A stretch of 64,000 bases of DNA from assembly GCA_002005505.1 (NCBI GenBank), contig MVGU01001523.1:24585-88584 (forward strand). Direction: 5' to 3'. The position numbers and the translations under genes are program-made. Each line of letters starts with the position of its first letter. Positions within the stretch are counted from its first letter, which is position 1. Under the pieces are notes generated by a model. It ran no database searches. It was not told where the DNA came from and saw only the letters and a list, made by a program, of their open reading frames with translations. Source of the DNA: Botryococcus braunii (Eukaryota; Chlorophyta; Trebouxiophyceae). This document shows positions 1 to 64,000 of the stretch, piece by piece.

Positions 1-2171
1 TCAGAAACAATTTCCTCCGGATATCCATGATACATCCATACCCGTGTCCTTAGCAATTGTGCCACCGTATAAGCATCCGCATTCATGGTTGTAGCTGCAA
101 AATGAGCACACTTGCTAAGCCTATCCACGACAACCCAAATAGCATCATTTCCATTGGGAGTCTTTGGCAAATTAGTAATGAAATCCATGGACAAACTTTG
201 CCACTTCCTGACTGGTATTTGTAAAGGGTGAAGAAGACCAGCAGGCAAAGTATTCCGAGCCTTGACCCGCTGGCAAGAGTCACAATGAGCAACATAGGCT
301 TTGACATCCTCATACATTCCAGGCCAATACCATTCCCTTGTGAGAAGCTCATACATGCGAGTTACTCCAGGGTGGCCAACATGAGGCGGGTCATGCAATG
401 CTTCCAAAATTCCACGTCGCAGATTCTCAACAACAAGTTCCCCATTCTTCCTTTCCTCAAACAATGCAGGAACATACTTCCGTCCATTCCTTTCCCAAAA
501 GCCTCCCTTAAGACTAACCTTCCGACGATTCGCGCGCACTGCCAACCAAGGATCATCTGTGTAAGCCTTCTCAAGTTTTCCAAGTAAGGTTTCGTACCCA
601 TCGGTATCGGGGGTGAGCTCACTTGGGCTGGCCAACCCAATTTGCTCCATCGTGCCGAGGGGGTCTTGGACATCCTGAGCGGGCTCCGTGACTTTTCGAA
701 CCTTGCGGGACCGAGCTGCATCCAAGCTGGAGGGGGTGAGGCAGTCCGGAGAGGGGCGCGTACGCTTGCGCCGGAGGGCAACCCCGGCCACTACTCCATT
801 GTCCCTCCCCCCAGATCCAGGGTGACCATGTTGAGTGAAACACCTGGAGAGCGGGTCCGCAATGTTGGTCTTTCCCGGTTCCCATACCCATTCAATCTCA
901 AACTCCTGCAGGCGCTCGGCCCACCGAGCCCTCCGAGGACTAAGCCCAACCTGTTGACCCAAGAAGGTATTACACTTGTGATCCGTTACCACTGTCACTG
1001 GCTTCCCCAAAAGATAACATCTCCATTCCGTGAGAGCATACACCACAGCCAATAATTCCCGTTCCGTGGCACTGTAGTTCCTCTCGCTTGCTCCCAACTT
1101 CTTGCTAAAATAAGCACAAACCTTCCCATCTTGAAATAACACAGCTCCCACGCCGTAATCGCATGCGTCGCACACCACCTTGAATGGCCGACGTACATCC
1201 GGGAGTGTCAGGATAGGGGCTCTTACCAATGCTTCCTTGATTTTGGTGAATGCTTCCTGTTGCTCCTGTCCTCACTTCCAAGGTGCCTTTGCTCCAGAGA
1301 GAGCGGTCAATGGGGTTGCTAGGATACTATAGTTTTGGATGAATTTGCGAAAATAGTTAGACAACCCCAAAAACCTTCTAACTTCCGTTACGTTTGTGGG
1401 TGAAGGCCACTCTTGCACCACCTTGACTTTATCCATATCCACTTCCAATCCATTTGCACCAATTATGTGTCCCAAGTACTTCAATTGGTTCTCAAAGAAA
1501 GAACATTTAACAAGTTTTGCCAAGAGTTGATGTTCACGCAGACGGGTGAAAACTCTCTCCAACTGCCCCAAGTGTTCATCTTCCGTTTTGCTGTAAATGA
1601 GCACATCATCTAAATACACCACCACAAATCCTTCCCTTATAAAGTCATGAAAGACTTCATTCATCAACCTCTGAAATGTGGCGGGGGCATTTGTCAAACC
1701 AAAGGGGAGAACAAGACTCTCCGTCACATCCTTCTTCCTAACGAACAAAACATGTGAAGCAAAAGGGGAGCAACTTGGCCTGATCAATCCCAATTTCAAC
1801 ATCTCATCCACTGTTTTCTCGCACTCCGCAAGCTCACTTGGAGCTAGCCGGTACGCGGGCCTATTGGGAGGCCGATGTCCTTCCTCCAAATTTATTGTGT
1901 GAAATACTTCCCTTTCCGGAGGTAGCCCCGGGAGTTGCTTGGCAAACAAATCCTCATTAGCACGTAACAACTCCTTCAATGCCTGCGGTTTTCCTTCCAA
2001 CATATCATTTATTTGTTGAGTGAAAGTCATACCGGTACCACTGGTGGGTTTTGTGACGACGGGCGTGTCGTCCACAGATTGGTCGATATCCGCCAGGTCG
2101 ACCCCACTTGAGGCGTCCTCCCCGGTGATGTCCACCAACTCAGCCTGGTCATTCACAAGCACAGTATACAA
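1..2171 (-). pseudogene. gypsy pol: RT, RNase H, integrase (broken)
   Basis: The RT catalytic motif YLDD is visible in the context VVYLDDVLIYSK, followed by the gypsy motif RRFLGLSNYFRKFI. Just after the VRKK motif the sequence jumps to LPFGLTNAPATFQ, so about 70 residues of palm/fingers, including the first catalytic Asp block, are deleted. After WK at the end of the RT part a TGA at 1272-1274 interrupts an otherwise open frame. That frame continues through RNase H (FKVVCDACDYGVGAVL, then TDHKCNTFL) into an integrase zinc-binding block (HVGHPGVTRMYEL, then HCDSCQRVK) and the integrase core (DFITNLPKTPNGNDAI). The window edge cuts the integrase. The product cannot be a functional polymerase. 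Confidence 0.88.
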
Positions 2172-2255
2172 GCAAACTTTCCATACATCTTGCCCCTTCC
2201 ATCCCCTTCCATTCCTGTCCTTCCTTCCCTCCTTCCTTTCTTTTGCTTGAAGACC

Positions 2256-3020
2256 CTAAACAAGTTTTGGCCCAACCGGCAAGGGTGAATCTGCTCGTGT
2301 TACGGTAACCCACTTCCCATGATGTCTAAAGTGAGCAGCTTTCACACGAAAATCAATGGAGGCTCCCCTTGCTTCCATCCAATCCTGCCCCAAAATCATG
2401 TCTACCCCATCAATCATGGCAGGGCTTACAATGAAGTTATGACGGGAGCTTACACCGGGCTTAAGCGTAAATGACACATCGACCGTTCCTTTCGTATCAG
2501 ACACACTTCCATCCGCAAGAGTCACTGAGATACTCGAGGGTTTATAGCGCACCCCAAGTCCTTGCAAAGTATCACTTTTAATAAAGGAATAAGACGCCCC
2601 ACTGTCAAACAACACTGAAAGGATTTTCCCCTTAACATTCGCAGGAAAGGTCATAGCGAGCGGAGAGTCAGTAGTAACACTTCCCATGGTGAGTGTGGGT
2701 CTTGGGGGAACCACACAACATATAAAAGAGAATGGGTAGACACTAGTTTGACCATTCATGTCTACCGCCTGTCCCTTCCTTCCTGAACACACTTCCACAA
2801 TCCTTCCTTGCATACGGTGAGCATAGAGACTCTTACTTTTCCAAGCTTTCCTTCCCACAATGAAACAACAAGTGAGGGACGGGTTGCACCTCTGTTCCCC
2901 TAAAAACTTGGAAATCTCAGATTCAGCCTTCCTAACATTTGGCACCACAAGGTTCACCCCTTCCTTTCCCAATTTGGAGGCCACAAGAGAGTGCAATTCA
3001 TGCAAGCAAGTGGCATCCAT
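2256..3020 (-). CDS. gypsy aspartic protease ORF
   Basis: An ORF of 254 residues. The retropepsin active site is LFDSGASYSFI (DSG triad), at about residues 140-150, and MILGQDWM further on is the conserved gypsy protease flap/ILG region. The N-terminal 100 residues are a linker with no domain I recognise. The ORF starts 11 bases after the gag stop and is followed by the RT ORF, so translation in the active parent probably involved frameshifting or stop suppression. The protein is about the usual size for a gypsy protease module with its spacer. Confidence 0.8.
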   Translation of the reverse strand: MDATCLHELHSLVASKLGKEGVNLVVPNVRKAESEISKFLGEQRCNPSLTCCFIVGRKAWKSKSLYAHRMQGRIVEVCSGRKGQAVDMNGQTSVYPFSFICCVVPPRPTLTMGSVTTDSPLAMTFPANVKGKILSVLFDSGASYSFIKSDTLQGLGVRYKPSSISVTLADGSVSDTKGTVDVSFTLKPGVSSRHNFIVSPAMIDGVDMILGQDWMEARGASIDFRVKAAHFRHHGKWVTVTRADSPLPVGPKLV

Positions 3021-3031
3021 GGCTTCAGAAT

Positions 3032-4246
3032 TTACTTTTGAGGATTATGCCCCGGCCCTTTTCCCTTCCAATGTCCTCCCCGGCCACCACGGCCCTTCCA
3101 CTGCCCACCTCGAGCTTGATTAGAGGGAAAAGGAGGAGGTGGGGGCAATTGACTGTCGCGCCTGCTCTTCCTTTGCAAGTAGTCCCGCTTGGCCTGACAT
3201 TGCCATTGCTCGTGACCAAAGTTTTTGCAGAAGTAACACTGGCGCTCGGAGGGGACGCTAGTCCGAGAATCTAACTTCCCACCAACGCTGTGGCCGACGG
3301 CTCCAAGCACAGGCCCCTGGGTGAATCCCGGAAAGTGTGCCGGCGTGCTTATGGGAGTCCTCTTCACAGCGTTGAGAACCTTCCTTCCTTCCTGTCCCCT
3401 CAGAATCCCCCCTGACTTTAAGTTACTTTCATATTGCACCACATAAGTGCACAATACGTCGAGGTCTGAGAATCTAACACCAGTTTGTGGGTTTATCGTG
3501 CAAGCAACTCTAATATGAGCATTCAAGCCTTTGAGAAACATGTATATTTTATCATTTTCGCATATCTCATACTCAGTTTCAACGTCACTCAAGAGCGTTA
3601 TGAACCTTTCGATATATTTTTCAACACTTTCATGGCCTTGATAGACATGATCAAGCTTTTGGCGTGCGGCCATAACAAGGTCGGTTGAGTCATAGCGGTT
3701 CCCCATATAAGTCTTGAACTCCTCCCAAGTTGCCTCCATTTGATCCCCTTCCCGTTCCTTCCTTTTTAAGTGAGTTCCCCACACCTTTGTAGGTCGCTCC
3801 TCCATGCACTGGAGTGCGACTGCCACCCACTTGTCACGTGCCACATTCGAGATGTCAGCATAAGATTCTACTTTGCTAGCAAAGAACTGGAAACTCCCCC
3901 GTTTGCCCGTGAACATTGCGGGTGTAGGCACACGCACTACGTGATTTGAGGATGGCGTCCGCTTGGAAGCTCGTTGACCCTCCAAGGCCTCGATCCTTTT
4001 GAGTAGCTTAGCAATCAAAATTTGGGTTCTGTCTTTCTTCAAGGGTTTCTTCATTGGTGCAAGCTTGGTTTTCCGTTTGGGTGTGGGTTTAGGCGGTGGA
4101 GCTGGTTCCGTTTCAAACTCCTCTTGCATGAGATCGTCCACTTCGACACCCTCCTTTTCAAGCCCTTCCAACAATTCCTTTTCCAACAAAGGGATACCAG
4201 CGTACTTGCTTCCTTTCCTGACGGACGCCATACTCGCAAGGGACAA
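3032..4246 (-). CDS. gypsy Gag polyprotein
   Basis: 404 residues. The middle is a retrotransposon capsid domain: WVAVALQCMEERPTKVWG, then the conserved stretch around VYQGHESVEKYIERF. Near the C-terminus is one CCHC zinc knuckle, CYFCKNFGHEQWQC (C-x2-C-x4-H-x4-C), followed by a Gly/Lys/Arg-rich basic tail that would bind RNA. The N-terminus is Lys/Pro-rich. The protein would assemble the virus-like particle and package element RNA. No internal stop is visible, so this is the best-preserved part of the gypsy copy. I chose the ATG at 4246 because it is the first one in frame. Confidence 0.85.
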   Translation of the reverse strand: MSLASMASVRKGSKYAGIPLLEKELLEGLEKEGVEVDDLMQEEFETEPAPPPKPTPKRKTKLAPMKKPLKKDRTQILIAKLLKRIEALEGQRASKRTPSSNHVVRVPTPAMFTGKRGSFQFFASKVESYADISNVARDKWVAVALQCMEERPTKVWGTHLKRKEREGDQMEATWEEFKTYMGNRYDSTDLVMAARQKLDHVYQGHESVEKYIERFITLLSDVETEYEICENDKIYMFLKGLNAHIRVACTINPQTGVRFSDLDVLCTYVVQYESNLKSGGILRGQEGRKVLNAVKRTPISTPAHFPGFTQGPVLGAVGHSVGGKLDSRTSVPSERQCYFCKNFGHEQWQCQAKRDYLQRKSRRDSQLPPPPPFPSNQARGGQWKGRGGRGGHWKGKGPGHNPQK

Positions 4247-4296
4247 TCCGATGGCAACCTTCCTTACGTCTCCCTTCGAACCGAGGCTCTAACCGC

Positions 4297-4309
4297 CTCG
4301 CCGATACCA
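4297..4309 (-). other. possible gypsy primer binding site
   Basis: On the minus strand TGGTATCGGCGAG lies two bases after an LTR-like CA end (TTTCA, then TT). The first seven bases, TGGTATC, match the 3' end of initiator tRNA-Met, but the match stops there. It is a weak call resting on position and seven bases. Confidence 0.35.
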
Positions 4310-4311
4310 AA

Positions 4312-4794
4312 TGAAACAAAGGGAGACGTGTATGCAAGTTTAATAATAAGAGATACTAGGCTTTAAGGAAGGGGTGACACCGCGAGACAGTAAACGTGAC
4401 GCCGATTCCTCTTACAATACGCAGCTCCTCCTCACGCAGGCGATTCCGAGTCTCCAATAAACAATATGGCCAACGCCAATACAATATAATATGCAACAGA
4501 TATATCCAGGCCCCAAAGATAAGTGTGTCTCTCGAAGTGTGAGTCCAACTTGTGGTGAATCCGGCTACATCGCCCTTCTATGTGATGCTCTCGCGAGCAC
4601 CACGAGAAGGATGACGAGAGGGCATCCTTTTGGACATTTCATGAACATCCTATATTGTGAAGCTTCTCGTAGTACGACGTGCGTGAAGACACATGCGCAC
4701 ACATGCAGGCGTGCACGTAATTCGAAAGACCTGCACATAATTCGAAAGGCGAGCCGCATGAGGTACGCAGACGCGGCACCGCACGCGTCACCTC
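4312..4794 (-). other. gypsy 5' LTR side and unassigned sequence
   Basis: On the minus strand an LTR end (…CATTTCA-type terminus) lies at 4312. The sequence beyond it should be the gypsy 5' LTR, but with no second LTR in the window its other end cannot be fixed. No ORF here looks like a protein. The part from about 4560 may be degraded element or host sequence. The copia element D begins near 4795 without its own LTR. Confidence 0.4.
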
Positions 4795-4830
4795 ACTACA
4801 CCTGGTCCACCCTCTCCTCCACCAGAAGGT

Positions 4831-6141
4831 ATGCCACACGTGGTATCCTATAATGTCCTCAAACCATGCAAGGGGAGAATATCCAAACAGTCCTGGTTGG
4901 TAGATAGTGGAGCGTCAGTTCATCTTGTAAATAATCTGTCACTGCTACATGCTCCCACAGTACATGCTGCTCCCATCCCTCTGCAGCTGGCCACGTCTGA
5001 TGCAACAGGAGGAATTATTGCCACTGGATCAGTCTGCCTATTGAACCAGCAATGTATCCCACTGTGGCTGCATCATGTTCAGTGTGTTCCCTCTGCAACG
5101 ACGAACATCTTGTCTGTTTCTGCTGCCCTTCGTGATGGAGCCTGTTTTGCCACAGACAGCATGGGTGCGTTTACCACAGTCTCTGGCCCGAATGGCTGGA
5201 AAATGCCCATCAGAGCAGAAAATGGTCTTTATTATGTACATGACTGCCTACCATGCAGCGCCTGAGCAACGAACAGCTGGTCACAGGCATTGACACTTCC
5301 CTGTCAACGTGTGAGAACTGTCCAAAGTATTGTGAAGCATGTATTGAGGGGAAGCACACCCGTCCTCCCTTTGGTGAAAGTTCCAGGCCTGCAATAAATC
5401 CCCTTGACAGAATTCATATTGATACAGTGGGCCCCATCTCCCCAGCTGCCATTACAGGAGAACGGTTTTGGGTGACAATGGCAGATGAGGCGTCTGGATG
5501 GAAGGCTGTTCTGCCAGTGAGAACTAAGGATGTCATTTGGTCTGTTGTCAAAGACCTTATTATGTTCTGGCAGACAGAAAAAGGGAGTCACAGTGAAGTG
5601 TATCCGGTGCGACAGAGGTACTGAATTTATTAATGCCAGATTCAAGGAGTTCTGTGCTTCTCAGGGCACTAAATTGGAGATGTCTGCTCCCTACACCCCA
5701 CAGCAGAATGGGATAGCAGAGCGAGCCAACAGGACCTTGAAGGAGCGAACCAGAACCCTACTTAATTTTGCTGCAGCGAGCCATGTCATGTGGAAAGAAG
5801 CCTTGGAAACAGCATGCACTCTCCTGAATATGGGACCCAGCACAGGCAGGCCTCTCACTCCCTTTGAAATGTTTATGGGATACAAACCAGATGTTTCCCT
5901 CTTGCGTACGTGGGGATGCCTGGCCTTTGTCCATGTACCAGAGCATCAGAGGGGAGTGTTTGCACCTAAGGCCGTGCTTGGCATGTTTACTAGATATTCC
6001 CCAGTGTCCAAGGCGTTCAGAATTTATCTTGGAGGGGGAGTCTGGAGGGAGAGCAGAGATGTGCAATTTGTGGAGCACATTCGGGGGGCCTCCAGAGTGG
6101 GAATTCACATTCTGCCTGGACAGCCTCAGCAGTTTTCATAA
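4831..6141 (+). pseudogene. D protease and integrase, frameshifted
   Basis: The protease active site is WLVDSGASVHLVNN (4897-4940), followed by the copia protease body ending in ENGLYYVHD. The GAG-pre-integrase segment that should carry the zinc-binding His pair (LWH-RLGHPG) is deleted: the text jumps at about 5250 to QRLSNEQLVTGID. The CxxC half of the zinc finger remains, as do the core (HIDTVGPISPAAI, then CDRGTEF) and the AERANRTLKERTR region. A frame change near 5590 separates the first catalytic block from the DRGTEF block. Both the missing zinc half and the frameshift make this integrase dead. Confidence 0.85.
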
Positions 6142-6921
6142 CCTGAAGGCCTGCAACTCCAGCAGCAGGACAGTGAACCTCCTGCTGGTCCCAACCAACT
6201 CCGTACTCAGAATGGAGCTATCAGCATACCCTGCTCCAGCAACAGACCTGACAGCACCCTCCCAGAATCCCCTGACGAGGCTGCAACCGAGCCTGTCGGT
6301 CAGGGGAAGTGCCTCCCGGAGGAAGCTGCCACTGATCAAGTCACGGGATCACCGGGAGGAACTCATCCACTGGATCTGGACCAGTCCGGCATGGTGGAGA
6401 CACTCCAGCGAATGGCAAGAGGGAATCCCGACGGTGGAGGACATCGACAGTTTTTGGAGCGAGCACAGCAGTCCCTCCGAGACCCGCGGCCTGACAACGA
6501 AGGCCAGCCTCCGGAGGGAGTGACGAGATCGCAACGCTACGAGCATCGAACTGCTGCTCGCGAGCTCCTGCTGGCACAGGAGAAGGGTGAGAGCTGTGAG
6601 CGAGTGGGGCTGACAGAATGTGACACTGAGTCACAGGGACCAGGGGAAGTGCAGGAAAGGGGTCAGAATCACGAGAGACCTGCATCACATGTGAGCGATG
6701 AGAGGGGGACAGTCTCTGATCAGACTGAAGATGGTCCAAGTGAGCTGAGTTGTTTGGGTGGGACCTGTACAGTGCCTGAGAGTGATGTTCGAGATGCATC
6801 ATGTGAGATGAGCTGCACAGTCTAATTCCATGAAGTCCAGATACAATGTGGTGCCAGCCACACAAATGGGGGCAATGCCTGTGAGCGCGCAGCTGGGCCA
6901 GCGTCCCAGCGCACATGTGTA
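6142..6921 (+). pseudogene. D integrase-RT linker, decayed
   Basis: This is the low-complexity region between integrase and RT, rich in Pro, Gln, Ser and Glu as in the other copias here. Recognisable pieces are LARGNPD-like and QRYEHRTAARELL, which correspond to LARGGAE and QRYEQRQARRD in A1. Frame changes occur near 6390 and after 6823, where a TAA ends the second piece. No catalytic domain is expected here. Confidence 0.7.
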
Positions 6922-8940
6922 GTGGGTGGAAGACAGAGAGAGAGAGAGGCACTAGCTCAGTGCACAGAAGGAGCAGCCGCACAAATCCTGCAGGGTGCTC
7001 AGACTGCTTGTGAGGGAACTCACGAGACTGCTACTCGCCAGACATGTGAGAGTGCGAATGAGGAGGTGAATCGGAAGCTTAGACAATGTGTGACAACCCC
7101 AGACTACAAGAGCTTTCCGAGAGATACCTGTGTGTGGGAGAATGATGTAAGCGTGCGGAGCAATAAGCTTGAAAAGGCAAACTGCGAGTCAAAGAGAGAG
7201 AGAGAGCAGAGAAGGAAATCTGAAACTGGTCAGGCCGTTCCAACTTGCAGTGCGGCGACAGTGAGTGGAAGAGTAGTGGGTGAGAGAGAGAATGAGAGCA
7301 GCACTGCTGAGAGCCAGGGAGAAAAGGGGAAGCATACAGGAGTGCGTTTCAGCAAGATAAGCGTGCCCTCAAGCTTGAGAGAGGCACAGCAGTCTCCCCA
7401 GTGGGAATACTGGAAGGCTGCCATGCAGGAAGAGCAGAATTCATTGGATGCCCACGAGGTGATGGAGTATGTCCCCAGGCCTCGTGGTCATAAAGTGATT
7501 CCAGTTCACTGGATTTTCTCAGTGAAAATGGATGCTCATTGTAATGTGCTAAGGTTCAAGGCAAGGTTGGTAGCTCAGGGATGTAGGCATATCCCTGGTG
7601 TAGATGTCATGGAGGTATTTGCACCAACTAGCAGTTATGGGTCTAGGAGAGCCTTGCTTTCAGTGGCTGCACAAGAGGGTCTTGAGATCCACCAAGTGGA
7701 TGTCAAGACAGCATTCTTGAATGGTGAATTGGAAGAGGAGGTGTATGTCACACAACCTCCTGGTTTTGAGAATGGGGATGGTAACACTGTGTGTCGCTTG
7801 AAGAAGGCCTTGTATGGGCTGAGGCAAGCACCCAGGGCCTGGCATAAGACCCTGAATGAGAAGCTGCATACCATGGGATATGAGGTGTGTAAGAGTGATG
7901 CTGGTGTCTATGTGAAGTGTTCAGTAGATGGAGGGAAGTCTTTTGTGCTAATATATGTTGATGATCTGCTGATAGTTTCCAAGGGCATGGGAGAGATTGA
8001 GAGAGTGAAGGGGTTACTCAAGCAAGAATTCACCATTCATGATTTGGGAGAGGTGAAGGATTTCTTGGGCTGCCAAGTGATGAGAGACAGGGATAAACGC
8101 CTCATTTCATTGAGCTGTATCCCTAAGATTGATGCACTTGTTGAGAAATTTGGGCTGGATCTGGAGTCGTTGGGGCCTGACACTCCAATGACTAAGGATT
8201 TTGTAGCCACCCAGAGGCCAATGTCTAAAGACAACAGTGACAGTATTGGTGTTGGGAGCATTTTGCCTCCAGGTAACCGATACTGTGAGCTGGTTGGGTC
8301 CCTATTGTATATTGCCAATACCACCAGGCCTGATATAGCTCAAGCTGTGGGGGTACTCTCTCGTTATAGGATTAATCCTACCACAGCACACTGGAATGAA
8401 GCCATCAGGGTGCTGAAATATCTTAAGGGAACGAGAGAGCTGGCTCTGATTCTTGGAGGGAAGGATACAGAGTTAGAAGGTTTCGTAGATGCTGATTATG
8501 GTGGTGATCAAGATCATCGCTTCTCCACTACAGGTTATGTCATCCGTGTGTTTGGAGGGGCTGTAGTTTGGGAAAGCAAGAAGCAGTCTGCAGTGGCCAC
8601 CTCCACTGTAGAAGCTGAGTTCATGGCAGCAAGTGCAGCTGTCAAGGAGGCTAATTGGGTGAAGGGCTTCCTCAAGGAAATTGGCATTTCCCCGTGGACA
8701 GTCAAGATTCACTGTGATAATCAGGGATGTATCAATCATCTCAGAAATCCAGTGTTCTCAAAGCACACTAAGCATATTGCAATCAGCTTCCACTTTGCGC
8801 GCGAAGCTATTGCATTGGGTCAGGTTGATGTGAAATACGTTCCCTCAGCCAGGAATGTAGCAGACATCTTCACCAAGCCTTTAACTAGGCAGGTATTTCA
8901 AGGACATCGTGAGGCTCTTGGTTTGGCCAAGTTTTTGTGA
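6922..8940 (+). CDS. D reverse transcriptase-RNase H
   Basis: 672 codons open from a GTG that is only the first in-frame start in the interrupted polyprotein. The first 140 residues are charged linker. The copia RT (RVT_2) starts at SLREAQQSPQWEYWKAAM (about residue 150). It contains [41 protein letters not shown], and the catalytic [10 protein letters not shown] near residue 343. RNase H follows with GFVDADYGGDQD, the SKKQSAVATSTVEAEFMA block carrying the catalytic Glu, and HCDNQGCINHLRNPV. The C-terminus is at the usual place, 18 bases before the LTR. The domain looks catalytically complete, but it cannot be made as part of a full polyprotein because upstream frames are broken. Confidence 0.85.
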   Translation: MGGRQREREALAQCTEGAAAQILQGAQTACEGTHETATRQTCESANEEVNRKLRQCVTTPDYKSFPRDTCVWENDVSVRSNKLEKANCESKREREQRRKSETGQAVPTCSAATVSGRVVGERENESSTAESQGEKGKHTGVRFSKISVPSSLREAQQSPQWEYWKAAMQEEQNSLDAHEVMEYVPRPRGHKVIPVHWIFSVKMDAHCNVLRFKARLVAQGCRHIPGVDVMEVFAPTSSYGSRRALLSVAAQEGLEIHQVDVKTAFLNGELEEEVYVTQPPGFENGDGNTVCRLKKALYGLRQAPRAWHKTLNEKLHTMGYEVCKSDAGVYVKCSVDGGKSFVLIYVDDLLIVSKGMGEIERVKGLLKQEFTIHDLGEVKDFLGCQVMRDRDKRLISLSCIPKIDALVEKFGLDLESLGPDTPMTKDFVATQRPMSKDNSDSIGVGSILPPGNRYCELVGSLLYIANTTRPDIAQAVGVLSRYRINPTTAHWNEAIRVLKYLKGTRELALILGGKDTELEGFVDADYGGDQDHRFSTTGYVIRVFGGAVVWESKKQSAVATSTVEAEFMAASAAVKEANWVKGFLKEIGISPWTVKIHCDNQGCINHLRNPVFSKHTKHIAISFHFAREAIALGQVDVKYVPSARNVADIFTKPLTRQVFQGHREALGLAKFL

Positions 8941-8958
8941 GGAAAAGGCAAGGGGAAG

Positions 8959-9691
8959 TGTTATAATAGTGAAAGAACATTGTGGTGCCTTTCCCTCAGA
9001 AGAGTAATAGTGGCCAGATCAGCTCGGATTAACCAGCGGGAACATTCATTAGAATGAGTAATAGGTGGCAGAACCTAGGAGTTCTGCCAGAATCAAGCTA
9101 GACCAATTTCGCGTAGATTAGGGAGAATGAGGTAATTGGACACAGTCTGCTAGAAAGGATTTATGACGCCGGCGTGCAAGGACGAGGCACTTGATTGGGA
9201 CATTAAAGGCACTTCGGGTGCTTATCTCTTGACTGTTGCCTATCAAGTCCTCATTCATATTCGGTCACTGCTTGTTCTCCTTCACACAACAAGAGTGCCG
9301 ACGAGCTAATCACCCTTCGTGCCCGGGTCATACAGGTAACCTGACGTTGAGTGACAGAAGCCTCATTGACAACCGGTTAGGAAGAGGTCTAGGTAATGTT
9401 ATTAAGTTGGTGCTAATGCTTTTGCTCATTGAACACTAGTGATGCAGACTATCGGTAGTTGCGTAGATTAAGTAGTTTGAATTACGGAGTGATGAGAGAA
9501 AGCAAGTAGCATTGTAATGACTTGATTGGGACATTAAAGGCACTTCGGGTGCTTATCTCTTGACTGTTGCCTATCAAGTCCTCATTCATATTCGGTCACT
9601 GCTTGTTCTCCTACACACAACAAGAGTGCCGACGAGCTAATCACCCTTCGTGCCCGGGTCATATAGGAAACGCCAAGCTCAGAAGTTTTCA
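8959..9691 (+). repeat. D 3' LTR with duplicated leader
   Basis: Starts TGTTATAATAG directly after the polypurine tract AAGGCAAGGGGAAG. It ends at CA (9691), placed by comparison with the D-type fragment ending at 48853. Inside, a 147-bp segment occurs twice: 9189-9335 and 9520-9666. Copy 1 ends CATACAG and is followed by the splice donor GTAACC. Copy 2 ends CATATAG. TGTAA lies at 9513-9517, three bases before copy 2. A TATA-like ATTTATG (9159-9165) is 30 bp before copy 1. A predicted intron is therefore 9336-9666 (331 nt). Confidence 0.85.
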
Positions 9692-9927
9692 CTTTCCAAG
9701 GCCACACATACACACAGCACTGTTTTACGGCTTACCGTCCTACCATTTGTGTGAACACCCAGTTTTGCTGATATGCTCACAGGTTTACACTACATGTTTG
9801 TTGTATGTCTATGCTTCCATAAGATACATGATTTTATATGGTGTGGTAAATGTCTTTGGACGGGGCTGGTGCTGAAGTGGTGTGGCAAGGGCTGCAGGTG
9901 GCAATAACCAGTGCATTACTTCCACAG
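9692..9927 (+). other. host sequence, no clear gene
   Basis: AT-rich sequence with no convincing coding frame. It ends in TTACTTCCACAG, a plausible 3' splice site for the candidate exon that follows. Confidence 0.4.
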
Positions 9928-10083
9928 GTGCTGTTCCTGACGTGGGTCATGCGGCCAGCAAGGGGATGCTTTCAGATGCTAGCTCCGGTTTGTTCATGCC
10001 ACAAGACCCTGAGGTTATCAACGCCAAAACGCTACGTTCCCCTCTCGATTATGTATATTTAACCTTTGACACAGCTCTTCCAG
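9928..10083 (+). CDS. candidate host exon, unknown product
   Basis: A 156-bp open segment lies between a good acceptor (ACTTCCACAG) and a donor (CTTCCAG, then GTGTCTC), entering and leaving in phase 1. The encoded peptide includes GMLSDASSGLFMPQDPEV and RSPLDYVYLTF, which looks protein-like. I do not recognise the family. It could be an internal exon of the plus-strand gene whose last exon is at about 13048-13516, but the 3-kb gap contains repeat-like DNA and the link is a guess. Confidence 0.35.
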
Positions 10084-12700
10084 GTGTCTCGTGTCATACA
10101 TGCCATGATGTGGGTTGGCTAACACCATCAGCCCATTTTCACGTCATGTTTGTTACTTTCATGATATTTGAAAGAGGATACACTCTTCACACCTGGCAAG
10201 ATGCTGTTGTAGTCTCAAATCTGAGGCAGGGTATGCGTTTGCGCAACGCGCGAACGTAAAGTTCCAGCATTTTTAAATTACCTTGAATCCTTTGGCTCTG
10301 AAGTTAGGCCACTGATGGCTTTAATTTAGATTTCTAACCTTGAAGCCATTGTCAGTTGACATATGTGTTTCTGTTCAGAAACCCTACAGCTTACGCGTCA
10401 GCGCAACGATGCGCATGAAAACTTTGACCGACCGCACAATGTTTTACTTATTGCCGAAAATGTTTATATGGTTATCGAAGCATTCACAATCTGAAGTACT
10501 TTACATTCAGCACATTGAAGACGAGCTTGTTGTGTCAGGCAAGTGTCAGGCAAATTCAACTACAATTTTTTCTAAAGCCTGTGGCCAAGTGTTGACACGT
10601 TTTCTGGTTGTTATGTGGCCAGCCTCTCACACATATCGTATTTTTCTTCTTGGCTGCCAATTTTCTTCTTTGGGAAGTTATCAATACTTCATGCACAAAT
10701 TCTGAAGCACTTCCTTATGCTTTAAGTCCACATTTTAATAGATAAAGCTAAGGACCATCGCTTCGGTGGCAGTAATAATATGACTTGCAACCCCCACTAC
10801 CTACCTAACTTTCTAGCTTATTAGGCACACCAACGTATTGAGGAACACAAAAAGAAGATTAACATCATGCCCAAGCACAAATTAGCCCTAATTGATTGAA
10901 TGCTGATCTTAGTAAATTGGATTGCTTTTGCAAGCTTGATGGTTACAAGGGTCTGGCAAAGCTTTGACAGTGTCTATGAATGCTTAGCATTTGCATCATC
11001 AGTTTTGCAGAGCATGAGCATGATAAACAATTGTTGGCATATGCCGGCTGTTTGCCGCAACAATCGCAATGCATTGCAACATTGAAATTCTAAAACATTG
11101 TTTGATGAACGACACCAACGGGCTACTTCGTATTTAGTTCCTATGTGCCATATGTTCAAGATCAATTTCACACGTTCCAAGTTTCACTGGTTGTTGGAAG
11201 TTGTGACGGAAGGTGCCAAAATGCATATCGGTGCAAGGCAATACTAAGCTGAAGTGTGGGCTTATTGCAGTGTCCTAAGGACAGAGGACCTATGAGGGTT
11301 CAAACGGCTTACATGGCTTCCAAAAGCAAGGATACATTGTGCGAGGCGACAACGAGCGCGCTTCTTTGGCCAATTTTATGGCTGCCATTACCATGCCTTA
11401 CGTATCCGGCAACAAAAAAAATGGGATCTCCAACCAGATAAGCCACATTTGTTGTGAATTACAGTAGCATTTAGCCTCACAATATGTGTTGGCTGATCGC
11501 TTATATTTTTGATTTCGCAACACCAGATTGCATATATTTCACCCCACTTATTTATCAAGTTGGGAGACACCAAGAACTTCCTGACTTAATTCTACCAACC
11601 TACCAATCCCTCCCAATGCTATATGCATTTGCCCATCTTAGCGTCACACACATGATGCTACTATGTCGCTCAAGGAGCACAATAATTGTTGCAAGGGCAA
11701 GAGGGACATAATATGCAATGTGGGTGTGAAGATGCTCTATTTTGTTTTGCAATGCCTGAATAAGTCCACACCTGCAGAATAATTTGCCTCGTGGATTGGC
11801 TTGCAGCATTGTAAAGATCATCTACTCTGTTGCTAGAATAAAGCCCTCCTTCCCTCCCCGCATGAAATGGCATTATTGCCATCTTCTTAGAGGACCCCCC
11901 TCCTCACTGCCACATCTATTATCAAACGGGAAATTTTAAATGAGGTCAAATGATTAAAGTAGGAAAGGGAGACCTACTTGTACCTCATAATATGGGAATG
12001 GGCATGGCACAGAGCATAACTCTTGGGAACCAGAGAGTAACTTGGTTGGTACTTGTGATAGCCTCGTGTTACCCTACAAACTCTCTCACGGGCGTGTTAG
12101 CTGGGAGGGGTAGGGAATCCAAGGGTGTCCTGGAATCCGTACTGGGGAACCTCTCTATGTGTCTCTGGGATTAGACAAGTTTTGCCTAGTCCAAAATCTG
12201 ACCTTGGGTTGGCACGTGACCAGGAACATCACGGGACGCCGTCGTTCTTGCAGCACGGGCTTGCCCACATTCAGCGTGCATCTTGGCCCGATCACGCTCG
12301 CATTCCCAAATGTGGGACGTGTGGGACATAATATGGTTCCAAAGGTGAACCCAGATGGAAGCGCACCATCTTTATTTTGGCTTGCAGCACTTCAGGAGAT
12401 CACCTTGACATGTAAGGGACTCATTCCGGACTGAAGTGGACTGAAGCCCTGGTTGTGTAAAAGTAGTGCACTCCAGTAACTTACCCCTTGTCATGGCATT
12501 AAGGGTCGTTCCCTTACTGATTTCCCTCGGTTTCTAACTGATTACAGCACCGTGCACGTGAACGTGCCGTGCACGTGTAAACATGTCGCATTTACAAGTC
12601 CCTGGCTAGGTTGTCATGGTATGGGACATGTACAGCTTAGTCGTACTGCCATTTCTATCCCGTTATTGCCCATTTTAGGCAGTTACCGAAGGGGGACGCG
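10084..12700. other. intergenic or intronic host DNA
   Basis: No open frame here has codon order that looks like a protein. The longest (12159-12434, +) is low in confidence and has no recognisable motif. The sequence is AT-rich up to about 11950 and GC-richer afterwards. Confidence 0.4.
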
Positions 12701-13047
12701 ACTTAAGGGGGGGGAGATGTAACGGTCTCCTCGTATTGCTGTAGTCATTAGCTTCCGCCTGTGACATGTGGGGATTCTACTCGTCTCCCGTTCCAAGGGT
12801 CCACTGGCTCTTGGCGGGACAATGCCTAGCTGGCTCCTATGTACTGCCTATCGGGGGATTGCCCATCGGGTCCCGCCCGAGCCTATGGAGGGAAGTAGGA
12901 TGCCATGCTGGAGAACCATTGGGCATATATATGCATATACATATACATATGGATATCTATCATCTATCGTTGGCACAGCCAACTGATGTAACTGGCATCT
13001 GGCCATGTTCCAATCCCATTACCTGTCCTTAGTGCTTTGAGCACTAC
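12701..13047 (+). repeat. possible solo or truncated LTR
   Basis: A purine run, AAGGGGGGGGAGA, is followed at 12718 by TGTAACGGTCTCC, which is how a gypsy 3' LTR begins after its polypurine tract. Inside is an alternating AT stretch (12927-12958, CATATATATGCATATACATA) that could be a TATA region, and TGTAACTGG at about 12986. A possible end is GAGCACTACA near 13046. No partner LTR or coding remnant is visible, so this rests on boundary signals only. Confidence 0.3.
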
Positions 13048-13516
13048 AGTAGGAGTCACTTACAAGACTGCTCATCATGTTCGAAAATATGTGGATTCCT
13101 TGAGAAAACGTATGAGTGTGCGTAACGCTCTCTTTCCCATGGCCACACAGAGTTCAGAAGGATCAGTTGTATGGGCTTCCGGAGCAACTCAACAAGGGGG
13201 AAATGTGCATGGTGCCTTTGCCGACCTACATGCAATGGGCCAAAACCGTCCACCCAAGTTCCACAATGGTGCTCTGATGGGCATTTACAACGGTCAACAT
13301 GTGGGCGGCATTCCCTTGGGGCCAAGGCACTTGCCCCCAGCACTCATGATGAATCCCACTGGCAATGGAAAGGTGGTGAAGCGGCGAAAATGTCGGAAGT
13401 GCACGGATGCGCATAAGAAAGTTGTTTATATCGGGGATTGTGGGTGTATGAAGGAAGCAGTAAGAAATGGGAAGGCAAACAAAAAGTTAAAAGTGGGAGC
13501 TTCATTCGAAGCCTAA
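13048..13516 (+). CDS. host gene, last exon, unknown function
   Basis: An open frame of about 155 codons ends in TAA at 13514-13516, following a possible acceptor (GAGCACTACAG). The peptide begins around GVTYKTAHHVRKYVDSLRKR and contains a Gly/Asn/Pro-rich middle (NRPPKFHNGALMGIYNG). It ends in a Cys/His-rich, Lys-rich tail: KCRKCTDAH, then GDCGCMKEAVRNGK. The C-x2-C…H…C-x-C spacing could bind zinc. I do not recognise the family. It is not a retroelement domain. Upstream exons are uncertain (see 9928-10083). Confidence 0.5.
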
Positions 13517-14091
13517 AGCTGCATTTTTAGTTTCTTGGGTGTCCTTGCAACTATCCATTGTTACTGAAGGATAGCAGCATATGCATGCATGCTTGGGACT
13601 GTATGCAGTGGTACGTAGCATAACCTTGTGGTTCAGACATCTTGTCTCTTTCAAGTTTTTTTTTCCCTGGTGTCAAGATTTCCTTATATTTTTCTGATAT
13701 TTGCTTTTCTTATTCTTGACATCAAATTATATGTTGCTTACACGGTGCAACTGGACATGTGGTTGACTGACGTGTCAATGAGCTTGTAGAGTTTGTACGG
13801 CACATGAAGAGGCAAAGACATATGTATTTTATAATTGACCTATGCTAATCTAGTATCTTATGTTGACATATTGACTGCTCTGTGTATGAATTAGCTCCTG
13901 AATTCAGGACAGAGGGTTTAGTAACTATAGGTTGACAGATTATTAGGTCAGTAGCAAAGTTGGTGTTATTAAAGTCCCTATGTAAGTGAACTTTTCATTA
14001 GATTCTTCAGCCCGAACCGGATCTAGTGTTTTAAATTCACCACCTATAACCTAGCTTTGGCTGCCTTCGGCCGCCTATAAGGCTCATTTAA
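13517..14091. other. convergent 3' flank of two host genes
   Basis: This AT-rich region lies between the 3' ends of the plus-strand exon ending at 13516 and the minus-strand gene ending at 14109. It carries a first copy of a hairpin at 14059-14075 (GGCTGCC, TTC loop, GGCCGCC). No ORF of note. Confidence 0.5.
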
Positions 14092-14108
14092 GGCGGCCTT
14101 CGGCCGCC
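14092..14108 (-). terminator. perfect hairpin abutting a stop codon
   Basis: GGCGGCC (14092-14098), loop TTC, GGCCGCC (14102-14108): a perfect 7-bp GC stem. The minus-strand gene's stop codon is 14111-14109, so the hairpin is the first thing in the 3' UTR. A near-identical hairpin (one G-T wobble) follows at 14075-14059. A 3'-UTR regulatory or RNA-end role is possible but unproven. Confidence 0.5.
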
Positions 14109-14401
14109 CTATAATATGGACCTATTGCCGTCATCCATCTCAGGGGTGATTAATAGATTCAGTCCCTCGGGTAGCCTCGGGTCGCGCTTGCCGCGGAATT
14201 TAGCAACAACCTGCTTCACCCTCTCAGCCAGAGCATGTGGGCCGGGGACAGAATATCTGATCCTCTTTTTCCACCACGATCGCGATTTTCCCACAGTTTC
14301 TTGCTGGGAGATGCCCTTTCCCTTGTAGTATTTGATAACGTCACGCTTGTCTTGCTCATTAGGGATGAGCATTGCATCGCTAAGAGCAGCAACAAATGGC
14401 C
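14109..14401 (-). CDS. host gene, last exon, unknown function
   Basis: The acceptor TTTTTGTGCAG precedes the exon at 14401, and the frame runs 97 codons to TAG (14111-14109). The peptide is basic and protein-like: PFVAALSDAMLIPNEQDKRD, then YYKGKGISQQETVGKSRSWW, ending in ITPEMDDGNRSIL. It enters in phase 1, which matches the donor phase of the exon at 21789-21933, so the two probably belong to one gene. A 7-kb copia (A1) then sits in the intron between them. I do not recognise the family. With the upstream pieces it would be a single-gene product broken by retrotransposons. Confidence 0.55.
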
Positions 14402-14411
14402 CTGCACAAAA

Positions 14412-14477
14412 ATGCATCACACGCTTACCCAACCCCCTCCCCAAACCCCCCTCCCCCCCCACACACACACACACATG
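14412..14477. repeat. C-rich run and CA microsatellite
   Basis: A C-rich stretch (14427-14460) ends in a run of Cs and passes into (AC)n at 14461-14476. It lies in the host intron just before the A1 insertion site. Confidence 0.8.
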
Positions 14478-14499
14478 CACACACCCACAACCTTCAGAC

Positions 14500-15200
14500 T
14501 GTTGAGTTGTGAACATACATTATAGAATGCCTTGTGCTTTAGGTGATCTTCAAATGTACATTACTAAGATACGGGTCCACTATCCACATAAGGTACCTCA
14601 AGACACGTTCGGATGAGGTCTATTTCGAACATAAGGTACAATCTGATTTAGATTACGCGTTAGTGTGAAAGGACTATTAAAGCTGCGATCATCGCATAGT
14701 CGAGCAACTGGTTTGGAAAGATACTGGGCACATAAGGATGCCAGTCTTGTTCATGCAGTTGCATGTGTCTAAAGAGCAGACAGTCGTCAAGGACTGTAGC
14801 TGGAGAGGCACGAACTTACGACCTGTCTGCTTGCTTACAGGTGCGGTGACGCAGGGTGTGTATTGGTAATGTGTTCATGTTTGATTGCTTGTTTGTAAGT
14901 GAACCATCTTAGTGGACAATCAAGTCTCCCAAACAGCTAAGGGACGGAGTCTTGATTGAGTATAGGAAGGTACTTGCTTTCAGCCGTCAGGAGCTTATCC
15001 GTGTGTAGATGCTCATTGACAGATCAACATGTAACGGAACTGGTTTGGAAAGATACTGGGCACATAAGGATGCCAGTCTTGTTCATGCAGTTGCATGTGT
15101 CTAAAGAGCAGACAGTCGTCAAGGACTGTAGTTGGAGAGGCACGAACTTACGACCTGTCTGCTTGCTTACAGGATACGCCACTGCCCATAACCTTTTACA
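14500..15200 (+). repeat. A1 5' LTR with LTR intron
   Basis: The leader segment of 135 bp is present at 14706-14840 and 15038-15172, with one difference noted (GTAGCTGG against GTAGTTGG). Copy 1 ends TTACAG and continues GTGCGGTG (donor). Copy 2 ends in the pyrimidine-rich CTGCTTGCTTACAG (acceptor). The predicted intron is 14841-15172 (332 nt). TATTAAA (14675-14681) lies 31 bp before copy 1. TGTAA (15030-15034) lies just before copy 2. The tail after copy 2 is 28 nt and contains GCCCATAACC. CATAAGGTAC occurs in U3 at about 14588 and 14629. Confidence 0.9.
14675..14681 (+). promoter_or_regulatory. TATA-like box of A1 LTR
   Basis: TATTAAA lies 31 bp upstream of the first copy of the leader repeat, the spacing expected if transcription starts at the repeat boundary (14706). 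The 3' LTR of the same element has lost 10 bp in between. Confidence 0.5.
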
Positions 15201-15214
15201 GGTTATGGGCCCAC
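15201..15214 (+). other. primer binding site, internal tRNA-iMet type
   Basis: GGTTATGGGCCCAC directly follows the LTR. Its reverse complement, GTGGGCCCATAACC, is the anticodon arm of eukaryotic initiator tRNA-Met (CAT anticodon). Drosophila copia is primed by such a 5' half of tRNA-iMet, so this is not a CCA-end primer site. The last LTR bases, GCCCATAACC, are its inverted repeat. Confidence 0.8.
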
Positions 15215-15612
15215 GCCCTTCCAGCTGAGCCAAGGGCAAACAGGAGTGCATGGCATCATCGGATGCATCTGTACTGGGTTTTCCACGGAATCGCCTGACG
15301 GCAAGAAGAAGTAAAAAAGGAACAACTGGATATTCACTCAGAAGGCCTACCGACAGAGTCTTCAATATCTTGGGAAGTTTATTTCCGTGAAGTGACCTGA
15401 GATTATCACCCGTCGTCGTTGTCGTGAGACCGTCAGTAGGTCCGGGTGGTCAGGCAATTGAATTGCTGAAGAATATTTTGCATATCTTGCATATTAAGGG
15501 TACATGCTAGACCTCGAAAGGGTGGAATACTTGAGAGTGCTGTGGTGTACGCCGGAAGGGTATACTTAAACCAGCTGTGTCAGGCTGAACGCTGTGAGAG
15601 CAAGTGAAGTGT

Positions 15613-18600
15613 ATGACCAGACCTCAAACTCGTTCCCAAAGCAAGGTTTCTGAAAGTAATCCCAGCAGTACAGAGACTATGGCAACACCAGCAGGAGGCA
15701 GCACGGCCTCCTCAGGAGCTGGACAGTCAGGACAGACCACTGGAGGCACTGCAGCCAGCTCGTATGCATACACGATGAACTCCTCCAATCCCAAGATGTC
15801 TACGCAGCTGAAGGCTGATCGCACTAATTTCAGGGCCTGGCGTGAAGAGCTGGAGTCCTGCGCAATGCAAAAAGGAGCAATGGGAGCGTTGGAGACAGCT
15901 TTGCCTAAGACCGCAGAGAACGCAGCAGTAAAACATTTCATTTTGCAGTCTGTCCCGTCCATGTGGCACGACGAAGTCAAACAGCGGGGGAGCGCTTTTG
16001 ACTTCATTCAGTGGATGGCAGACCGCTGCACTGGAGGGAAGGACAGGGAAATCAACGAGAAGTGGATCAAGGGGCTCAAACAAGGCATGGTAAAGGGAGA
16101 GACAGTGCAAGAATGGTGCCACCGAGTCATCAGTATTGCCGCCTCCCTGGAGGCCAATAACCATCAGCTGAGCGACCGCCAGATCTGCAGGTATATGTAT
16201 AAGGGACTACCTGCAGTCTTGCAGAACGACGCTTGGGCAATTACCTCCGCCAAGTCAGACCCCTACAACATGCTGGAGACGATCCTCACTGCCATTGAGA
16301 ACTTGGAGTACCAGGATATCCCGCTGGCAGAGTCAGTGCAAGTCACAGCATCAGCTGCAGCAGTTATGGCAGCAGCAGCAGCAGCAGCCGTGCCAGCTCA
16401 GGGTGGAATCCCTGGGCCTCCCCAAGGCGCTGGAGCTGCACCGGGCGCTGGAGCAGCACCAGGAGTGGGAGCTGGAGTACCTGCTGATGGTCAGGCCCCC
16501 TATGGCCCTTCTGCTCACAACGCTGGAGGCACGGGGCGAGGGTCTGGACGTGGCAGGAGGCCAAAGGAGGAACTGGCGTGTCGCTTCTGCAACGGGACGG
16601 GACATTTCTGGAGGGAGTGCTTGGAACTGAAGAGGCTGCAAGCTCTACGTGGCACAATGCAAGCTGCAAGTGCGGGCCCAGCTGCGTGGTGGGGCACTAG
16701 AGCTCCTCAGCAACAAGCCAGCTGGTGGGATGCTGGCCAGTCCAGAGGAGGCCCTCCCGTGTCACCCTCACATGCTCCTGGATCTGTGTCCACTATCTTC
16801 CCCTTCTTCCCAGGCTGGCATCTCCCACCACCACCTCCTCCAGGTGCTGGTGAGCCTATGTTCGTTTCGTTGAATGTGCTTACCCCTACGTCTCATGGGG
16901 CTTGCAGTACCTCGTGGCTGATAGATAGTGGTGCATCGGTGCACCTTGTAAATGATCTGTCTTTACTACACAACCCAGTCAAGCATGCCCAACCCCTCCC
17001 TCTTCATTTGGCCACTTCTGACGCCAAAGGAGGGATAGTTGCAACTGGGTCTGTGTGTCTGGTCAATGCCAGACAAGAGGTGTTTTGGCTGCATAATGTG
17101 CAGTGTGTGCCCACTGCACACACTAATCTGATTTCTGTCACAGGAGCCATTCAGGATGGAGCATCATTCCTCACTGACAGTGCAGGTGGGTACACGACCA
17201 TGAAAGGCCCAGCAGGCTGGTCTGGTAAGATAGCCAGAGAGCGAGGGCTGTTTTTTTTAGAATGGGTGTGTCCTGTCAAGAGCCAGCATGATGCGCAGCC
17301 ACAGTCCAGTCCTCATGTTGCCTCGTATCATGCCAGGAAAGGGCACGTGTGTACAGATCGACTACTGTGGCATGCAAGGTTGGGGCATCCTGGGGTTAAG
17401 AGTATGACAAGGTTGGACAACGAAGACCTGGTCACTGGGATCAATGTGTCCCTTGCTCCATGCTCAGAGTGTTCTCCCCAGTGTGAGTCATGTATACAAG
17501 GGAAACATTCTCGCCCCCCCTTTCCAGCTTCCTCTAGGCCTGCAGAGAGTGTGTTAGATAGAGTGCATGTGGACACTGTGGGTCCCATTTCACCAGCTGC
17601 AATCATGGGAGAGCGTTTTTGGGTTACTGTGGTGGATGAAAAATCCCACCTGATAGCCTCATTGGCAGTGAAGTCGAAAGAAGCCATTCCCAAGGCCCTC
17701 ATTGAGCTCTTGAAGTACTGGCAGACATTTCATGAGAAAGTGGTGAAGTGTGTGAGATCTGATAGAGGGACAGAATTTCTGAATCAGCAGTTCAAAGAAT
17801 TTTGTGCTCAGCAGGGCACTAAAATGGAGACCTCAGCTCCATCCACGCCTCAGCAAAATGGACTTGCTGAGCGCATGAATCGGACTCTGAAGGAGCGCAC
17901 AAGGACCCTGTTGGTGCACGCTGCAGCAGACCCTTCCTTGTGGAAGGAGGCACTGGAGTCTGCCACCCTGCAGTACAACGTGGGCCCCACCACAGGCAGG
18001 CCTCTGACCCCTACTGAGATGTTCTATGGGGTAAAGCCTGATGTTGCTTTCTTGCGCACATGGGGCTGTGTGGCACATGTTCACATTCCCCCAGGTCAGC
18101 GGTCTGTATTTGGACCAAAGACCATTCCAGGCATGTTCACTGGGTATTGCCCATAGTCCAAGGCCTATAGAGTGTACGTAGGCAATGGTGTATGGAAAGA
18201 GAGCAGGGATGTTACATTCCTTGAGCATTTGAGAGGAGGGGAGAGAGTGGGTATGTCTAAGGTGCAACCTGGATCCTCTCAATGGCTCTCAGGAGCGTCC
18301 CCGCAGGGCAGGGGAGGCAATTCCAATGTCCCCAGCCCACCAACAGCCATTCCCGTGAATTTTTGGGAAGCAGAGGATGACCCAGTGGTGGAGTGCAAGC
18401 CCACTGGATCTCCTGCTACCACTGCCAGCTCTCCAGAGGATCACTGCAGGCTGAGGAGCTCAGTCGGACCTGTGGCTGGAGCCCCCAGCAGCCAGGATGG
18501 TTCCCCTGCCACTTCTGAGACCTCACAGCAGTCATGGTCAGTGCTGGGCCATCTTCAAAATTTAGCTCGGGGGGGTGCTGAAGCGCACTCGCAGCTGGAC

Positions 18601-20844
18601 AAACTGCAGAAGATGCAGGAGGGGGTCAGGTTCCAGGGGAAGTCTCAACATAGACTTCCCCCAGGAACCACCCTCACAAGGGATCAGCGTTATGAACAGC
18701 GCCAGGCTAGGAGGGACTCAGTAGGGGTCCCCATGCATGACCCTGGCTCAGGCCAGGTACTTGTGAGTGAGCCACCCTTGGTAGGTCTCCCTGATTTGCA
18801 GAGGCAGGTTGAGACAGGGGAGGCTATGCTTGGAGAAGATGTTAGCGAGAAGAGTAGTGGGCTAGAAGTGCCAGCAGCAGGGGAAGCACGTAGCCAAGTT
18901 GAGCTGGGAACCAGTCATGCTTATGGGGTGCAGCCTGACACAGTAGGCGCAGCTCAGGAAAGTCAGAGTAGTGTACCTAGGTGTGAGTCCAGGAGAGAGA
19001 GAGAGCTGCTGCTTCCACCTGCATTGAGAAAGGTGAGAGATTGTAATGGTGGAGCGCATGAGTCTGACAGTTCAAGAGAGAGAGTTGGGGAGGGCTCTGG
19101 CAGTTCTGGCTGTACTGCAAGATCTCAACATAAGGTACAAAATGTACCTTATTCTGGGAACCAGGATCAGAGGGATATAAAAGACAACAGTCCCAGGAGT
19201 GCTGACAGTACTGCAGAGTCTCAACATAAGGTACAAAATGTACCTTATGTCAAGCTGGGAAAGGTTCACGTGCCATCTAACCTGAGGGAAGCCCAATGCT
19301 CCCCTCAGTGGGATTTTTGGCAACAAGCAATGAGGGAAGAGATGGATTCCCTTGATACCCATGAGGTTCTAGAGTATGTGGACAGACCACATGGACAAAA
19401 AGTTATTCCTGTCCATTGGATATTCTCCACTAAAATTGATGCACATGGGAATGTTACTCGCTTTAAAGCGAGGTTAGTTGCCCAAGGGTGTAGACAGATC
19501 CCTGGGATAGATGTTGGGGAGGTATTTGCACCCACCAGCAGCTATGGGGCAAGGAGGGCTGTGCTGGCAGTGGCTGCCACACAGAATCTTGAGATCCACC
19601 AAGTGGATATGAAGACGGCTTTTCTCAATGGAGAGTTGGAGGAAGAGGTCTATGTGACCCAACCACCAGGATTTGAGAATGGCAACACGAGGGTTGTGTG
19701 CAAGCTCAGGAAGGCACTATACGGTCTAAAACAAGCCCCACGGGCTTGGCACAAGACCTTGACCGACAAGTTGAGCGTGATGGGGTATAGTGTGTGCAAG
19801 AGTGATGCGGGTGTATACATCAGGAGGGCCCCTGATGGCAACCTGTCCTTTATTCTTGTTTATGTTGATGATCTTCTCATAGTTGCCAGATTGGTTGCAG
19901 AGATTGAGTGGGGGAAAGAGTTGTTGAAGAAGGACTTCACCATCCATGATTTGGGAGAGGTGAATGATTTCCTGGGGTGTCAGGTCCTACGCAATAGAGT
20001 TCAGAGCACTATTTCCATGAGTTGCACTCCCAAGATTGATGCTCTTGTGGAAAAGTTTGGTGTTGCTGATGATGGGCGTGTGGTTGATACCCCCATGTCC
20101 AAGGACTTCGTGGCTAGCAGCAGACCCGAGTCCTCAGATGGTTTGTCACATGGGGCAGGTACCCCACTGACACCTGGTCATCGGTACTGTGAGTTGATTG
20201 GATCGTTGCTATATATTGCCAATACGACCCGGCCTGACATTTCTCAGGCTGTTGGAGTGTTGTCAAGGTATAGAATGACACCCACTACCTCACACTACAA
20301 TGAGGCCATTCGAGTGCTGAAGTACTTGAGAGATACGAGAGAATTAGCTCTTACTCTGGGTGGAAAGGGGCCTGAGCTAGAAGGCTATGTTGATGCCGAC
20401 TATGCTGGGGACCTGGACCACAGGTATTCCACCACTGGCTATGTTCTATCAGTCTATGGTAGTGCCGTGGTTTGGGGAAGCAAGAAGCAGAGCTCAGTTG
20501 CTACCTCAACTGTGCAAGCCGAGTTTATGGCAGCCGGCCATATTGTGAAGGAAGCCAACTGGCTTAGGGGCTTCTTGGAAGAGATTGGAGCTGCACCTTG
20601 GAGAGTCAAAATTTTCTGTGACAACCACGGATGCATTTCCAATTTACGGAACCCCCTCTATTCCAAATTCACAAAGCATGTTGCAGTAAGCTTCCACTAT
20701 GCTAGGGAAGCTGTGGCACTTGGGCAGGTAGATATCCTCTATGTAGAATCTGCTCGAAATGTGGCTGACATTATGACCAAGCCACTTGCTAAGCCCGTGC
20801 TTGTTGGTCATCGTGATTCACTAGGTTTGAGAAGATACACATAA
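15613..20844 (+). pseudogene. A1 gag-pol, one amber stop
   Basis: One open frame from ATG 15613 to TAA 20844, interrupted only by TAG at 18154-18156, where the A2 and A3 copies have CAG. Order: Gag with capsid fold; Ala/Gly/Pro linker; zinc knuckle CRFCNGTGHFWREC (about 16577); protease WLIDSGASVHLVND (about 16915); integrase zinc block LLWHARLGHPG and CSECSPQCESC; integrase core Asp at HVDTVGP and SDRGTEF; integrase-RT linker with two QHKVQNVPY repeats; RT with [10 protein letters not shown] (about 19858); RNase H VDADYAGD to the end. The stop falls after integrase, at the FTGYCP motif. Without readthrough it gives Gag-PR-IN (about 850 residues) and no RT. Apart from this codon the element looks competent. 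Confidence 0.9.
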
Positions 20845-20864
20845 AGCATGCAGGCAAGGGGAAG

Positions 20865-21555
20865 TGTTGAGTTGTGAACATACATTATAGAATGCCTTGT
20901 GCTTTAGGTGATCTTCAAATGTACATTATTAGGATACGGGTCCACTATCCACATAAGGTACCTCAAGACACGTTCGGATGAGGTCTATTTCGAACATAAG
21001 GTACAATCTGATTTAGATTACGCGTTAGTGTGAAAGGACTATTAAAGCTGCGATCATCGCAACTGGTTTGGAAAGATACTGGGCACATAAGGATGCCAGT
21101 CTTGTTCATGCAGTTGCATGTGTCTAAAGAGCAGACAGTCGTCAAGGACTGTAGCTGGAGAGGCACGAACTTCCGACCTGTCTGCTTGCTTACAGGTGCG
21201 GTGACGCAGGGTGTGTATTGGTAATGTGTTCATGTTTGATTGCTTGTTTGTAAGTGAACCATCTTAGTGGACAATCAAGTCTCCCAAACAGCTAAGGGAC
21301 GGAGTCTTGATTGAGTATAGGAAGGTACTTGCTTTCAGCCGTCAGGAGCTTATCCGTGTGTAGATGCTCATTGACAGATCAACATGTGACGGAACTGGTT
21401 TGGAAAGATACTGGGCACATAAGGATGCCAGTCTTGTTCATGCAGTTGCATGTGTCTAAAGAGCAGACAGTCGTCAAGGACTGTAGCTGGAGAGGCACGA
21501 ACTTACGACCTGTCTGCTTGCTTACAGGATACGCCACTGCCCATAACCTTTTACA
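20865..21555 (+). repeat. A1 3' LTR
   Basis: Preceded by the polypurine tract GGCAAGGGGAAG (20853-20864). Copies of the 135-bp leader lie at 21061-21195 and 21393-21527, with donor GTGCGG after copy 1. The polyadenylation-type TGTAA of the 5' LTR is TGTGA here (21386-21390). The length of 691 bp follows from the 10-bp loss before copy 1. Confidence 0.9.
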
Positions 21556-21560
21556 CAGAC

Positions 21561-21788
21561 ACACACAGGCTTGATGACAATAAGAGAACTTGCCAGTGGG
21601 AACAACTGGGGAATAATAGCAAGGCGGTATAATTTGCATTGCCAATGATAGCTGTAAAATCAGATATATTTAATTATATGAGTGTGGGGGTATGTGTGTC
21701 TCGGTGATTAGTTAGGGGGGGGGGGGGAGACAGAAAGAGGGAGGGGGTGTCAGTGATCTTCCTCAACATGCATGGAGGGGGGGGGCAC
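21561..21788. other. host intron with purine runs
   Basis: Intron sequence of the minus-strand gene on the far side of A1. It contains a long G run near 21715-21730, a GA-rich stretch and another G run at 21777-21785. No gene. Confidence 0.55.
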
Positions 21789-21933
21789 CTTTCAAACAAT
21801 GCGAGTCAGGAATCAACTTTGAGTACCTGGCCAGGAGACGATACACGTCATGGAGTACTTTCAAGTCCGGGAAAACTGACTGGATGTGCTTTTCAAACTT
21901 CAAAACATTATCCACCCATACAAACTCCGGCAT
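21789..21933 (-). CDS. host gene, internal exon, unknown function
   Basis: On the minus strand the acceptor GTTGTTGCAG precedes ATGCCGGAG, and the donor is TTGAAAG followed by GTGCC. The 145-bp exon enters in phase 0 and leaves in phase 1, fitting the exon at 14109-14401. The peptide (FVWVDNVLKFEKHIQSVFPD, then VYRLLARYSKLIPDS) is alpha-helical in character. No family is recognised. Confidence 0.55.
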
Positions 21934-22032
21934 CTGCAACAACACACGTATGTCAGCAGGTGTAGTGCAAATGTAAAATAGAAGCGGGCGTGATGCAAGA
22001 ATAAAAAAGCATAAGACCGCCACAAAACACAC

Positions 22033-22222
22033 CTGCAAGGAGTTTGTAATGATGTGTGCCCGAAGCTGGGCTAGAGCACATTTGATCTCTTCAAAATTAT
22101 CCGCAGTTAGGTGAAAAGTTGAAGAACCAATTCTCCATGCTCATCCATTATGGTGAACACGGCCTGGAAGACCCTCTGTCCGCTTGCGTCACGAATGTTC
22201 TTCGTGTCGCGAAAGGTCCAGT
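22033..22222 (-). pseudogene. host exon cut by A3 insertion
   Basis: The donor TTGCAG, then GTGTGT, is at 22033/22032, giving a 99-bp intron to the next exon. The 3' part reads ADNFEEIKCALAQLRAHI in phase with that exon. The 5' part reads well only in another frame (NIRDASGQRVFQAVFTIMDE), with a frame change near 22110-22130. The exon ends abruptly at the LTR of A3 (TSD base pattern CCAGT at 22218-22222), so the gene has lost everything upstream. The frame change is consistent with decay after that insertion. Confidence 0.45.
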
Positions 22223-22588
22223 TGTAAAAGGTTATGGGCAATCGGCTTTCCCTGTACAAAGCAGACAGGTCGTCAATAGACGAAGTTACTCCAGCTACAG
22301 TCCGTACGACTGTCTGCTGAGTGTCACACACAACTGTTGGACAAGACTAGCATCTGGTAATGCCCAGCATCTTTCACAACCCGTTGGTATTCACTCTGGT
22401 GGGGCAACCTTAAGAGTTCATCCGACAAACGTGTGATCTAGATAGGATTGTACCTTATGTTCGAAAACGTCCAGAATCTGCCGTGTCTCAAGGTACCTTA
22501 TGTCCTCAATGGACCCATATCCTAATAGTGCACACATAAAGATCACTTAAAGCACAAGGCATTCAATAATAATGTTCAGAACTCAACA
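22223..22588 (-). repeat. A3 3' LTR, intronless form
   Basis: On the minus strand it begins TGTTGAGTTCTG and ends CCTTTTACA. It is 366 bp and holds a single leader segment (ending TTTGTACAG, then GGAAAG), with no second copy and no spacer. That is the size expected of a family A LTR (701 bp) lacking its 332-bp intron. Host exon sequence abuts it at 22222. Confidence 0.8.
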
Positions 22589-22611
22589 CTTCCCCTTGCC
22601 TGCATGCTTTA

Positions 22612-23878
22612 TGTGTATCTTCTCAAACCTAGTGAATCACGATGACCAACAAACACGGGCTTGGCAAGTGGCTTGGTCATAATGTCAGCCACATTGCGAG
22701 CAGATTCCACATAGAGGATATCTACCTGCCCAAGTGCCATAGCTTCCCTAGCGTAGTGGAAGCTTACTGCAACGTGCTTTGTGAATTTGGAATATAGGGG
22801 GTTCCGTAAATTAGAAATGCATCCTTGGTTGTCACAGAAAATTTTGACCCTCCAAGGTGCAGCCCCTATCTCTTCCAAGAAGCCCCTTAGCCAGTTGGCT
22901 TCCTTCACAATATGGCCAGCTGCCATAAACTCAGCTTGCACAGTTGAGGTAGCAACTGCTTCTTGCTTCCCCAAACCACGGCACTACCATAGACTGATAG
23001 AACATAGCCAGTGGTGGAATACCTGTGGTCCAGGTCCCCAGCATAGTCGGCATCAACATAGCCTTCTAGCTCAGGGCCCTTTCCACCCAGAGTAAGAGCT
23101 AACTCTCTGGTATCTCTCAAGTACTTCAGCACTCGAATGGCCTCATTCCAGTGTGAGGTAGTGGGTGTCATTCTATACCTTGACAACACTCCAACAGCCT
23201 GAGAAATGTCAGGCCGGGTCGTATTGGCTATGTACAGCAACGATCCAATTAACTCGCAGTATCGATGACCAGGTGGCAGAGGGGTACCAGCCCCATGTGA
23301 CATACCATCTGAGGACTCGGGTCTGCTGCTAGCCACGAAGTCCTTGGACATGGGGGTATCAACCACACGCCCATCATCAGCAACGCCAAACTTCTCCACA
23401 AGAGCATCAATCTTGGGAATGCAACTCATGGAAATAGTGCCCTGAACTCTATTGCGTAGGACGTGACACCCCAGGAAATCATTCACCTCTCCCAAATCAT
23501 GGATGGTGAAGTCCTTCTTCAATAACTCTTTCCCCCACTCAATCTCTGCAACCACTCTGGCAACTATGAGAAGATCATCGACATAAACAAGAATAAACGA
23601 CAGATTACCATCAGGGGCCCTCCTGATGTATACCCCAGCGTCGCTCTTGCACACACTATACCCCATCACGCTCAACTTGTCGCTCAAGGTCTTGTGCCAA
23701 GCCCGTGGGGCTTGTTTAAGACCGTAGAGTGCCTTCCTGAGCTTGCACACAACTCTCGTGTTGCCATTCTCAAATCCTGGTGGTTGGGTCACATAGACCT
23801 CTTCCTCCAACTCCCCATTGAGAAAAGCTGTCTTGATATCCACTTGGTGGATCTCAAGATTTTGTGTGGCAGCCACTG
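22612..23878 (-). pseudogene. A3 pol 3' half: RT and RNase H
   Basis: On the minus strand RT runs from the insertion point (just before [17 protein letters not shown]) through [10 protein letters not shown] to RNase H (VDADYAGD). A small deletion in the SKKQSSVATST stretch near 22960 shifts the frame, so the last 121 codons (to ARNVADIMTKPLA) are in another frame. The TSD of C, CACTG (23874-23878), lies at the break. Confidence 0.85.
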
Positions 23879-24496
23879 TGTTGTGTCTTGGGAGAGAGAT
23901 AACATAAGGTACGGATCTGCTTGTGCGGAGATACGTATACGTAAGTATGGGAGCTCTCTCTCGTTCACACCATTGGTTTTGGACACGTCACATAAAGTGA
24001 ATAGAGGGACATATGATGTGAAAAGAAAAACGCCTGCATCAGGACACAAAAATTGCCGTTATATACTAGGAGACCTGGAGAGAAAGTTCTCCGTGGGTGA
24101 CATGAGTTCATAGCCTATCACGCAAGTACAGATCTCAGTCAGTGAAGTTCAAAGAACCATGATGGAGATCCTATTGTGAGTGTACACGTGTAGGGCAGGT
24201 GTACAAGATATAGCATAAGTCCGTACTTCGTGGGTGTCACAAGTGTACCTCACACACTTAGGGTGTGGTGATAAAGTACACCTTTCTGTGGTGATCTGTG
24301 ATTGTGCGTAACGCGCCATTAAGCTAGGAGGGGCAGATCGGCAGTTCGTTCCTCAGACAGTTGGAACTTTCTATCGAAGTTGCCTGGAGTCCTATTCAGT
24401 GGGAATCGCTGAAGGACCTGTCTGAGACCTGCCGGAGTATTGCTCTCACTGATATCATGCTATGCTTGTGCATGTCGGCTGCATGAGAGAATATCG

Positions 24497-24601
24497 GTAA
24501 GGCCCGGTTAGAGCATCGGTTGTGTTTAGTAAATGATAGTTCATAAGTGTTAATGAGTGCCATTTAGTTGAAAAGACTGAATAACATTCAGTACTGTGCA
24601 G
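24497..24601 (+). other. LTR intron 1 of element C
   Basis: 105 nt with GTAAGG at the 5' end and ACTGTGCAG at the 3' end. It is present in copy 1 and missing exactly from copy 2, where ATATCG joins GAGGTT (25022/25023). The same intron lies at 31006-31110 in the 3' LTR. Confidence 0.92.
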
Positions 24602-24672
24602 GAGGTTGTTGTTTTCTGTCTATTGAGACAGTGCGAGCTGCATAAGTGTAGAATGTACACGGGTGGGCAGCG

Positions 24673-24781
24673 GTAAGAACACCTCCTGATAAAAACTTGT
24701 GCATTGATGGAAGCCATTGTGTTGTTTAGATACTGGTGTAAGTATGATACTGATAGAGAGCAATGTACGTGACTCGTACAG
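24673..24781 (+). other. LTR intron 2 of element C
   Basis: 109 nt, GTAAGAAC to CTCGTACAG. It is present in copy 1 and missing exactly from copy 2, where GCAGCG joins GTGGTC (25093/25094). The same intron lies at 31182-31290 in the 3' LTR. Confidence 0.92.
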
Positions 24782-24857
24782 GTGGTCAGTTGCGAGGATG
24801 GCGTCGTAACTGATGTGAGTGCTTGAGTAAGTGACAGATACTTACGGTTGCGAACAG

Positions 24858-25169
24858 GTAATAAACAACACCATGTAAATAGACAGTTGGAACTTTCTAT
24901 CGAAGTTGCCTGGAGTCCTATTCAGTGGGAATCGCTGAAGGACCTGTCTGAGACCTGCCGGAGTATTGCTCTCACTGATATCATGCTATGCTTGTGCATG
25001 TGGGCTGCGTGAGAGAATATCGGAGGTTGTTGTTTTCTGTCTATTGAGACAGTGCGAGCTGCATAAGTGTAGAATGTACACGGGTGGGCAGCGGTGGTCA
25101 GTTGCGAGGATGGCGTCGTAACTGATGTGAGTGCTTGAGTAAGTGACAGATACTTACGGTTGCGAACAG
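24858..25169 (+). other. predicted LTR intron 3 of C (spans copy 2)
   Basis: A donor (GAACAG, then GTAATA) follows copy 1, and copy 2 ends with the same CGAACAG followed by GTGCTT. Splicing from 24858 to 25169 (312 nt) would remove spacer plus copy 2 and leave exons a, b, c joined to the 41-nt tail. This is inferred by analogy with the other families, because copy 2 itself shows only that introns 1 and 2 were removed. Confidence 0.6.
24860..24878 (+). promoter_or_regulatory. poly(A) signals before copy 2 of C
   Basis: AATAAA (24860-24865) and TGTAA (24874-24878) sit in the 23-bp spacer just before copy 2 at 24881. Cleavage 10-20 nt downstream would end the RNA inside the first bases of copy 2. 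The same spacer is at 31367-31389 in the 3' LTR. Confidence 0.55.
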
Positions 25170-25213
25170 GTGCTTATTCTACAAATACGGACATCAACTC
25201 CAACACAACAATA

Positions 25214-25228
25214 GGTTATGGGGCCCGC
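25214..25228 (+). other. primer-site-like sequence of C
   Basis: GGTTATGGGGCCCGC begins four bases after the LTR end. It resembles the site GGTTATGGGCCCAC of the other copias but has an extra G and is displaced. It may pair with the same tRNA-iMet anticodon arm imperfectly, or with a variant tRNA. Confidence 0.5.
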
Positions 25229-25246
25229 TGCAATCTCCAATGGAGC

Positions 25247-26104
25247 ATGCGAAGAACCAAGCGACCAACTGATCCCGGAAAGCCGCTAGTAAGAACAAAC
25301 TATCCACTTCCGTGTGTTGAGGTGACTGTGGAAGTCTTTGGTGACGTTGGTAGACCTGGTTTATATCTGGATCTTGAACATCCAGGGCATAACCCTCACG
25401 TGTGGTGTCATAGAAAACTTATCGTTCATCATCAAGACATTCGCTTGGAAAACCTTCCGAATCCTGTGATACGTGCAAACTATATATTTGTAGAAGCAGC
25501 AAAGAGGGGTCACGTGCTTGATTGTGAAGAGAATCAGATTGAGTGCTCAGAAGAATGGCTTGATGAGTTAAGGAAAGGTTTTCCTGAAAAGCCGATTGTC
25601 TTGCTGAAGTGGGAAGAACTGTGGATCGAAAATCACGTGAGAAAAGAGTACATAGTGACTGCTGTTGCAACTACCTACAGCACTCAGTTGCCCAAGGAAG
25701 ATTGGGAGTTTCATTACTTTCTGACAGTGCTTAGCAGGTTGAGGCATCTGTGCAAGTCAGCTGGTGCATGCTTCTATGATAACAGCCCTTTCTTACACGT
25801 AGAAAAGGGCGTGGTAGAAAAGGGAAATCCAAATCCATTGATATCTTCCTGGTACACTAAATATAGGGAGTACATCTCTATAGTACAGTACCAGTTCCGC
25901 GTTTGGTCCAACTTTTCAACGTTTCTGTTTGATAGACTTCCATCATGGACACTGGTGGAGGATCACAGGCTGGACCCGTTGTTAATGCATCCCGAGTATT
26001 ACCAACTGAGGGAGTCAACATTGGGGGGGGACACACTGGAGAGATTGACGTGGGAGGAAGTGGCACAGCAGACGGGGTTCAAGCACGTGATTCAGGGCCC
26101 GTGA
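25247..26104 (+). CDS. C ORF1, extra upstream protein
   Basis: 285 codons from the first in-frame ATG, MRRTKRPTDPGKPL, to TGA at 26104. The frame is open further back into the LTR, but without ATG. The protein has no retroelement domain I recognise. It is rich in Trp, Tyr and His in its middle (HNPHVWCHRKLIVHHQDIRL, then LPKEDWEFHYFLTVL), which suggests a folded globular protein. Its last 160 bases overlap gag-pol, which lies in the -1 frame. An 8-G run in the overlap would allow a -1 shift, making an ORF1-Gag-Pol fusion. B has a shorter extra ORF in the same place (36733-37230). Function unknown; an RNA-binding, assembly or regulatory role is speculation. Confidence 0.7.
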   Translation: MRRTKRPTDPGKPLVRTNYPLPCVEVTVEVFGDVGRPGLYLDLEHPGHNPHVWCHRKLIVHHQDIRLENLPNPVIRANYIFVEAAKRGHVLDCEENQIECSEEWLDELRKGFPEKPIVLLKWEELWIENHVRKEYIVTAVATTYSTQLPKEDWEFHYFLTVLSRLRHLCKSAGACFYDNSPFLHVEKGVVEKGNPNPLISSWYTKYREYISIVQYQFRVWSNFSTFLFDRLPSWTLVEDHRLDPLLMHPEYYQLRESTLGGDTLERLTWEEVAQQTGFKHVIQGP

Positions 26105-29100
26105 GCACGTCAGGGAGCGAAGACACCACGAGTCCGGTAAATTCAAGCTTGCAAGTGACTGCTACACTTGACAGGCTTGGTTTCTCCTTAGACATCTGGA
26201 GACAGAGTGTTGTTCACTGTGCTGTGAGTAAAAATGTGTGGCAGTGTCTGAAGACACACATGCCCGGGACTAAGGGCGATGCGGTAGCTCTTCACTTGTT
26301 ACTTCAGAAGATTCCAGAAGTGTGGGCACAAAAGGTGGCATTTATGGAATCTGCTCATGTTGCCCTGAAATGGATTATTAGTCAGTTTGAGGGTGGAGCC
26401 AATTTGGACATAAATGATGAGTGGCTGGAGTTGCTTGACAATGAGATTATGGGAAATGAAATGTCATTGGAGGAGTACGTCAGCCGCAAGCAACTCCTTG
26501 CGAAGCGTCTGTCCACCAATGCCATGCCCATCACTACTGCCAAGCTGAAGAAATCAATTTTAAAGTGCCTGCCCTATCAGTTTGATGCCCACAAGGCATC
26601 ACTGACGGCATCCACAGCAACAGTGGGTGTGGAGGGGACGTTGACGGCCATCCGCGCAGTGGCAGAGTCCATCGGGTTCAATGATAAAGTTCCACGCGTA
26701 CCGAGGGCCGCAACAGCCAAGAAGGAGCCATCCGGACGATATGAGGGAAGGCCATTTCGTGGGACCTGCTACAACTGCCATCAAGTGGGACACAAGAGAG
26801 CTGATTGTCCAGCACTGGCAAAACAAGAAGGAGGTAATTCACAAGGGACTCGTGCAGGCATGGCCACTGCAGGTATGCATGATGGCGTAGAAGGCCAATG
26901 GTTGGTGGATACAGGAGCCACTAATCATATCTGCAATGATATTCGTCTTATGTCAAATGTGGTGGCATATGATGTTGCCAAGCCGTTGTGTTTGGCTGCA
27001 AGTGATGGAAGCGCATTAAGAAAAGCACAAGGAAATGTAGTACTGTCGGTGAAAGGTGGTGGGAGCATATTGTTGACACAAGTTGAGTATGTTCCAACAG
27101 CCACTGATAATTTGTTTTCAGTGTCTGCGGCTGTGAATGATGGTTGCAAATTTTCAGTCAATGAAAGGGGTGAATATGTCAATGTTTCGGCAGAAAAGAG
27201 TGGATTTGAGTGTGAAATTGTGTCAATAGGGCGACTGTATTTCCTCTCAAGTAATCAGCGGTTGTGTGCTTGGGGAGGGGCAGCAGCCTCTTTGGTCACT
27301 ACTAAAGACGAAACAGAGATATGGCACAGAAGATTGGGTCACCCTGGCATTGTGTGCATGTCACGGATGATGAGAGATAATTTTCTGAATGATCTGAAGG
27401 GCAGCACTGCAGAAATTGAAAAAGTCGTTACTCATTGTGATGCGTGCATTCGGGGGAAGCAGAGTAAGACTCCACTGCCTACCTCCATGGGTGCAGAGTC
27501 TACAGAGAGACTGCAGCTTGTCCACATGGACGTCATGGGGGAGATGCCAGTTGTTGGGCTGGGTGGAGAGCGGTACTTGCTGGTCCTGCTAGACGACTTC
27601 TCGCACAAGTGTGAAGCTCGATCGTTCAGCTCCAAGGCTGAGGTAGGCCAGCTTGTCCAAGAAATCCTTCTGAAATGGGAAGTATCCACCAAATGTAAAG
27701 TGGGTACTGTGAGGACTGATAGGGGAACTGAATTTGTAAACAGTGACCTGTCTCAGTTTTTCTCACGTAAAGGGATAACGCATCAAACAAGCGCTCCTTA
27801 TACGCCCGAGCAGAATGGAAAGGTTGAGAGAATTAACAGAGTAATCAAGGAAAGAGTGAGGGCTTTGCTTTTTGATGCTGAAGCAGGGCCTGAGCTGTGG
27901 CCTGAAGCAGTTCGCACGGTTGTTTATTTGTTAAACTTCAGTGCAGTAAGGGGCAAGAATGCATGTCCCAATGAGCTGTTTTATGGAGGGAAACCTACGT
28001 GCAAGTACTTCAAGATCTGGGGTTGTCTTGCATATGTTAGGCTGCGAGAACGGCAGCTGACAGCGTTGGGTCCCCGCTCTGTTGCTGGCATGTTCGTGGG
28101 GTACGCACAAGGGTCAAAGGCGTACCGGGTGCTGGTGAAAGGAAAAATTGTTGTGAGCAAAGATGTGCGGTTCGTAGAAGACGAACTAGGGTATTCAGTG
28201 GCCTCTCCAGAGGGAGAGCACAGAGAGAAGGATGTACAGGGTCTGTTTGTGTCTGATGATGATGATGTGGAGTTGGTGGAAGAAGTACAAGAGAGAGTTG
28301 TTGATGTTCCAAGGCAGCTGGCGGTAGAGCCGGCGTTACATGTCGGCAATCTCAGGGATGCGTTACTGCGAGCCCGAGGACTTCTTCAACAACTGCCACC
28401 GGCTGAAGCTGACCAGCAAATGAGTGAGGAGGATGAAGAAAGGGAAGAAGTGAACCAGAGTGAGGAGGATGACAGAGTTGATAGGGCGGATGGTCAAGAC
28501 GATGACCCCGGACACGATGTAGAAATTGATTCTGCCGGGGAAGAAGAAAGAAGGGGTGGGGGAAGATATGATCTGAGAGCAAGCGTGGCTCCACCTGACA
28601 GGTTTGTGCCTGGTGCAAATGCAACAAGTGTACGGGTACATGCTGCTGTGATTGAAAGGGGCGGGGAAGAGAAAATGAGCGCTGCAGATTTGGTCATCCC
28701 CAAGCACATTGGGGAAGCTATGTCTAGCCCTCAAAAGGAGTATTGGAAACAGGCTATGCAAGAGGAACTGGACGCGATTGAAGAGTGTGACACATTTGAG
28801 GTTGTAAATAGGCCTGAAGGTGCAAAAGTCATTCCTCTCATCTGGGTGTTTGCACTTAAAACTGATGAATTTGGGGATGTGGTCCGATTCAAGGCAAGAC
28901 TGGTCGCACAGGGATGCCGTCAGGTTGAGGGTATTGACTGTGACCAAACTTTCGCTCCTGTGAGCACGCATGCTTGTAGACGGGTGCTGTTGAACATTGC
29001 AGCGACTGAAAATATGTCCATTCATCAAGTTGACATCAAAACTGCCTTCTTGAATGGAGAGCTCGAGGAGGAAGTGTACGTGTCACAGCCTCCAGGGTTT

Positions 29101-30273
29101 TCTAATGGAAACAAGAAGGAAGTGTACCGCCTGAAGAAAGCTTTGTACGGCCTGAAACAGGCACCCAGGGCCTGGCACAAGAGGTTGACAAGGGACTTGG
29201 GAGAAATGGGTTTTAAGCCATGCTTGAGTGATCCCGGATTATTCATCAATGCGGGAATAGGGGAAGCACGTGTGTTTATTGTCACGTATGTGGATGACTT
29301 ACTGATAATCAGTAAGGATGATACTCGTGTGCAGGAGATCAAGTGTGAGCTTAAGAGTAGGTTCAAAATTCATGACTTGGGGGAAGTCAAGAATTTTCTG
29401 GGAAGCGAAGTGAAGAGAGATAGAGAGAAGGGAGTGTTAGTGATCACTAACACTCAGAAAATTCGGGACTTGGCACAGTCCTTTGGGATTGAGGAAGGGG
29501 GACGGGTGTACAATACACCCATGTGTAAGAGCTTTGTGGCAACGGAGCAGCCACAGGGTGAGGTGGCTGAGGAGGTGGTGGGGTCAGGTTCTAAACTGCC
29601 TGATGGTCATAGGTATCTAGATCTTATCGGCTCGCTGCAGTATTTGGCAAATACCACGCGTCCAGATATCTCGCAAGCTGTCAGCTTGCAGGCGCGCTAC
29701 CGTGCAGCTCCCACAACTGCTCATTACAAGGCAGGACTGAGAGTTGTAAGTTATCTTCTTGGTACTAAGGAGATGGGGCTGGTATATGGGGGCACTGGGC
29801 AGCAGACCCTTGAAGGGTATGTTGATTCCGATTTTGCAGGAGACATGGATACACGGAAATCCACAACGGGATTTGTGTTCATGTTGAATGGAGGTGCAGT
29901 CTCTTGGGGAAGCAAGAAACAGCAGTCCGTCGCCACATCTACGGTGGAGGCGGAGTATATAGCTGCAAGCCATGCAATCAAAGAGGGAGTGTGGCTTGGT
30001 AGCTTGCTGGGGGAGTTGGGAAGAGTAGTGAGAGGGGTGAAGCTCATGATGGATAACATGGGCTGCATCGCTAACCTGCAGAATCATGTGCTGTCAAAAT
30101 ACACAAAGCACATAAGTGTGTGTTATCATCAGGCTCGTGAGAAGGTTGCATGGGGTCAAATTCTGCCTGAGTATGTGGCCACCGATGAGAATGTGGCGGA
30201 TCTGTTCACAAAACCATTGAACAGCCCGTCCTTCTTGAAGCACAGGGACAGCCTTAGGATGGGAATGGTGTAA
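25945..30273 (+). CDS. C gag-pol polyprotein, intact
   Basis: 1,442 codons with no stop or frameshift. Order: Gag with capsid-like helices (residues about 70-230); zinc knuckle CYNCHQVGHKRADC (275-288); retropepsin WLVDTGATNHICND (319-332); integrase zinc block EIWHRRLGH and CDACIRGK (458-505); integrase core Asp at HMDVMGE (528) and RTDRGTEF (592), Glu in QNGKVERINR (about 627); acidic linker (about 760-880); RT from about 925 with [30 protein letters not shown] and catalytic YVDDLLII (about 1115-1118); RNase H VDSDFAGDMD (1293) to LFTKPL. All catalytic motifs are present. The start ATG lies inside ORF1. It is of normal copia length. It would supply protease, integrase, RT and RNase H to itself and possibly to related defective elements. 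Confidence 0.96.
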   Translation: MDTGGGSQAGPVVNASRVLPTEGVNIGGGHTGEIDVGGSGTADGVQARDSGPVSTSGSEDTTSPVNSSLQVTATLDRLGFSLDIWRQSVVHCAVSKNVWQCLKTHMPGTKGDAVALHLLLQKIPEVWAQKVAFMESAHVALKWIISQFEGGANLDINDEWLELLDNEIMGNEMSLEEYVSRKQLLAKRLSTNAMPITTAKLKKSILKCLPYQFDAHKASLTASTATVGVEGTLTAIRAVAESIGFNDKVPRVPRAATAKKEPSGRYEGRPFRGTCYNCHQVGHKRADCPALAKQEGGNSQGTRAGMATAGMHDGVEGQWLVDTGATNHICNDIRLMSNVVAYDVAKPLCLAASDGSALRKAQGNVVLSVKGGGSILLTQVEYVPTATDNLFSVSAAVNDGCKFSVNERGEYVNVSAEKSGFECEIVSIGRLYFLSSNQRLCAWGGAAASLVTTKDETEIWHRRLGHPGIVCMSRMMRDNFLNDLKGSTAEIEKVVTHCDACIRGKQSKTPLPTSMGAESTERLQLVHMDVMGEMPVVGLGGERYLLVLLDDFSHKCEARSFSSKAEVGQLVQEILLKWEVSTKCKVGTVRTDRGTEFVNSDLSQFFSRKGITHQTSAPYTPEQNGKVERINRVIKERVRALLFDAEAGPELWPEAVRTVVYLLNFSAVRGKNACPNELFYGGKPTCKYFKIWGCLAYVRLRERQLTALGPRSVAGMFVGYAQGSKAYRVLVKGKIVVSKDVRFVEDELGYSVASPEGEHREKDVQGLFVSDDDDVELVEEVQERVVDVPRQLAVEPALHVGNLRDALLRARGLLQQLPPAEADQQMSEEDEEREEVNQSEEDDRVDRADGQDDDPGHDVEIDSAGEEERRGGGRYDLRASVAPPDRFVPGANATSVRVHAAVIERGGEEKMSAADLVIPKHIGEAMSSPQKEYWKQAMQEELDAIEECDTFEVVNRPEGAKVIPLIWVFALKTDEFGDVVRFKARLVAQGCRQVEGIDCDQTFAPVSTHACRRVLLNIAATENMSIHQVDIKTAFLNGELEEEVYVSQPPGFSNGNKKEVYRLKKALYGLKQAPRAWHKRLTRDLGEMGFKPCLSDPGLFINAGIGEARVFIVTYVDDLLIISKDDTRVQEIKCELKSRFKIHDLGEVKNFLGSEVKRDREKGVLVITNTQKIRDLAQSFGIEEGGRVYNTPMCKSFVATEQPQGEVAEEVVGSGSKLPDGHRYLDLIGSLQYLANTTRPDISQAVSLQARYRAAPTTAHYKAGLRVVSYLLGTKEMGLVYGGTGQQTLEGYVDSDFAGDMDTRKSTTGFVFMLNGGAVSWGSKKQQSVATSTVEAEYIAASHAIKEGVWLGSLLGELGRVVRGVKLMMDNMGCIANLQNHVLSKYTKHISVCYHQAREKVAWGQILPEYVATDENVADLFTKPLNSPSFLKHRDSLRMGMV
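26023..26030 (+). promoter_or_regulatory. possible -1 frameshift site (G8)
   Basis: In the ORF1 frame the text reads TTG GGG GGG GAC, giving the heptamer G GGG GGG with the right phase for a -1 slip. After the slip the next codon is GGA in the gag-pol frame. It lies 75 bases before the ORF1 stop. No downstream pseudoknot was worked out. Confidence 0.4.
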
Positions 30274-30387
30274 CGGGTGAGAATGAGAGAGAAGGAGAGT
30301 AATGGACTTCTGACTGTACAAAACAAAACTCAATTAGTAATGAACAGACATTGAACTTTATAAGTGAGTGTCCAAAAGGGGAAGTAT

Positions 30388-31719
30388 TGTTGTGTCTTGG
30401 GAGAGAGATAACATAAGGTACGGATCTGCTTGTGCGGAGATACGTATACGTAAGTATGGGAGCTCTCTCTCGTTCACACCATTGGTTTTGGACACGTCAC
30501 ATAAAGTTAATAGAGGGACATATGATGTGAAAAGAAAAACGCCTGCATCAGGACACAAAAATTGCCGTTATATACTAGGAGACCTGGAGAGAAAGTTCTC
30601 CGTGGGTGACATGAGTTCATAGCCTATCACGCAAGTACAGATCTCAGTCAGTGAAGTTCAAAGAACCATGATGGAGATCCTATTGTGAGTGTACACGTGT
30701 AGGGCAGGTGTACAAGATATAGCATAAGTCCGTACTTCGTGGGTGTCACAAGTGTACCTCACACACTTAGGGTGTGGTGATAAAGTACACCTTTCTGCGG
30801 TGATCTGTGATTGTGCGTAACGCGCGATTAAGCTAGGAGGGGCAGATCGGCAGTTCGTTCCTCAGACAGTTGGAACTTTCTATCGAAGTTGCCTGGAGTC
30901 CTATTCAGTGGGAATCGCTGAAGGACCTGTCTGAGACCTGCCGGAGTATTGCTCTCACTGATATCATGCTATGCTTGTGCATGTGGGCTGCGTGAGAGAA
31001 TATCGGTAAGGCCCGGTTAGAGCATCGGTTGTGTTTAGTAAATGATAGTTCATAAGTGTTAATGAGTGCCATTTAGTTGAAAAGACTGAATAACATTCAG
31101 TACTGTGCAGGAGGTTGTTGTTTTCTGTCTATTGAGACAGTGCGAGCTGCATAAGTGTAGAATGTACACGGGTGGGCAGCGGTAAGAACACCTCCTGATA
31201 AAAACTTGTGCATTGATGGAAGCCATTGTGTTGTTTAGATACTGGTGTAAGTATGATACTGATAGAGAGCAATGTACGTGACTCGTACAGGTGGTCAGTT
31301 GCGAGGATGGCGTCGTAACTGATGTGAGTGCTTGAGTAAGTGACAGATACTTACGGTTGCGAACAGGTAATAAACAACACCATGTAAATAGACAGTTGGA
31401 ACTTTCTATCGAAGTTGCCTGGAGTCCTATTCAGTGGGAATCGCTGAAGGACCTGTCTGAGACCTGCCGGAGTATTGCTCTCACTGATATCATGCTATGC
31501 TTGTGCATGTGGGCTGCGTGAGAGAATATCGGAGGTTGTTGTTTTCTGTCTATTGAGACAGTGCGAGCTGCATAAGTGTAGAATGTACACGGGTGGGCAG
31601 CGGTGGTCAGTTGCGAGGATGGCGTCGTAACTGATGTGAGTGCTTGAGTAAGTGACAGATACTTACGGTTGCGAACAGGTGCTTATTCTACAAATACGGA
31701 CATCAACTCCAACACAACA
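30388..31719 (+). repeat. C 3' LTR
   Basis: It follows the polypurine tract AAAAGGGGAAGTAT (30374-30387). It is the same length as the 5' LTR. Copy 1: 30864-31005, 31111-31181, 31291-31366, with introns 31006-31110 and 31182-31290. Copy 2 is 31390-31678 without introns. Tail 31679-31719. Both copies in both LTRs keep identical exon lengths. The differences from the 5' LTR that I noticed are all in U3 or exon a (for example 23999 G against T). Confidence 0.95.
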
Positions 31720-31724
31720 CACTG

Positions 31725-34490
31725 CCAGCACAGCTCTCCTAGCACCATAGCTGCTGGTAGGTGCAAAAACCTCACCAACATCTATACCAGGAATCTGTCT
31801 GCAACCCTGGGCAACCAATCTTGCTTTAAACCGAGTGACATTCCCATGTGCATCGTTTTTTGTAGAAAAAATCCAATGAACAGGGATAACTTTCTGCCCA
31901 TGGGTTCTTTCCACATACTGCATAACCTCATGGGTGTCTAAAAACTCCATCTCCTCTTGCATTGCCTGCTGCCAAAACTCCCACTGAGGTGAGCGCTGGG
32001 CTTCCCTCAAGTTTGAGGGCACGTGAACTTTTCCCAACCTGACAGAAGGTACACTCTGTACCTTATGCTGTGGTGCAGCAGGGCTGTCAGCCTTACTGGT
32101 GCTGTTCCCTTCTCTCTCTCTCTCTCTCTCCCTGGTTGCCAGAATAAGGTACATTATGTACCTTATGCTGGGACTGGGCAGTACTGCCGGGATTATCTGA
32201 TTCCTTCTCAAGTCTCTCTCTCTCTCCTTGACTACTGGACTCATGTGCAGCACCCTTACATTCTCGCACCTTCCGCGATGCAGAGGGGAGCAGCAGCTCT
32301 CTCTCTCTCCTGGACTCACACTTGGGCACACTACCCAGACTTGCCTGAGCTGCGCCTACAATGTCAGCCTGCACACCATAAGCATGACTAGCCAGTGACT
32401 GGGATTGGGCACCAGCTTCCCCTACTGCTGGCATGTCTAACCCACTACTCTCATCTCTTACATCTGCACCGAACATAGCCTCGACTGTCTCAACCTGCCC
32501 CTGCATATCAGGAAGACCAACCATGTTTGGCTCACTCACAATTGCCTGACCTGGGTCAGGGGCATGCAATGGGATGTCAGAATGCTCTTTCCTAGCCACG
32601 CGCTGTACATAACGCTGCTCCCTTGTAAGGGTGGTCCCTGGAGGAAGGGGAATTTGTGACTTCCCCTGCATTCGCAACCCCTCTTGTACCTTCTGCATTT
32701 TTTCTACCTGGGATTGAGTTTCTACACCCCCCCTGGCCAGATTCTGCATATGCTCAAGCACCGACCACGAGTGCTGAGATGGTTCTGGGGTCCCAACAGT
32801 AGAATCCAGGCTGGTGGGGGTTCCTTGGTCATGTGCTGCTATGGTCCCGTCTCCAAACTGATCCCCAGCACAAAGTCCAGAGGTCCCAGGAGCCCCAGTG
32901 GAAAGCGTCTCCACTCCATGGTCATCCTCCTCATCCCAGAACGTGGGTGGAGCAGCAGAGGGAATTGCTTGAGGCGTTGCCAGATTCTCAATGCCAAGGG
33001 GGGGTGATATCCTAGAATCATAGACAGACCCAGGCTGGACCTTTGATAGACCCACTCTCTCAGCCCCCCTCAAGTGCTCGATAAAGCTGACGTCCCTACT
33101 CTCCTTCCACACTCCATTCCCCACGTACACACGATACGCTTTAGACTGGGGACAATAACCAGTAAACATCCCAGGGATGGTCTTGGGCCCAAAAACAGAC
33201 CTTTGGCCACTGGGAATGTGCACATGGGCTACACAGCCAAACGTGCGCAGCACAGACACATCAGGTTTGACACCAAAGAATAATTCCATGGGGGTCAGGG
33301 ACCTGCCTGCAGTAGGACCCACATTGTAGAGGAGGGTAGCTGTCTCAAGCGCCTCCTTCCAAAGGGAAGGGTCTGCTGCAACATGGACCAACAGAGTCCT
33401 TGTTCGCTCCTTCAGGGTCCTATTCATCCTCTCCGCCACCCCATTCTGCTGAGGCGTGTAGGGCGCTGAGGACTCCATCTTAGTGCCCTGCTGAGCACAA
33501 AACTCTTTGCTCACACACTTCACAACCGTGCCTCGTTGGGTCTGCCAAAAACGGAGCAGGTCTATCACAGCCTTTGGGATGCAATCCTTTGACTTCACAG
33601 GCAGGGAGGCAACTTGGTGTGAACTTTCATCCACTACAGTGACCCAATATCGTTCACCTGTGATGGCAGGAGGTGATATGGGACCCACAGTATCCACATG
33701 GACTCTATCGAGTGGGTTATGTGCAGGCCTGGAAGATACATGGAAAGGAGGTCTGGAGTGTTTCCCTTGTATACACGATTCACAGTGCTTGGGGCACTCA
33801 GAGCAGGGAGCAAGGGAGATATTGATTCCTGTAACCAGATCTTCCTTGGAGAACCTCTGCATGCTGCTGGCACCAGGATGACCTAACCTAGCATGCCACA
33901 GAGATCTCTCGCTACACACGTGTCCTTTCCTAAGATGAGACGCCTCAGCCATGTGATCAATATGTCTGCAGCCAACTTGCTGCCCTCTGACAGGACTAAC
34001 AAACTCCAAAAAAATAGACCTCGTGCGCGGGTGATATCTCCACACCACCCTTCAGGTCCCTTCATGGCTGTGTAACCACCTGCAGTGTCAGTCGGGAAAG
34101 ATGCTCCATCCTGAATTGCACCAGTGACTGAAATGAGGTTGGTATGCGCAGAAGGAACACACTGCACATTGTGCAGCCAGAATACTTCGTGCCTTGCATT
34201 CACAAGGCATACAGACCCAGATGCAATGATTCCTCCCTTGGCGTCTGAGGTTGCCAAGTGCAGAGGAAGAGGCTGTCCATGCATAACTGGATTATGGAGC
34301 AATGAGAGATCATTTACTATATGCACAGAGGCACCACTATCTATTAACCAAGATGTGCTGCTAGCTCCATGCGAAGTTGGGGCAAGCACATTGAGAGAGA
34401 TAAACATCGCCTCACCAGAAGGAGGGGGTGGAGGTGGTAAATGCCACCCCGGAAACGTGTGTTGACTTGTTGGATAGTTATATGCTGAAG
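31725..34490 (-). pseudogene. A3 pol 5' half: protease to RT start
   Basis: On the minus strand it runs from the gag-protease linker (FPGWHLPPPPPP) through protease WLIDSGASVHIVND, integrase zinc block (LWHARLGHPGASSM) and core (HVDTVGPIS) to the linker with KVQSVPSV and the RT start (QVIPVHWIF region), ending at the C insertion. Frame changes are visible near 33890 and 32100-32330. The DRGTEF block of the integrase is deleted near 33510: KCV passes straight to SKEFCAQQ. That removes one catalytic Asp. Confidence 0.85.
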
Positions 34491-35191
34491 TGTAAAAGGT
34501 TATGGGCAGTGGCGTATCCTGTAAGCAAGCAGACAGGTCGTAAGTTCGTGCCTCTCCAGCTACAGTCCTTGACGACTGTCTGCTCTTTAGACACATGCAA
34601 CTGCATGAACAAGACTGGCATCCTTATGTGCCCAGTATCTTTCCAAACCAGTTCCGTTACATGTTGATCTGTCAATGAGCATCTACACACGGATAAGCTC
34701 CTGACGGCTGAAAGCAAGTACCTTCCTATACTCAATCAAGACTCCGTCCCTTAGCTGTTTGGGAGACTTGATTGTCCACTAAGATGGTTCACTTACAAAC
34801 AAGCAATCAAACATGAACACATTACCAATACACACCCTGCGTCACCGCACCTGTAAGCAAGCAGACAGGTCGTAAGTTCGTGCCTCTCCAGCTACAGTCC
34901 TTGACGACTGTCTGCTCTTTAGACACATGCAACTGCATGAACAAGACTGGCATCCTTATGTGCCCAGTATCTTTCCAAACCAGTTGCTCGACTATGCGGT
35001 GATCGCAGCTTTAATAGTCCTTTCACACTAACGCGTAATCTAAATCAGATTGTACCTTATGTTCGAAATAGACCTCCTCCGAACGTGTCTTGAGGTACCT
35101 TATGTGGATAGTGGACCCGTATCCTAATAATGTACATTTGAAGATCATCTAAAGCACAAGGCATTCTATAATGTATGTTCACAACTCAACA
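34491..35191 (-). repeat. A2 3' LTR, intron form
   Basis: 701 bp, the same length as the A1 5' LTR. On the minus strand copy 1 of the leader is 34985-34851 and copy 2 is 34653-34519, each 135 bp. TGTAA lies at 34661-34657, just before copy 2. The predicted intron is 34850-34519. The polypurine tract lies at 35192-35203. Confidence 0.9.
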
Positions 35192-35211
35192 CTTCCCCTT
35201 GCCTGCATGCT

Positions 35212-35974
35212 TTATGTGTATCTTCTCAAACCTAGTGAATCACGATGACCAACAAACACGGGCTTAGCAAGTGGCTTGGTCATAATGTCAGCCACATTTC
35301 GAGCAGATTCTACATAGATGATATCTACCTGCCCAAGTGCCATAGCTTCCCTAGCATAGTGGAAGCTTACTGCAACATGCTTTGTGAATTTGGAATAAAG
35401 GGGGTTCCGTAAATTGGAAATGCATCCTTGGTTGTCACAGAAAATTTTGACCCTCCAAGGTGCAGCTCCAATCTCTTCCAAGAAGCCCCTAAGCCAGTTG
35501 GCTTCCTTCACAAAATGGCCGGCTGCCATAAACTCGGCTTGCACAGTTGAGGTAGCAACTGAGCTCTGCTTCTTGCTTCCCCAAACCACGGCACTACCAT
35601 AGACTGATAGAACATAGCCAGTGGTGGAATACCTGTGGTCCAGGTCCCCAGCATAGTCGGCATCAACATAGCCTTCTAGCTCAGGCCCCTTTCCACCCAG
35701 AGTAAGAGCTAATTCTCTCGTATCTCTCAAGTACTTCAGCACTCGAATGGCCTCATTCCAGTGTGAGGTAGTGGGTGTCATTCTATACCTTGACAACACT
35801 CCAACAGCCTGAGAAATGTCAGGCCGGGTCGTATTGGCAATATATAGCAACGATCCAATCAACTCACAGTACCGATGACCAGGTGGCAGTGGGGTACCTG
35901 CCCCATGTGATAAACCATCTGAGGACTCGGGTCTGCTGCTAGCCACGAAGTCCTTGGACATGGGGGTATCAACC
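35212..35974 (-). pseudogene. A2 RNase H end of pol
   Basis: On the minus strand this 249-codon frame carries the end of RT ([20 protein letters not shown]) and RNase H ([10 protein letters not shown], then FCDNQGCISNLRNP), ending in LGLRRYT. It is interrupted after the codons for DTPMSKDF by B, with TSD CAACC at 35970-35974. The frame is clean in this part. Confidence 0.88.
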
Positions 35975-36666
35975 TGTTGTATTGGATGAGTTATTTATGC
36001 CTTTCCCTCAGTGGAGTAATAGTGGCTATTCCGTCAGTGACAATAATAAATGACTAATATGGGCGAAACTACAAAGACTTCGTAGTTAGGAACAATTTGA
36101 ATGAAGATAAAGATAACGCAAGTTACAGACACGTTTAGTGCAGGAAGGTAGTGGTGCTAGCACGGAGAGGCAAGGCACTTGTTTGGGACTACACAAGCAC
36201 TCCGGGTGTTTCCTTAAAGTTGCCCAATCAGTCCTTGATTGTTCATGTTCTAGACTCTACTCTTCGTCGCACAGTAGAGCGAACTTTGACTCACACCCTC
36301 CGTGCCGCCACTGCACAGGTAACGTGATTGTGAATAGATTGGGAGATTTGAGGCTTTGTTGACCTTAGTATTTCGTGTTATGTGTATGTGCTTGGCTATC
36401 TTATCATCGGACAATGAGATTGATCCTTTCTGAGTACGTACCAGTTAGGGTAGTTTGAATGCCGTTGTTAAGAGAGAGCAAGTGAGCAATTGTAATAGAC
36501 TTGTTTGGGACTACACAAGCACTCCGGGTGTTTCCTTAAAGTTGCCCAATCAGTCCTTGATTGTTCATGTTCTAGACTCTACTCTTCGTCGCACAGTAGA
36601 GCGAACTTTGACTCACACCCTCCGTGCCGCCACTGCACAGGAATACGCCAAGCCCATAACCTAACA
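35975..36666 (+). repeat. B 5' LTR with LTR intron
   Basis: The leader segment of 142 bp lies at 36177-36318 and 36499-36640. Copy 1 ends TGCACAG and is followed by GTAACG (donor). Copy 2 ends TGCACAG and is followed by GAATAC. The predicted intron is 36319-36640 (322 nt). TGTAA is at 36491-36495. The tail contains GCCCATAACC just before the LTR end. No clear TATA box at -30. Confidence 0.9.
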
Positions 36667-36680
36667 GGTTATGGGCCCAC
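36667..36680 (+). other. B primer binding site
   Basis: GGTTATGGGCCCAC directly after the LTR, identical to A1, complementary to the tRNA-iMet anticodon arm. The LTR tail GCCCATAACC five bases before it can fold back on it. Confidence 0.8.
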
Positions 36681-36732
36681 CACTCTCCCGTTGAGTGTGG
36701 GTGGCTCTGTAGACGGAGGAAGACAACCGTGA

Positions 36733-37230
36733 ATGGCTAAGAAACGCCGCTCGAAGCAGACGGCAAGAAAAACTACCTGTGTCAACGTTCCTGCTCACCT
36801 GAGGACTGGACCTCCCTCGTACAACGATCGAATCAAGGCTGGGGGACCTCGAGGAGAACGTACACCGGACGAGCGAGCCCTCATTGTCAAAAACTACGTT
36901 CTTCATCTGTACGCTGGACGCCCGCTTCCTCTGCCATCGTGGTTTGCGGACAGATTCCCTGTGTATCCAGCTTGTAAATTCACCCCGTGGGAGATTTCGT
37001 TTGTGAATCTTGAGCCTGGGTTCATCACGAAGGCTAAGTTCCTGAAGTATTGGCGTACCATTGTTTGGCTGAACAGAGAGCAGGAAACAGCCGAAATTGC
37101 AGCGTACAACTCAGTGGAGTTAGCATTGTCCACAATCCCAGTAGCTGCTTTCAAAGACACCCTGTCTCTGAGTGTTCGATGTGAAGCTGACTGGGAGACG
37201 GAGTCAGACAGTGACCAGTCCGTTGGTTGA
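36733..37230 (+). CDS. B extra ORF before gag
   Basis: 165 codons from ATG (MAKKRRSKQTARKTT) to TGA, 46 bases before the gag ATG. The N-terminus is strongly basic. The middle is Trp/Pro/Phe-rich (LYAGRPLPLPSWFADRFP, then FTPWEISFVNLEPGFITKAK) and the C-terminus acidic (ESDSDQS). It has no retroelement domain I recognise. It is intact although the downstream gag-pol is riddled with breaks, and it sits where C carries ORF1, though I see no clear sequence likeness between the two. A leader-encoded accessory protein is possible. Confidence 0.6.
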   Translation: MAKKRRSKQTARKTTCVNVPAHLRTGPPSYNDRIKAGGPRGERTPDERALIVKNYVLHLYAGRPLPLPSWFADRFPVYPACKFTPWEISFVNLEPGFITKAKFLKYWRTIVWLNREQETAEIAAYNSVELALSTIPVAAFKDTLSLSVRCEADWETESDSDQSVG

Positions 37231-37276
37231 GATGACTGTCTGAATGTTTTCTTGATAATCGTATAGAGTGCAGACA

Positions 37277-40200
37277 ATGACATCGAAGAAGAAGGGGCAG
37301 TCAACAAGTGGGGCGTCAACCTCAAGCAGCGAGACCACCACCTCTACACCTGTTCGAGAACCCTGCACCCCAAGTACATCAAGAGGGGAAGGTGATGTTT
37401 TGCCAAAAGTTATTCCAACTCAGGTTAAAGTTCACATCAAACTGAGGGACAAGGGACATAATATTCTGATCTGGAAGAGTGCTTATTTGGCAGCCAATGA
37501 GGCTAAGGGGTCCCTTCCTGCAGTGCTAGAGGCCATGCCTGGGACATTGCATGATGCAGCAGCTCTGTTACTGTTGTATGAATCTGTGCCTGAGGAGTGG
37601 CAGGGAGAACTGGCAGAACTGGGATCTGCATATGATGCTTATGAGTACATATGCAGGAAATTCATAGGTGGACATAATCTTCAGGCAAACATGGACTGGC
37701 TACAAGAAATGGGTCAAGGGATGCGACATGATGAAACAATTTCACAATACGTGAATCGCATGCTCAATCTCAAAGCCTGCCTCCACAGAAATAATCATCA
37801 TCTGATGGATGGCTTTGTAGCGACCCAAATAGTGCAGGGTCTCCCAGAGGCAGCTAAGGAGCCCGGCAGCCTGTCCACAGCCGTCGCATATCCACTCAAC
37901 AAACTGGCTGAATTACTACGTACCACTGCAGCTGCCCTGGGCTTTGATGAGACAGCTCCCCGCCAGCCCAGAGTCCTGGCCATCACCCCAAGCACTAGTG
38001 GAGCCAGCAACCCGCCAGCAGCAAGTGCAGCAACTGCTCAGCAGTCTTCTAGTGCATCTGATTCCAAGGGAGTTTGCAACTACTGCAATAAAAAGGGCCA
38101 TTATTGAAGAGACTGCAGAAAGAGGCGCAGGGACGAGGAGACCCAGAGGAACGTGGTGGCAGCTGTCCAACAGCTGCAAGGCATGTGGCCTCAGGGCCAG
38201 CCACCTATGGGTGGACACCATCCTCCAGTAGCCCAATTGGCCCATCATGGTGCAGATGCCTTCTCTGCTTGGTTCCAGCCTCCTGCTCCACCTCCACCTC
38301 CTCCTGAAGGTATGCTGTACACAATATCTCACAATGTCCTGGACAGTACGATCAGTAAACCCTTACAGCACTCCTGGCTGGTTGACAGTGGGGCCTCGGT
38401 CCACCTAGTAAATGACGTGGCATTGCTGCATAACCCTATCATCCATGCCAAACCAATTCCCCTGCACTTGGCCACCTCTGATGCCACTGGGTGTATTATT
38501 GCATCTGGGTCAGTCTGCATTTTGAGCCCGCAACGCATTCCCCTCTGGATCCATCATGTGCAGTGTGTCCCTTCAGCTACCACGAACATCCTGTCAGTAT
38601 CTGCTGCCCTTAGGGATGGTGCAGTATTCCAAACAGACAATGTGGGTGCCTTTTCGTATGTCAGTGGACCAAACCACTGGAGAGCTCAGGTCACTGCAGA
38701 GATGGGACTGTACTACATTCATAGTGTAGTTGCAGTGAGAGGGACCAGCACATCAAAGCATGCAGCCAGTGCAACCAAACAGCTAAAATCCAGTATCTTA
38801 TCACACAGCTGTGCCAAACGTTACTTGTGGCATAGCAGAATGGGACACCCTGGAGAAACGTGGATGCAGCGTCTTGCTAAGGAGAACCTGGTGACTGGGA
38901 TTGACACCTCCCTCTCTCCCTGCACTGATTGCCCGGTACACTGTGAAGCGTGTATTGAAGGAAAGACTGCCAGACCCTCTTTCGGAATCAGTACCAGACC
39001 TGCCTTGGAACCTCTGGATCGAGTACACATAGATACTGTGGGTCCTATTACACCTGCAGCCATTACTGGTGAACGTTTGTGGGTTACTGTACTGGATGAA
39101 GCCTCTCAGTGGAAGCAGTTATTCCAGTAAAGTCCAAAGACACCATCAGTGCAGCTGTCAGGGACTTACTTGTTTACTGGCAGACGCAACGAAAAACCAC
39201 TGTGAAGTGTGTCAGATGTGACAGAGGAACTGAATTTATTAATGCCGGTTCAAGGAGTTCTGTGCCTCCCGGGACTAAGCTGGAGACCTTGCCCCTACAC
39301 CCCAGCAGAATGGGCACTGAACGAGCCAACCGAACCTGAAGGAAAGAACCCGGACTATCCTGGCCTTTGCTGCTGCCAGTCCCCCTCTGGAAGAAGCCTG
39401 GAGACAGCATGCACCTGCTCAACATGGGCCAAGTACAGCAGGACTTACCCTTTGAATTATTCTGGGGATATAAGCCTGATGTCTCACTCTGCGCACATGG
39501 GCTGCCTTGCATATGTGCATATCCAGATGTCCAGAGGCCAGTCTTTGCACCAAAAACTGTGCCAGGAATGCTCACCGGTTATTCAGCCTCCTCCAAAGCC
39601 TATCGATATACATGGGTGGGGGTATATGGCGAGAGAGCAGAGATGTCATCTTTGTGGAGCATCTCAGAGGGGCCTCTCGTATTGGTCTCAGTGTGACTCC
39701 TGCTCAGTCTGAGGAATTTCTGTCCCTGTTCCCTCTGAACCAGCACTACCAAACAGCACCCAGAGCCATTAGGTATCCTGTGGAGACGACAGTGAGGCAG
39801 AGATCCAGGACTCATCAGTTGAGACAGTGCATCCCACATTTCCCAGAAAGACACAGACTCAGAATGTCAGGACCCTCTGGGAAGGCTGAGCCCGAGCCTG
39901 ACCCCAGAGATCCACTGCTCCCGGAGATCCGAAGGACCATCGAAGCAACTCTGGACCTGGCCCGCGGCGCTCATTCGGACTCGGGCTACAGCAACAAATG
40001 ATGCGAGCTCAAGAGTCTCTCAGACCAACCAGCCTGGAGAATTCCAATTTGGCTGCTGATGGGCTAACAAGAGCCAGAGGCATGAGCAACGAACACTTGC
40101 AAGAGAACTCCTGCTGTCACAGGAGTGGGAGAGAGCAGAGACAAAGTGGGGCTAACAGAAAGTGACACACAGTCACGGGACCAGGGGAAGTGCAGATAGA

Positions 40201-42597
40201 TGGGTGCCAGTCTGAGAGCTCTGATTTTCATGTTAGTGATGAGAGGGGGGCAGCCTCAATATGACTGCAAATGGTCCCAGGGAGCTGAGTTGCACGGGTG
40301 GGTCCTGTCCAGTGAATGAGCTTCATGTCAGTGGTGAGACTTGTGTGGAAACTCTGGCTCTCCCCATCAGTGGCGTGGACTGGTAGGGGAAGGTGGTGAC
40401 AGCCACAGTCCTGAGAGAGACATTCCATCTCTCGGAAACAGCCAGAATGTCTGTGAGAGCAGTACTGGGTCTGCATCCCAGTACTTGTGTGAGAGCCGAG
40501 AAGAGGAGGTGAATCAGGTGCACGGACAGTGTGTGGTACCACCAAATACAAGTGCAGCCTGAGAGGTACCTGTGTATGGGAGAAGGATGTCAGGGATGAG
40601 AGGTCACAGACTCTTGTGACACCACGGGAAGTCAGAGACACACAAGTCGAGAAAGGGAGGGGAAGCAAAGGGGCGACCAGAGCCTACCTCCCTCTGCCTG
40701 TGAGAGCCCTCAAGAGCCTGAGCTTGAGAGGATGTGTAAGGTGTGGATGTGGAGGTGAACCGGAAGCTCAGACAATGTGAGAAACCTCCTGACTATGGAC
40801 GCTTCCCGGGAGGTACCTGTGTTGGGAGGAAGATGTAGCGTGCAAGACACAAGTTGAGCAGTGCGAAGTGGAATCCAAGAGAGAGAGAAGCATGAGAGAA
40901 AGCTCTGATACCACTGAGAGAAAAGCTAGCTGTAGTGCGGCGAGTGTCAGGGAAGAGTAGTGGGTTCTGAGGGTGCACCAAGATTCTCCCAGGGTAAGGG
41001 AGAGAGGGGAAGCACACTGGTGTTAGATTTGGTAAAATCCATGTTCCCTCAATTTAAGAGAAGCTCAGATGTCTCCTCAGTGGGAATACTGGAAGGCTGC
41101 GATGCAAGAAGAGCAAATTCATTAGACACCCATGAGGTTATGGATATGTTCCAGCCTCATGGCATAAGGTAATACCTGTTCACTGGATTTTCTCAGTGAA
41201 AATGGATGCACATGGCAATGTGTTGAGATTCAAGGCAAGATTGGTTGCTCAGGGGTGTCGACAAATTCCTGGAGTAGATGTCATGGAGGTCTTTGCACCA
41301 ACCAGCAGTATGGTGCTAGGAGAACCTTGCTAGCTGTGGCTGCTAGGGAAGGTTACGAGATTCACCAGGTAGATGTTAAGACAGCCTTTCTCAATGGTGA
41401 GCTGGAGGAAGAAGTGTATGTAACACAACCTCCAGGATTTGAGAATGGTGATCGAATACCGTGTGTCGACTCAAAAAGGCACTGTATGGCCTAAAGCAGG
41501 CCCCACGTGCCTGGCACAAGACCCTTATGACAAACTTGAAGTCATGGGGTATGAGGTGTGCAAGAGTGATGCTGGAGTTTATGTGAGATGCTCTGAAGAT
41601 GGGGGTAAATCCTACGTGCTAATTTATGTAGATGATCTCTGATTGTATCCAAGGGCATGTCAGAGGTGGAGAGAGTGAAAGAGCTTCTCAAGAAAGAATT
41701 CACCATCCACGATCTGGGGGAGGTGAAGGATTTCTTAGGTTGTCAAGTCATGAGAGATAGAGAGAAGGGGTTAATCTCCTGAGTTGCATCCTAAGATAGA
41801 TGCACTTGTGGAGAAGTTTGGTCTTGATCTTGAGTCAGTGGGCCCGATACCCCAATGACAAAAGATTTTGTAATGTCTCAGATGCCGCCCAAAGGATGGG
41901 AGTGATAGTATTGGTGCTGGGAGTGTTCTGCCTCCTGGTCATCGATACTGTGAGTTAGTGGGTCCTGCTCTACATAGCTAACACCATCGTCTGATATATC
42001 CCAGGCTGTAGGAGTTCTGTCGAGGTACAGGATGTCACCCACAACAGCACACTGGAATGAGGCCATCCGTGTGTTGAAATATCTTAAGGGAACCCGAGAC
42101 CTGGTTCTGATCCTTGGAGGAAAAGAAACAGAGTTGGAGGGATATGTTGATGCTGATTACGGTGGGGATCAAGACCACCGTTTCTCCACCACTGGCTTCG
42201 TCCTCACTGTGTTTGGAGGAGCAGTTGTGTGGGGAAGTAAAAAGCAATCTGCTGTGGCTACTTCCACAGTAGAAGCAGAATTCATGGCAGCAAGTGCTGT
42301 TGTGAAGGAAGCTAATTGGCTAAGGGGATTTCTAGAGGAAATTGGTGTGTTACCCTGGATAGTGAAGATACATTGTGATAACCAAGGGTGCATCAACCAC
42401 CTCAGGAATCCAGTGTATTCTAAACATACCAAACACATTGCAATCAGTTGTCACTTTGCACGTGAAGCTATTGCAAAGGGGCAGGTTGACTTCAAATACA
42501 TTCATCTGCCAGAATGTGGCTGACATCTTCACTAACCTCTAGTAAGATTAGTGTTTCAGGTCATAGAAACTCACTGGGTCTTGCCAAGTTCTGGTGA
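37277..42597 (+). pseudogene. B gag-pol, many breaks
   Basis: Gag is open from ATG 37277 to a TGA at 38105-38107 inside the zinc knuckle (CNYCNKKGHY, then TGA where Trp is expected, then RDC). The frame stays open through protease (WLVDSGASVHLVND, about 38375) and integrase zinc block (YLWHSRMGHPG). A one-base loss near 39110 then shifts it. From 39200 to 41900 small deletions recur every 50-150 bases: integrase core (CDRGTEF), linker, RT pieces ([18 protein letters not shown] at 41370; YVDDL at 41620). RNase H (42032-42523) is open again. Not functional as gag-pol. Confidence 0.88.
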
Positions 42598-42615
42598 GGA
42601 AAAGGCAAGGGGAAG

Positions 42616-43306
42616 TGTTGTATTGGATGAGTTATTTATACCTTTCCTCAGTGGAGTAATAGTGGCTATTCCGTCAGTGACAATAATAAATGACTAATAT
42701 GGGCGAAACTACAAAGACTTCGTAGTTAGGAACAATTTGAATGAAGATAAAGATAACGCAAGTTACAGACACGTTTAGTGCAGGAAGGTAGTGGTGCTAG
42801 CACGGAGAGGCAAGGCACTTGTTTGGGACTACACAAGCACTCCGGGTGTTTCCTTAAAGTTGCCCAATCAGTCCTTGATTGTTCATGTTCTAGACTCTAC
42901 TCTTCGTCGCACAGTAGAGCGAACTTTGACTCACACCCTCCGTGCCGCCACTGCACAGGTAACGTGATTGTGAATAGATTGGGAGATTTGAGGCTTTGTT
43001 GACCTTAGTATTTCGTGTTATGTGTATGTGCTTGGCTATCTTATCATCGGACAATGAGATTGATCCTTTCTGAGTACGTACCAGTTAGGGTAGTTTGAAT
43101 GCCGTTGTTAAGAGAGAACAAGTGAGCAATTGTAATAGACTTGTTTGGGACTACACAAGCACTCCGGGTGTTTCCTTAAAGTTGCCCAATCAGTCCTTGA
43201 TTGTTCATGTTCTAGACTCTACTCTTCGTCGCACAGTAGAGCGAACTTTGACTCACACCCTCCGTGCCGCCATTGCACAGGAATACGCCAAGCCCATAAC
43301 CTAACA
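42616..43306 (+). repeat. B 3' LTR
   Basis: Leader copies at 42817-42958 and 43139-43280 (142 bp each), donor GTAACG after copy 1, TGTAA at 43131-43135. It is one base shorter than the 5' LTR because of a loss in a CCC run near the start. The TSD CAACC follows. Confidence 0.9.
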
Positions 43307-46300
43307 CAACCACACGCCCATCATCAGCAACACCAAACTTTTCCACAAGAGCATCAATCTTGGGAGTGCAACTCATGGAAATAGTGCTCTGAACTCTATT
43401 GCGTAGGACTGACACCCCAGCAAATCATTCACCTCTCCCAAATCATGGATGGTGAAGTCCTTCTTCAACAACTCTTTCCCCCACTAAATCTCTGCAACCA
43501 ATCTGGCAACTATGAGAAGATCATCAACATAAACAAGAAAAGGACAGGTTGCCATCAGGGGCCCTCCTGATGTATACACCCGCATCACTCTTGCACACAC
43601 TATACCCCATCACGCTCAACTTGTAGGTCAAGGTCTTGTGCCAAGCCCGTGGGGCTTGTTTTAGACCGTATAGTGCCTTCCTGAGCTTGCACACAACCCT
43701 CGTGTTGCCATTCTCAAATCCTGGTGGTTGAGTCACATAGACCTCTTCCTCCAACTCTCCATTGAGAAAAGCCGTCTTGATATCCACTTGGTGGATCTCA
43801 AGATTCTGTGTGGCAGCCACTGCCAGCACAGCCCTCCTTGCCCCATAGCTGCTGGTGGGTGCAAATACCTCCCCAACATCTATCCCAGGGATCTGTCTAC
43901 ACCCTTGGGCAACTAACCTCGCTTTAAAGCGAGTAACATTCCCATGTGCATCAATTTTAGTGGAGAATATCCAATGGACAGGAATAACTTTTTGTCCATG
44001 TGGTCTGTCCACATACTCTAGAACCTCATGGGTATCAAGGGAATCCATCTCTTCCCTCATTGCTTGTTGCCAAAAATCCCACTGAGGGGAGCATTGGGCT
44101 TCCCTCAGGTTAGATGGCACGTGAACCTTTCCCAGCTTGACATAAGGTACATTTTGTACCTTATGCTGAGACTCTGCAGTACTGCAGTACTGGGACTGTT
44201 GTCTTTTATATCCCTCTGATCCTGGTTCCCAGAATAAGGTACATTTTGTACCTTATGTTGAGATCCTGCAGTACAGCCAGAACTGCCAGAGCCGACCCCC
44301 CAACTCTCTCTCTTGAACTGTCAGACTCATGCGCTCCACCATTACAATCTCTCACCTTTCTCAATGCAGGTGGAAGCAGCAGCTCTCTCTCTCCTGGACT
44401 CACACCTAGGTACACTACTCTGACTTTCCTGAGCTGCGCCTACTGTGTCAGGCTGCACCCCATAAGCATGACTGGTTCCCAGCTCAACTTGACTACGTGC
44501 TTCCCCTGCTGCTGGCACTTCTAGCCCACTACTCTTCTCGCTAACATCTTCTCCAAGCATAGCCTCCCCTGTCTCAACCTGCCTCTGCAAATCAGGGAGA
44601 CCTACCAAGGGTGGCTCACTCACAAGTACCTGGCCTGAGCCAGGGTCATGCATGGGGACCCCTGAGTCCCTCCTAGCCTGGCGCTGTTCATAACGCTGAT
44701 CCCTTGTGAGGGTGGTTCCTGGGGGAAGTCTATGTTGAGACTTCCCCTGGAACCTGACCCCCTCCCGCATCTTCTGCAGTTTGTCCAGCTGCGAGTGCGT
44801 TTCAGCACCCCCCCGAGCTAAATTTTGAAGATGGCCCAGCACTGACCATGATTGCCGTGAGGTCTCTGAAGTGGCAGGGGAACCATCCTGGCTGCTGGGG
44901 GCTCCAGCCACAGGTCCGACTGGGCTCCTCAGCCTGCTGTGATCCTCTGGAGAGCTGGCAGTGGTAGCACGAGATCCAGTGGGCTTGCACTCCACCACTG
45001 GGTCATCCTCTGCTTCCCAAAAATTCACGGGAATGGCTGTTGGTGAGCTGGGGACATTGGAATTGCCTCCCCTGCCCTGCGAGGACGCTCTTGAGAGCCA
45101 TTGAGAGGATCCAGGTTGCACCTTAGACATACCCACTCTCTCCCCTCCTCTCAAATGCTCAAGGAATGTAACATCCCTGCTCTCTTTCCATACACCATTG
45201 CCTACGTACACTCGATAGGCCTTGGACTGTGGGCAATACCCAGTGAACATGCCTGGAATGGTCTTTGGTCCAAATACAGACCGCTGACCTGGGGGAATGT
45301 GAACATGTGCCACACAGCCCCATGTGCGCAAGGAAGCAACATCAGACTTTACCCCATAGAACATCTCAGTAGGGGTCAGAGGCCTGCCTGTGGTGGGGCC
45401 CACGTTGTACAGCAGGGTGGCAGACTCCAGTGCCTCCTTCCACAAGGAAGGGTCTGCTGCAGCGTGCACCAACAGGGTCCTTGTGCGCTCCTTCAGAGTC
45501 CGATTCATGCGCTCAGCAAGTCCATTTTGCTGAGGCGTGGATGGAGCTGAGGTCTCCATTTTAGTGCCCTGCTGAGCACAAAATTCGTTGAACTGCTGAT
45601 TCAGAAATTCTGTCCCTCTGTCAGATCTCACACACTTCACCACTTTATCATGAAATGTCTGCCAGTATTTCAAGAGCTCAATGAGGGCCTTGGGAATGGC
45701 TTCTTTCGACTTCACTGCCAATGAGGCTATCAGATGGGATTTTTCATCAACAACAGTAACCCAAAAACGCTCTCCTGTGATTGCAGCTGGTGAAATGGGA
45801 CCCACAGTGTCCACATGCACTCTATCTAAAACACTCTCTGCAGGCCTAGAGGAAGCTGGAAAGGGGGGCGAGAATGTTTCCCTTGTATACATGACTCACA
45901 CTGGGGAGAGCACTCTGAGCATGGAGCAAGGGACACATTGATCCCAGTGACCAGGTCTTCGTTGTCCAACCTTCTCATACTCTTAACCCCAGGATGCCCC
46001 AACCTTGCATGCCACAGTAGTCGATCTGTACACGCGTGCCCTTTCCTGGCATGATACGAGGCAACATGAGGACTGGACTGTGGCTGCGCATCATGCTGGC
46101 TCTTGACGGGACACACCCATTCTAAAAAAACAGGCCCTCGCTCTCTGGCTATCTTACCAGACCAGCCTGCTGGGCCTTTCATGGTCGTGTACCCACCTGC
46201 ACTGTCAGTGAGGAATGATGCTCCATCCTGAATGGCTCCTGTGACAGAAATCAGATTAGTGTGTGCAGTGGGCACACACTGCACATTATGCAGCCAAAAC

Positions 46301-47765
46301 ACCTCTTGTGTGGCATTGACCAGACACACAGACCCAGTTGCAACTATCCTTCCTTTGGCGTCAGAAGTGGCCAAATGAAGAGGGAGGGGTTGGGCATGCA
46401 GGACTGGGTTGTGTAGTAAAGACAGATCATTTACAAGGTGCACCGATGCACCACTATCTATCAGCCACGAGGTACTGAAAGCCCCATGAGACGTAGGGGT
46501 AAGCACATTCAACGAAACGAACATAGGCTCACCAGTTCCTTGAGGAGGTGGTGGTGGGAGATGCCAGCCTGGGAAGAAGGGAAGATAGTGGACACAGATC
46601 CAGGAGCATGTGAGGGTGCCACGGGAGGGCCTCCTCTGGACTGGCCAGCATCCCACCAGCTGGCTTGTTGCTGAGGAGCTCCAGTGCCCCACCACGCAGC
46701 TGGGCCCGCACTTGCAGCTTGCATTGTGCCACGTAGAGCTTGCAGCCTCTTCAGTTCCAGGCACTCCCTCCAGAAATGTCCCGTCTCGTTGCAGAAGCGA
46801 CACGCCAGTTCCTCCTTTGGCCTCCTGCCACGTCCAGACCCTCGCCCCCTGCCTCCAGCGTTGTGAGCTGAAGGGCCATGGGGGGCCTGACCATGAGCAG
46901 GTGCTCCAGCTCCCACTCCTGGTGCTGCTCCAGCGCCCGGTGCAGCTCCAGCGCCTTGGGGAGGCCCAGGGATTCCACCCTGAGCTGGCACGGCTGCTGC
47001 TGCTGCTGCCATAACTGCTGCAGCTGATGCTGTGACTTGCACTGACTCTGCCAGCGGGATATCCTGGTACTCCAAGTTCTCAATGGCAGTGAGGATCGTC
47101 TCCAGCATGTTGTAGGGGTCTGACTTGGCGGAGGTAATTGCCCAAGCGTCGTTCTGCAAGACTGCAGGTAGTCCCTTATACATATACCTGCAGATCTGGC
47201 GGTCGCTCAGCTGATGGTTATTGGCCTCTAGGGAGGCGGCAATACTGATGACTCGGTGGCACCATTCTTGCACTGTCTCTCCCTTTACCATGCCCTGTTT
47301 GAGCCCCTTGATCCACTTCTCGTTGATTTCCCTGTCCTTCCCTCCAGTGCAGCGGTCTGCCATCCACTGAATGAAGTCAAAAGCGCTCCCCCGCTGTTTG
47401 ACTTTGTCGTGCCACATGGACGGGACAGACTGCAAAATGAAATGTTTTACTGCTGCGTTCTCTGCGGTCTTAGGCATAGCTGTCTCCAGCGCTCCCATTG
47501 CTCCTTTTTGCATTGCGCAGGACTCCAGCTCTTCACGCCAGGCCCTGAAATTTGTGCGATCAGCCTTCAGCTGTGTAGACATCTTGGGATTGGAGGAGTT
47601 CATCGTGTATGCATACGAGCTGGCTGCAGTGCCTCCAGTGGTCTGTCCTGACTGTCCAGCTCCTGAGGAGGCCGTGCTGCCTCCTGCTGGTGTTGCCATA
47701 GTCTCTGTACTGCTGGAATTACTTTCAGAAACCTTGCTTTGGGAACGAGTTTGAGGTCTGGTCAT
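43307..47765 (-). pseudogene. A2 gag-pol, main part
   Basis: Minus strand from ATG 47765 (MTRPQTRSQSKVSES). Gag with zinc knuckle CRFCNETGHFWREC is open to about 46509. Protease (WLIDSGASVHLVND) and integrase zinc block follow in another frame (46803-45826), integrase core and linker in a third (45892-44342), and RT start in a fourth (44120-43524). RT continues broken to the B insertion, with a recognisable piece near 43415-43212. Four or more small indels thus separate domains that are each nearly identical to A1. The amber codon of A1 is CAG here. Confidence 0.87.
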
Positions 47766-48143
47766 ACACTTCACTTGCTCTCCAGCGTTCAGCCTGACAT
47801 AGCTGGTTTAAGTATACCCTTCCGAAGTACACCACAGCACTTTCGAGGTCTAGCATGTACCCTTAATATGCAAGATATGCAAAATATCTTCAGCAATTCA
47901 ATTGCTTGCCCACCCGGACCTACTGACGGTCTCACGACAACGACGACGGTGATAATCTCAGGTCACTTCACGAAAAAAAACTTCCCAAGATCTTGAAGAC
48001 TCTGTCGGTAGGCCTTCTGAGTGAATATCCAGTTGTTCCTTTTTTACTTCTTCTTGCCGTCAGGCGAGTCCGTGGAAAACCCAGTACAGATGCATCCGAT
48101 GATGCCATGCACTCCTGTCTGCCCTTGGCTCAGCTGCAAGGGC

Positions 48144-48157
48144 GTGGGCCCATAACC
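48144..48157 (-). other. A2 primer binding site
   Basis: On the minus strand GGTTATGGGCCCAC directly follows the 5' LTR end. It is identical to A1. Confidence 0.8.
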
Positions 48158-48526
48158 TGTAAAAGGTTATGGGCAGTGGCGTATCCTGTAAGCAAGCAGA
48201 CAGGTCGTAAGTTCGTGCCTCTCCAGCTACAGTCCTTGACGACTGTCTGCTCTTTAGACACATGCAACTGCATGAACAAGACTGGCATCCTTATGTGCCC
48301 AGTATCTTTCCAAACCAGTTGCTCGACTATGCGGTGATCGCAGCTTTAATAGTCCTTTCACACTAACGCGTAATCTACATCAGATTGTACCTTATGTTCG
48401 AAATAGACCTCCTCCGAACGTGTCTTGAGGTACCTTATGTGGATAGTGGACCCGTATCCTAATAATGTACATTTGAAGATCATCTAAAGCACAAGGCATT
48501 CTATAATGTATGTTCACAACTCAACA
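48158..48526 (-). repeat. A2 5' LTR, intronless form
   Basis: 369 bp with one leader segment joined directly to the tail (TTACAG, then GATACG). This is exactly 332 bp shorter than the 701-bp form, and 332 bp is the predicted intron. U3 matches the intron-form LTR closely. Precise reverse transcription of a spliced leader and recombination between the two 135-bp copies would give the same product. Confidence 0.9.
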
Positions 48527-48853
48527 ATAAGAACTATGGATTAGGAAAGGGTCTAGATAGTGTGTAATAGAAAGGTGCTATTGCTTAGCTCATCGGACGT
48601 CGGTAATGCAGACTATCTGTAACCTCGCAGATAGAGTAGTTTGAATTGCTGAGTGATGAGAGTGAGCAATAAGCATTGTAAGACTTGATTGGGACATCAA
48701 AAGCACTTCGGGTGTTTGATACTTCACTGTTGCCAGTCAAGTCATCTCATTCACAGACGACACTGCTTGTTACTCGACACACAACAAGAGTGTCGCCGGG
48801 CTAAACACCCTCGTGCCGGGTCATACAGGGAACGCCGAACTCAGAAGTTTACA
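48527..48853 (+). repeat. D-type LTR fragment
   Basis: It matches the D 3' LTR from inside its intron to its end: spacer, TGTAA (48677-48681), leader copy 2 (48683-48828, ending CATACAG, then GGAACG) and the tail ending GTTTACA. Copy 1 and U3 are missing; the fragment starts at the A2 LTR. To its right it abuts gag of E directly. Confidence 0.8.
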
Positions 48854-50598
48854 TTAACGCTAGAGCAGCAGCTAGGCTGATGAGCCTCCACAGGGAGCAA
48901 AAGTTATTTGCCATGAAGCCAGGTGAAAAACCATCTGACTACGTGTTAAGGTGCAGGAAAATTGCAAACAACCTCAAATCACTAGGAGAGCAGTGTTCTG
49001 AGGTTTGCCAGTGCTCTATGATTATTGAAGGCCTCACTGAAGAGTATGAGGTAGATAGGCGTTTACAGCTGTCTGTGTGCAACAACTATCCAAATGTGCA
49101 CCAACTCCAGCATGTTCTTGAGTTAACATATATGGATCTTCAAGCAAAGAAGCCATATAATCCTCCAAACACCTCAAACCCCAAACCTTATAGGAATCAA
49201 GGTGGGGTTGGTCAGCCTGCAGGCAGGCAAGGTGGTTCAGGTGGGGCTGGTCCAGGTGCTCACCAGGCAGAAGTGCCTAAAAATGCTAACCGTGAAAATT
49301 CAGGGACAGGACAACCTGCATTTCAACAGCAGGGAAGGCCTGTACTAATTTGCCAGTACTGCAGGAATCCAGGACACATCAAAGCAACGTGTCCTAAGCT
49401 TGCAGCACAGGAGAGGAGGGCACAAACTAATTGTGTACAAAGGGATACAGTAATCTCCCAACCTTCTCTTCCTGCTTGGCTTATAGATTCAGGGTCAACT
49501 GATCACATTTCTCCTTCAAGTGACAACATGATAAATTATGTCAAGTTTGATGTGCCACAACGTCTGATTGTGGCAAATGGCAAGTCTGAGGAAATTGTAG
49601 GAGAAGGTTCCATGCAAGTGTTCCTCGAGTCTGGCAGTTCCTTGTTCTTGCATAATGTCAAGCATGTTCCCTCTAGCAAGAAGTATCTTCTATCAGTGGG
49701 CAAAGCTTATTTAGATGGTATCAATGTCAATATCATGGGTATCGAGTGTTACCTCACAGATTCTAATGGGTACCATTTGGGAAATGCTGAGCATGCTTTC
49801 CCTTATCAGTGGCTGGTGGACTTAGCTCTACCAGACAAGCATGTTTCTTTTCATCCAGAAACTAAGTTTGTGGAGGCATGCAATGTTCAGGTGCTTCACA
49901 GAGATGTAGACCTGTGGCATCAGAGGCTGGGGCACTTGTCTCCAGCCTACATGGTAAGAATGATGAAGGGAAAAATGGTCAAGGGAATGAAACTCCCCTC
50001 TTCTGATTTCTCAAGTTCTATTGGTACGAGAGGTGTCTGCAGTGTCTGCTTGCATGGGAAACAAACTGTGCAGCCTTTTAAACCAACAGGCACTGCTTGC
50101 ACTAGTAAATTAGAGGTTGTGCATATGGACCTTATGGGTCCAGTCTCACCAGAAACTTATGATGATGAGAAGTATGCACTTAATGTCTTTGATGAATTTT
50201 CTGAGATGTCAGCAACCATTCTGCTCAAGTCAAAATCAGATGCATCAAGAGAGGCAGTTAATTTATTGACTGAGTGGCAGACCCAGCACGAGTGCAAGGT
50301 TAACTTTATCAGGACCGACAATGGTACTGAGTTTTCTGGTTTAGAAAAGTTCTGCAGGAAAAATGGTGCAGTCCACCAAAAGACTGCACCATATGCACAT
50401 CAACAAAATGGGAAATTGAGAGGCTGAACAGGACTCTGCAGGAGAAAGCAAGAGCCATGCTGACTGCCTCGAGCCTACCTCCAGAATGTTGGGGTGCCTC
50501 TCTCTTAACTGCAAACTATGTTAGAAATTTGTCTGCAGTTTCAAATCATGATAAGACCCCATTTGAGATGTGGTTTGGCACTGTTCCTGATGTCAGTC
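48854..50598 (+). pseudogene. E gag (partial), protease, integrase
   Basis: It enters in mid-capsid (NARAAARLMSLHREQKLFAM; the first ATG is at 48880). Then come a Gly/Pro linker, zinc knuckle CQYCRNPGHIKATC, protease WLIDSGSTDHISPS, integrase zinc block LWHQRLGHLSPAYM with CSVCLHGK, and core HMDLMGPVS to RTDNGTEF. A one-base loss at about 50415, after HQQNGK, shifts the frame. The rest (ERLNRTL, then NYVRNLSAVSNHDKTPFE) continues in another frame to the F insertion. The acidic DDE residues are recognisable. Confidence 0.85.
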
Positions 50599-51476
50599 TC
50601 AAGCATTTCTGCTTGCGGCGTCACCTGCAGTGATGGCACGACGGCAGCGTCAGTTCGTAGCCTGTGGGAAAAACCGTCCACGCTACAACGTTTCCAGGAA
50701 CAGCACACAGCACTCTCCAACAGTAGAGGTTGGTCAAGGATACCAACATGCTTCGGACAAGTCTTACAAATGATGTTAACTGCTCTCACTCTTGCTAAAG
50801 ACCACGTAACACTACGCTTTGCCTGATAGCAGAGTTCAGCACCAAAGAGGCCTTGCGATGTCTACTTTACGTCACTAGAATACAATAATAGTTCATCAGT
50901 AACTCAGCAAGGTCTCTTTGTGATGTTTGTAGAGTGAAACTATCTTACCGCCACAACGGTGGACGTCAACATAAGTCTCAATGAGGTCAAACATTCAGTG
51001 CGCTCTCGTCATGCACTCTCATCAATGCACACAGCAGTAATATCTAACTGGTCTGAATGTTTGAGCACAATCATATCTGGAACGACTTTGAGAATCCTAA
51101 ACACACCTGCAGTGATGGCACGACGGCAGCGTCAGTTCGTAGCCTGTGGGAAGAACCGTCCACGCTACAACGTTTCCAGGAACAGCACACAGCACTCTCC
51201 AACAGTAGAGGTTGGTCAAGGATACCAACATGCTTCGGACAAGTACCGAGCCGTTCCTGGGCTGCCCAGGGATGGCTCGGACTGCAGGGATCCTAAAGTA
51301 CTACCATACGTAATGTCTATTGAGAACGCATATCGTACAAGTCACGTGTTATGTCATTGAGGTACGAGTATGATCTATACCGTTCATAAAGGGCTATAAA
51401 GGCTATAGTTTACACTGCTGTTGATGGCATGTGACAGGGGATGTCACTAAGTACAGTATGACCAATTCATTCAACA
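50599..51476 (-). repeat. F 3' LTR
   Basis: On the minus strand leader copy 1 is 51244-51107 and copy 2 is 50762-50625 (138 bp each). Copy 1 ends CACTGCAG followed by GTGTGT; copy 2 ends CACTGCAG followed by GTGACG. The predicted intron is 51106-50625 (482 nt). TGTAA lies at 50768-50764, just before copy 2. A 16-base hairpin (CAAGCA, GAAA, TGCTTG) ends the LTR. Confidence 0.9.
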
Positions 51477-51500
51477 CTTCCCTTGACAGCACCCTGTCAC

Positions 51501-54009
51501 CTATGTCATCTTCACAAGTCCAAACCCTCGCCTGTGCATCTGGAAGGCAGGGCGAGCGAGAGGCTTTGTCAGCATGTCTGCCTTGTTCCTTGCAGACTCC
51601 ACATAGCAGAGTGTAACCTGCCCCTTTGCAATAGCTTCACGTGCAAAGTGGAAGCACACTGCAATGTGCTTAGTATACTTGCTATACAGTGGGTTTTTCA
51701 GGTTAGCAATGCACCCCTGATTGTCACAGTATAGCTTCACTGACCAAGGAGGAGTTCCGATTTCCTCCATGAACCCACGCAGCCAGTTAAGCTCCTTAAT
51801 AGCTAGACTGGTTGCCATGAATTCTGCCTCCACAGTGGAGGTAGCAACTGAGTGTTGCTTCTTACTACCCCAGACCACAGCACTGCCAAACACTGATAGC
51901 ACATATCCCGAGGTAGAATGCCTGCTGTCAATATCGCCAGCATAATCTGCATCAACATGACCTTCTAACACAGGCCCTTTCCCTCCCAGCACTAAACACA
52001 CTCTCGAGTAGACTGAAGATACCTCAATACCCTCAAGCCCTCATTCATGTGGGCAGTGGTGGAGCGTTCCGGTAACGGGACAGAACACCCACAGCCTGAG
52101 CTATATCAGGTCGAGTTGTATTAGCAATATACAACAGAGACCCAACAAGCTCACAATATCTATGCCCGGGAGGCAGTGGAGTCCCAGACCCAAAGCTGGT
52201 CTCACCCACTGTAACCTGCGGCATCCCAGACATCACAAAGTCTTACTCATGGGAGTATCGACTGTACGTGACTCAGCACTCACCCCAAACTTCTCACACA
52301 GTGCATCAATCTTAGGCACGCAGCTCAGTGATAGCACCGATTCTCTCTATCTCTCAGGATCTGGCAGCCAAGAATCCTTGACTTCACCAGGTCATGAATC
52401 TTGAAGCTTGCCAACAGCTCCTTTTTCACCCATTCTATCTCTTCCGCACCCATTGCCACAATCAAAAGATCATCAAATACACAAGCATGTATGACAGCTC
52501 CCCATCCTCGTGTCTCTTTATGTAAACTCCCGCATCGCTCTTACACACTTCATATCCCATACTCAGCAGCTTCTCATTCAGGGTCTTGTGCCAAGCCCTG
52601 GGAGCCTGCTTCAGGCCATAAAGGCCTTACGCAGTCTGCACACAATGTTGGGGTTGCCATTATCAAACCCAGGAGGCTGTGTCACATACACCTCCTCCTC
52701 TAATTCACCATTCAAAAAGGCGGTCTTTATATCCACCTGGTGAATTTCCATGTTCTTTGCTGCAGCAGTTGCTAGCAAAGTCCTCCTGGACCCATAGCTA
52801 CTGGTAGGTGCAAAGACCTCATCTACATCAACTCCAGGAATCTGTCTACAGCCCTGGGCTACAAGCCGAGCCTTAAATCTCAACACGTTCCCATGTGCAT
52901 CAGTCTTCACAGAGAAGATCCAATGCACAGGGATCACCTTGTGTCCCCTGGGTCTCTCAACGTACTCCATCACCTCGTGCGCATCAAGAGAATCTTGCTC
53001 CTCTTGCATTGCCTGGCGCCAGAATTCCCACTGAGGGGATCTTTGCGCCTCCCTGAGGTTTCCAGGGATGGCACCTTGGACCACCTCACCCCAGGTATCT
53101 GACCCTTTACAGGATTCCTCTAGGCTCACACCACGGCTTCCACTACTCTTTCGCTCGAGGTTATGCGTTACCACCTCTCTACTCTCCCCACTCTGAGTGT
53201 CTGCAGCTTTCTCTCCTTGGAGGATTCACATGCTCCCACTCAATCTGGTCTACACACTCATCATGTCCCAAGCACTCATCACTCAAGGGCGCATAATCTG
53301 CACTGTGCACACCCTGCGTGGTCTCCTCATCCACGTTTACTCTCAACACACCTGACTCCCCAGGTGTCCCTCACAAGCACGCAGAGCCTGCCATCTGAGA
53401 CTCCTTTGTCCATCAATGTTGATTGGAATCTCCAAACGATCTTGCCCCTCAGCGCACATAGACTGCTCGCTGCAGCCTTCTTCCTTCGTTTTGCATGCTT
53501 ACTTTTTTTTCCTCTCCTCTGTTCACATGACTCAGCGCTTCGTGTGTTTTTATACGTTCTTCAGCCCTCTTGCCTCGGACACCCATGGCCCCAACTTCCA
53601 TTCGAACATTCTTGCACATTATTCAAACGTTGCATGTGTGACTTGGTCTCCTGGCCTCCTCGCGCAGTTCTCCATGTGTCCGAGTACGGACCAGCTGTGG
53701 CCGGACTGCGTATGGCTCAGCTCCGAGGAAGTGGGCTCCCCGTCCACGTTGACACTTGTAGTCTCAGAATTCTCACAGGGGTTGATTGCACATGGGGTAG
53801 TTGCACAGGGGGTGGTTGCACAGGGGGAGTCAGGTCCGGACTGCTGCACGTTGACCTCTCGGTTGCAGAGAGGCTCAGGATCATCTGAGTCCCAAAAGAC
53901 AACTGACCCAAGGACTGCTGGCCTCCTGTTGTACAAAAGGCAAGGCAAAGGGCTGCTGGACTGCATTTGGACTCACAGGAGACATGTGCTAAGCCCCACT
54001 CTGTCTGCG
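51501..54009 (-). pseudogene. F linker, RT and RNase H, broken
   Basis: On the minus strand, after the integrase comes a decayed linker (about 54009-53175). The RT start (SLREAQRSPQWEFWRQAM to CRLRKAFMA, 53174-52611) is followed by RT pieces to about 52045 ([20 protein letters not shown]), then RNase H ([18 protein letters not shown] to NKADMLTKPLA, 52001-51501). At least three small indels occur near 52620, 52240 and 52010. The YVDD region is present but spans a frame change. Confidence 0.82.
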
Positions 54010-56459
54010 CCCTTAAGTGCTCCAGAAGGTAACATCTCTGCTTTCTTTCCAAATCCCGTTTCCCATATAAATTCTATATGCCTTTGACGCACTGGAATAC
54101 CCTGTGAAGAGACCAGGGGAGGTCTTAGACTCAAACACTCCCCTTTGGTGATCAGGTATGTGCACATGTGCTAGACAGCCAAAAGTCCTGAGCAGGGATA
54201 CATCGGGCTTTACCCCATGGAAGGCTTCATAAGGCGTCTTGTCACGTCCAGTCACAGGTCCCATATTGTACAGGATGCAGGCTGTCTCCACTGCTTCCTT
54301 CCAGAGTGACTGTTTGGCAGCTGCATGCAACATGAGTGTTCTGGCCTTCTCCTTGATTGTTCGGTTCATCCGTTCAGCAACGCCATTTTGCTGAGGCGTG
54401 TATGCTGCAGAGGTCTCAAATTTAATTCCCTCCTGCGTACAGAAACCCTTCAATGTACTGTTGAGGAATTCTGTCCCCCTGTCAGTACGAATGCACTTAA
54501 CAGAGCGGTTCAACTGCCTCTGCCAAAAATCAGGAGGTCTCTGACTGCACTGCTGATTGCATCCTTGGTTTTTACTGCCAGGGCTATGAAATAGTGCGTA
54601 GCCTCATCCACAATCGTGACAAAGAAGCGCTCCCCAGTAATAGCTGTAGGGGAGATGGGGCCAACTGTGTCCAAATGAATTCTCTCAAGGGGCTCAGTGG
54701 CTGCTCTGGAACTGGTTCCAAAAGGGGGACGACTGTGCTTTCCTTGAATGCACGCTTCACATGAAGAGTGACAGTTTGCGCAAGGGGAGAGAGATACAGG
54801 GATGCCCAGGACCAAATCTTCAGACTGCAGTCGCCTCATATTAACCTCCCCTGGGTGCCCCAGTCTACTGTGCCACAGTGCTCTCAATCTGCAATCATGA
54901 GCGACTGGTGCTCTGGCTGTGTTAACAAACACAGAGACAGGGTTTCTGACTGGACTGACCTTCTGCAAGAAATACAGGCCATTTCTCTGTGCAACTGAAC
55001 AAGACCAGTTTTGAGCGCCACGCATACCAGTGTAACTTCCCACACTGTCTGTCACAAATCTAGCCCCATCACGTATAGCAGCTGTCACTGAAATCAGATT
55101 AGCTGTAGCTGAAGGAACACAATGCACATTGTGAAGCCACAGGGGTTGCTGTTCTGCACTGCTCAAGCACAGGGAACCAGTTGCAATTATCTGTCCCGTG
55201 GCATCTGACGTAGCCATATGCAAAGGAATGGGATTTCTGTGCAGCATGGGGGAATGTAGCAGGGACAGATCATTGACTAGGTGGATGGTGGCTCCACTGT
55301 CCACCAGAAAACTTCTCGCTTCTGGCATGACGCGTGTTGGTGTTAAGACATTCAGAGAAATCATGGCAGACATACCAGAGGGTGGTGGATATCCCCCGGG
55401 GAAAAAGTTGTTGCCGTTCCCGCTGCCCTCCGGAGGTCGAGCCACTGCAGCCGATGCTTGATTTTGGAATTGCGGAAGCAGATTGGCCATTGCAGCCATG
55501 ACTTGCTGCAGGTTCTGTTGCATCTTCTCGTCCGCCTCCTTCTTGAGGCAGTTCCTCTCAAAATGGCCTAGCTTGTTGCAGTAGCGGCAGCGCCTGTTGT
55601 CACGCCGGTCCCGTCCCTCCACCTTGGTCGATGAAGCTTGGCCCCCCTGGCCTCCAGCTTGGGTCTCCTGTGGGCTTGCAGTCCCTGGTGTGGTGGAGTA
55701 GGCTGGTGTGATGGCTGCCCTGGCCACAGGGGTGACTCTGGGGACCTGGTCGTTGAAGCCCAGTCCCTTGGCTGTGGTGGAGATGATCTCCCACAGTCCC
55801 TCCAGATCCTTCCCAGCAGATGAGGAGAACATCCCAGTCTCCTTCGCTTCCTCTGGCAGGCCCTTGATGATTGCCAGCTTGGCTTCTCTCTCCATGATGG
55901 AGTGCCCATTTCGCTTGAGTGCATGGAAGAGTGCCACCTTCCTGTTGTAGTAGTCCTCCAACGTTTCTGTCTCTCCCATGCTGGTGTGTAGGAGCTCCAG
56001 CCAGCGTGCTGTTACCTCCTGGTCTGCCCCTCCAGTAAAACGCTCTCGAACCCACTGGTAGGCATTGGCTGCCACTTGCATTGCAGCCAGCTTGGCACCC
56101 CACGCCTTGGGGACGCTCTCAATCAGCATTAGGAGCGCTGCTGCATTCTCCTCTGTGTCTGGCATTGGAGCTTCAATGGCTGCCTTGCACCTTTTGAGGC
56201 CACAGGCTGCCACATATGCCAGATCCCAGAGTGGAAATTCCACTCCCTCTCTGTCCAGAGTCACTGGACATTTGACATTCGTGGTGACGACGCCACCGGT
56301 TTTCGTCATTGCGATGCACATCTCTCCACTCTGCGCAGTGGAGTTTGCTGGCTGGCTGGGTGATGCACTGATGGAGGAGCCAGACCCAGCTGATCCAGAC
56401 TCCGTTGCAGTGCGCTTACTTCTCGTTTTCATGATCACTTGTCTGCTTCTAGTTTTCAT
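54010..56459 (-). pseudogene. F gag, protease, integrase
   Basis: Minus strand from ATG 56459 (MKTRSRQV, the first true ATG). Gag contains WVRERFTGGADQEV and zinc knuckle CRYCNKLGHFERNC. Protease FLVDSGATIHLVND; integrase zinc block ALWHSRLGHPGEVNM and CANCHSSCEAC; core HLDTVGPIS. The frame is open for about 650 codons to 54510. A small indel then shifts it, and the next piece carries RTDRGTEF and AERMNRTIKEKAR (54513-54013). Both parts look well preserved apart from that break. Confidence 0.87.
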
Positions 56460-56745
56460 GATCAAGCCAGTTCTTGACTCCAAGCCTTAAATGACTTCCC
56501 CTGGAAGCACTTCTTCCTAGCTCTGACACTGAGTTGATCAGTCCCAGAAGTACTTCTGCTTTCCCAGCCCAGTTGCTACTGTACAACAATTCCTTCCAGC
56601 ACTACAGAAGGAATAATTTTACGTGACTAGCTCGATATGTTTGAACGGCCAGACCTCACTCGTCAGTGAAGCTCGCAGTGGGGTCCGAAACCCCTTTTCT
56701 CCCTGGAAATCTGTCGTGCGTCACTGCAAGCTCAGCTTGGAAAGC

Positions 56746-56759
56746 GTGGGCCCATAACC
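56746..56759 (-). other. F primer binding site
   Basis: On the minus strand GGTTATGGGCCCAC directly follows the LTR. It is the same tRNA-iMet anticodon-arm site as in A1, A2 and B. Confidence 0.8.
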
Positions 56760-57638
56760 TCAAGCATTTCTGCTTGCGGCGTCACCTGCAGTGATGGCAC
56801 GACGGCAGCGTCAGTTCGTAGCCTGTGGGAAAAACCGTCCACGCTACAACGTTTCCAGGAACAGCACACAGCACTCTCCAACAGTAGAGGTTGGTCAAGG
56901 ATACCAACATGCTTCGGACAAGTCTTACAAATGATGTTAACTGCTCTCACTCTTGCTAAAGACCACGTAACACTACGCTTTGCCTGATAGCAGAGTTCAG
57001 CACCAAAGAGGCCTTGCGATGTCTACTTTACGTCACTAGAATACAATAACAGTTCATCAGTAACTCAGCAAGGTCTCTTTGTGATGTTTGTAGAGTGAAA
57101 CTATCTTACCGCCACAACGGTGGACGTCAACATAAGTCTCAATGAGGTCAAACATTCAGTGCGCTCTCGTCATGCACTCTCATCAATGCACACAGCAGTA
57201 ATATCTAACTGGTCTGAATGTTTGAGCACAATCATATCTGGAACGACTTTGAGAATCCTAAACACACCTGCAGTGATGGCACGACGGCAGCGTCAGTTCG
57301 TAGCCTGTGGGAAAAACCGTCCACGCTACAACGTTTCCAGGAACAGCACACAGCACTCTCCAACAGTAGAGGTTGGTCAAGGATACCAACATGCTTCGGA
57401 CAAGTACCGAGCCGTTCCTGGGCTGCCCAGGGATGGCTCGGACTGCAAGGATCCTAAAGTACTACCATACGTAATGTCTATTGAGAACGCATATCGTACA
57501 AGTCACGTGTTATGTCATTGAGGTACGAGTATGATCTATACCGTTCATAAAGGGCTATAAAGGCTATAGTTTACACTGCTGTTGATGGCATGTGACAGGG
57601 GATGTCACTAAGTACAGTATTGACCAATTCATTCAACA
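56760..57638 (-). repeat. F 5' LTR
   Basis: On the minus strand leader copy 1 is 57405-57268, copy 2 56923-56786 (138 bp each). TGTAA at 56929-56925. The terminal hairpin arms CAAGCA and TGCTTG (56761-56776) with a GAAA loop sit directly against the primer binding site. It is one base longer than the 3' LTR (TATTGACC against TATGACC). Confidence 0.9.
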
Positions 57639-57643
57639 CAGTC

Positions 57644-59877
57644 ACGTGTTTTTGGGAGCAAGTGTCATGTCATGATTGAAAAGTCCAAAAGGGATGGTAA
57701 ATTTAGCCCTGTCAGTAAGGAGGGTATTTTCTTGGGCTATGATGGGCACAGCAAGAATTATCGTGTTCTCATGGATTCCAAAGTCACAGTGTGTGCAAGA
57801 CAATTTGTCAAGTTTGAGGAGGCCTTGTCTGATGATGATGAAATGCCTGATCTCCTTGATGTGGTGAATGATGAAGAGGACTTTCCTGTAGATTCTGAAA
57901 CTGCAATCATTGGAGAAGATGTGCATGAAACTTCTGAAGACTTGTCTCCTGTTTCTTTGGCCCCTTTGGGCACTGATCCAAGTGTCATAAGGTTTGATCA
58001 ACTAAACCTTGAAAGGGCTAAGTTTATAAGTCAAGAAAACACTAACCTTGGGGAAAATCAGGACATTACAGGTCCTGAATCCCATGGCTCGGACCCGCGT
58101 CCCGTTCAGGATGTTCCACAAGTGGTCCTCCAACAAGGTATAGTTAATGAGGCTCCTGATGTCCAACTTGAGGCTGTTGAGTTTGATTTTCTAGGTGCTG
58201 GTGTCTCACACTCACCTGCTGGTCTCTTTGGGGGTAGATATCCTGACAGAGTTAGGAACACAGTACTCCAAAATGAAGCAAATTCAGTTGAAATTTTCAG
58301 TGGGTATGTGCAAGTTCAAAAGGACACACTGATAATTGAGCCAGCAAAGTATATAGATGCAATAAATTCACCTGAGAGTGACAAGTGGGTCAGTGCAATG
58401 CAAGATGAGATGAATTCATTGAAAGCACTAGGGACCTGGTCATATGTTGTGGTTGATGACAAAACCAAGAAAAAGGCTCTTCCTGTTAAGTGGGTTTACA
58501 AAGTGAAACTTTCTGAAACTGGAGAGATTGAGAGGTTTAAAGCTAGGCTTGTGGCCAAAGGCTTTAAACAAATTTATGGTGTTGACTACACTGAAGTGTA
58601 TGCACCAGTTTCCAAGCACTCAACTCTAAGATATGTGCTATCTAAAGCAGTTGAGAGAAACATGCAGGTCCATCAAATGGATGTGAGCACTGCATTTTTG
58701 CATGGAGACCTTGAAGAGAAGGTCTTCATTCAGCAGCCAGAAGGGTTTCACATTGGTGGGCCTAACACTGTCTGCAGGTTACACAAAGCCTTGTATGGGC
58801 TTAAACAGGTCCTAGGGCCTGGTATGTCACTATCAGCAGTTTTCTAAAATCTGCTGGTTTTGTCATTTCAGATGCAGACCCATCTTTATTTATACTGCAG
58901 AGAGGTAGTTCTGAGACTGTTTATCTACTTTTATATGTGGATGATATTCTCAGGACCCCAAATGTATCTCTGAAGTGAAGTCTCTCCTTGCAAGTAAGTT
59001 TGCAGTGAAGGATTTAGGAGAGGCCCGACACTTTTTGGGTATGCAAATTACCTTTGAAAGGTATTTAGATGGCAGTCTAAAGTCAGTGAAGTTATCTAAT
59101 GAGAAGCTAATCACTGACATTTTGGACAGCTTTGGCATGACAGGCTGCAACCCCAAGGCTACACCCCTGGATAATTCATTCAAGTTGCAGAAGAATTCAG
59201 GGGATCCTTTGCCTAAAGACAACAGGTACAGGGAACTTGTGGGGGGCATTTTATATTTGGCCAACACAATTAGGCCTGATCTGTCATATGCTACTGGTGT
59301 CCTTGCACGTTTTGCAAATGCCCCTTCAAATACACATCTCAGTGCTGGCATGCATGTCTTAAAATATCTTGCTGGTACTGAGAATTTGGGGCTTGTGTGG
59401 GAGAAGAGTGACAAAGGTTTTATTGCCTTTGTTGACTCAGATTATGCAGTGGATTTGGATGGTAGAAAGTCCACCTCTGGTTTTGTTTTTATGTCTGGGT
59501 CAGCTGCAGTTTCATGGGGTAGCAAGTTGCAACCAATAGTTGCTTTGTCTACTGTTGAAGCTGAGTTTATCTCCTTGTGCACTGGAGTTCAGGAGGCACT
59601 GTGGTTCACCAAGTTGATTACTGACTTTGGTGAAAATCCTGGTAGTATTGTGGTTTACACTGACAATACTGGGGCCCTTGCTAATGTGAAGGGGATTCCC
59701 ATCACATCCAGGACTAAACACATTGCTATAAGGTACCACAGGGTCAGAGATGAGGTGGAGAATGGAGCAATTGAGCCAAAGTATGTGGCTACCAGTGAGA
59801 ATATTGCTGATTTCTTCACTAAGGTACTTTCCAAGGTCACTTTTGCCAAGCTTAGAGCAATGGCAGGTCTTAGATAA
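57644..59877 (+). pseudogene. E integrase end, RT, RNase H
   Basis: It resumes after the TSD with GSKCHVMIEKSKRDGKFSPV; the frame differs by a 2-base insertion-type change in a T run. After an acidic linker, RT starts at YIDAINSPESDKWVSAMQ, with YTEVYAPVSKHSTLRYVLSK and QMDVSTAFLHGDLEEKVFI. A break near 58800 after GLKQ, and another near 58950 after the YVDDIL motif, shift frames. The end (58975-59877) is open: RNase H with VDSDYAVDLDGRKSTSGFVF and YTDNTGALANVKG. Confidence 0.85.
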
Positions 59878-59941
59878 ATTTGTGACCTATTTTCAAACAA
59901 TATTTTTTTTTGAGATGTTTCTCCCTACACATGAGGGGAGG

Positions 59942-60810
59942 TGTTAGAAAAATGGACACTAACATGTATACCTTAGGTATGTCTTCAACATGTTGGGTCA
60001 TTTCATCTTAGCATGTTTGTCAGCCACATCAATTCATTTCAAGGGTTTATAATATTAAGAATGCTCATAAACATTAAGGTACAATCTTAGTTCACTTGGG
60101 TGTGTTTGTACTGTATGGTACTTTAAGGTAAATTGACACTCATAGTGATTTATAGAGGCCCTGATACAATTTCGGGCTGTTTTCTGGTTGTTTTCTAGTA
60201 AGGTATACTTATACCGGATCTCATCGATCGTGAGACTTTAAGTCCTGCGGTCCTTGGTGTTTGATTCGAGGTTCGTATCGGTTGGTGAGTTAAAGTTTCG
60301 AGTCACTTAGATTCGAGATTAGCATCGATCGAGATTTGTACTATTCATCGACGACCATGTCGAATCATGAGGTACATTGAAATTCCAGTGCATAGTACTG
60401 AGGCATGCAAACTCGATCGTGCCCGTACTCTCTTAAGATCTGGAGTTGCAAACCTGTCAGGAGGCTAATAAATGAGTAGTCTCCTTAGTTAGTATATATA
60501 GGAAGTGTCCAAGGGATCAGTCAGTCTTGAGTGCCCTTATCAAGCTCCTGTCCCGTTTGCTTGGTCGTGTTTCGTCCACTTCTACAAGCTTTCACTTGGG
60601 CACAGTTCACTTACTCAAAGAGTGTGAGTCACAGGTAATGCAACATCGTTAGTTTAGTAGTTATTGTAACAAAGTCTTGAGTGCCCTTATCAAGCTCCTG
60701 TCCCGTTTGCTTGGTCGTGTTTCGTCCACTTCTACAAGCTTTCACTTGGGCACAGTTCACTTACTCAAAGAGTGTGAGTCACAGGGATTTTATACTAATT
60801 CCAAATTCCA
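59942..60810 (+). repeat. E 3' LTR with LTR intron
   Basis: Starts TGTTAGAAAAATGG after GAGGGGAGG. TATATATA (60493-60500) lies exactly 30 bp before leader copy 1 (60523-60634). Copy 1 ends GTCACAG and is followed by GTAATG. TGTAA (60665-60669) precedes copy 2 (60673-60784), which ends GTCACAG followed by GGATTT. The copies are 112 bp each; the predicted intron is 60635-60784 (150 nt). The right end is uncertain. Confidence 0.85.
60493..60500 (+). promoter_or_regulatory. TATA box of E LTR
   Basis: TATATATA starts 30 bp upstream of the first leader copy, the clearest promoter signal in the window. It places the transcription start at the repeat boundary near 60523. Confidence 0.7.
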
Positions 60811-61690
60811 CAAATTCTGTTTTGATGATGCCATTACGCTAAAGCATCTCTCATAACTAATCCGTAGAAGTGTAAAGTATGTACGGCATAGCACAGTCAA
60901 AAAGATAAAGAACAAGAAGTACGCCCCGGTTCCACTGTACATCTGTATGCGCTACATTCCGTTCCCCCAGAGGCATATCTCTTGCAAAACCTTGGGAGTG
61001 CCAAATAACTTTTCGCTTTATTCTTGTCGTCGGCTATCAGAACAAGTGAATCTTGATGCGCTTGCCCGATTGGGTTCTTTAATGCGGTCAGTCGTTGGAA
61101 GGTGTTGCGAGCCTGGTAACGGGACAGATGTCTGGAGGTGCCGGCAATCCTAGCCGGTCACCAAGCTGCATGCAGTTGAGTTCATGTACCGAAAGCCACG
61201 AGCTGTCGAGAATCGGCGTCCTCGGGAAACGGAGTGGCTAGCACGTGACCGTTTCGGCCGCCCAGCTGACGGACGGATGCGTAACTGTATTTTAAGGTAG
61301 CATGAACTAGATTTGCGAAAACCTCTAATTTTGGGCTTTCGTATATTTGGCAAATTTCGGTACAGAGATAGAAGGGCCTGCTCATGTGCTTTTTAAGACG
61401 TCCGGGGCGTCTACGGGTGTTGCGAATCGCAACTTGCGACGAGATATTTACAAAATTGTTCAGCGCTTGGTGATTCTGTATGAATGAATCGCACGCGTTC
61501 ATTCCGGCGAATTTCCGCATGCTGGTCTAGACATGAGCAAAGTCTTGGCATTTTTAAACCGGTTCAACGCCGTGACGGATGCGACGGATAGCCGGACGTT
61601 GTGGGTGAGTATGCATGCTGCTTTTACGTGCATCCGGGGCAGATACGTAAAATTGAGGCACAATCCGATTTGGAGATGATAATGGTTTTG
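60811..61690. other. host DNA, no clear gene
   Basis: I see no convincing gene. A short open stretch near 61035-61110 (SEQVNLDALARLGSLMRSVV) looks protein-like but has no context to confirm it. Confidence 0.35.
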
Positions 61691-61821
61691 AAGGGCAACT
61701 TGCACCTGTGATTGGGCGGAGCCTCCGAGAACTTGGCACTGAACATCTTGCCCGATTGAAACATCAAATGGCCATTGAAGGGGAGCCAGAGGACTGTCTT
61801 GGGGTGCCTTGGATAAGAAAG
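61691..61821 (+). CDS. candidate host exon, unknown product
   Basis: An open stretch reads GQLAPVIGRSLRELGTEHLA, then ends PEDCLGVPWIRK at a donor (AAG, then GTGCGC). Its 5' end is unclear. The helical, Leu/Glu-rich text looks coding, but I do not recognise it and find no neighbour exon with confidence. Confidence 0.3.
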
Positions 61822-62422
61822 GTGCGCATGACTTCGTGGGATGTGTTGAAGAGTATATATAAGCTTATCTTGTTCTGTCGATGTGAGACACAGAATCGCA
61901 GAATACTCACCTGAGACACATAATACTCACCTTTCTTCCCTAAGGACGTGCTGGGAGGCCCAGCAGATGACTTCAAACAGTATATAATGCGCTTTCTCTG
62001 TAATTTGCTAGAAAGGGCACTGCGGGAAAAGGAGGGTAGGGCGTTTTGTCATGTGTAGTGCCGGTTTGGGGCTAGTGCTTTTGGAGCACGTCATTCCAGG
62101 CAGGACACGATACTGCATGTGGGTGTACCAATGATACTCATTGTTTTGTGTCTGGCGTCTTGCTCGGTTATGGGGGACTCTGCCTCTCATTCTGCTGTGG
62201 TAGTCTTCAGAGTTGTTTATTGTTATCAGTTTGCTGCCTATCGCCGAACACTTGCTTGGAGTTTTCAATCATGACATCCTGCAAGAAGTATTGGCATAAT
62301 CAGGAGTTGCAAAGGGCCGCTCCCCCCCCCTCCCCATGGGGGGAGAAACCCCCCCTCCCCCCTGGGGAGGGAGGGGGGGGACCATGGTCAAGTGATTCTC
62401 TTTTTACCTCGTGGTTGTGCAG
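61822..62422. other. host DNA with GC-rich inverted repeat
   Basis: No gene seen. At 62320-62385 are alternating C and G runs (CCCCATGGGG, then CCCCCCTCCCCCCTGGGGAG) that can fold back on each other. The acceptor GTGGTTGTGCAG of the kinase exon ends the stretch. Confidence 0.5.
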
Positions 62423-64000
62423 GCGCCCCGGAGCAGGTATATCTGGTTAGAGGAGCTCGGCCGGGGCCGTTTTGGAACACTTATCTTGTCCAGCACAAGG
62501 AAACGGGGGAGCATTTTGCTGTGAAGCAGATTTCGAAAACTCAGCCGTCATTCAAGCCTGGCCGCATCCTCACTGAAGTCAAAGTTCATGCCACTCTGAA
62601 AGATATCCATGTTGCGTGGGTAACTGACAAAATGTGCTCCAGTAGACTACGTAGGGCGGGGTCATCTTCTCTCCAGCAGATCAGTTGACACCTGAGTGTG
62701 GTCTCTACCTGACATGCAAGTTTTCAAGCATGCATAGGGAGGTTTTGTTGGGTCAGCGAGACTTGCTCTTATGAATCCGTAGGCCAGGGTGTGTGAGTCT
62801 TGTCTCATGTACAAATTTTGAGTTCGAGTTGGCTCAAGGACGTGTTTTTTGCTTCATGTCTAAGTTGGGTGTGCTGAAGGTACTCTATGAAGCCTGTCCT
62901 GGCATGAGATGTTTTCTTGTAGTTCCAAAACTTTCATATGCGGCGACGTTGTAGATGGGAGGTTTCATCGAGAGTCCAAATGCGTGTTTAAGACATGTTT
63001 GTGTGGTTTCACAGATCTCCGCGAGGTTTGGGAAGACTCCACACATATATATCTTATTATGGGCGTGTCTTGGTGGGGAGTTGTTTGAGAGAGTGGCCGA
63101 CGGAGCCTACATGAGTGAAGCTGCTGCAGCAGATGTTGCGAGAGTGATTCTGCAAGTCCTCGCCTACTGCCATTCCCAGGGAATCGTGCACAGAGATGTT
63201 AAACCTGAAAATTACCTCATCAGGTATGGACCATCGTTGTATACGACCATTTTTTTTTGCTTTTGTGAGGCATCATGTGTAATTTCAGCCGTGTTTGCCG
63301 AAAATTATCATTTGTGCTGGGAGCCTCACCTTCATGCCGCATAGTGGATGATTGTTTTAAAGAATCCTTGTGCAAGGGTCGAAAACCAGCCTACGGTCCC
63401 TTTGAGGATTGGCGGGGGATGGAAAACAGCCGTTCGCGCTTAATCCGGGTGATGTATCCCTTCGGCTGATGCCTCCGTTCTGGGGAAACACTGACCAGGA
63501 GATCTTTGCCTCGATTCGATCAACGCGCTTGGACCTGAATACTACACCTTGGCCACATATTTCCAAGGCTGCCAAAGACCTTGTGAGCAGGTAGCATCCT
63601 GGTGGTCGCTTCCCTGTATTTGGATTGCTGAAATGTAGCTGTTGCCCTCCTGGCATACGTAATGGTGATTGATGCCCAATTTGTGTCTTAATGTGTCAAA
63701 TCCCCGGAGGCCTACTGTCTTTGTGCTGCTGTGGGGTTCTCTCTTGAGGGCTGGCATTGCTACATCATGCTGCTCTGTGTTGACGATGTCTTTATCTCCT
63801 TTGGAGTTTTCTGTAGAATGAATGGGCACATTGGGAAATGTCTGGAGTGTAAGAATGCTCGCTCGTGATCCTGCTTCCCGCATTACAACAGAGGAAGCTC
63901 TGAGGCATCCATGGCTGTCAGACACATCGCTTGCCCAGTGGCGCGCCTTTGCATCGCTCCATCTCCATGCGTCTGCGTTCTTTCACACGCCTCCAGAGGC
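62423..64000 (+). pseudogene. CaMK/CDPK-type Ser/Thr kinase, damaged
   Basis: Exon pieces: 62423-62619 (glycine loop ELGRGRFG in one frame, then HKETGEHFAVKQIS with the ATP-binding Lys in another); 63015-63223 (CLGGELFERV, and the catalytic loop HRDVKPEN near its end, donor CAG then GTATGG); about 63467-63590 (MPPFWGNTDQEIF, a CDPK-like subdomain IX-X text, ending VSR at a donor); 63854-64000 (MLARDPASRITTEEALRHPWL), running off the window. One-base frame changes occur in the glycine-loop exon and before CLGGELF. No DFG or APE motif can be found between 63223 and 63467, so the activation segment is missing. The family is calcium-dependent kinase or PEP-carboxylase-kinase-like. EF-hands, if any, would lie beyond the edge. 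Confidence 0.65.

Follow-up and report, generated by a model that had tools for sequence, protein, structure and literature searches.

Ty1/copia-type retrotransposons of the green alga Botryococcus braunii very likely replicate through an RNA with a spliced 5′ leader, and reverse transcription of this RNA would rebuild both a duplication of the leader and an intron, a reading drawn from the arrangement of the genomic copies. The reference element, element C, lies in a window of 64,000 nucleotides, which is the whole stretch of DNA analysed, and its long terminal repeats (LTRs) contain the leader twice, once interrupted by introns (copy 1) and once with the same exons joined (copy 2). The initial annotation had noticed this layout, and its reading turned out to be essentially right; the point added here is a third, apparently self-regenerating intron. 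The genome survey covered the 176-Mb assembly that holds the window.

Structure of element C

The features of element C are the following (window positions).

23874-23878 and 31720-31724: target duplication CACTG (5 bp)
23879-31719, + strand: element C, two 1332-bp LTRs bounding an internal region
23879-25210, + strand: 5′ LTR, 1332 bp, TG..CA
24355-24496, + strand: copy 1 exon a, 142 bp, its first base being the putative transcription start
24497-24601, + strand: intron 1 (GTAAGG..GTGCAG), 105 bp, in copy 1 only
24602-24672, + strand: copy 1 exon b, 71 bp
24673-24781, + strand: intron 2 (GTAAGA..GTACAG), 109 bp, in copy 1 only
24782-24857, + strand: copy 1 exon c, 76 bp, ending AACAG ahead of the donor GTAATA
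24858-25169, + strand: predicted intron 3, donor GTAATA at 24858, acceptor AACAG at 25169
24874-24878, + strand: TGTAA, putative poly(A) signal of the green-algal type; the tail behind it differs between insertions
24881-25169, + strand: copy 2 (exons a, b and c joined at the splice sites), 289 bp, 23 bp past copy 1
25170-25210, + strand: remainder of U5 to the LTR end
25214-25225, + strand: primer binding site (PBS) GGTTATGGGGCC
25945-30273, + strand: pol-type ORF with gag-pre-integrase, integrase core and RVT_2 domains
30388-31719, + strand: 3′ LTR, with the layout of the 5′ LTR at +6509
30864-31005, 31006-31110 and 31111-31181, + strand: exon a, intron and exon b of copy 1 in the 3′ LTR
31182-31290, 31291-31366, 31367-31389 and 31390-31678, + strand: intron, exon c, spacer and copy 2 in the 3′ LTR

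Copy 2 of the 5′ LTR is identical to the joined exons of copy 1 at 287 of 289 positions, and both mismatches fall in exon a of copy 1, which confirmed the exon and intron layout described initially. The recurrence of this layout in the 3′ LTR was likewise borne out, and the two LTRs (1332 bp each) differ by 5 mismatches. The predicted intron 3 would span the candidate poly(A) signal and the whole of copy 2. The spacer also contains AATAAA (24860-24865).

Element C shows the characters of Ty1/copia (Pseudoviridae), namely an integrase upstream of RVT_2 in one polyprotein, paired TG..CA LTRs, a 5-bp target duplication and a PBS close to the end of the 5′ LTR. In contrast to that group, the leader is present twice in the LTR, and an intron at the R/U5 border would be rebuilt in each round. 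The PBS is presumably used in a manner resembling the half tRNA-iMet priming of Drosophila copia. The ORFs at 25160-26104 and 25945-30273 (both +) overlap but are read in different frames, and a frameshift or some other mechanism may therefore link gag and pol; no Pfam match was found for the ORF at 25160-26104. The closest named proteins to the pol ORF, by score, belong to Micractinium and Tetradesmus (38-43%). Close relatives are also present in environmental data, where the metagenome proteins P0001 and P0003 match residues 900-1400 of the pol ORF at 94% and 83% identity. Element C itself seems to be inserted within a minus-strand A-type element (window 22572-23878 and 31720-35974).

Doubled leaders in the window and in the genome

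Six leader families (A, B, C, E, G and H) with two near-identical leader copies per LTR are present in the window. The LTRs other than those of element C are listed below.

9189-9671, + strand: family B LTR, copies 9189-9340 and 9520-9671, copy 2 ending TAG
14706-15173, + strand: family A 5′ LTR, copies 14706-14841 and 15038-15173, spacer holding TGTAACGG
21061-21528, + strand: family A 3′ LTR
34518-34985, - strand: A-type LTR with two copies
36177-36641, + strand: family E 5′ LTR, copies 36177-36319 and 36499-36641
42817-43281, + strand: family E 3′ LTR
48142-48526, - strand: collapsed A-type LTR with U3, a single copy, U5 and PBS (C500:72726-73110)
50622-51244, - strand: family G 3′ LTR with two 141-bp copies
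57405 and 56923 (copy starts), - strand: family G 5′ LTR
60523-60785, + strand: family H, a 113-bp copy, a 37-nt spacer with TGTAACAA and a second copy at 60673

In all six families, copy 1 runs into a donor-like CAG|GT and TGTAA lies 1-3 nt ahead of copy 2; copy 2 ends with CAG ahead of the U5-side sequence, except for TAG in family B. The six leaders, that of C included, are 35-64% alike, about the level of shuffled sequences or slightly higher (35-55% for shuffled leaders against the E leader). In family H, TATATATAG is located ~30 nt ahead of copy 1. AATAAA was considered as a general poly(A) signal and rejected: the family C spacer contains it, but it was not found in the spacer sequences inspected for families A, E, G and H; TGTAA is favoured for this role since it is common to the spacers of A, C, E, G and H. 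Among direct-repeat pairs in window positions 1-14500, only that of family B was found. A Ty3/gypsy-type element with gag, aspartyl protease and RVT_1 domains occupies window positions 1272-4246 on the minus strand.

Across the genome, the PBS word GGTTATGGGSCC occurred at 1927 sites, compared with 10 for the reversed control pattern. Twenty consecutive sites were taken from 100 listed of the 1927, and a copy pair was present just upstream of the PBS in 18 of these 20 copia sites, the other two (L044 and L049) having a single copy. For family C, the 40 matches scored, of 103 candidates, to the second-copy region were all near full length, and a separate exon a was located upstream in 39 of them, the 40th being cut by a contig end. 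The repetition of such matches throughout the genome excluded chance. The pair also recurs in LTR families with dissimilar leaders: 11 representatives are only 35-81% alike, and in all 11 copy 1 ends with CAG. In L034, the CAG|GT donor was not found by the automatic rule, which counts against the model.

A second multi-intron family is represented by L038, in which exons of ~125, 60 and 62 bp are separated by GT-AG introns in copy 1 and joined in copy 2. Its diverged relatives in C116, C153, C24 and C65 gave matches of 70-78% identity unbroken across both exon joins, with a separate exon c just upstream of each exon-joined match.

No relatives of the elements were found in scans of viral contigs. 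A scan of genome contigs yielded 15 copia-bearing contigs labelled bacterial or archaeal (L051-L065), and these are probably eukaryotic contamination. The short contigs L052, L055 and L059 hold GGTTATGGG with no copy pair beside it, and L061 contains a 90-bp tandem pair ~440 bases before another PBS-like word.

Introns in first copies and their absence from second copies

Copy 2 is uninterrupted in all 30 family C LTRs fetched. Copy 1 contains both introns in 29 of these and parts of both in L003, which is cut at a contig end. The genome-wide count for family C concerned intron 1 only and relied on exact short patterns that miss diverged copies, with 100 of 110 junction sites listed. Among the matches listed, spacer-linked second copies comprised 39 spliced, 0 unspliced and 7 unscored cases (n=46), and U3-linked copies comprised 40 unspliced, 3 spliced and 18 unscored cases (n=61). 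An alignment of all genomic copies had been proposed at the outset as a check; for intron 1 of family C, every scorable second copy (39/39) is thus spliced and 40/43 scorable U3-linked copies are unspliced, a result that supports the initial suggestion that strong-stop cDNA of the spliced leader is appended behind an unspliced copy 1.

The three intron-less U3-linked copies belong to C20 (twice) and C210. One of them, L066 (the C20 LTR at 828 kb), was read through to U5 and has the collapsed single-copy form U3-abc-U5. The other two, L071 and L074 (the partner LTR of C20, and C210), are intron-less and were read at the U3 junction only; one more piece of C210 gave N.

Renewal of the copies and the junction ahead of copy 2

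Copy 1 and copy 2 of the same LTR agree at 98.6-100% in 10 of the 11 representatives and at 92.7% in L038. The median within-LTR difference in family C is 1 in 289 (29 LTRs). At 26 diagnostic columns, chosen where L005 and L030 differ, both copies fall into the same subfamily in 28 of 29 family C LTRs; L028 shows an intermediate state that is alike in its two copies. The exception is the chimeric L029, whose copy 1 carries 25/26 states of one subfamily and whose copy 2 carries 26/26 of the other. Its U5 is of the L028/L030 type, also found in element C of the window, and its spacer tail is one found in the group of its copy 1. In the tree, copy 2 of L029 groups with L030 (99/97), and both fall within the subfamily 3 clade (100/100), with bootstrap values not fully settled. 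A first-strand transfer between two RNAs would produce this pattern, and a conversion tract ending at the same place is possible.

The tails between CCATGTA and copy 2 of family C are of 11 kinds in 29 LTRs, and 13 kinds ahead of copy 2 were counted in 46 cases genome-wide, length changes included. The flanks are constant by comparison: 27 of the 29 family C LTRs agree in the spacer upstream of the tail and 26 in the 20 nt that precede copy 1, and copy 2 opens with the same ten bases in every one of them. Variable tails between constant flanks indicate that the left end of copy 2 behaves as a join and that of copy 1 does not. In family A, the tail is CGG in 73 of 82 entered (100 listed, 584 in all), and some junction tails are common to several insertions; it follows from these uniform and shared tails that a new scar is not left in every round. 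In L069 and L070 (C25), the family A copy 2 is preceded by 8 nt like the U3 end instead of TAACGG, as an RNA start farther upstream would give.

RNA start, RNA end and possible splicing fossils

TATA-like words were located at -27 to -30 of copy 1 in 5 of 13 leaders (A, B, L031, H and L047). The rule found no such word near -30 in 7 of 13 (E, G, L035, L037, L038, L039 and L040), and family C has ATTAA at -37. Within the spacer, TGTAA is found with its first base 6-8 nt ahead of copy 2 in 18 of the 19 LTRs tabulated, which include several related ones, compared with a frequency of 0.0038 for TGTAA starting 6-9 nt before a random window site. L046, which contains a shortened copy, has the same TGTAACGG with TGTAA at -14 of copy 2. 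The available text of PMC1868727 places the peak of chlorophyte UGUAA about 17 nt before the cleavage site; this spacing would put the RNA end ~10 nt inside copy 2 and give a short R.

Two LTRs may retain traces of alternative splicing. L067 (C384:8650-9330) is a three-unit LTR in which an extra a-b unit runs directly into the spacer, followed by a full copy 2; the middle unit possibly arose by skipping exon c up to its own end, the very sequence that the model uses as the copy 2 acceptor. L027 lacks an 83-nt GT..AG stretch of U5, exon c being joined directly to the sequence behind it. Each junction occurs at one place in the genome, and both could be fossils of splice choice. The joins show short microhomology (ACAG in L027, GGTAA in L067), so deletion is possible instead.

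Proposed replication cycle

Transcription would begin at the first base of copy 1. From the RNA of the 5′ LTR, the internal introns would be removed together with intron 3, which begins where copy 1 ends and includes all of copy 2; the splicing of introns 1 and 2 is reflected indirectly in the sequence of copy 2, and the removal of intron 3 is our inference. Taking out intron 3 would eliminate the poly(A) signal and copy 2, so that the RNA begins with the spliced leader followed by U5 and the PBS. At the other end, the transcript would terminate ~10 nt inside copy 2 of the 3′ LTR, past TGTAA. The last acceptor would then be absent, leaving the donor, the spacer and copy 1 unspliced. Strong-stop cDNA of the spliced leader is envisaged to transfer to the RNA 3′ end via the short terminal homology R and to be extended through the spacer, unspliced copy 1 and U3. 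Such a transfer would give a daughter LTR with the order U3, unspliced copy 1, spacer, spliced copy 2 and U5.

Intron 3 would be remade in each round: the RNA 3′ end would supply the donor, and the re-copied exon would supply the acceptor at its end. Remaking it in this way would explain why the copies end with CAG, which serves at once as exon end and 3′ splice site. The intron could not be lost from the 3′ LTR, since its acceptor is missing from the RNA there. Introns 1 and 2 could be lost, and the single-exon families may represent such losses. The model requires introns 1 and 2 of family C to escape splicing in the 3′ LTR, which counts against it; a cap-proximal preference is a guess at the reason.

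Alternative explanations

The initial annotation had argued that copy 2 derives from spliced RNA and not from a tandem duplication of DNA, and this stands: exact splice joins in many copies rule out both chance and simple tandem duplication. A variant in which an intronless leader was duplicated at the DNA level and copy 1 later acquired introns is highly improbable. It could appeal to the single-exon families A, B, E, G and H, which are duplicated without internal introns. These families nevertheless keep the donor, TGTAA and the acceptor at the same places; moreover, in both C and L038, whose leaders are 54% alike, copy 1 holds two introns and copy 2 is intronless, and the concerted evolution of the copies is left unexplained. 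It is also improbable, though less so, that an ancestor acquired copy 2 from spliced RNA in a single event and that copy 2 has since been inherited as DNA and kept matched to copy 1 by gene conversion. A single capture accounts for the exact splice joins, and an exchange between copies is suggested by LTR pairs mixing collapsed and two-copy forms and by a three-copy LTR. Under this explanation, however, the exons would have stayed alike within LTRs across leaders 35-81% alike, yet intron 1 entered 0/39 scorable second copies and is missing from only 3/43 scorable U3-linked copies. Conversion also poorly explains why the tails vary solely at the left end of copy 2, or how the exon-skipped unit of L067 arose.

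Within the proposed cycle of splicing and reverse transcription, the strong-stop cDNA might be attached to the RNA 3′ end by an end-to-end jump between templates, aided by a poly(A) tail or terminal microhomology, rather than through R homology. The junction tails vary in length and A-run, and those consisting partly of A-runs make a jump onto the poly(A) tail possible; L069 and L070 are joined at an abnormal place, behind the 8 nt like the U3 end. The jump is nonetheless unlikely, considering that CGG accounts for 73 of the 82 tails entered for family A and that the UGUAA spacing, as given in the available text of PMC1868727, would put the RNA end ~10 nt inside copy 2. A question apart is whether LTRs with one or three copies arose by direct-repeat recombination after insertion and are uninformative on reverse transcription, which is a real possibility, somewhat short of even. 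Of the 673 U3-copy sites in family A, the first 100 comprised 71 two-copy and 1 three-copy LTRs, together with 28 that had no exact copy-2 junction at the expected distance; 14 of these 28 match the collapsed LTR nearly full length (40 of 1537 candidates scored). The coordinates of three family A pairs (C16:627521/633567, C39:176081/182127 and C28:676886/683271) combine one collapsed with one two-copy LTR at element-like spacing, as recombination would predict, and the three-copy L068 has a two-copy neighbour at such spacing. On the other hand, both LTRs of the L049 pair are collapsed (370 bp, 99.7% alike), as are those of the family C pair in C20, read at the U3 junction at both ends and through to U5 in one LTR; such pairs point to birth in the collapsed form. 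DNA-level exchange between copies probably acts as well. LTRs with one or three copies therefore do not prove strand transfer, because direct-repeat recombination yields the same forms.

Relation to known systems and implications

No described element with a doubled-leader LTR was found in the accessible text of open-licence PMC papers, in agreement with the initial annotation, which knew of no such LTR element. Penelope-like elements can keep introns, and their reverse transcriptase and ends differ; element C has RVT_2 and paired LTRs with a target duplication. The foamy virus genome is unspliced, whereas the reverse-transcribed leader of the algal elements would be spliced, with a second copy as the result. 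The pol of element C is also of the copia type with RVT_2, not a retroviral reverse transcriptase as in foamy viruses.

In the available passages of PMC3694450, foamy viruses carry their splice donor ahead of the poly(A) signal in R. The algal LTRs contain a donor-like CAG|GT followed by the candidate signal TGTAA; the suppression in foamy viruses is described there as independent of splicing. The same passages describe the RSV, MMTV and HTLV-1 type, with the poly(A) signal upstream of R. The algal arrangement, as the reverse transcriptase would see it, resembles this type in having TGTAA upstream of a short R. It differs in that the putative start lies upstream of the signal (by about 140 to 520 bases), the gap being bridged by the predicted splice. 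Introns are functional in the plant LTR elements Ogre and EVADE, where they serve to make subgenomic RNAs, and the available text of PMC12786077 mentions no leader intron in their LTRs. A doubled leader is described neither for foamy viruses nor for Ogre and EVADE in the available parts of these two sources (PMC3694450, PMC12786077).

An intron in a retroelement should vanish when spliced RNA is the template, which is the classical test for an RNA intermediate (PMC12786077, in the text available). In the algal elements, the redundancy of the LTR apparently restores the intron in every round, and splicing could thereby become an obligatory step of the cycle. Splice-and-append is likely to be a distinct replication mode of LTR retrotransposons, in which an intron at the R/U5 border would be removed and reassembled from the two RNA ends in each round and thus be inherited through spliced RNA; judged from the genomic copies, this mode would serve most copia elements of one green-algal genome, with exon ends doubling as 3′ splice sites. 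If true, it is a further way of coping with two identical poly(A) sites, the signal in the 5′ LTR being bypassed. The LTRs may also preserve, as fossils in DNA, past splice choices, transcription starts and strand transfers, and both first-strand transfer and recombination between elements could become readable from genome sequence alone.
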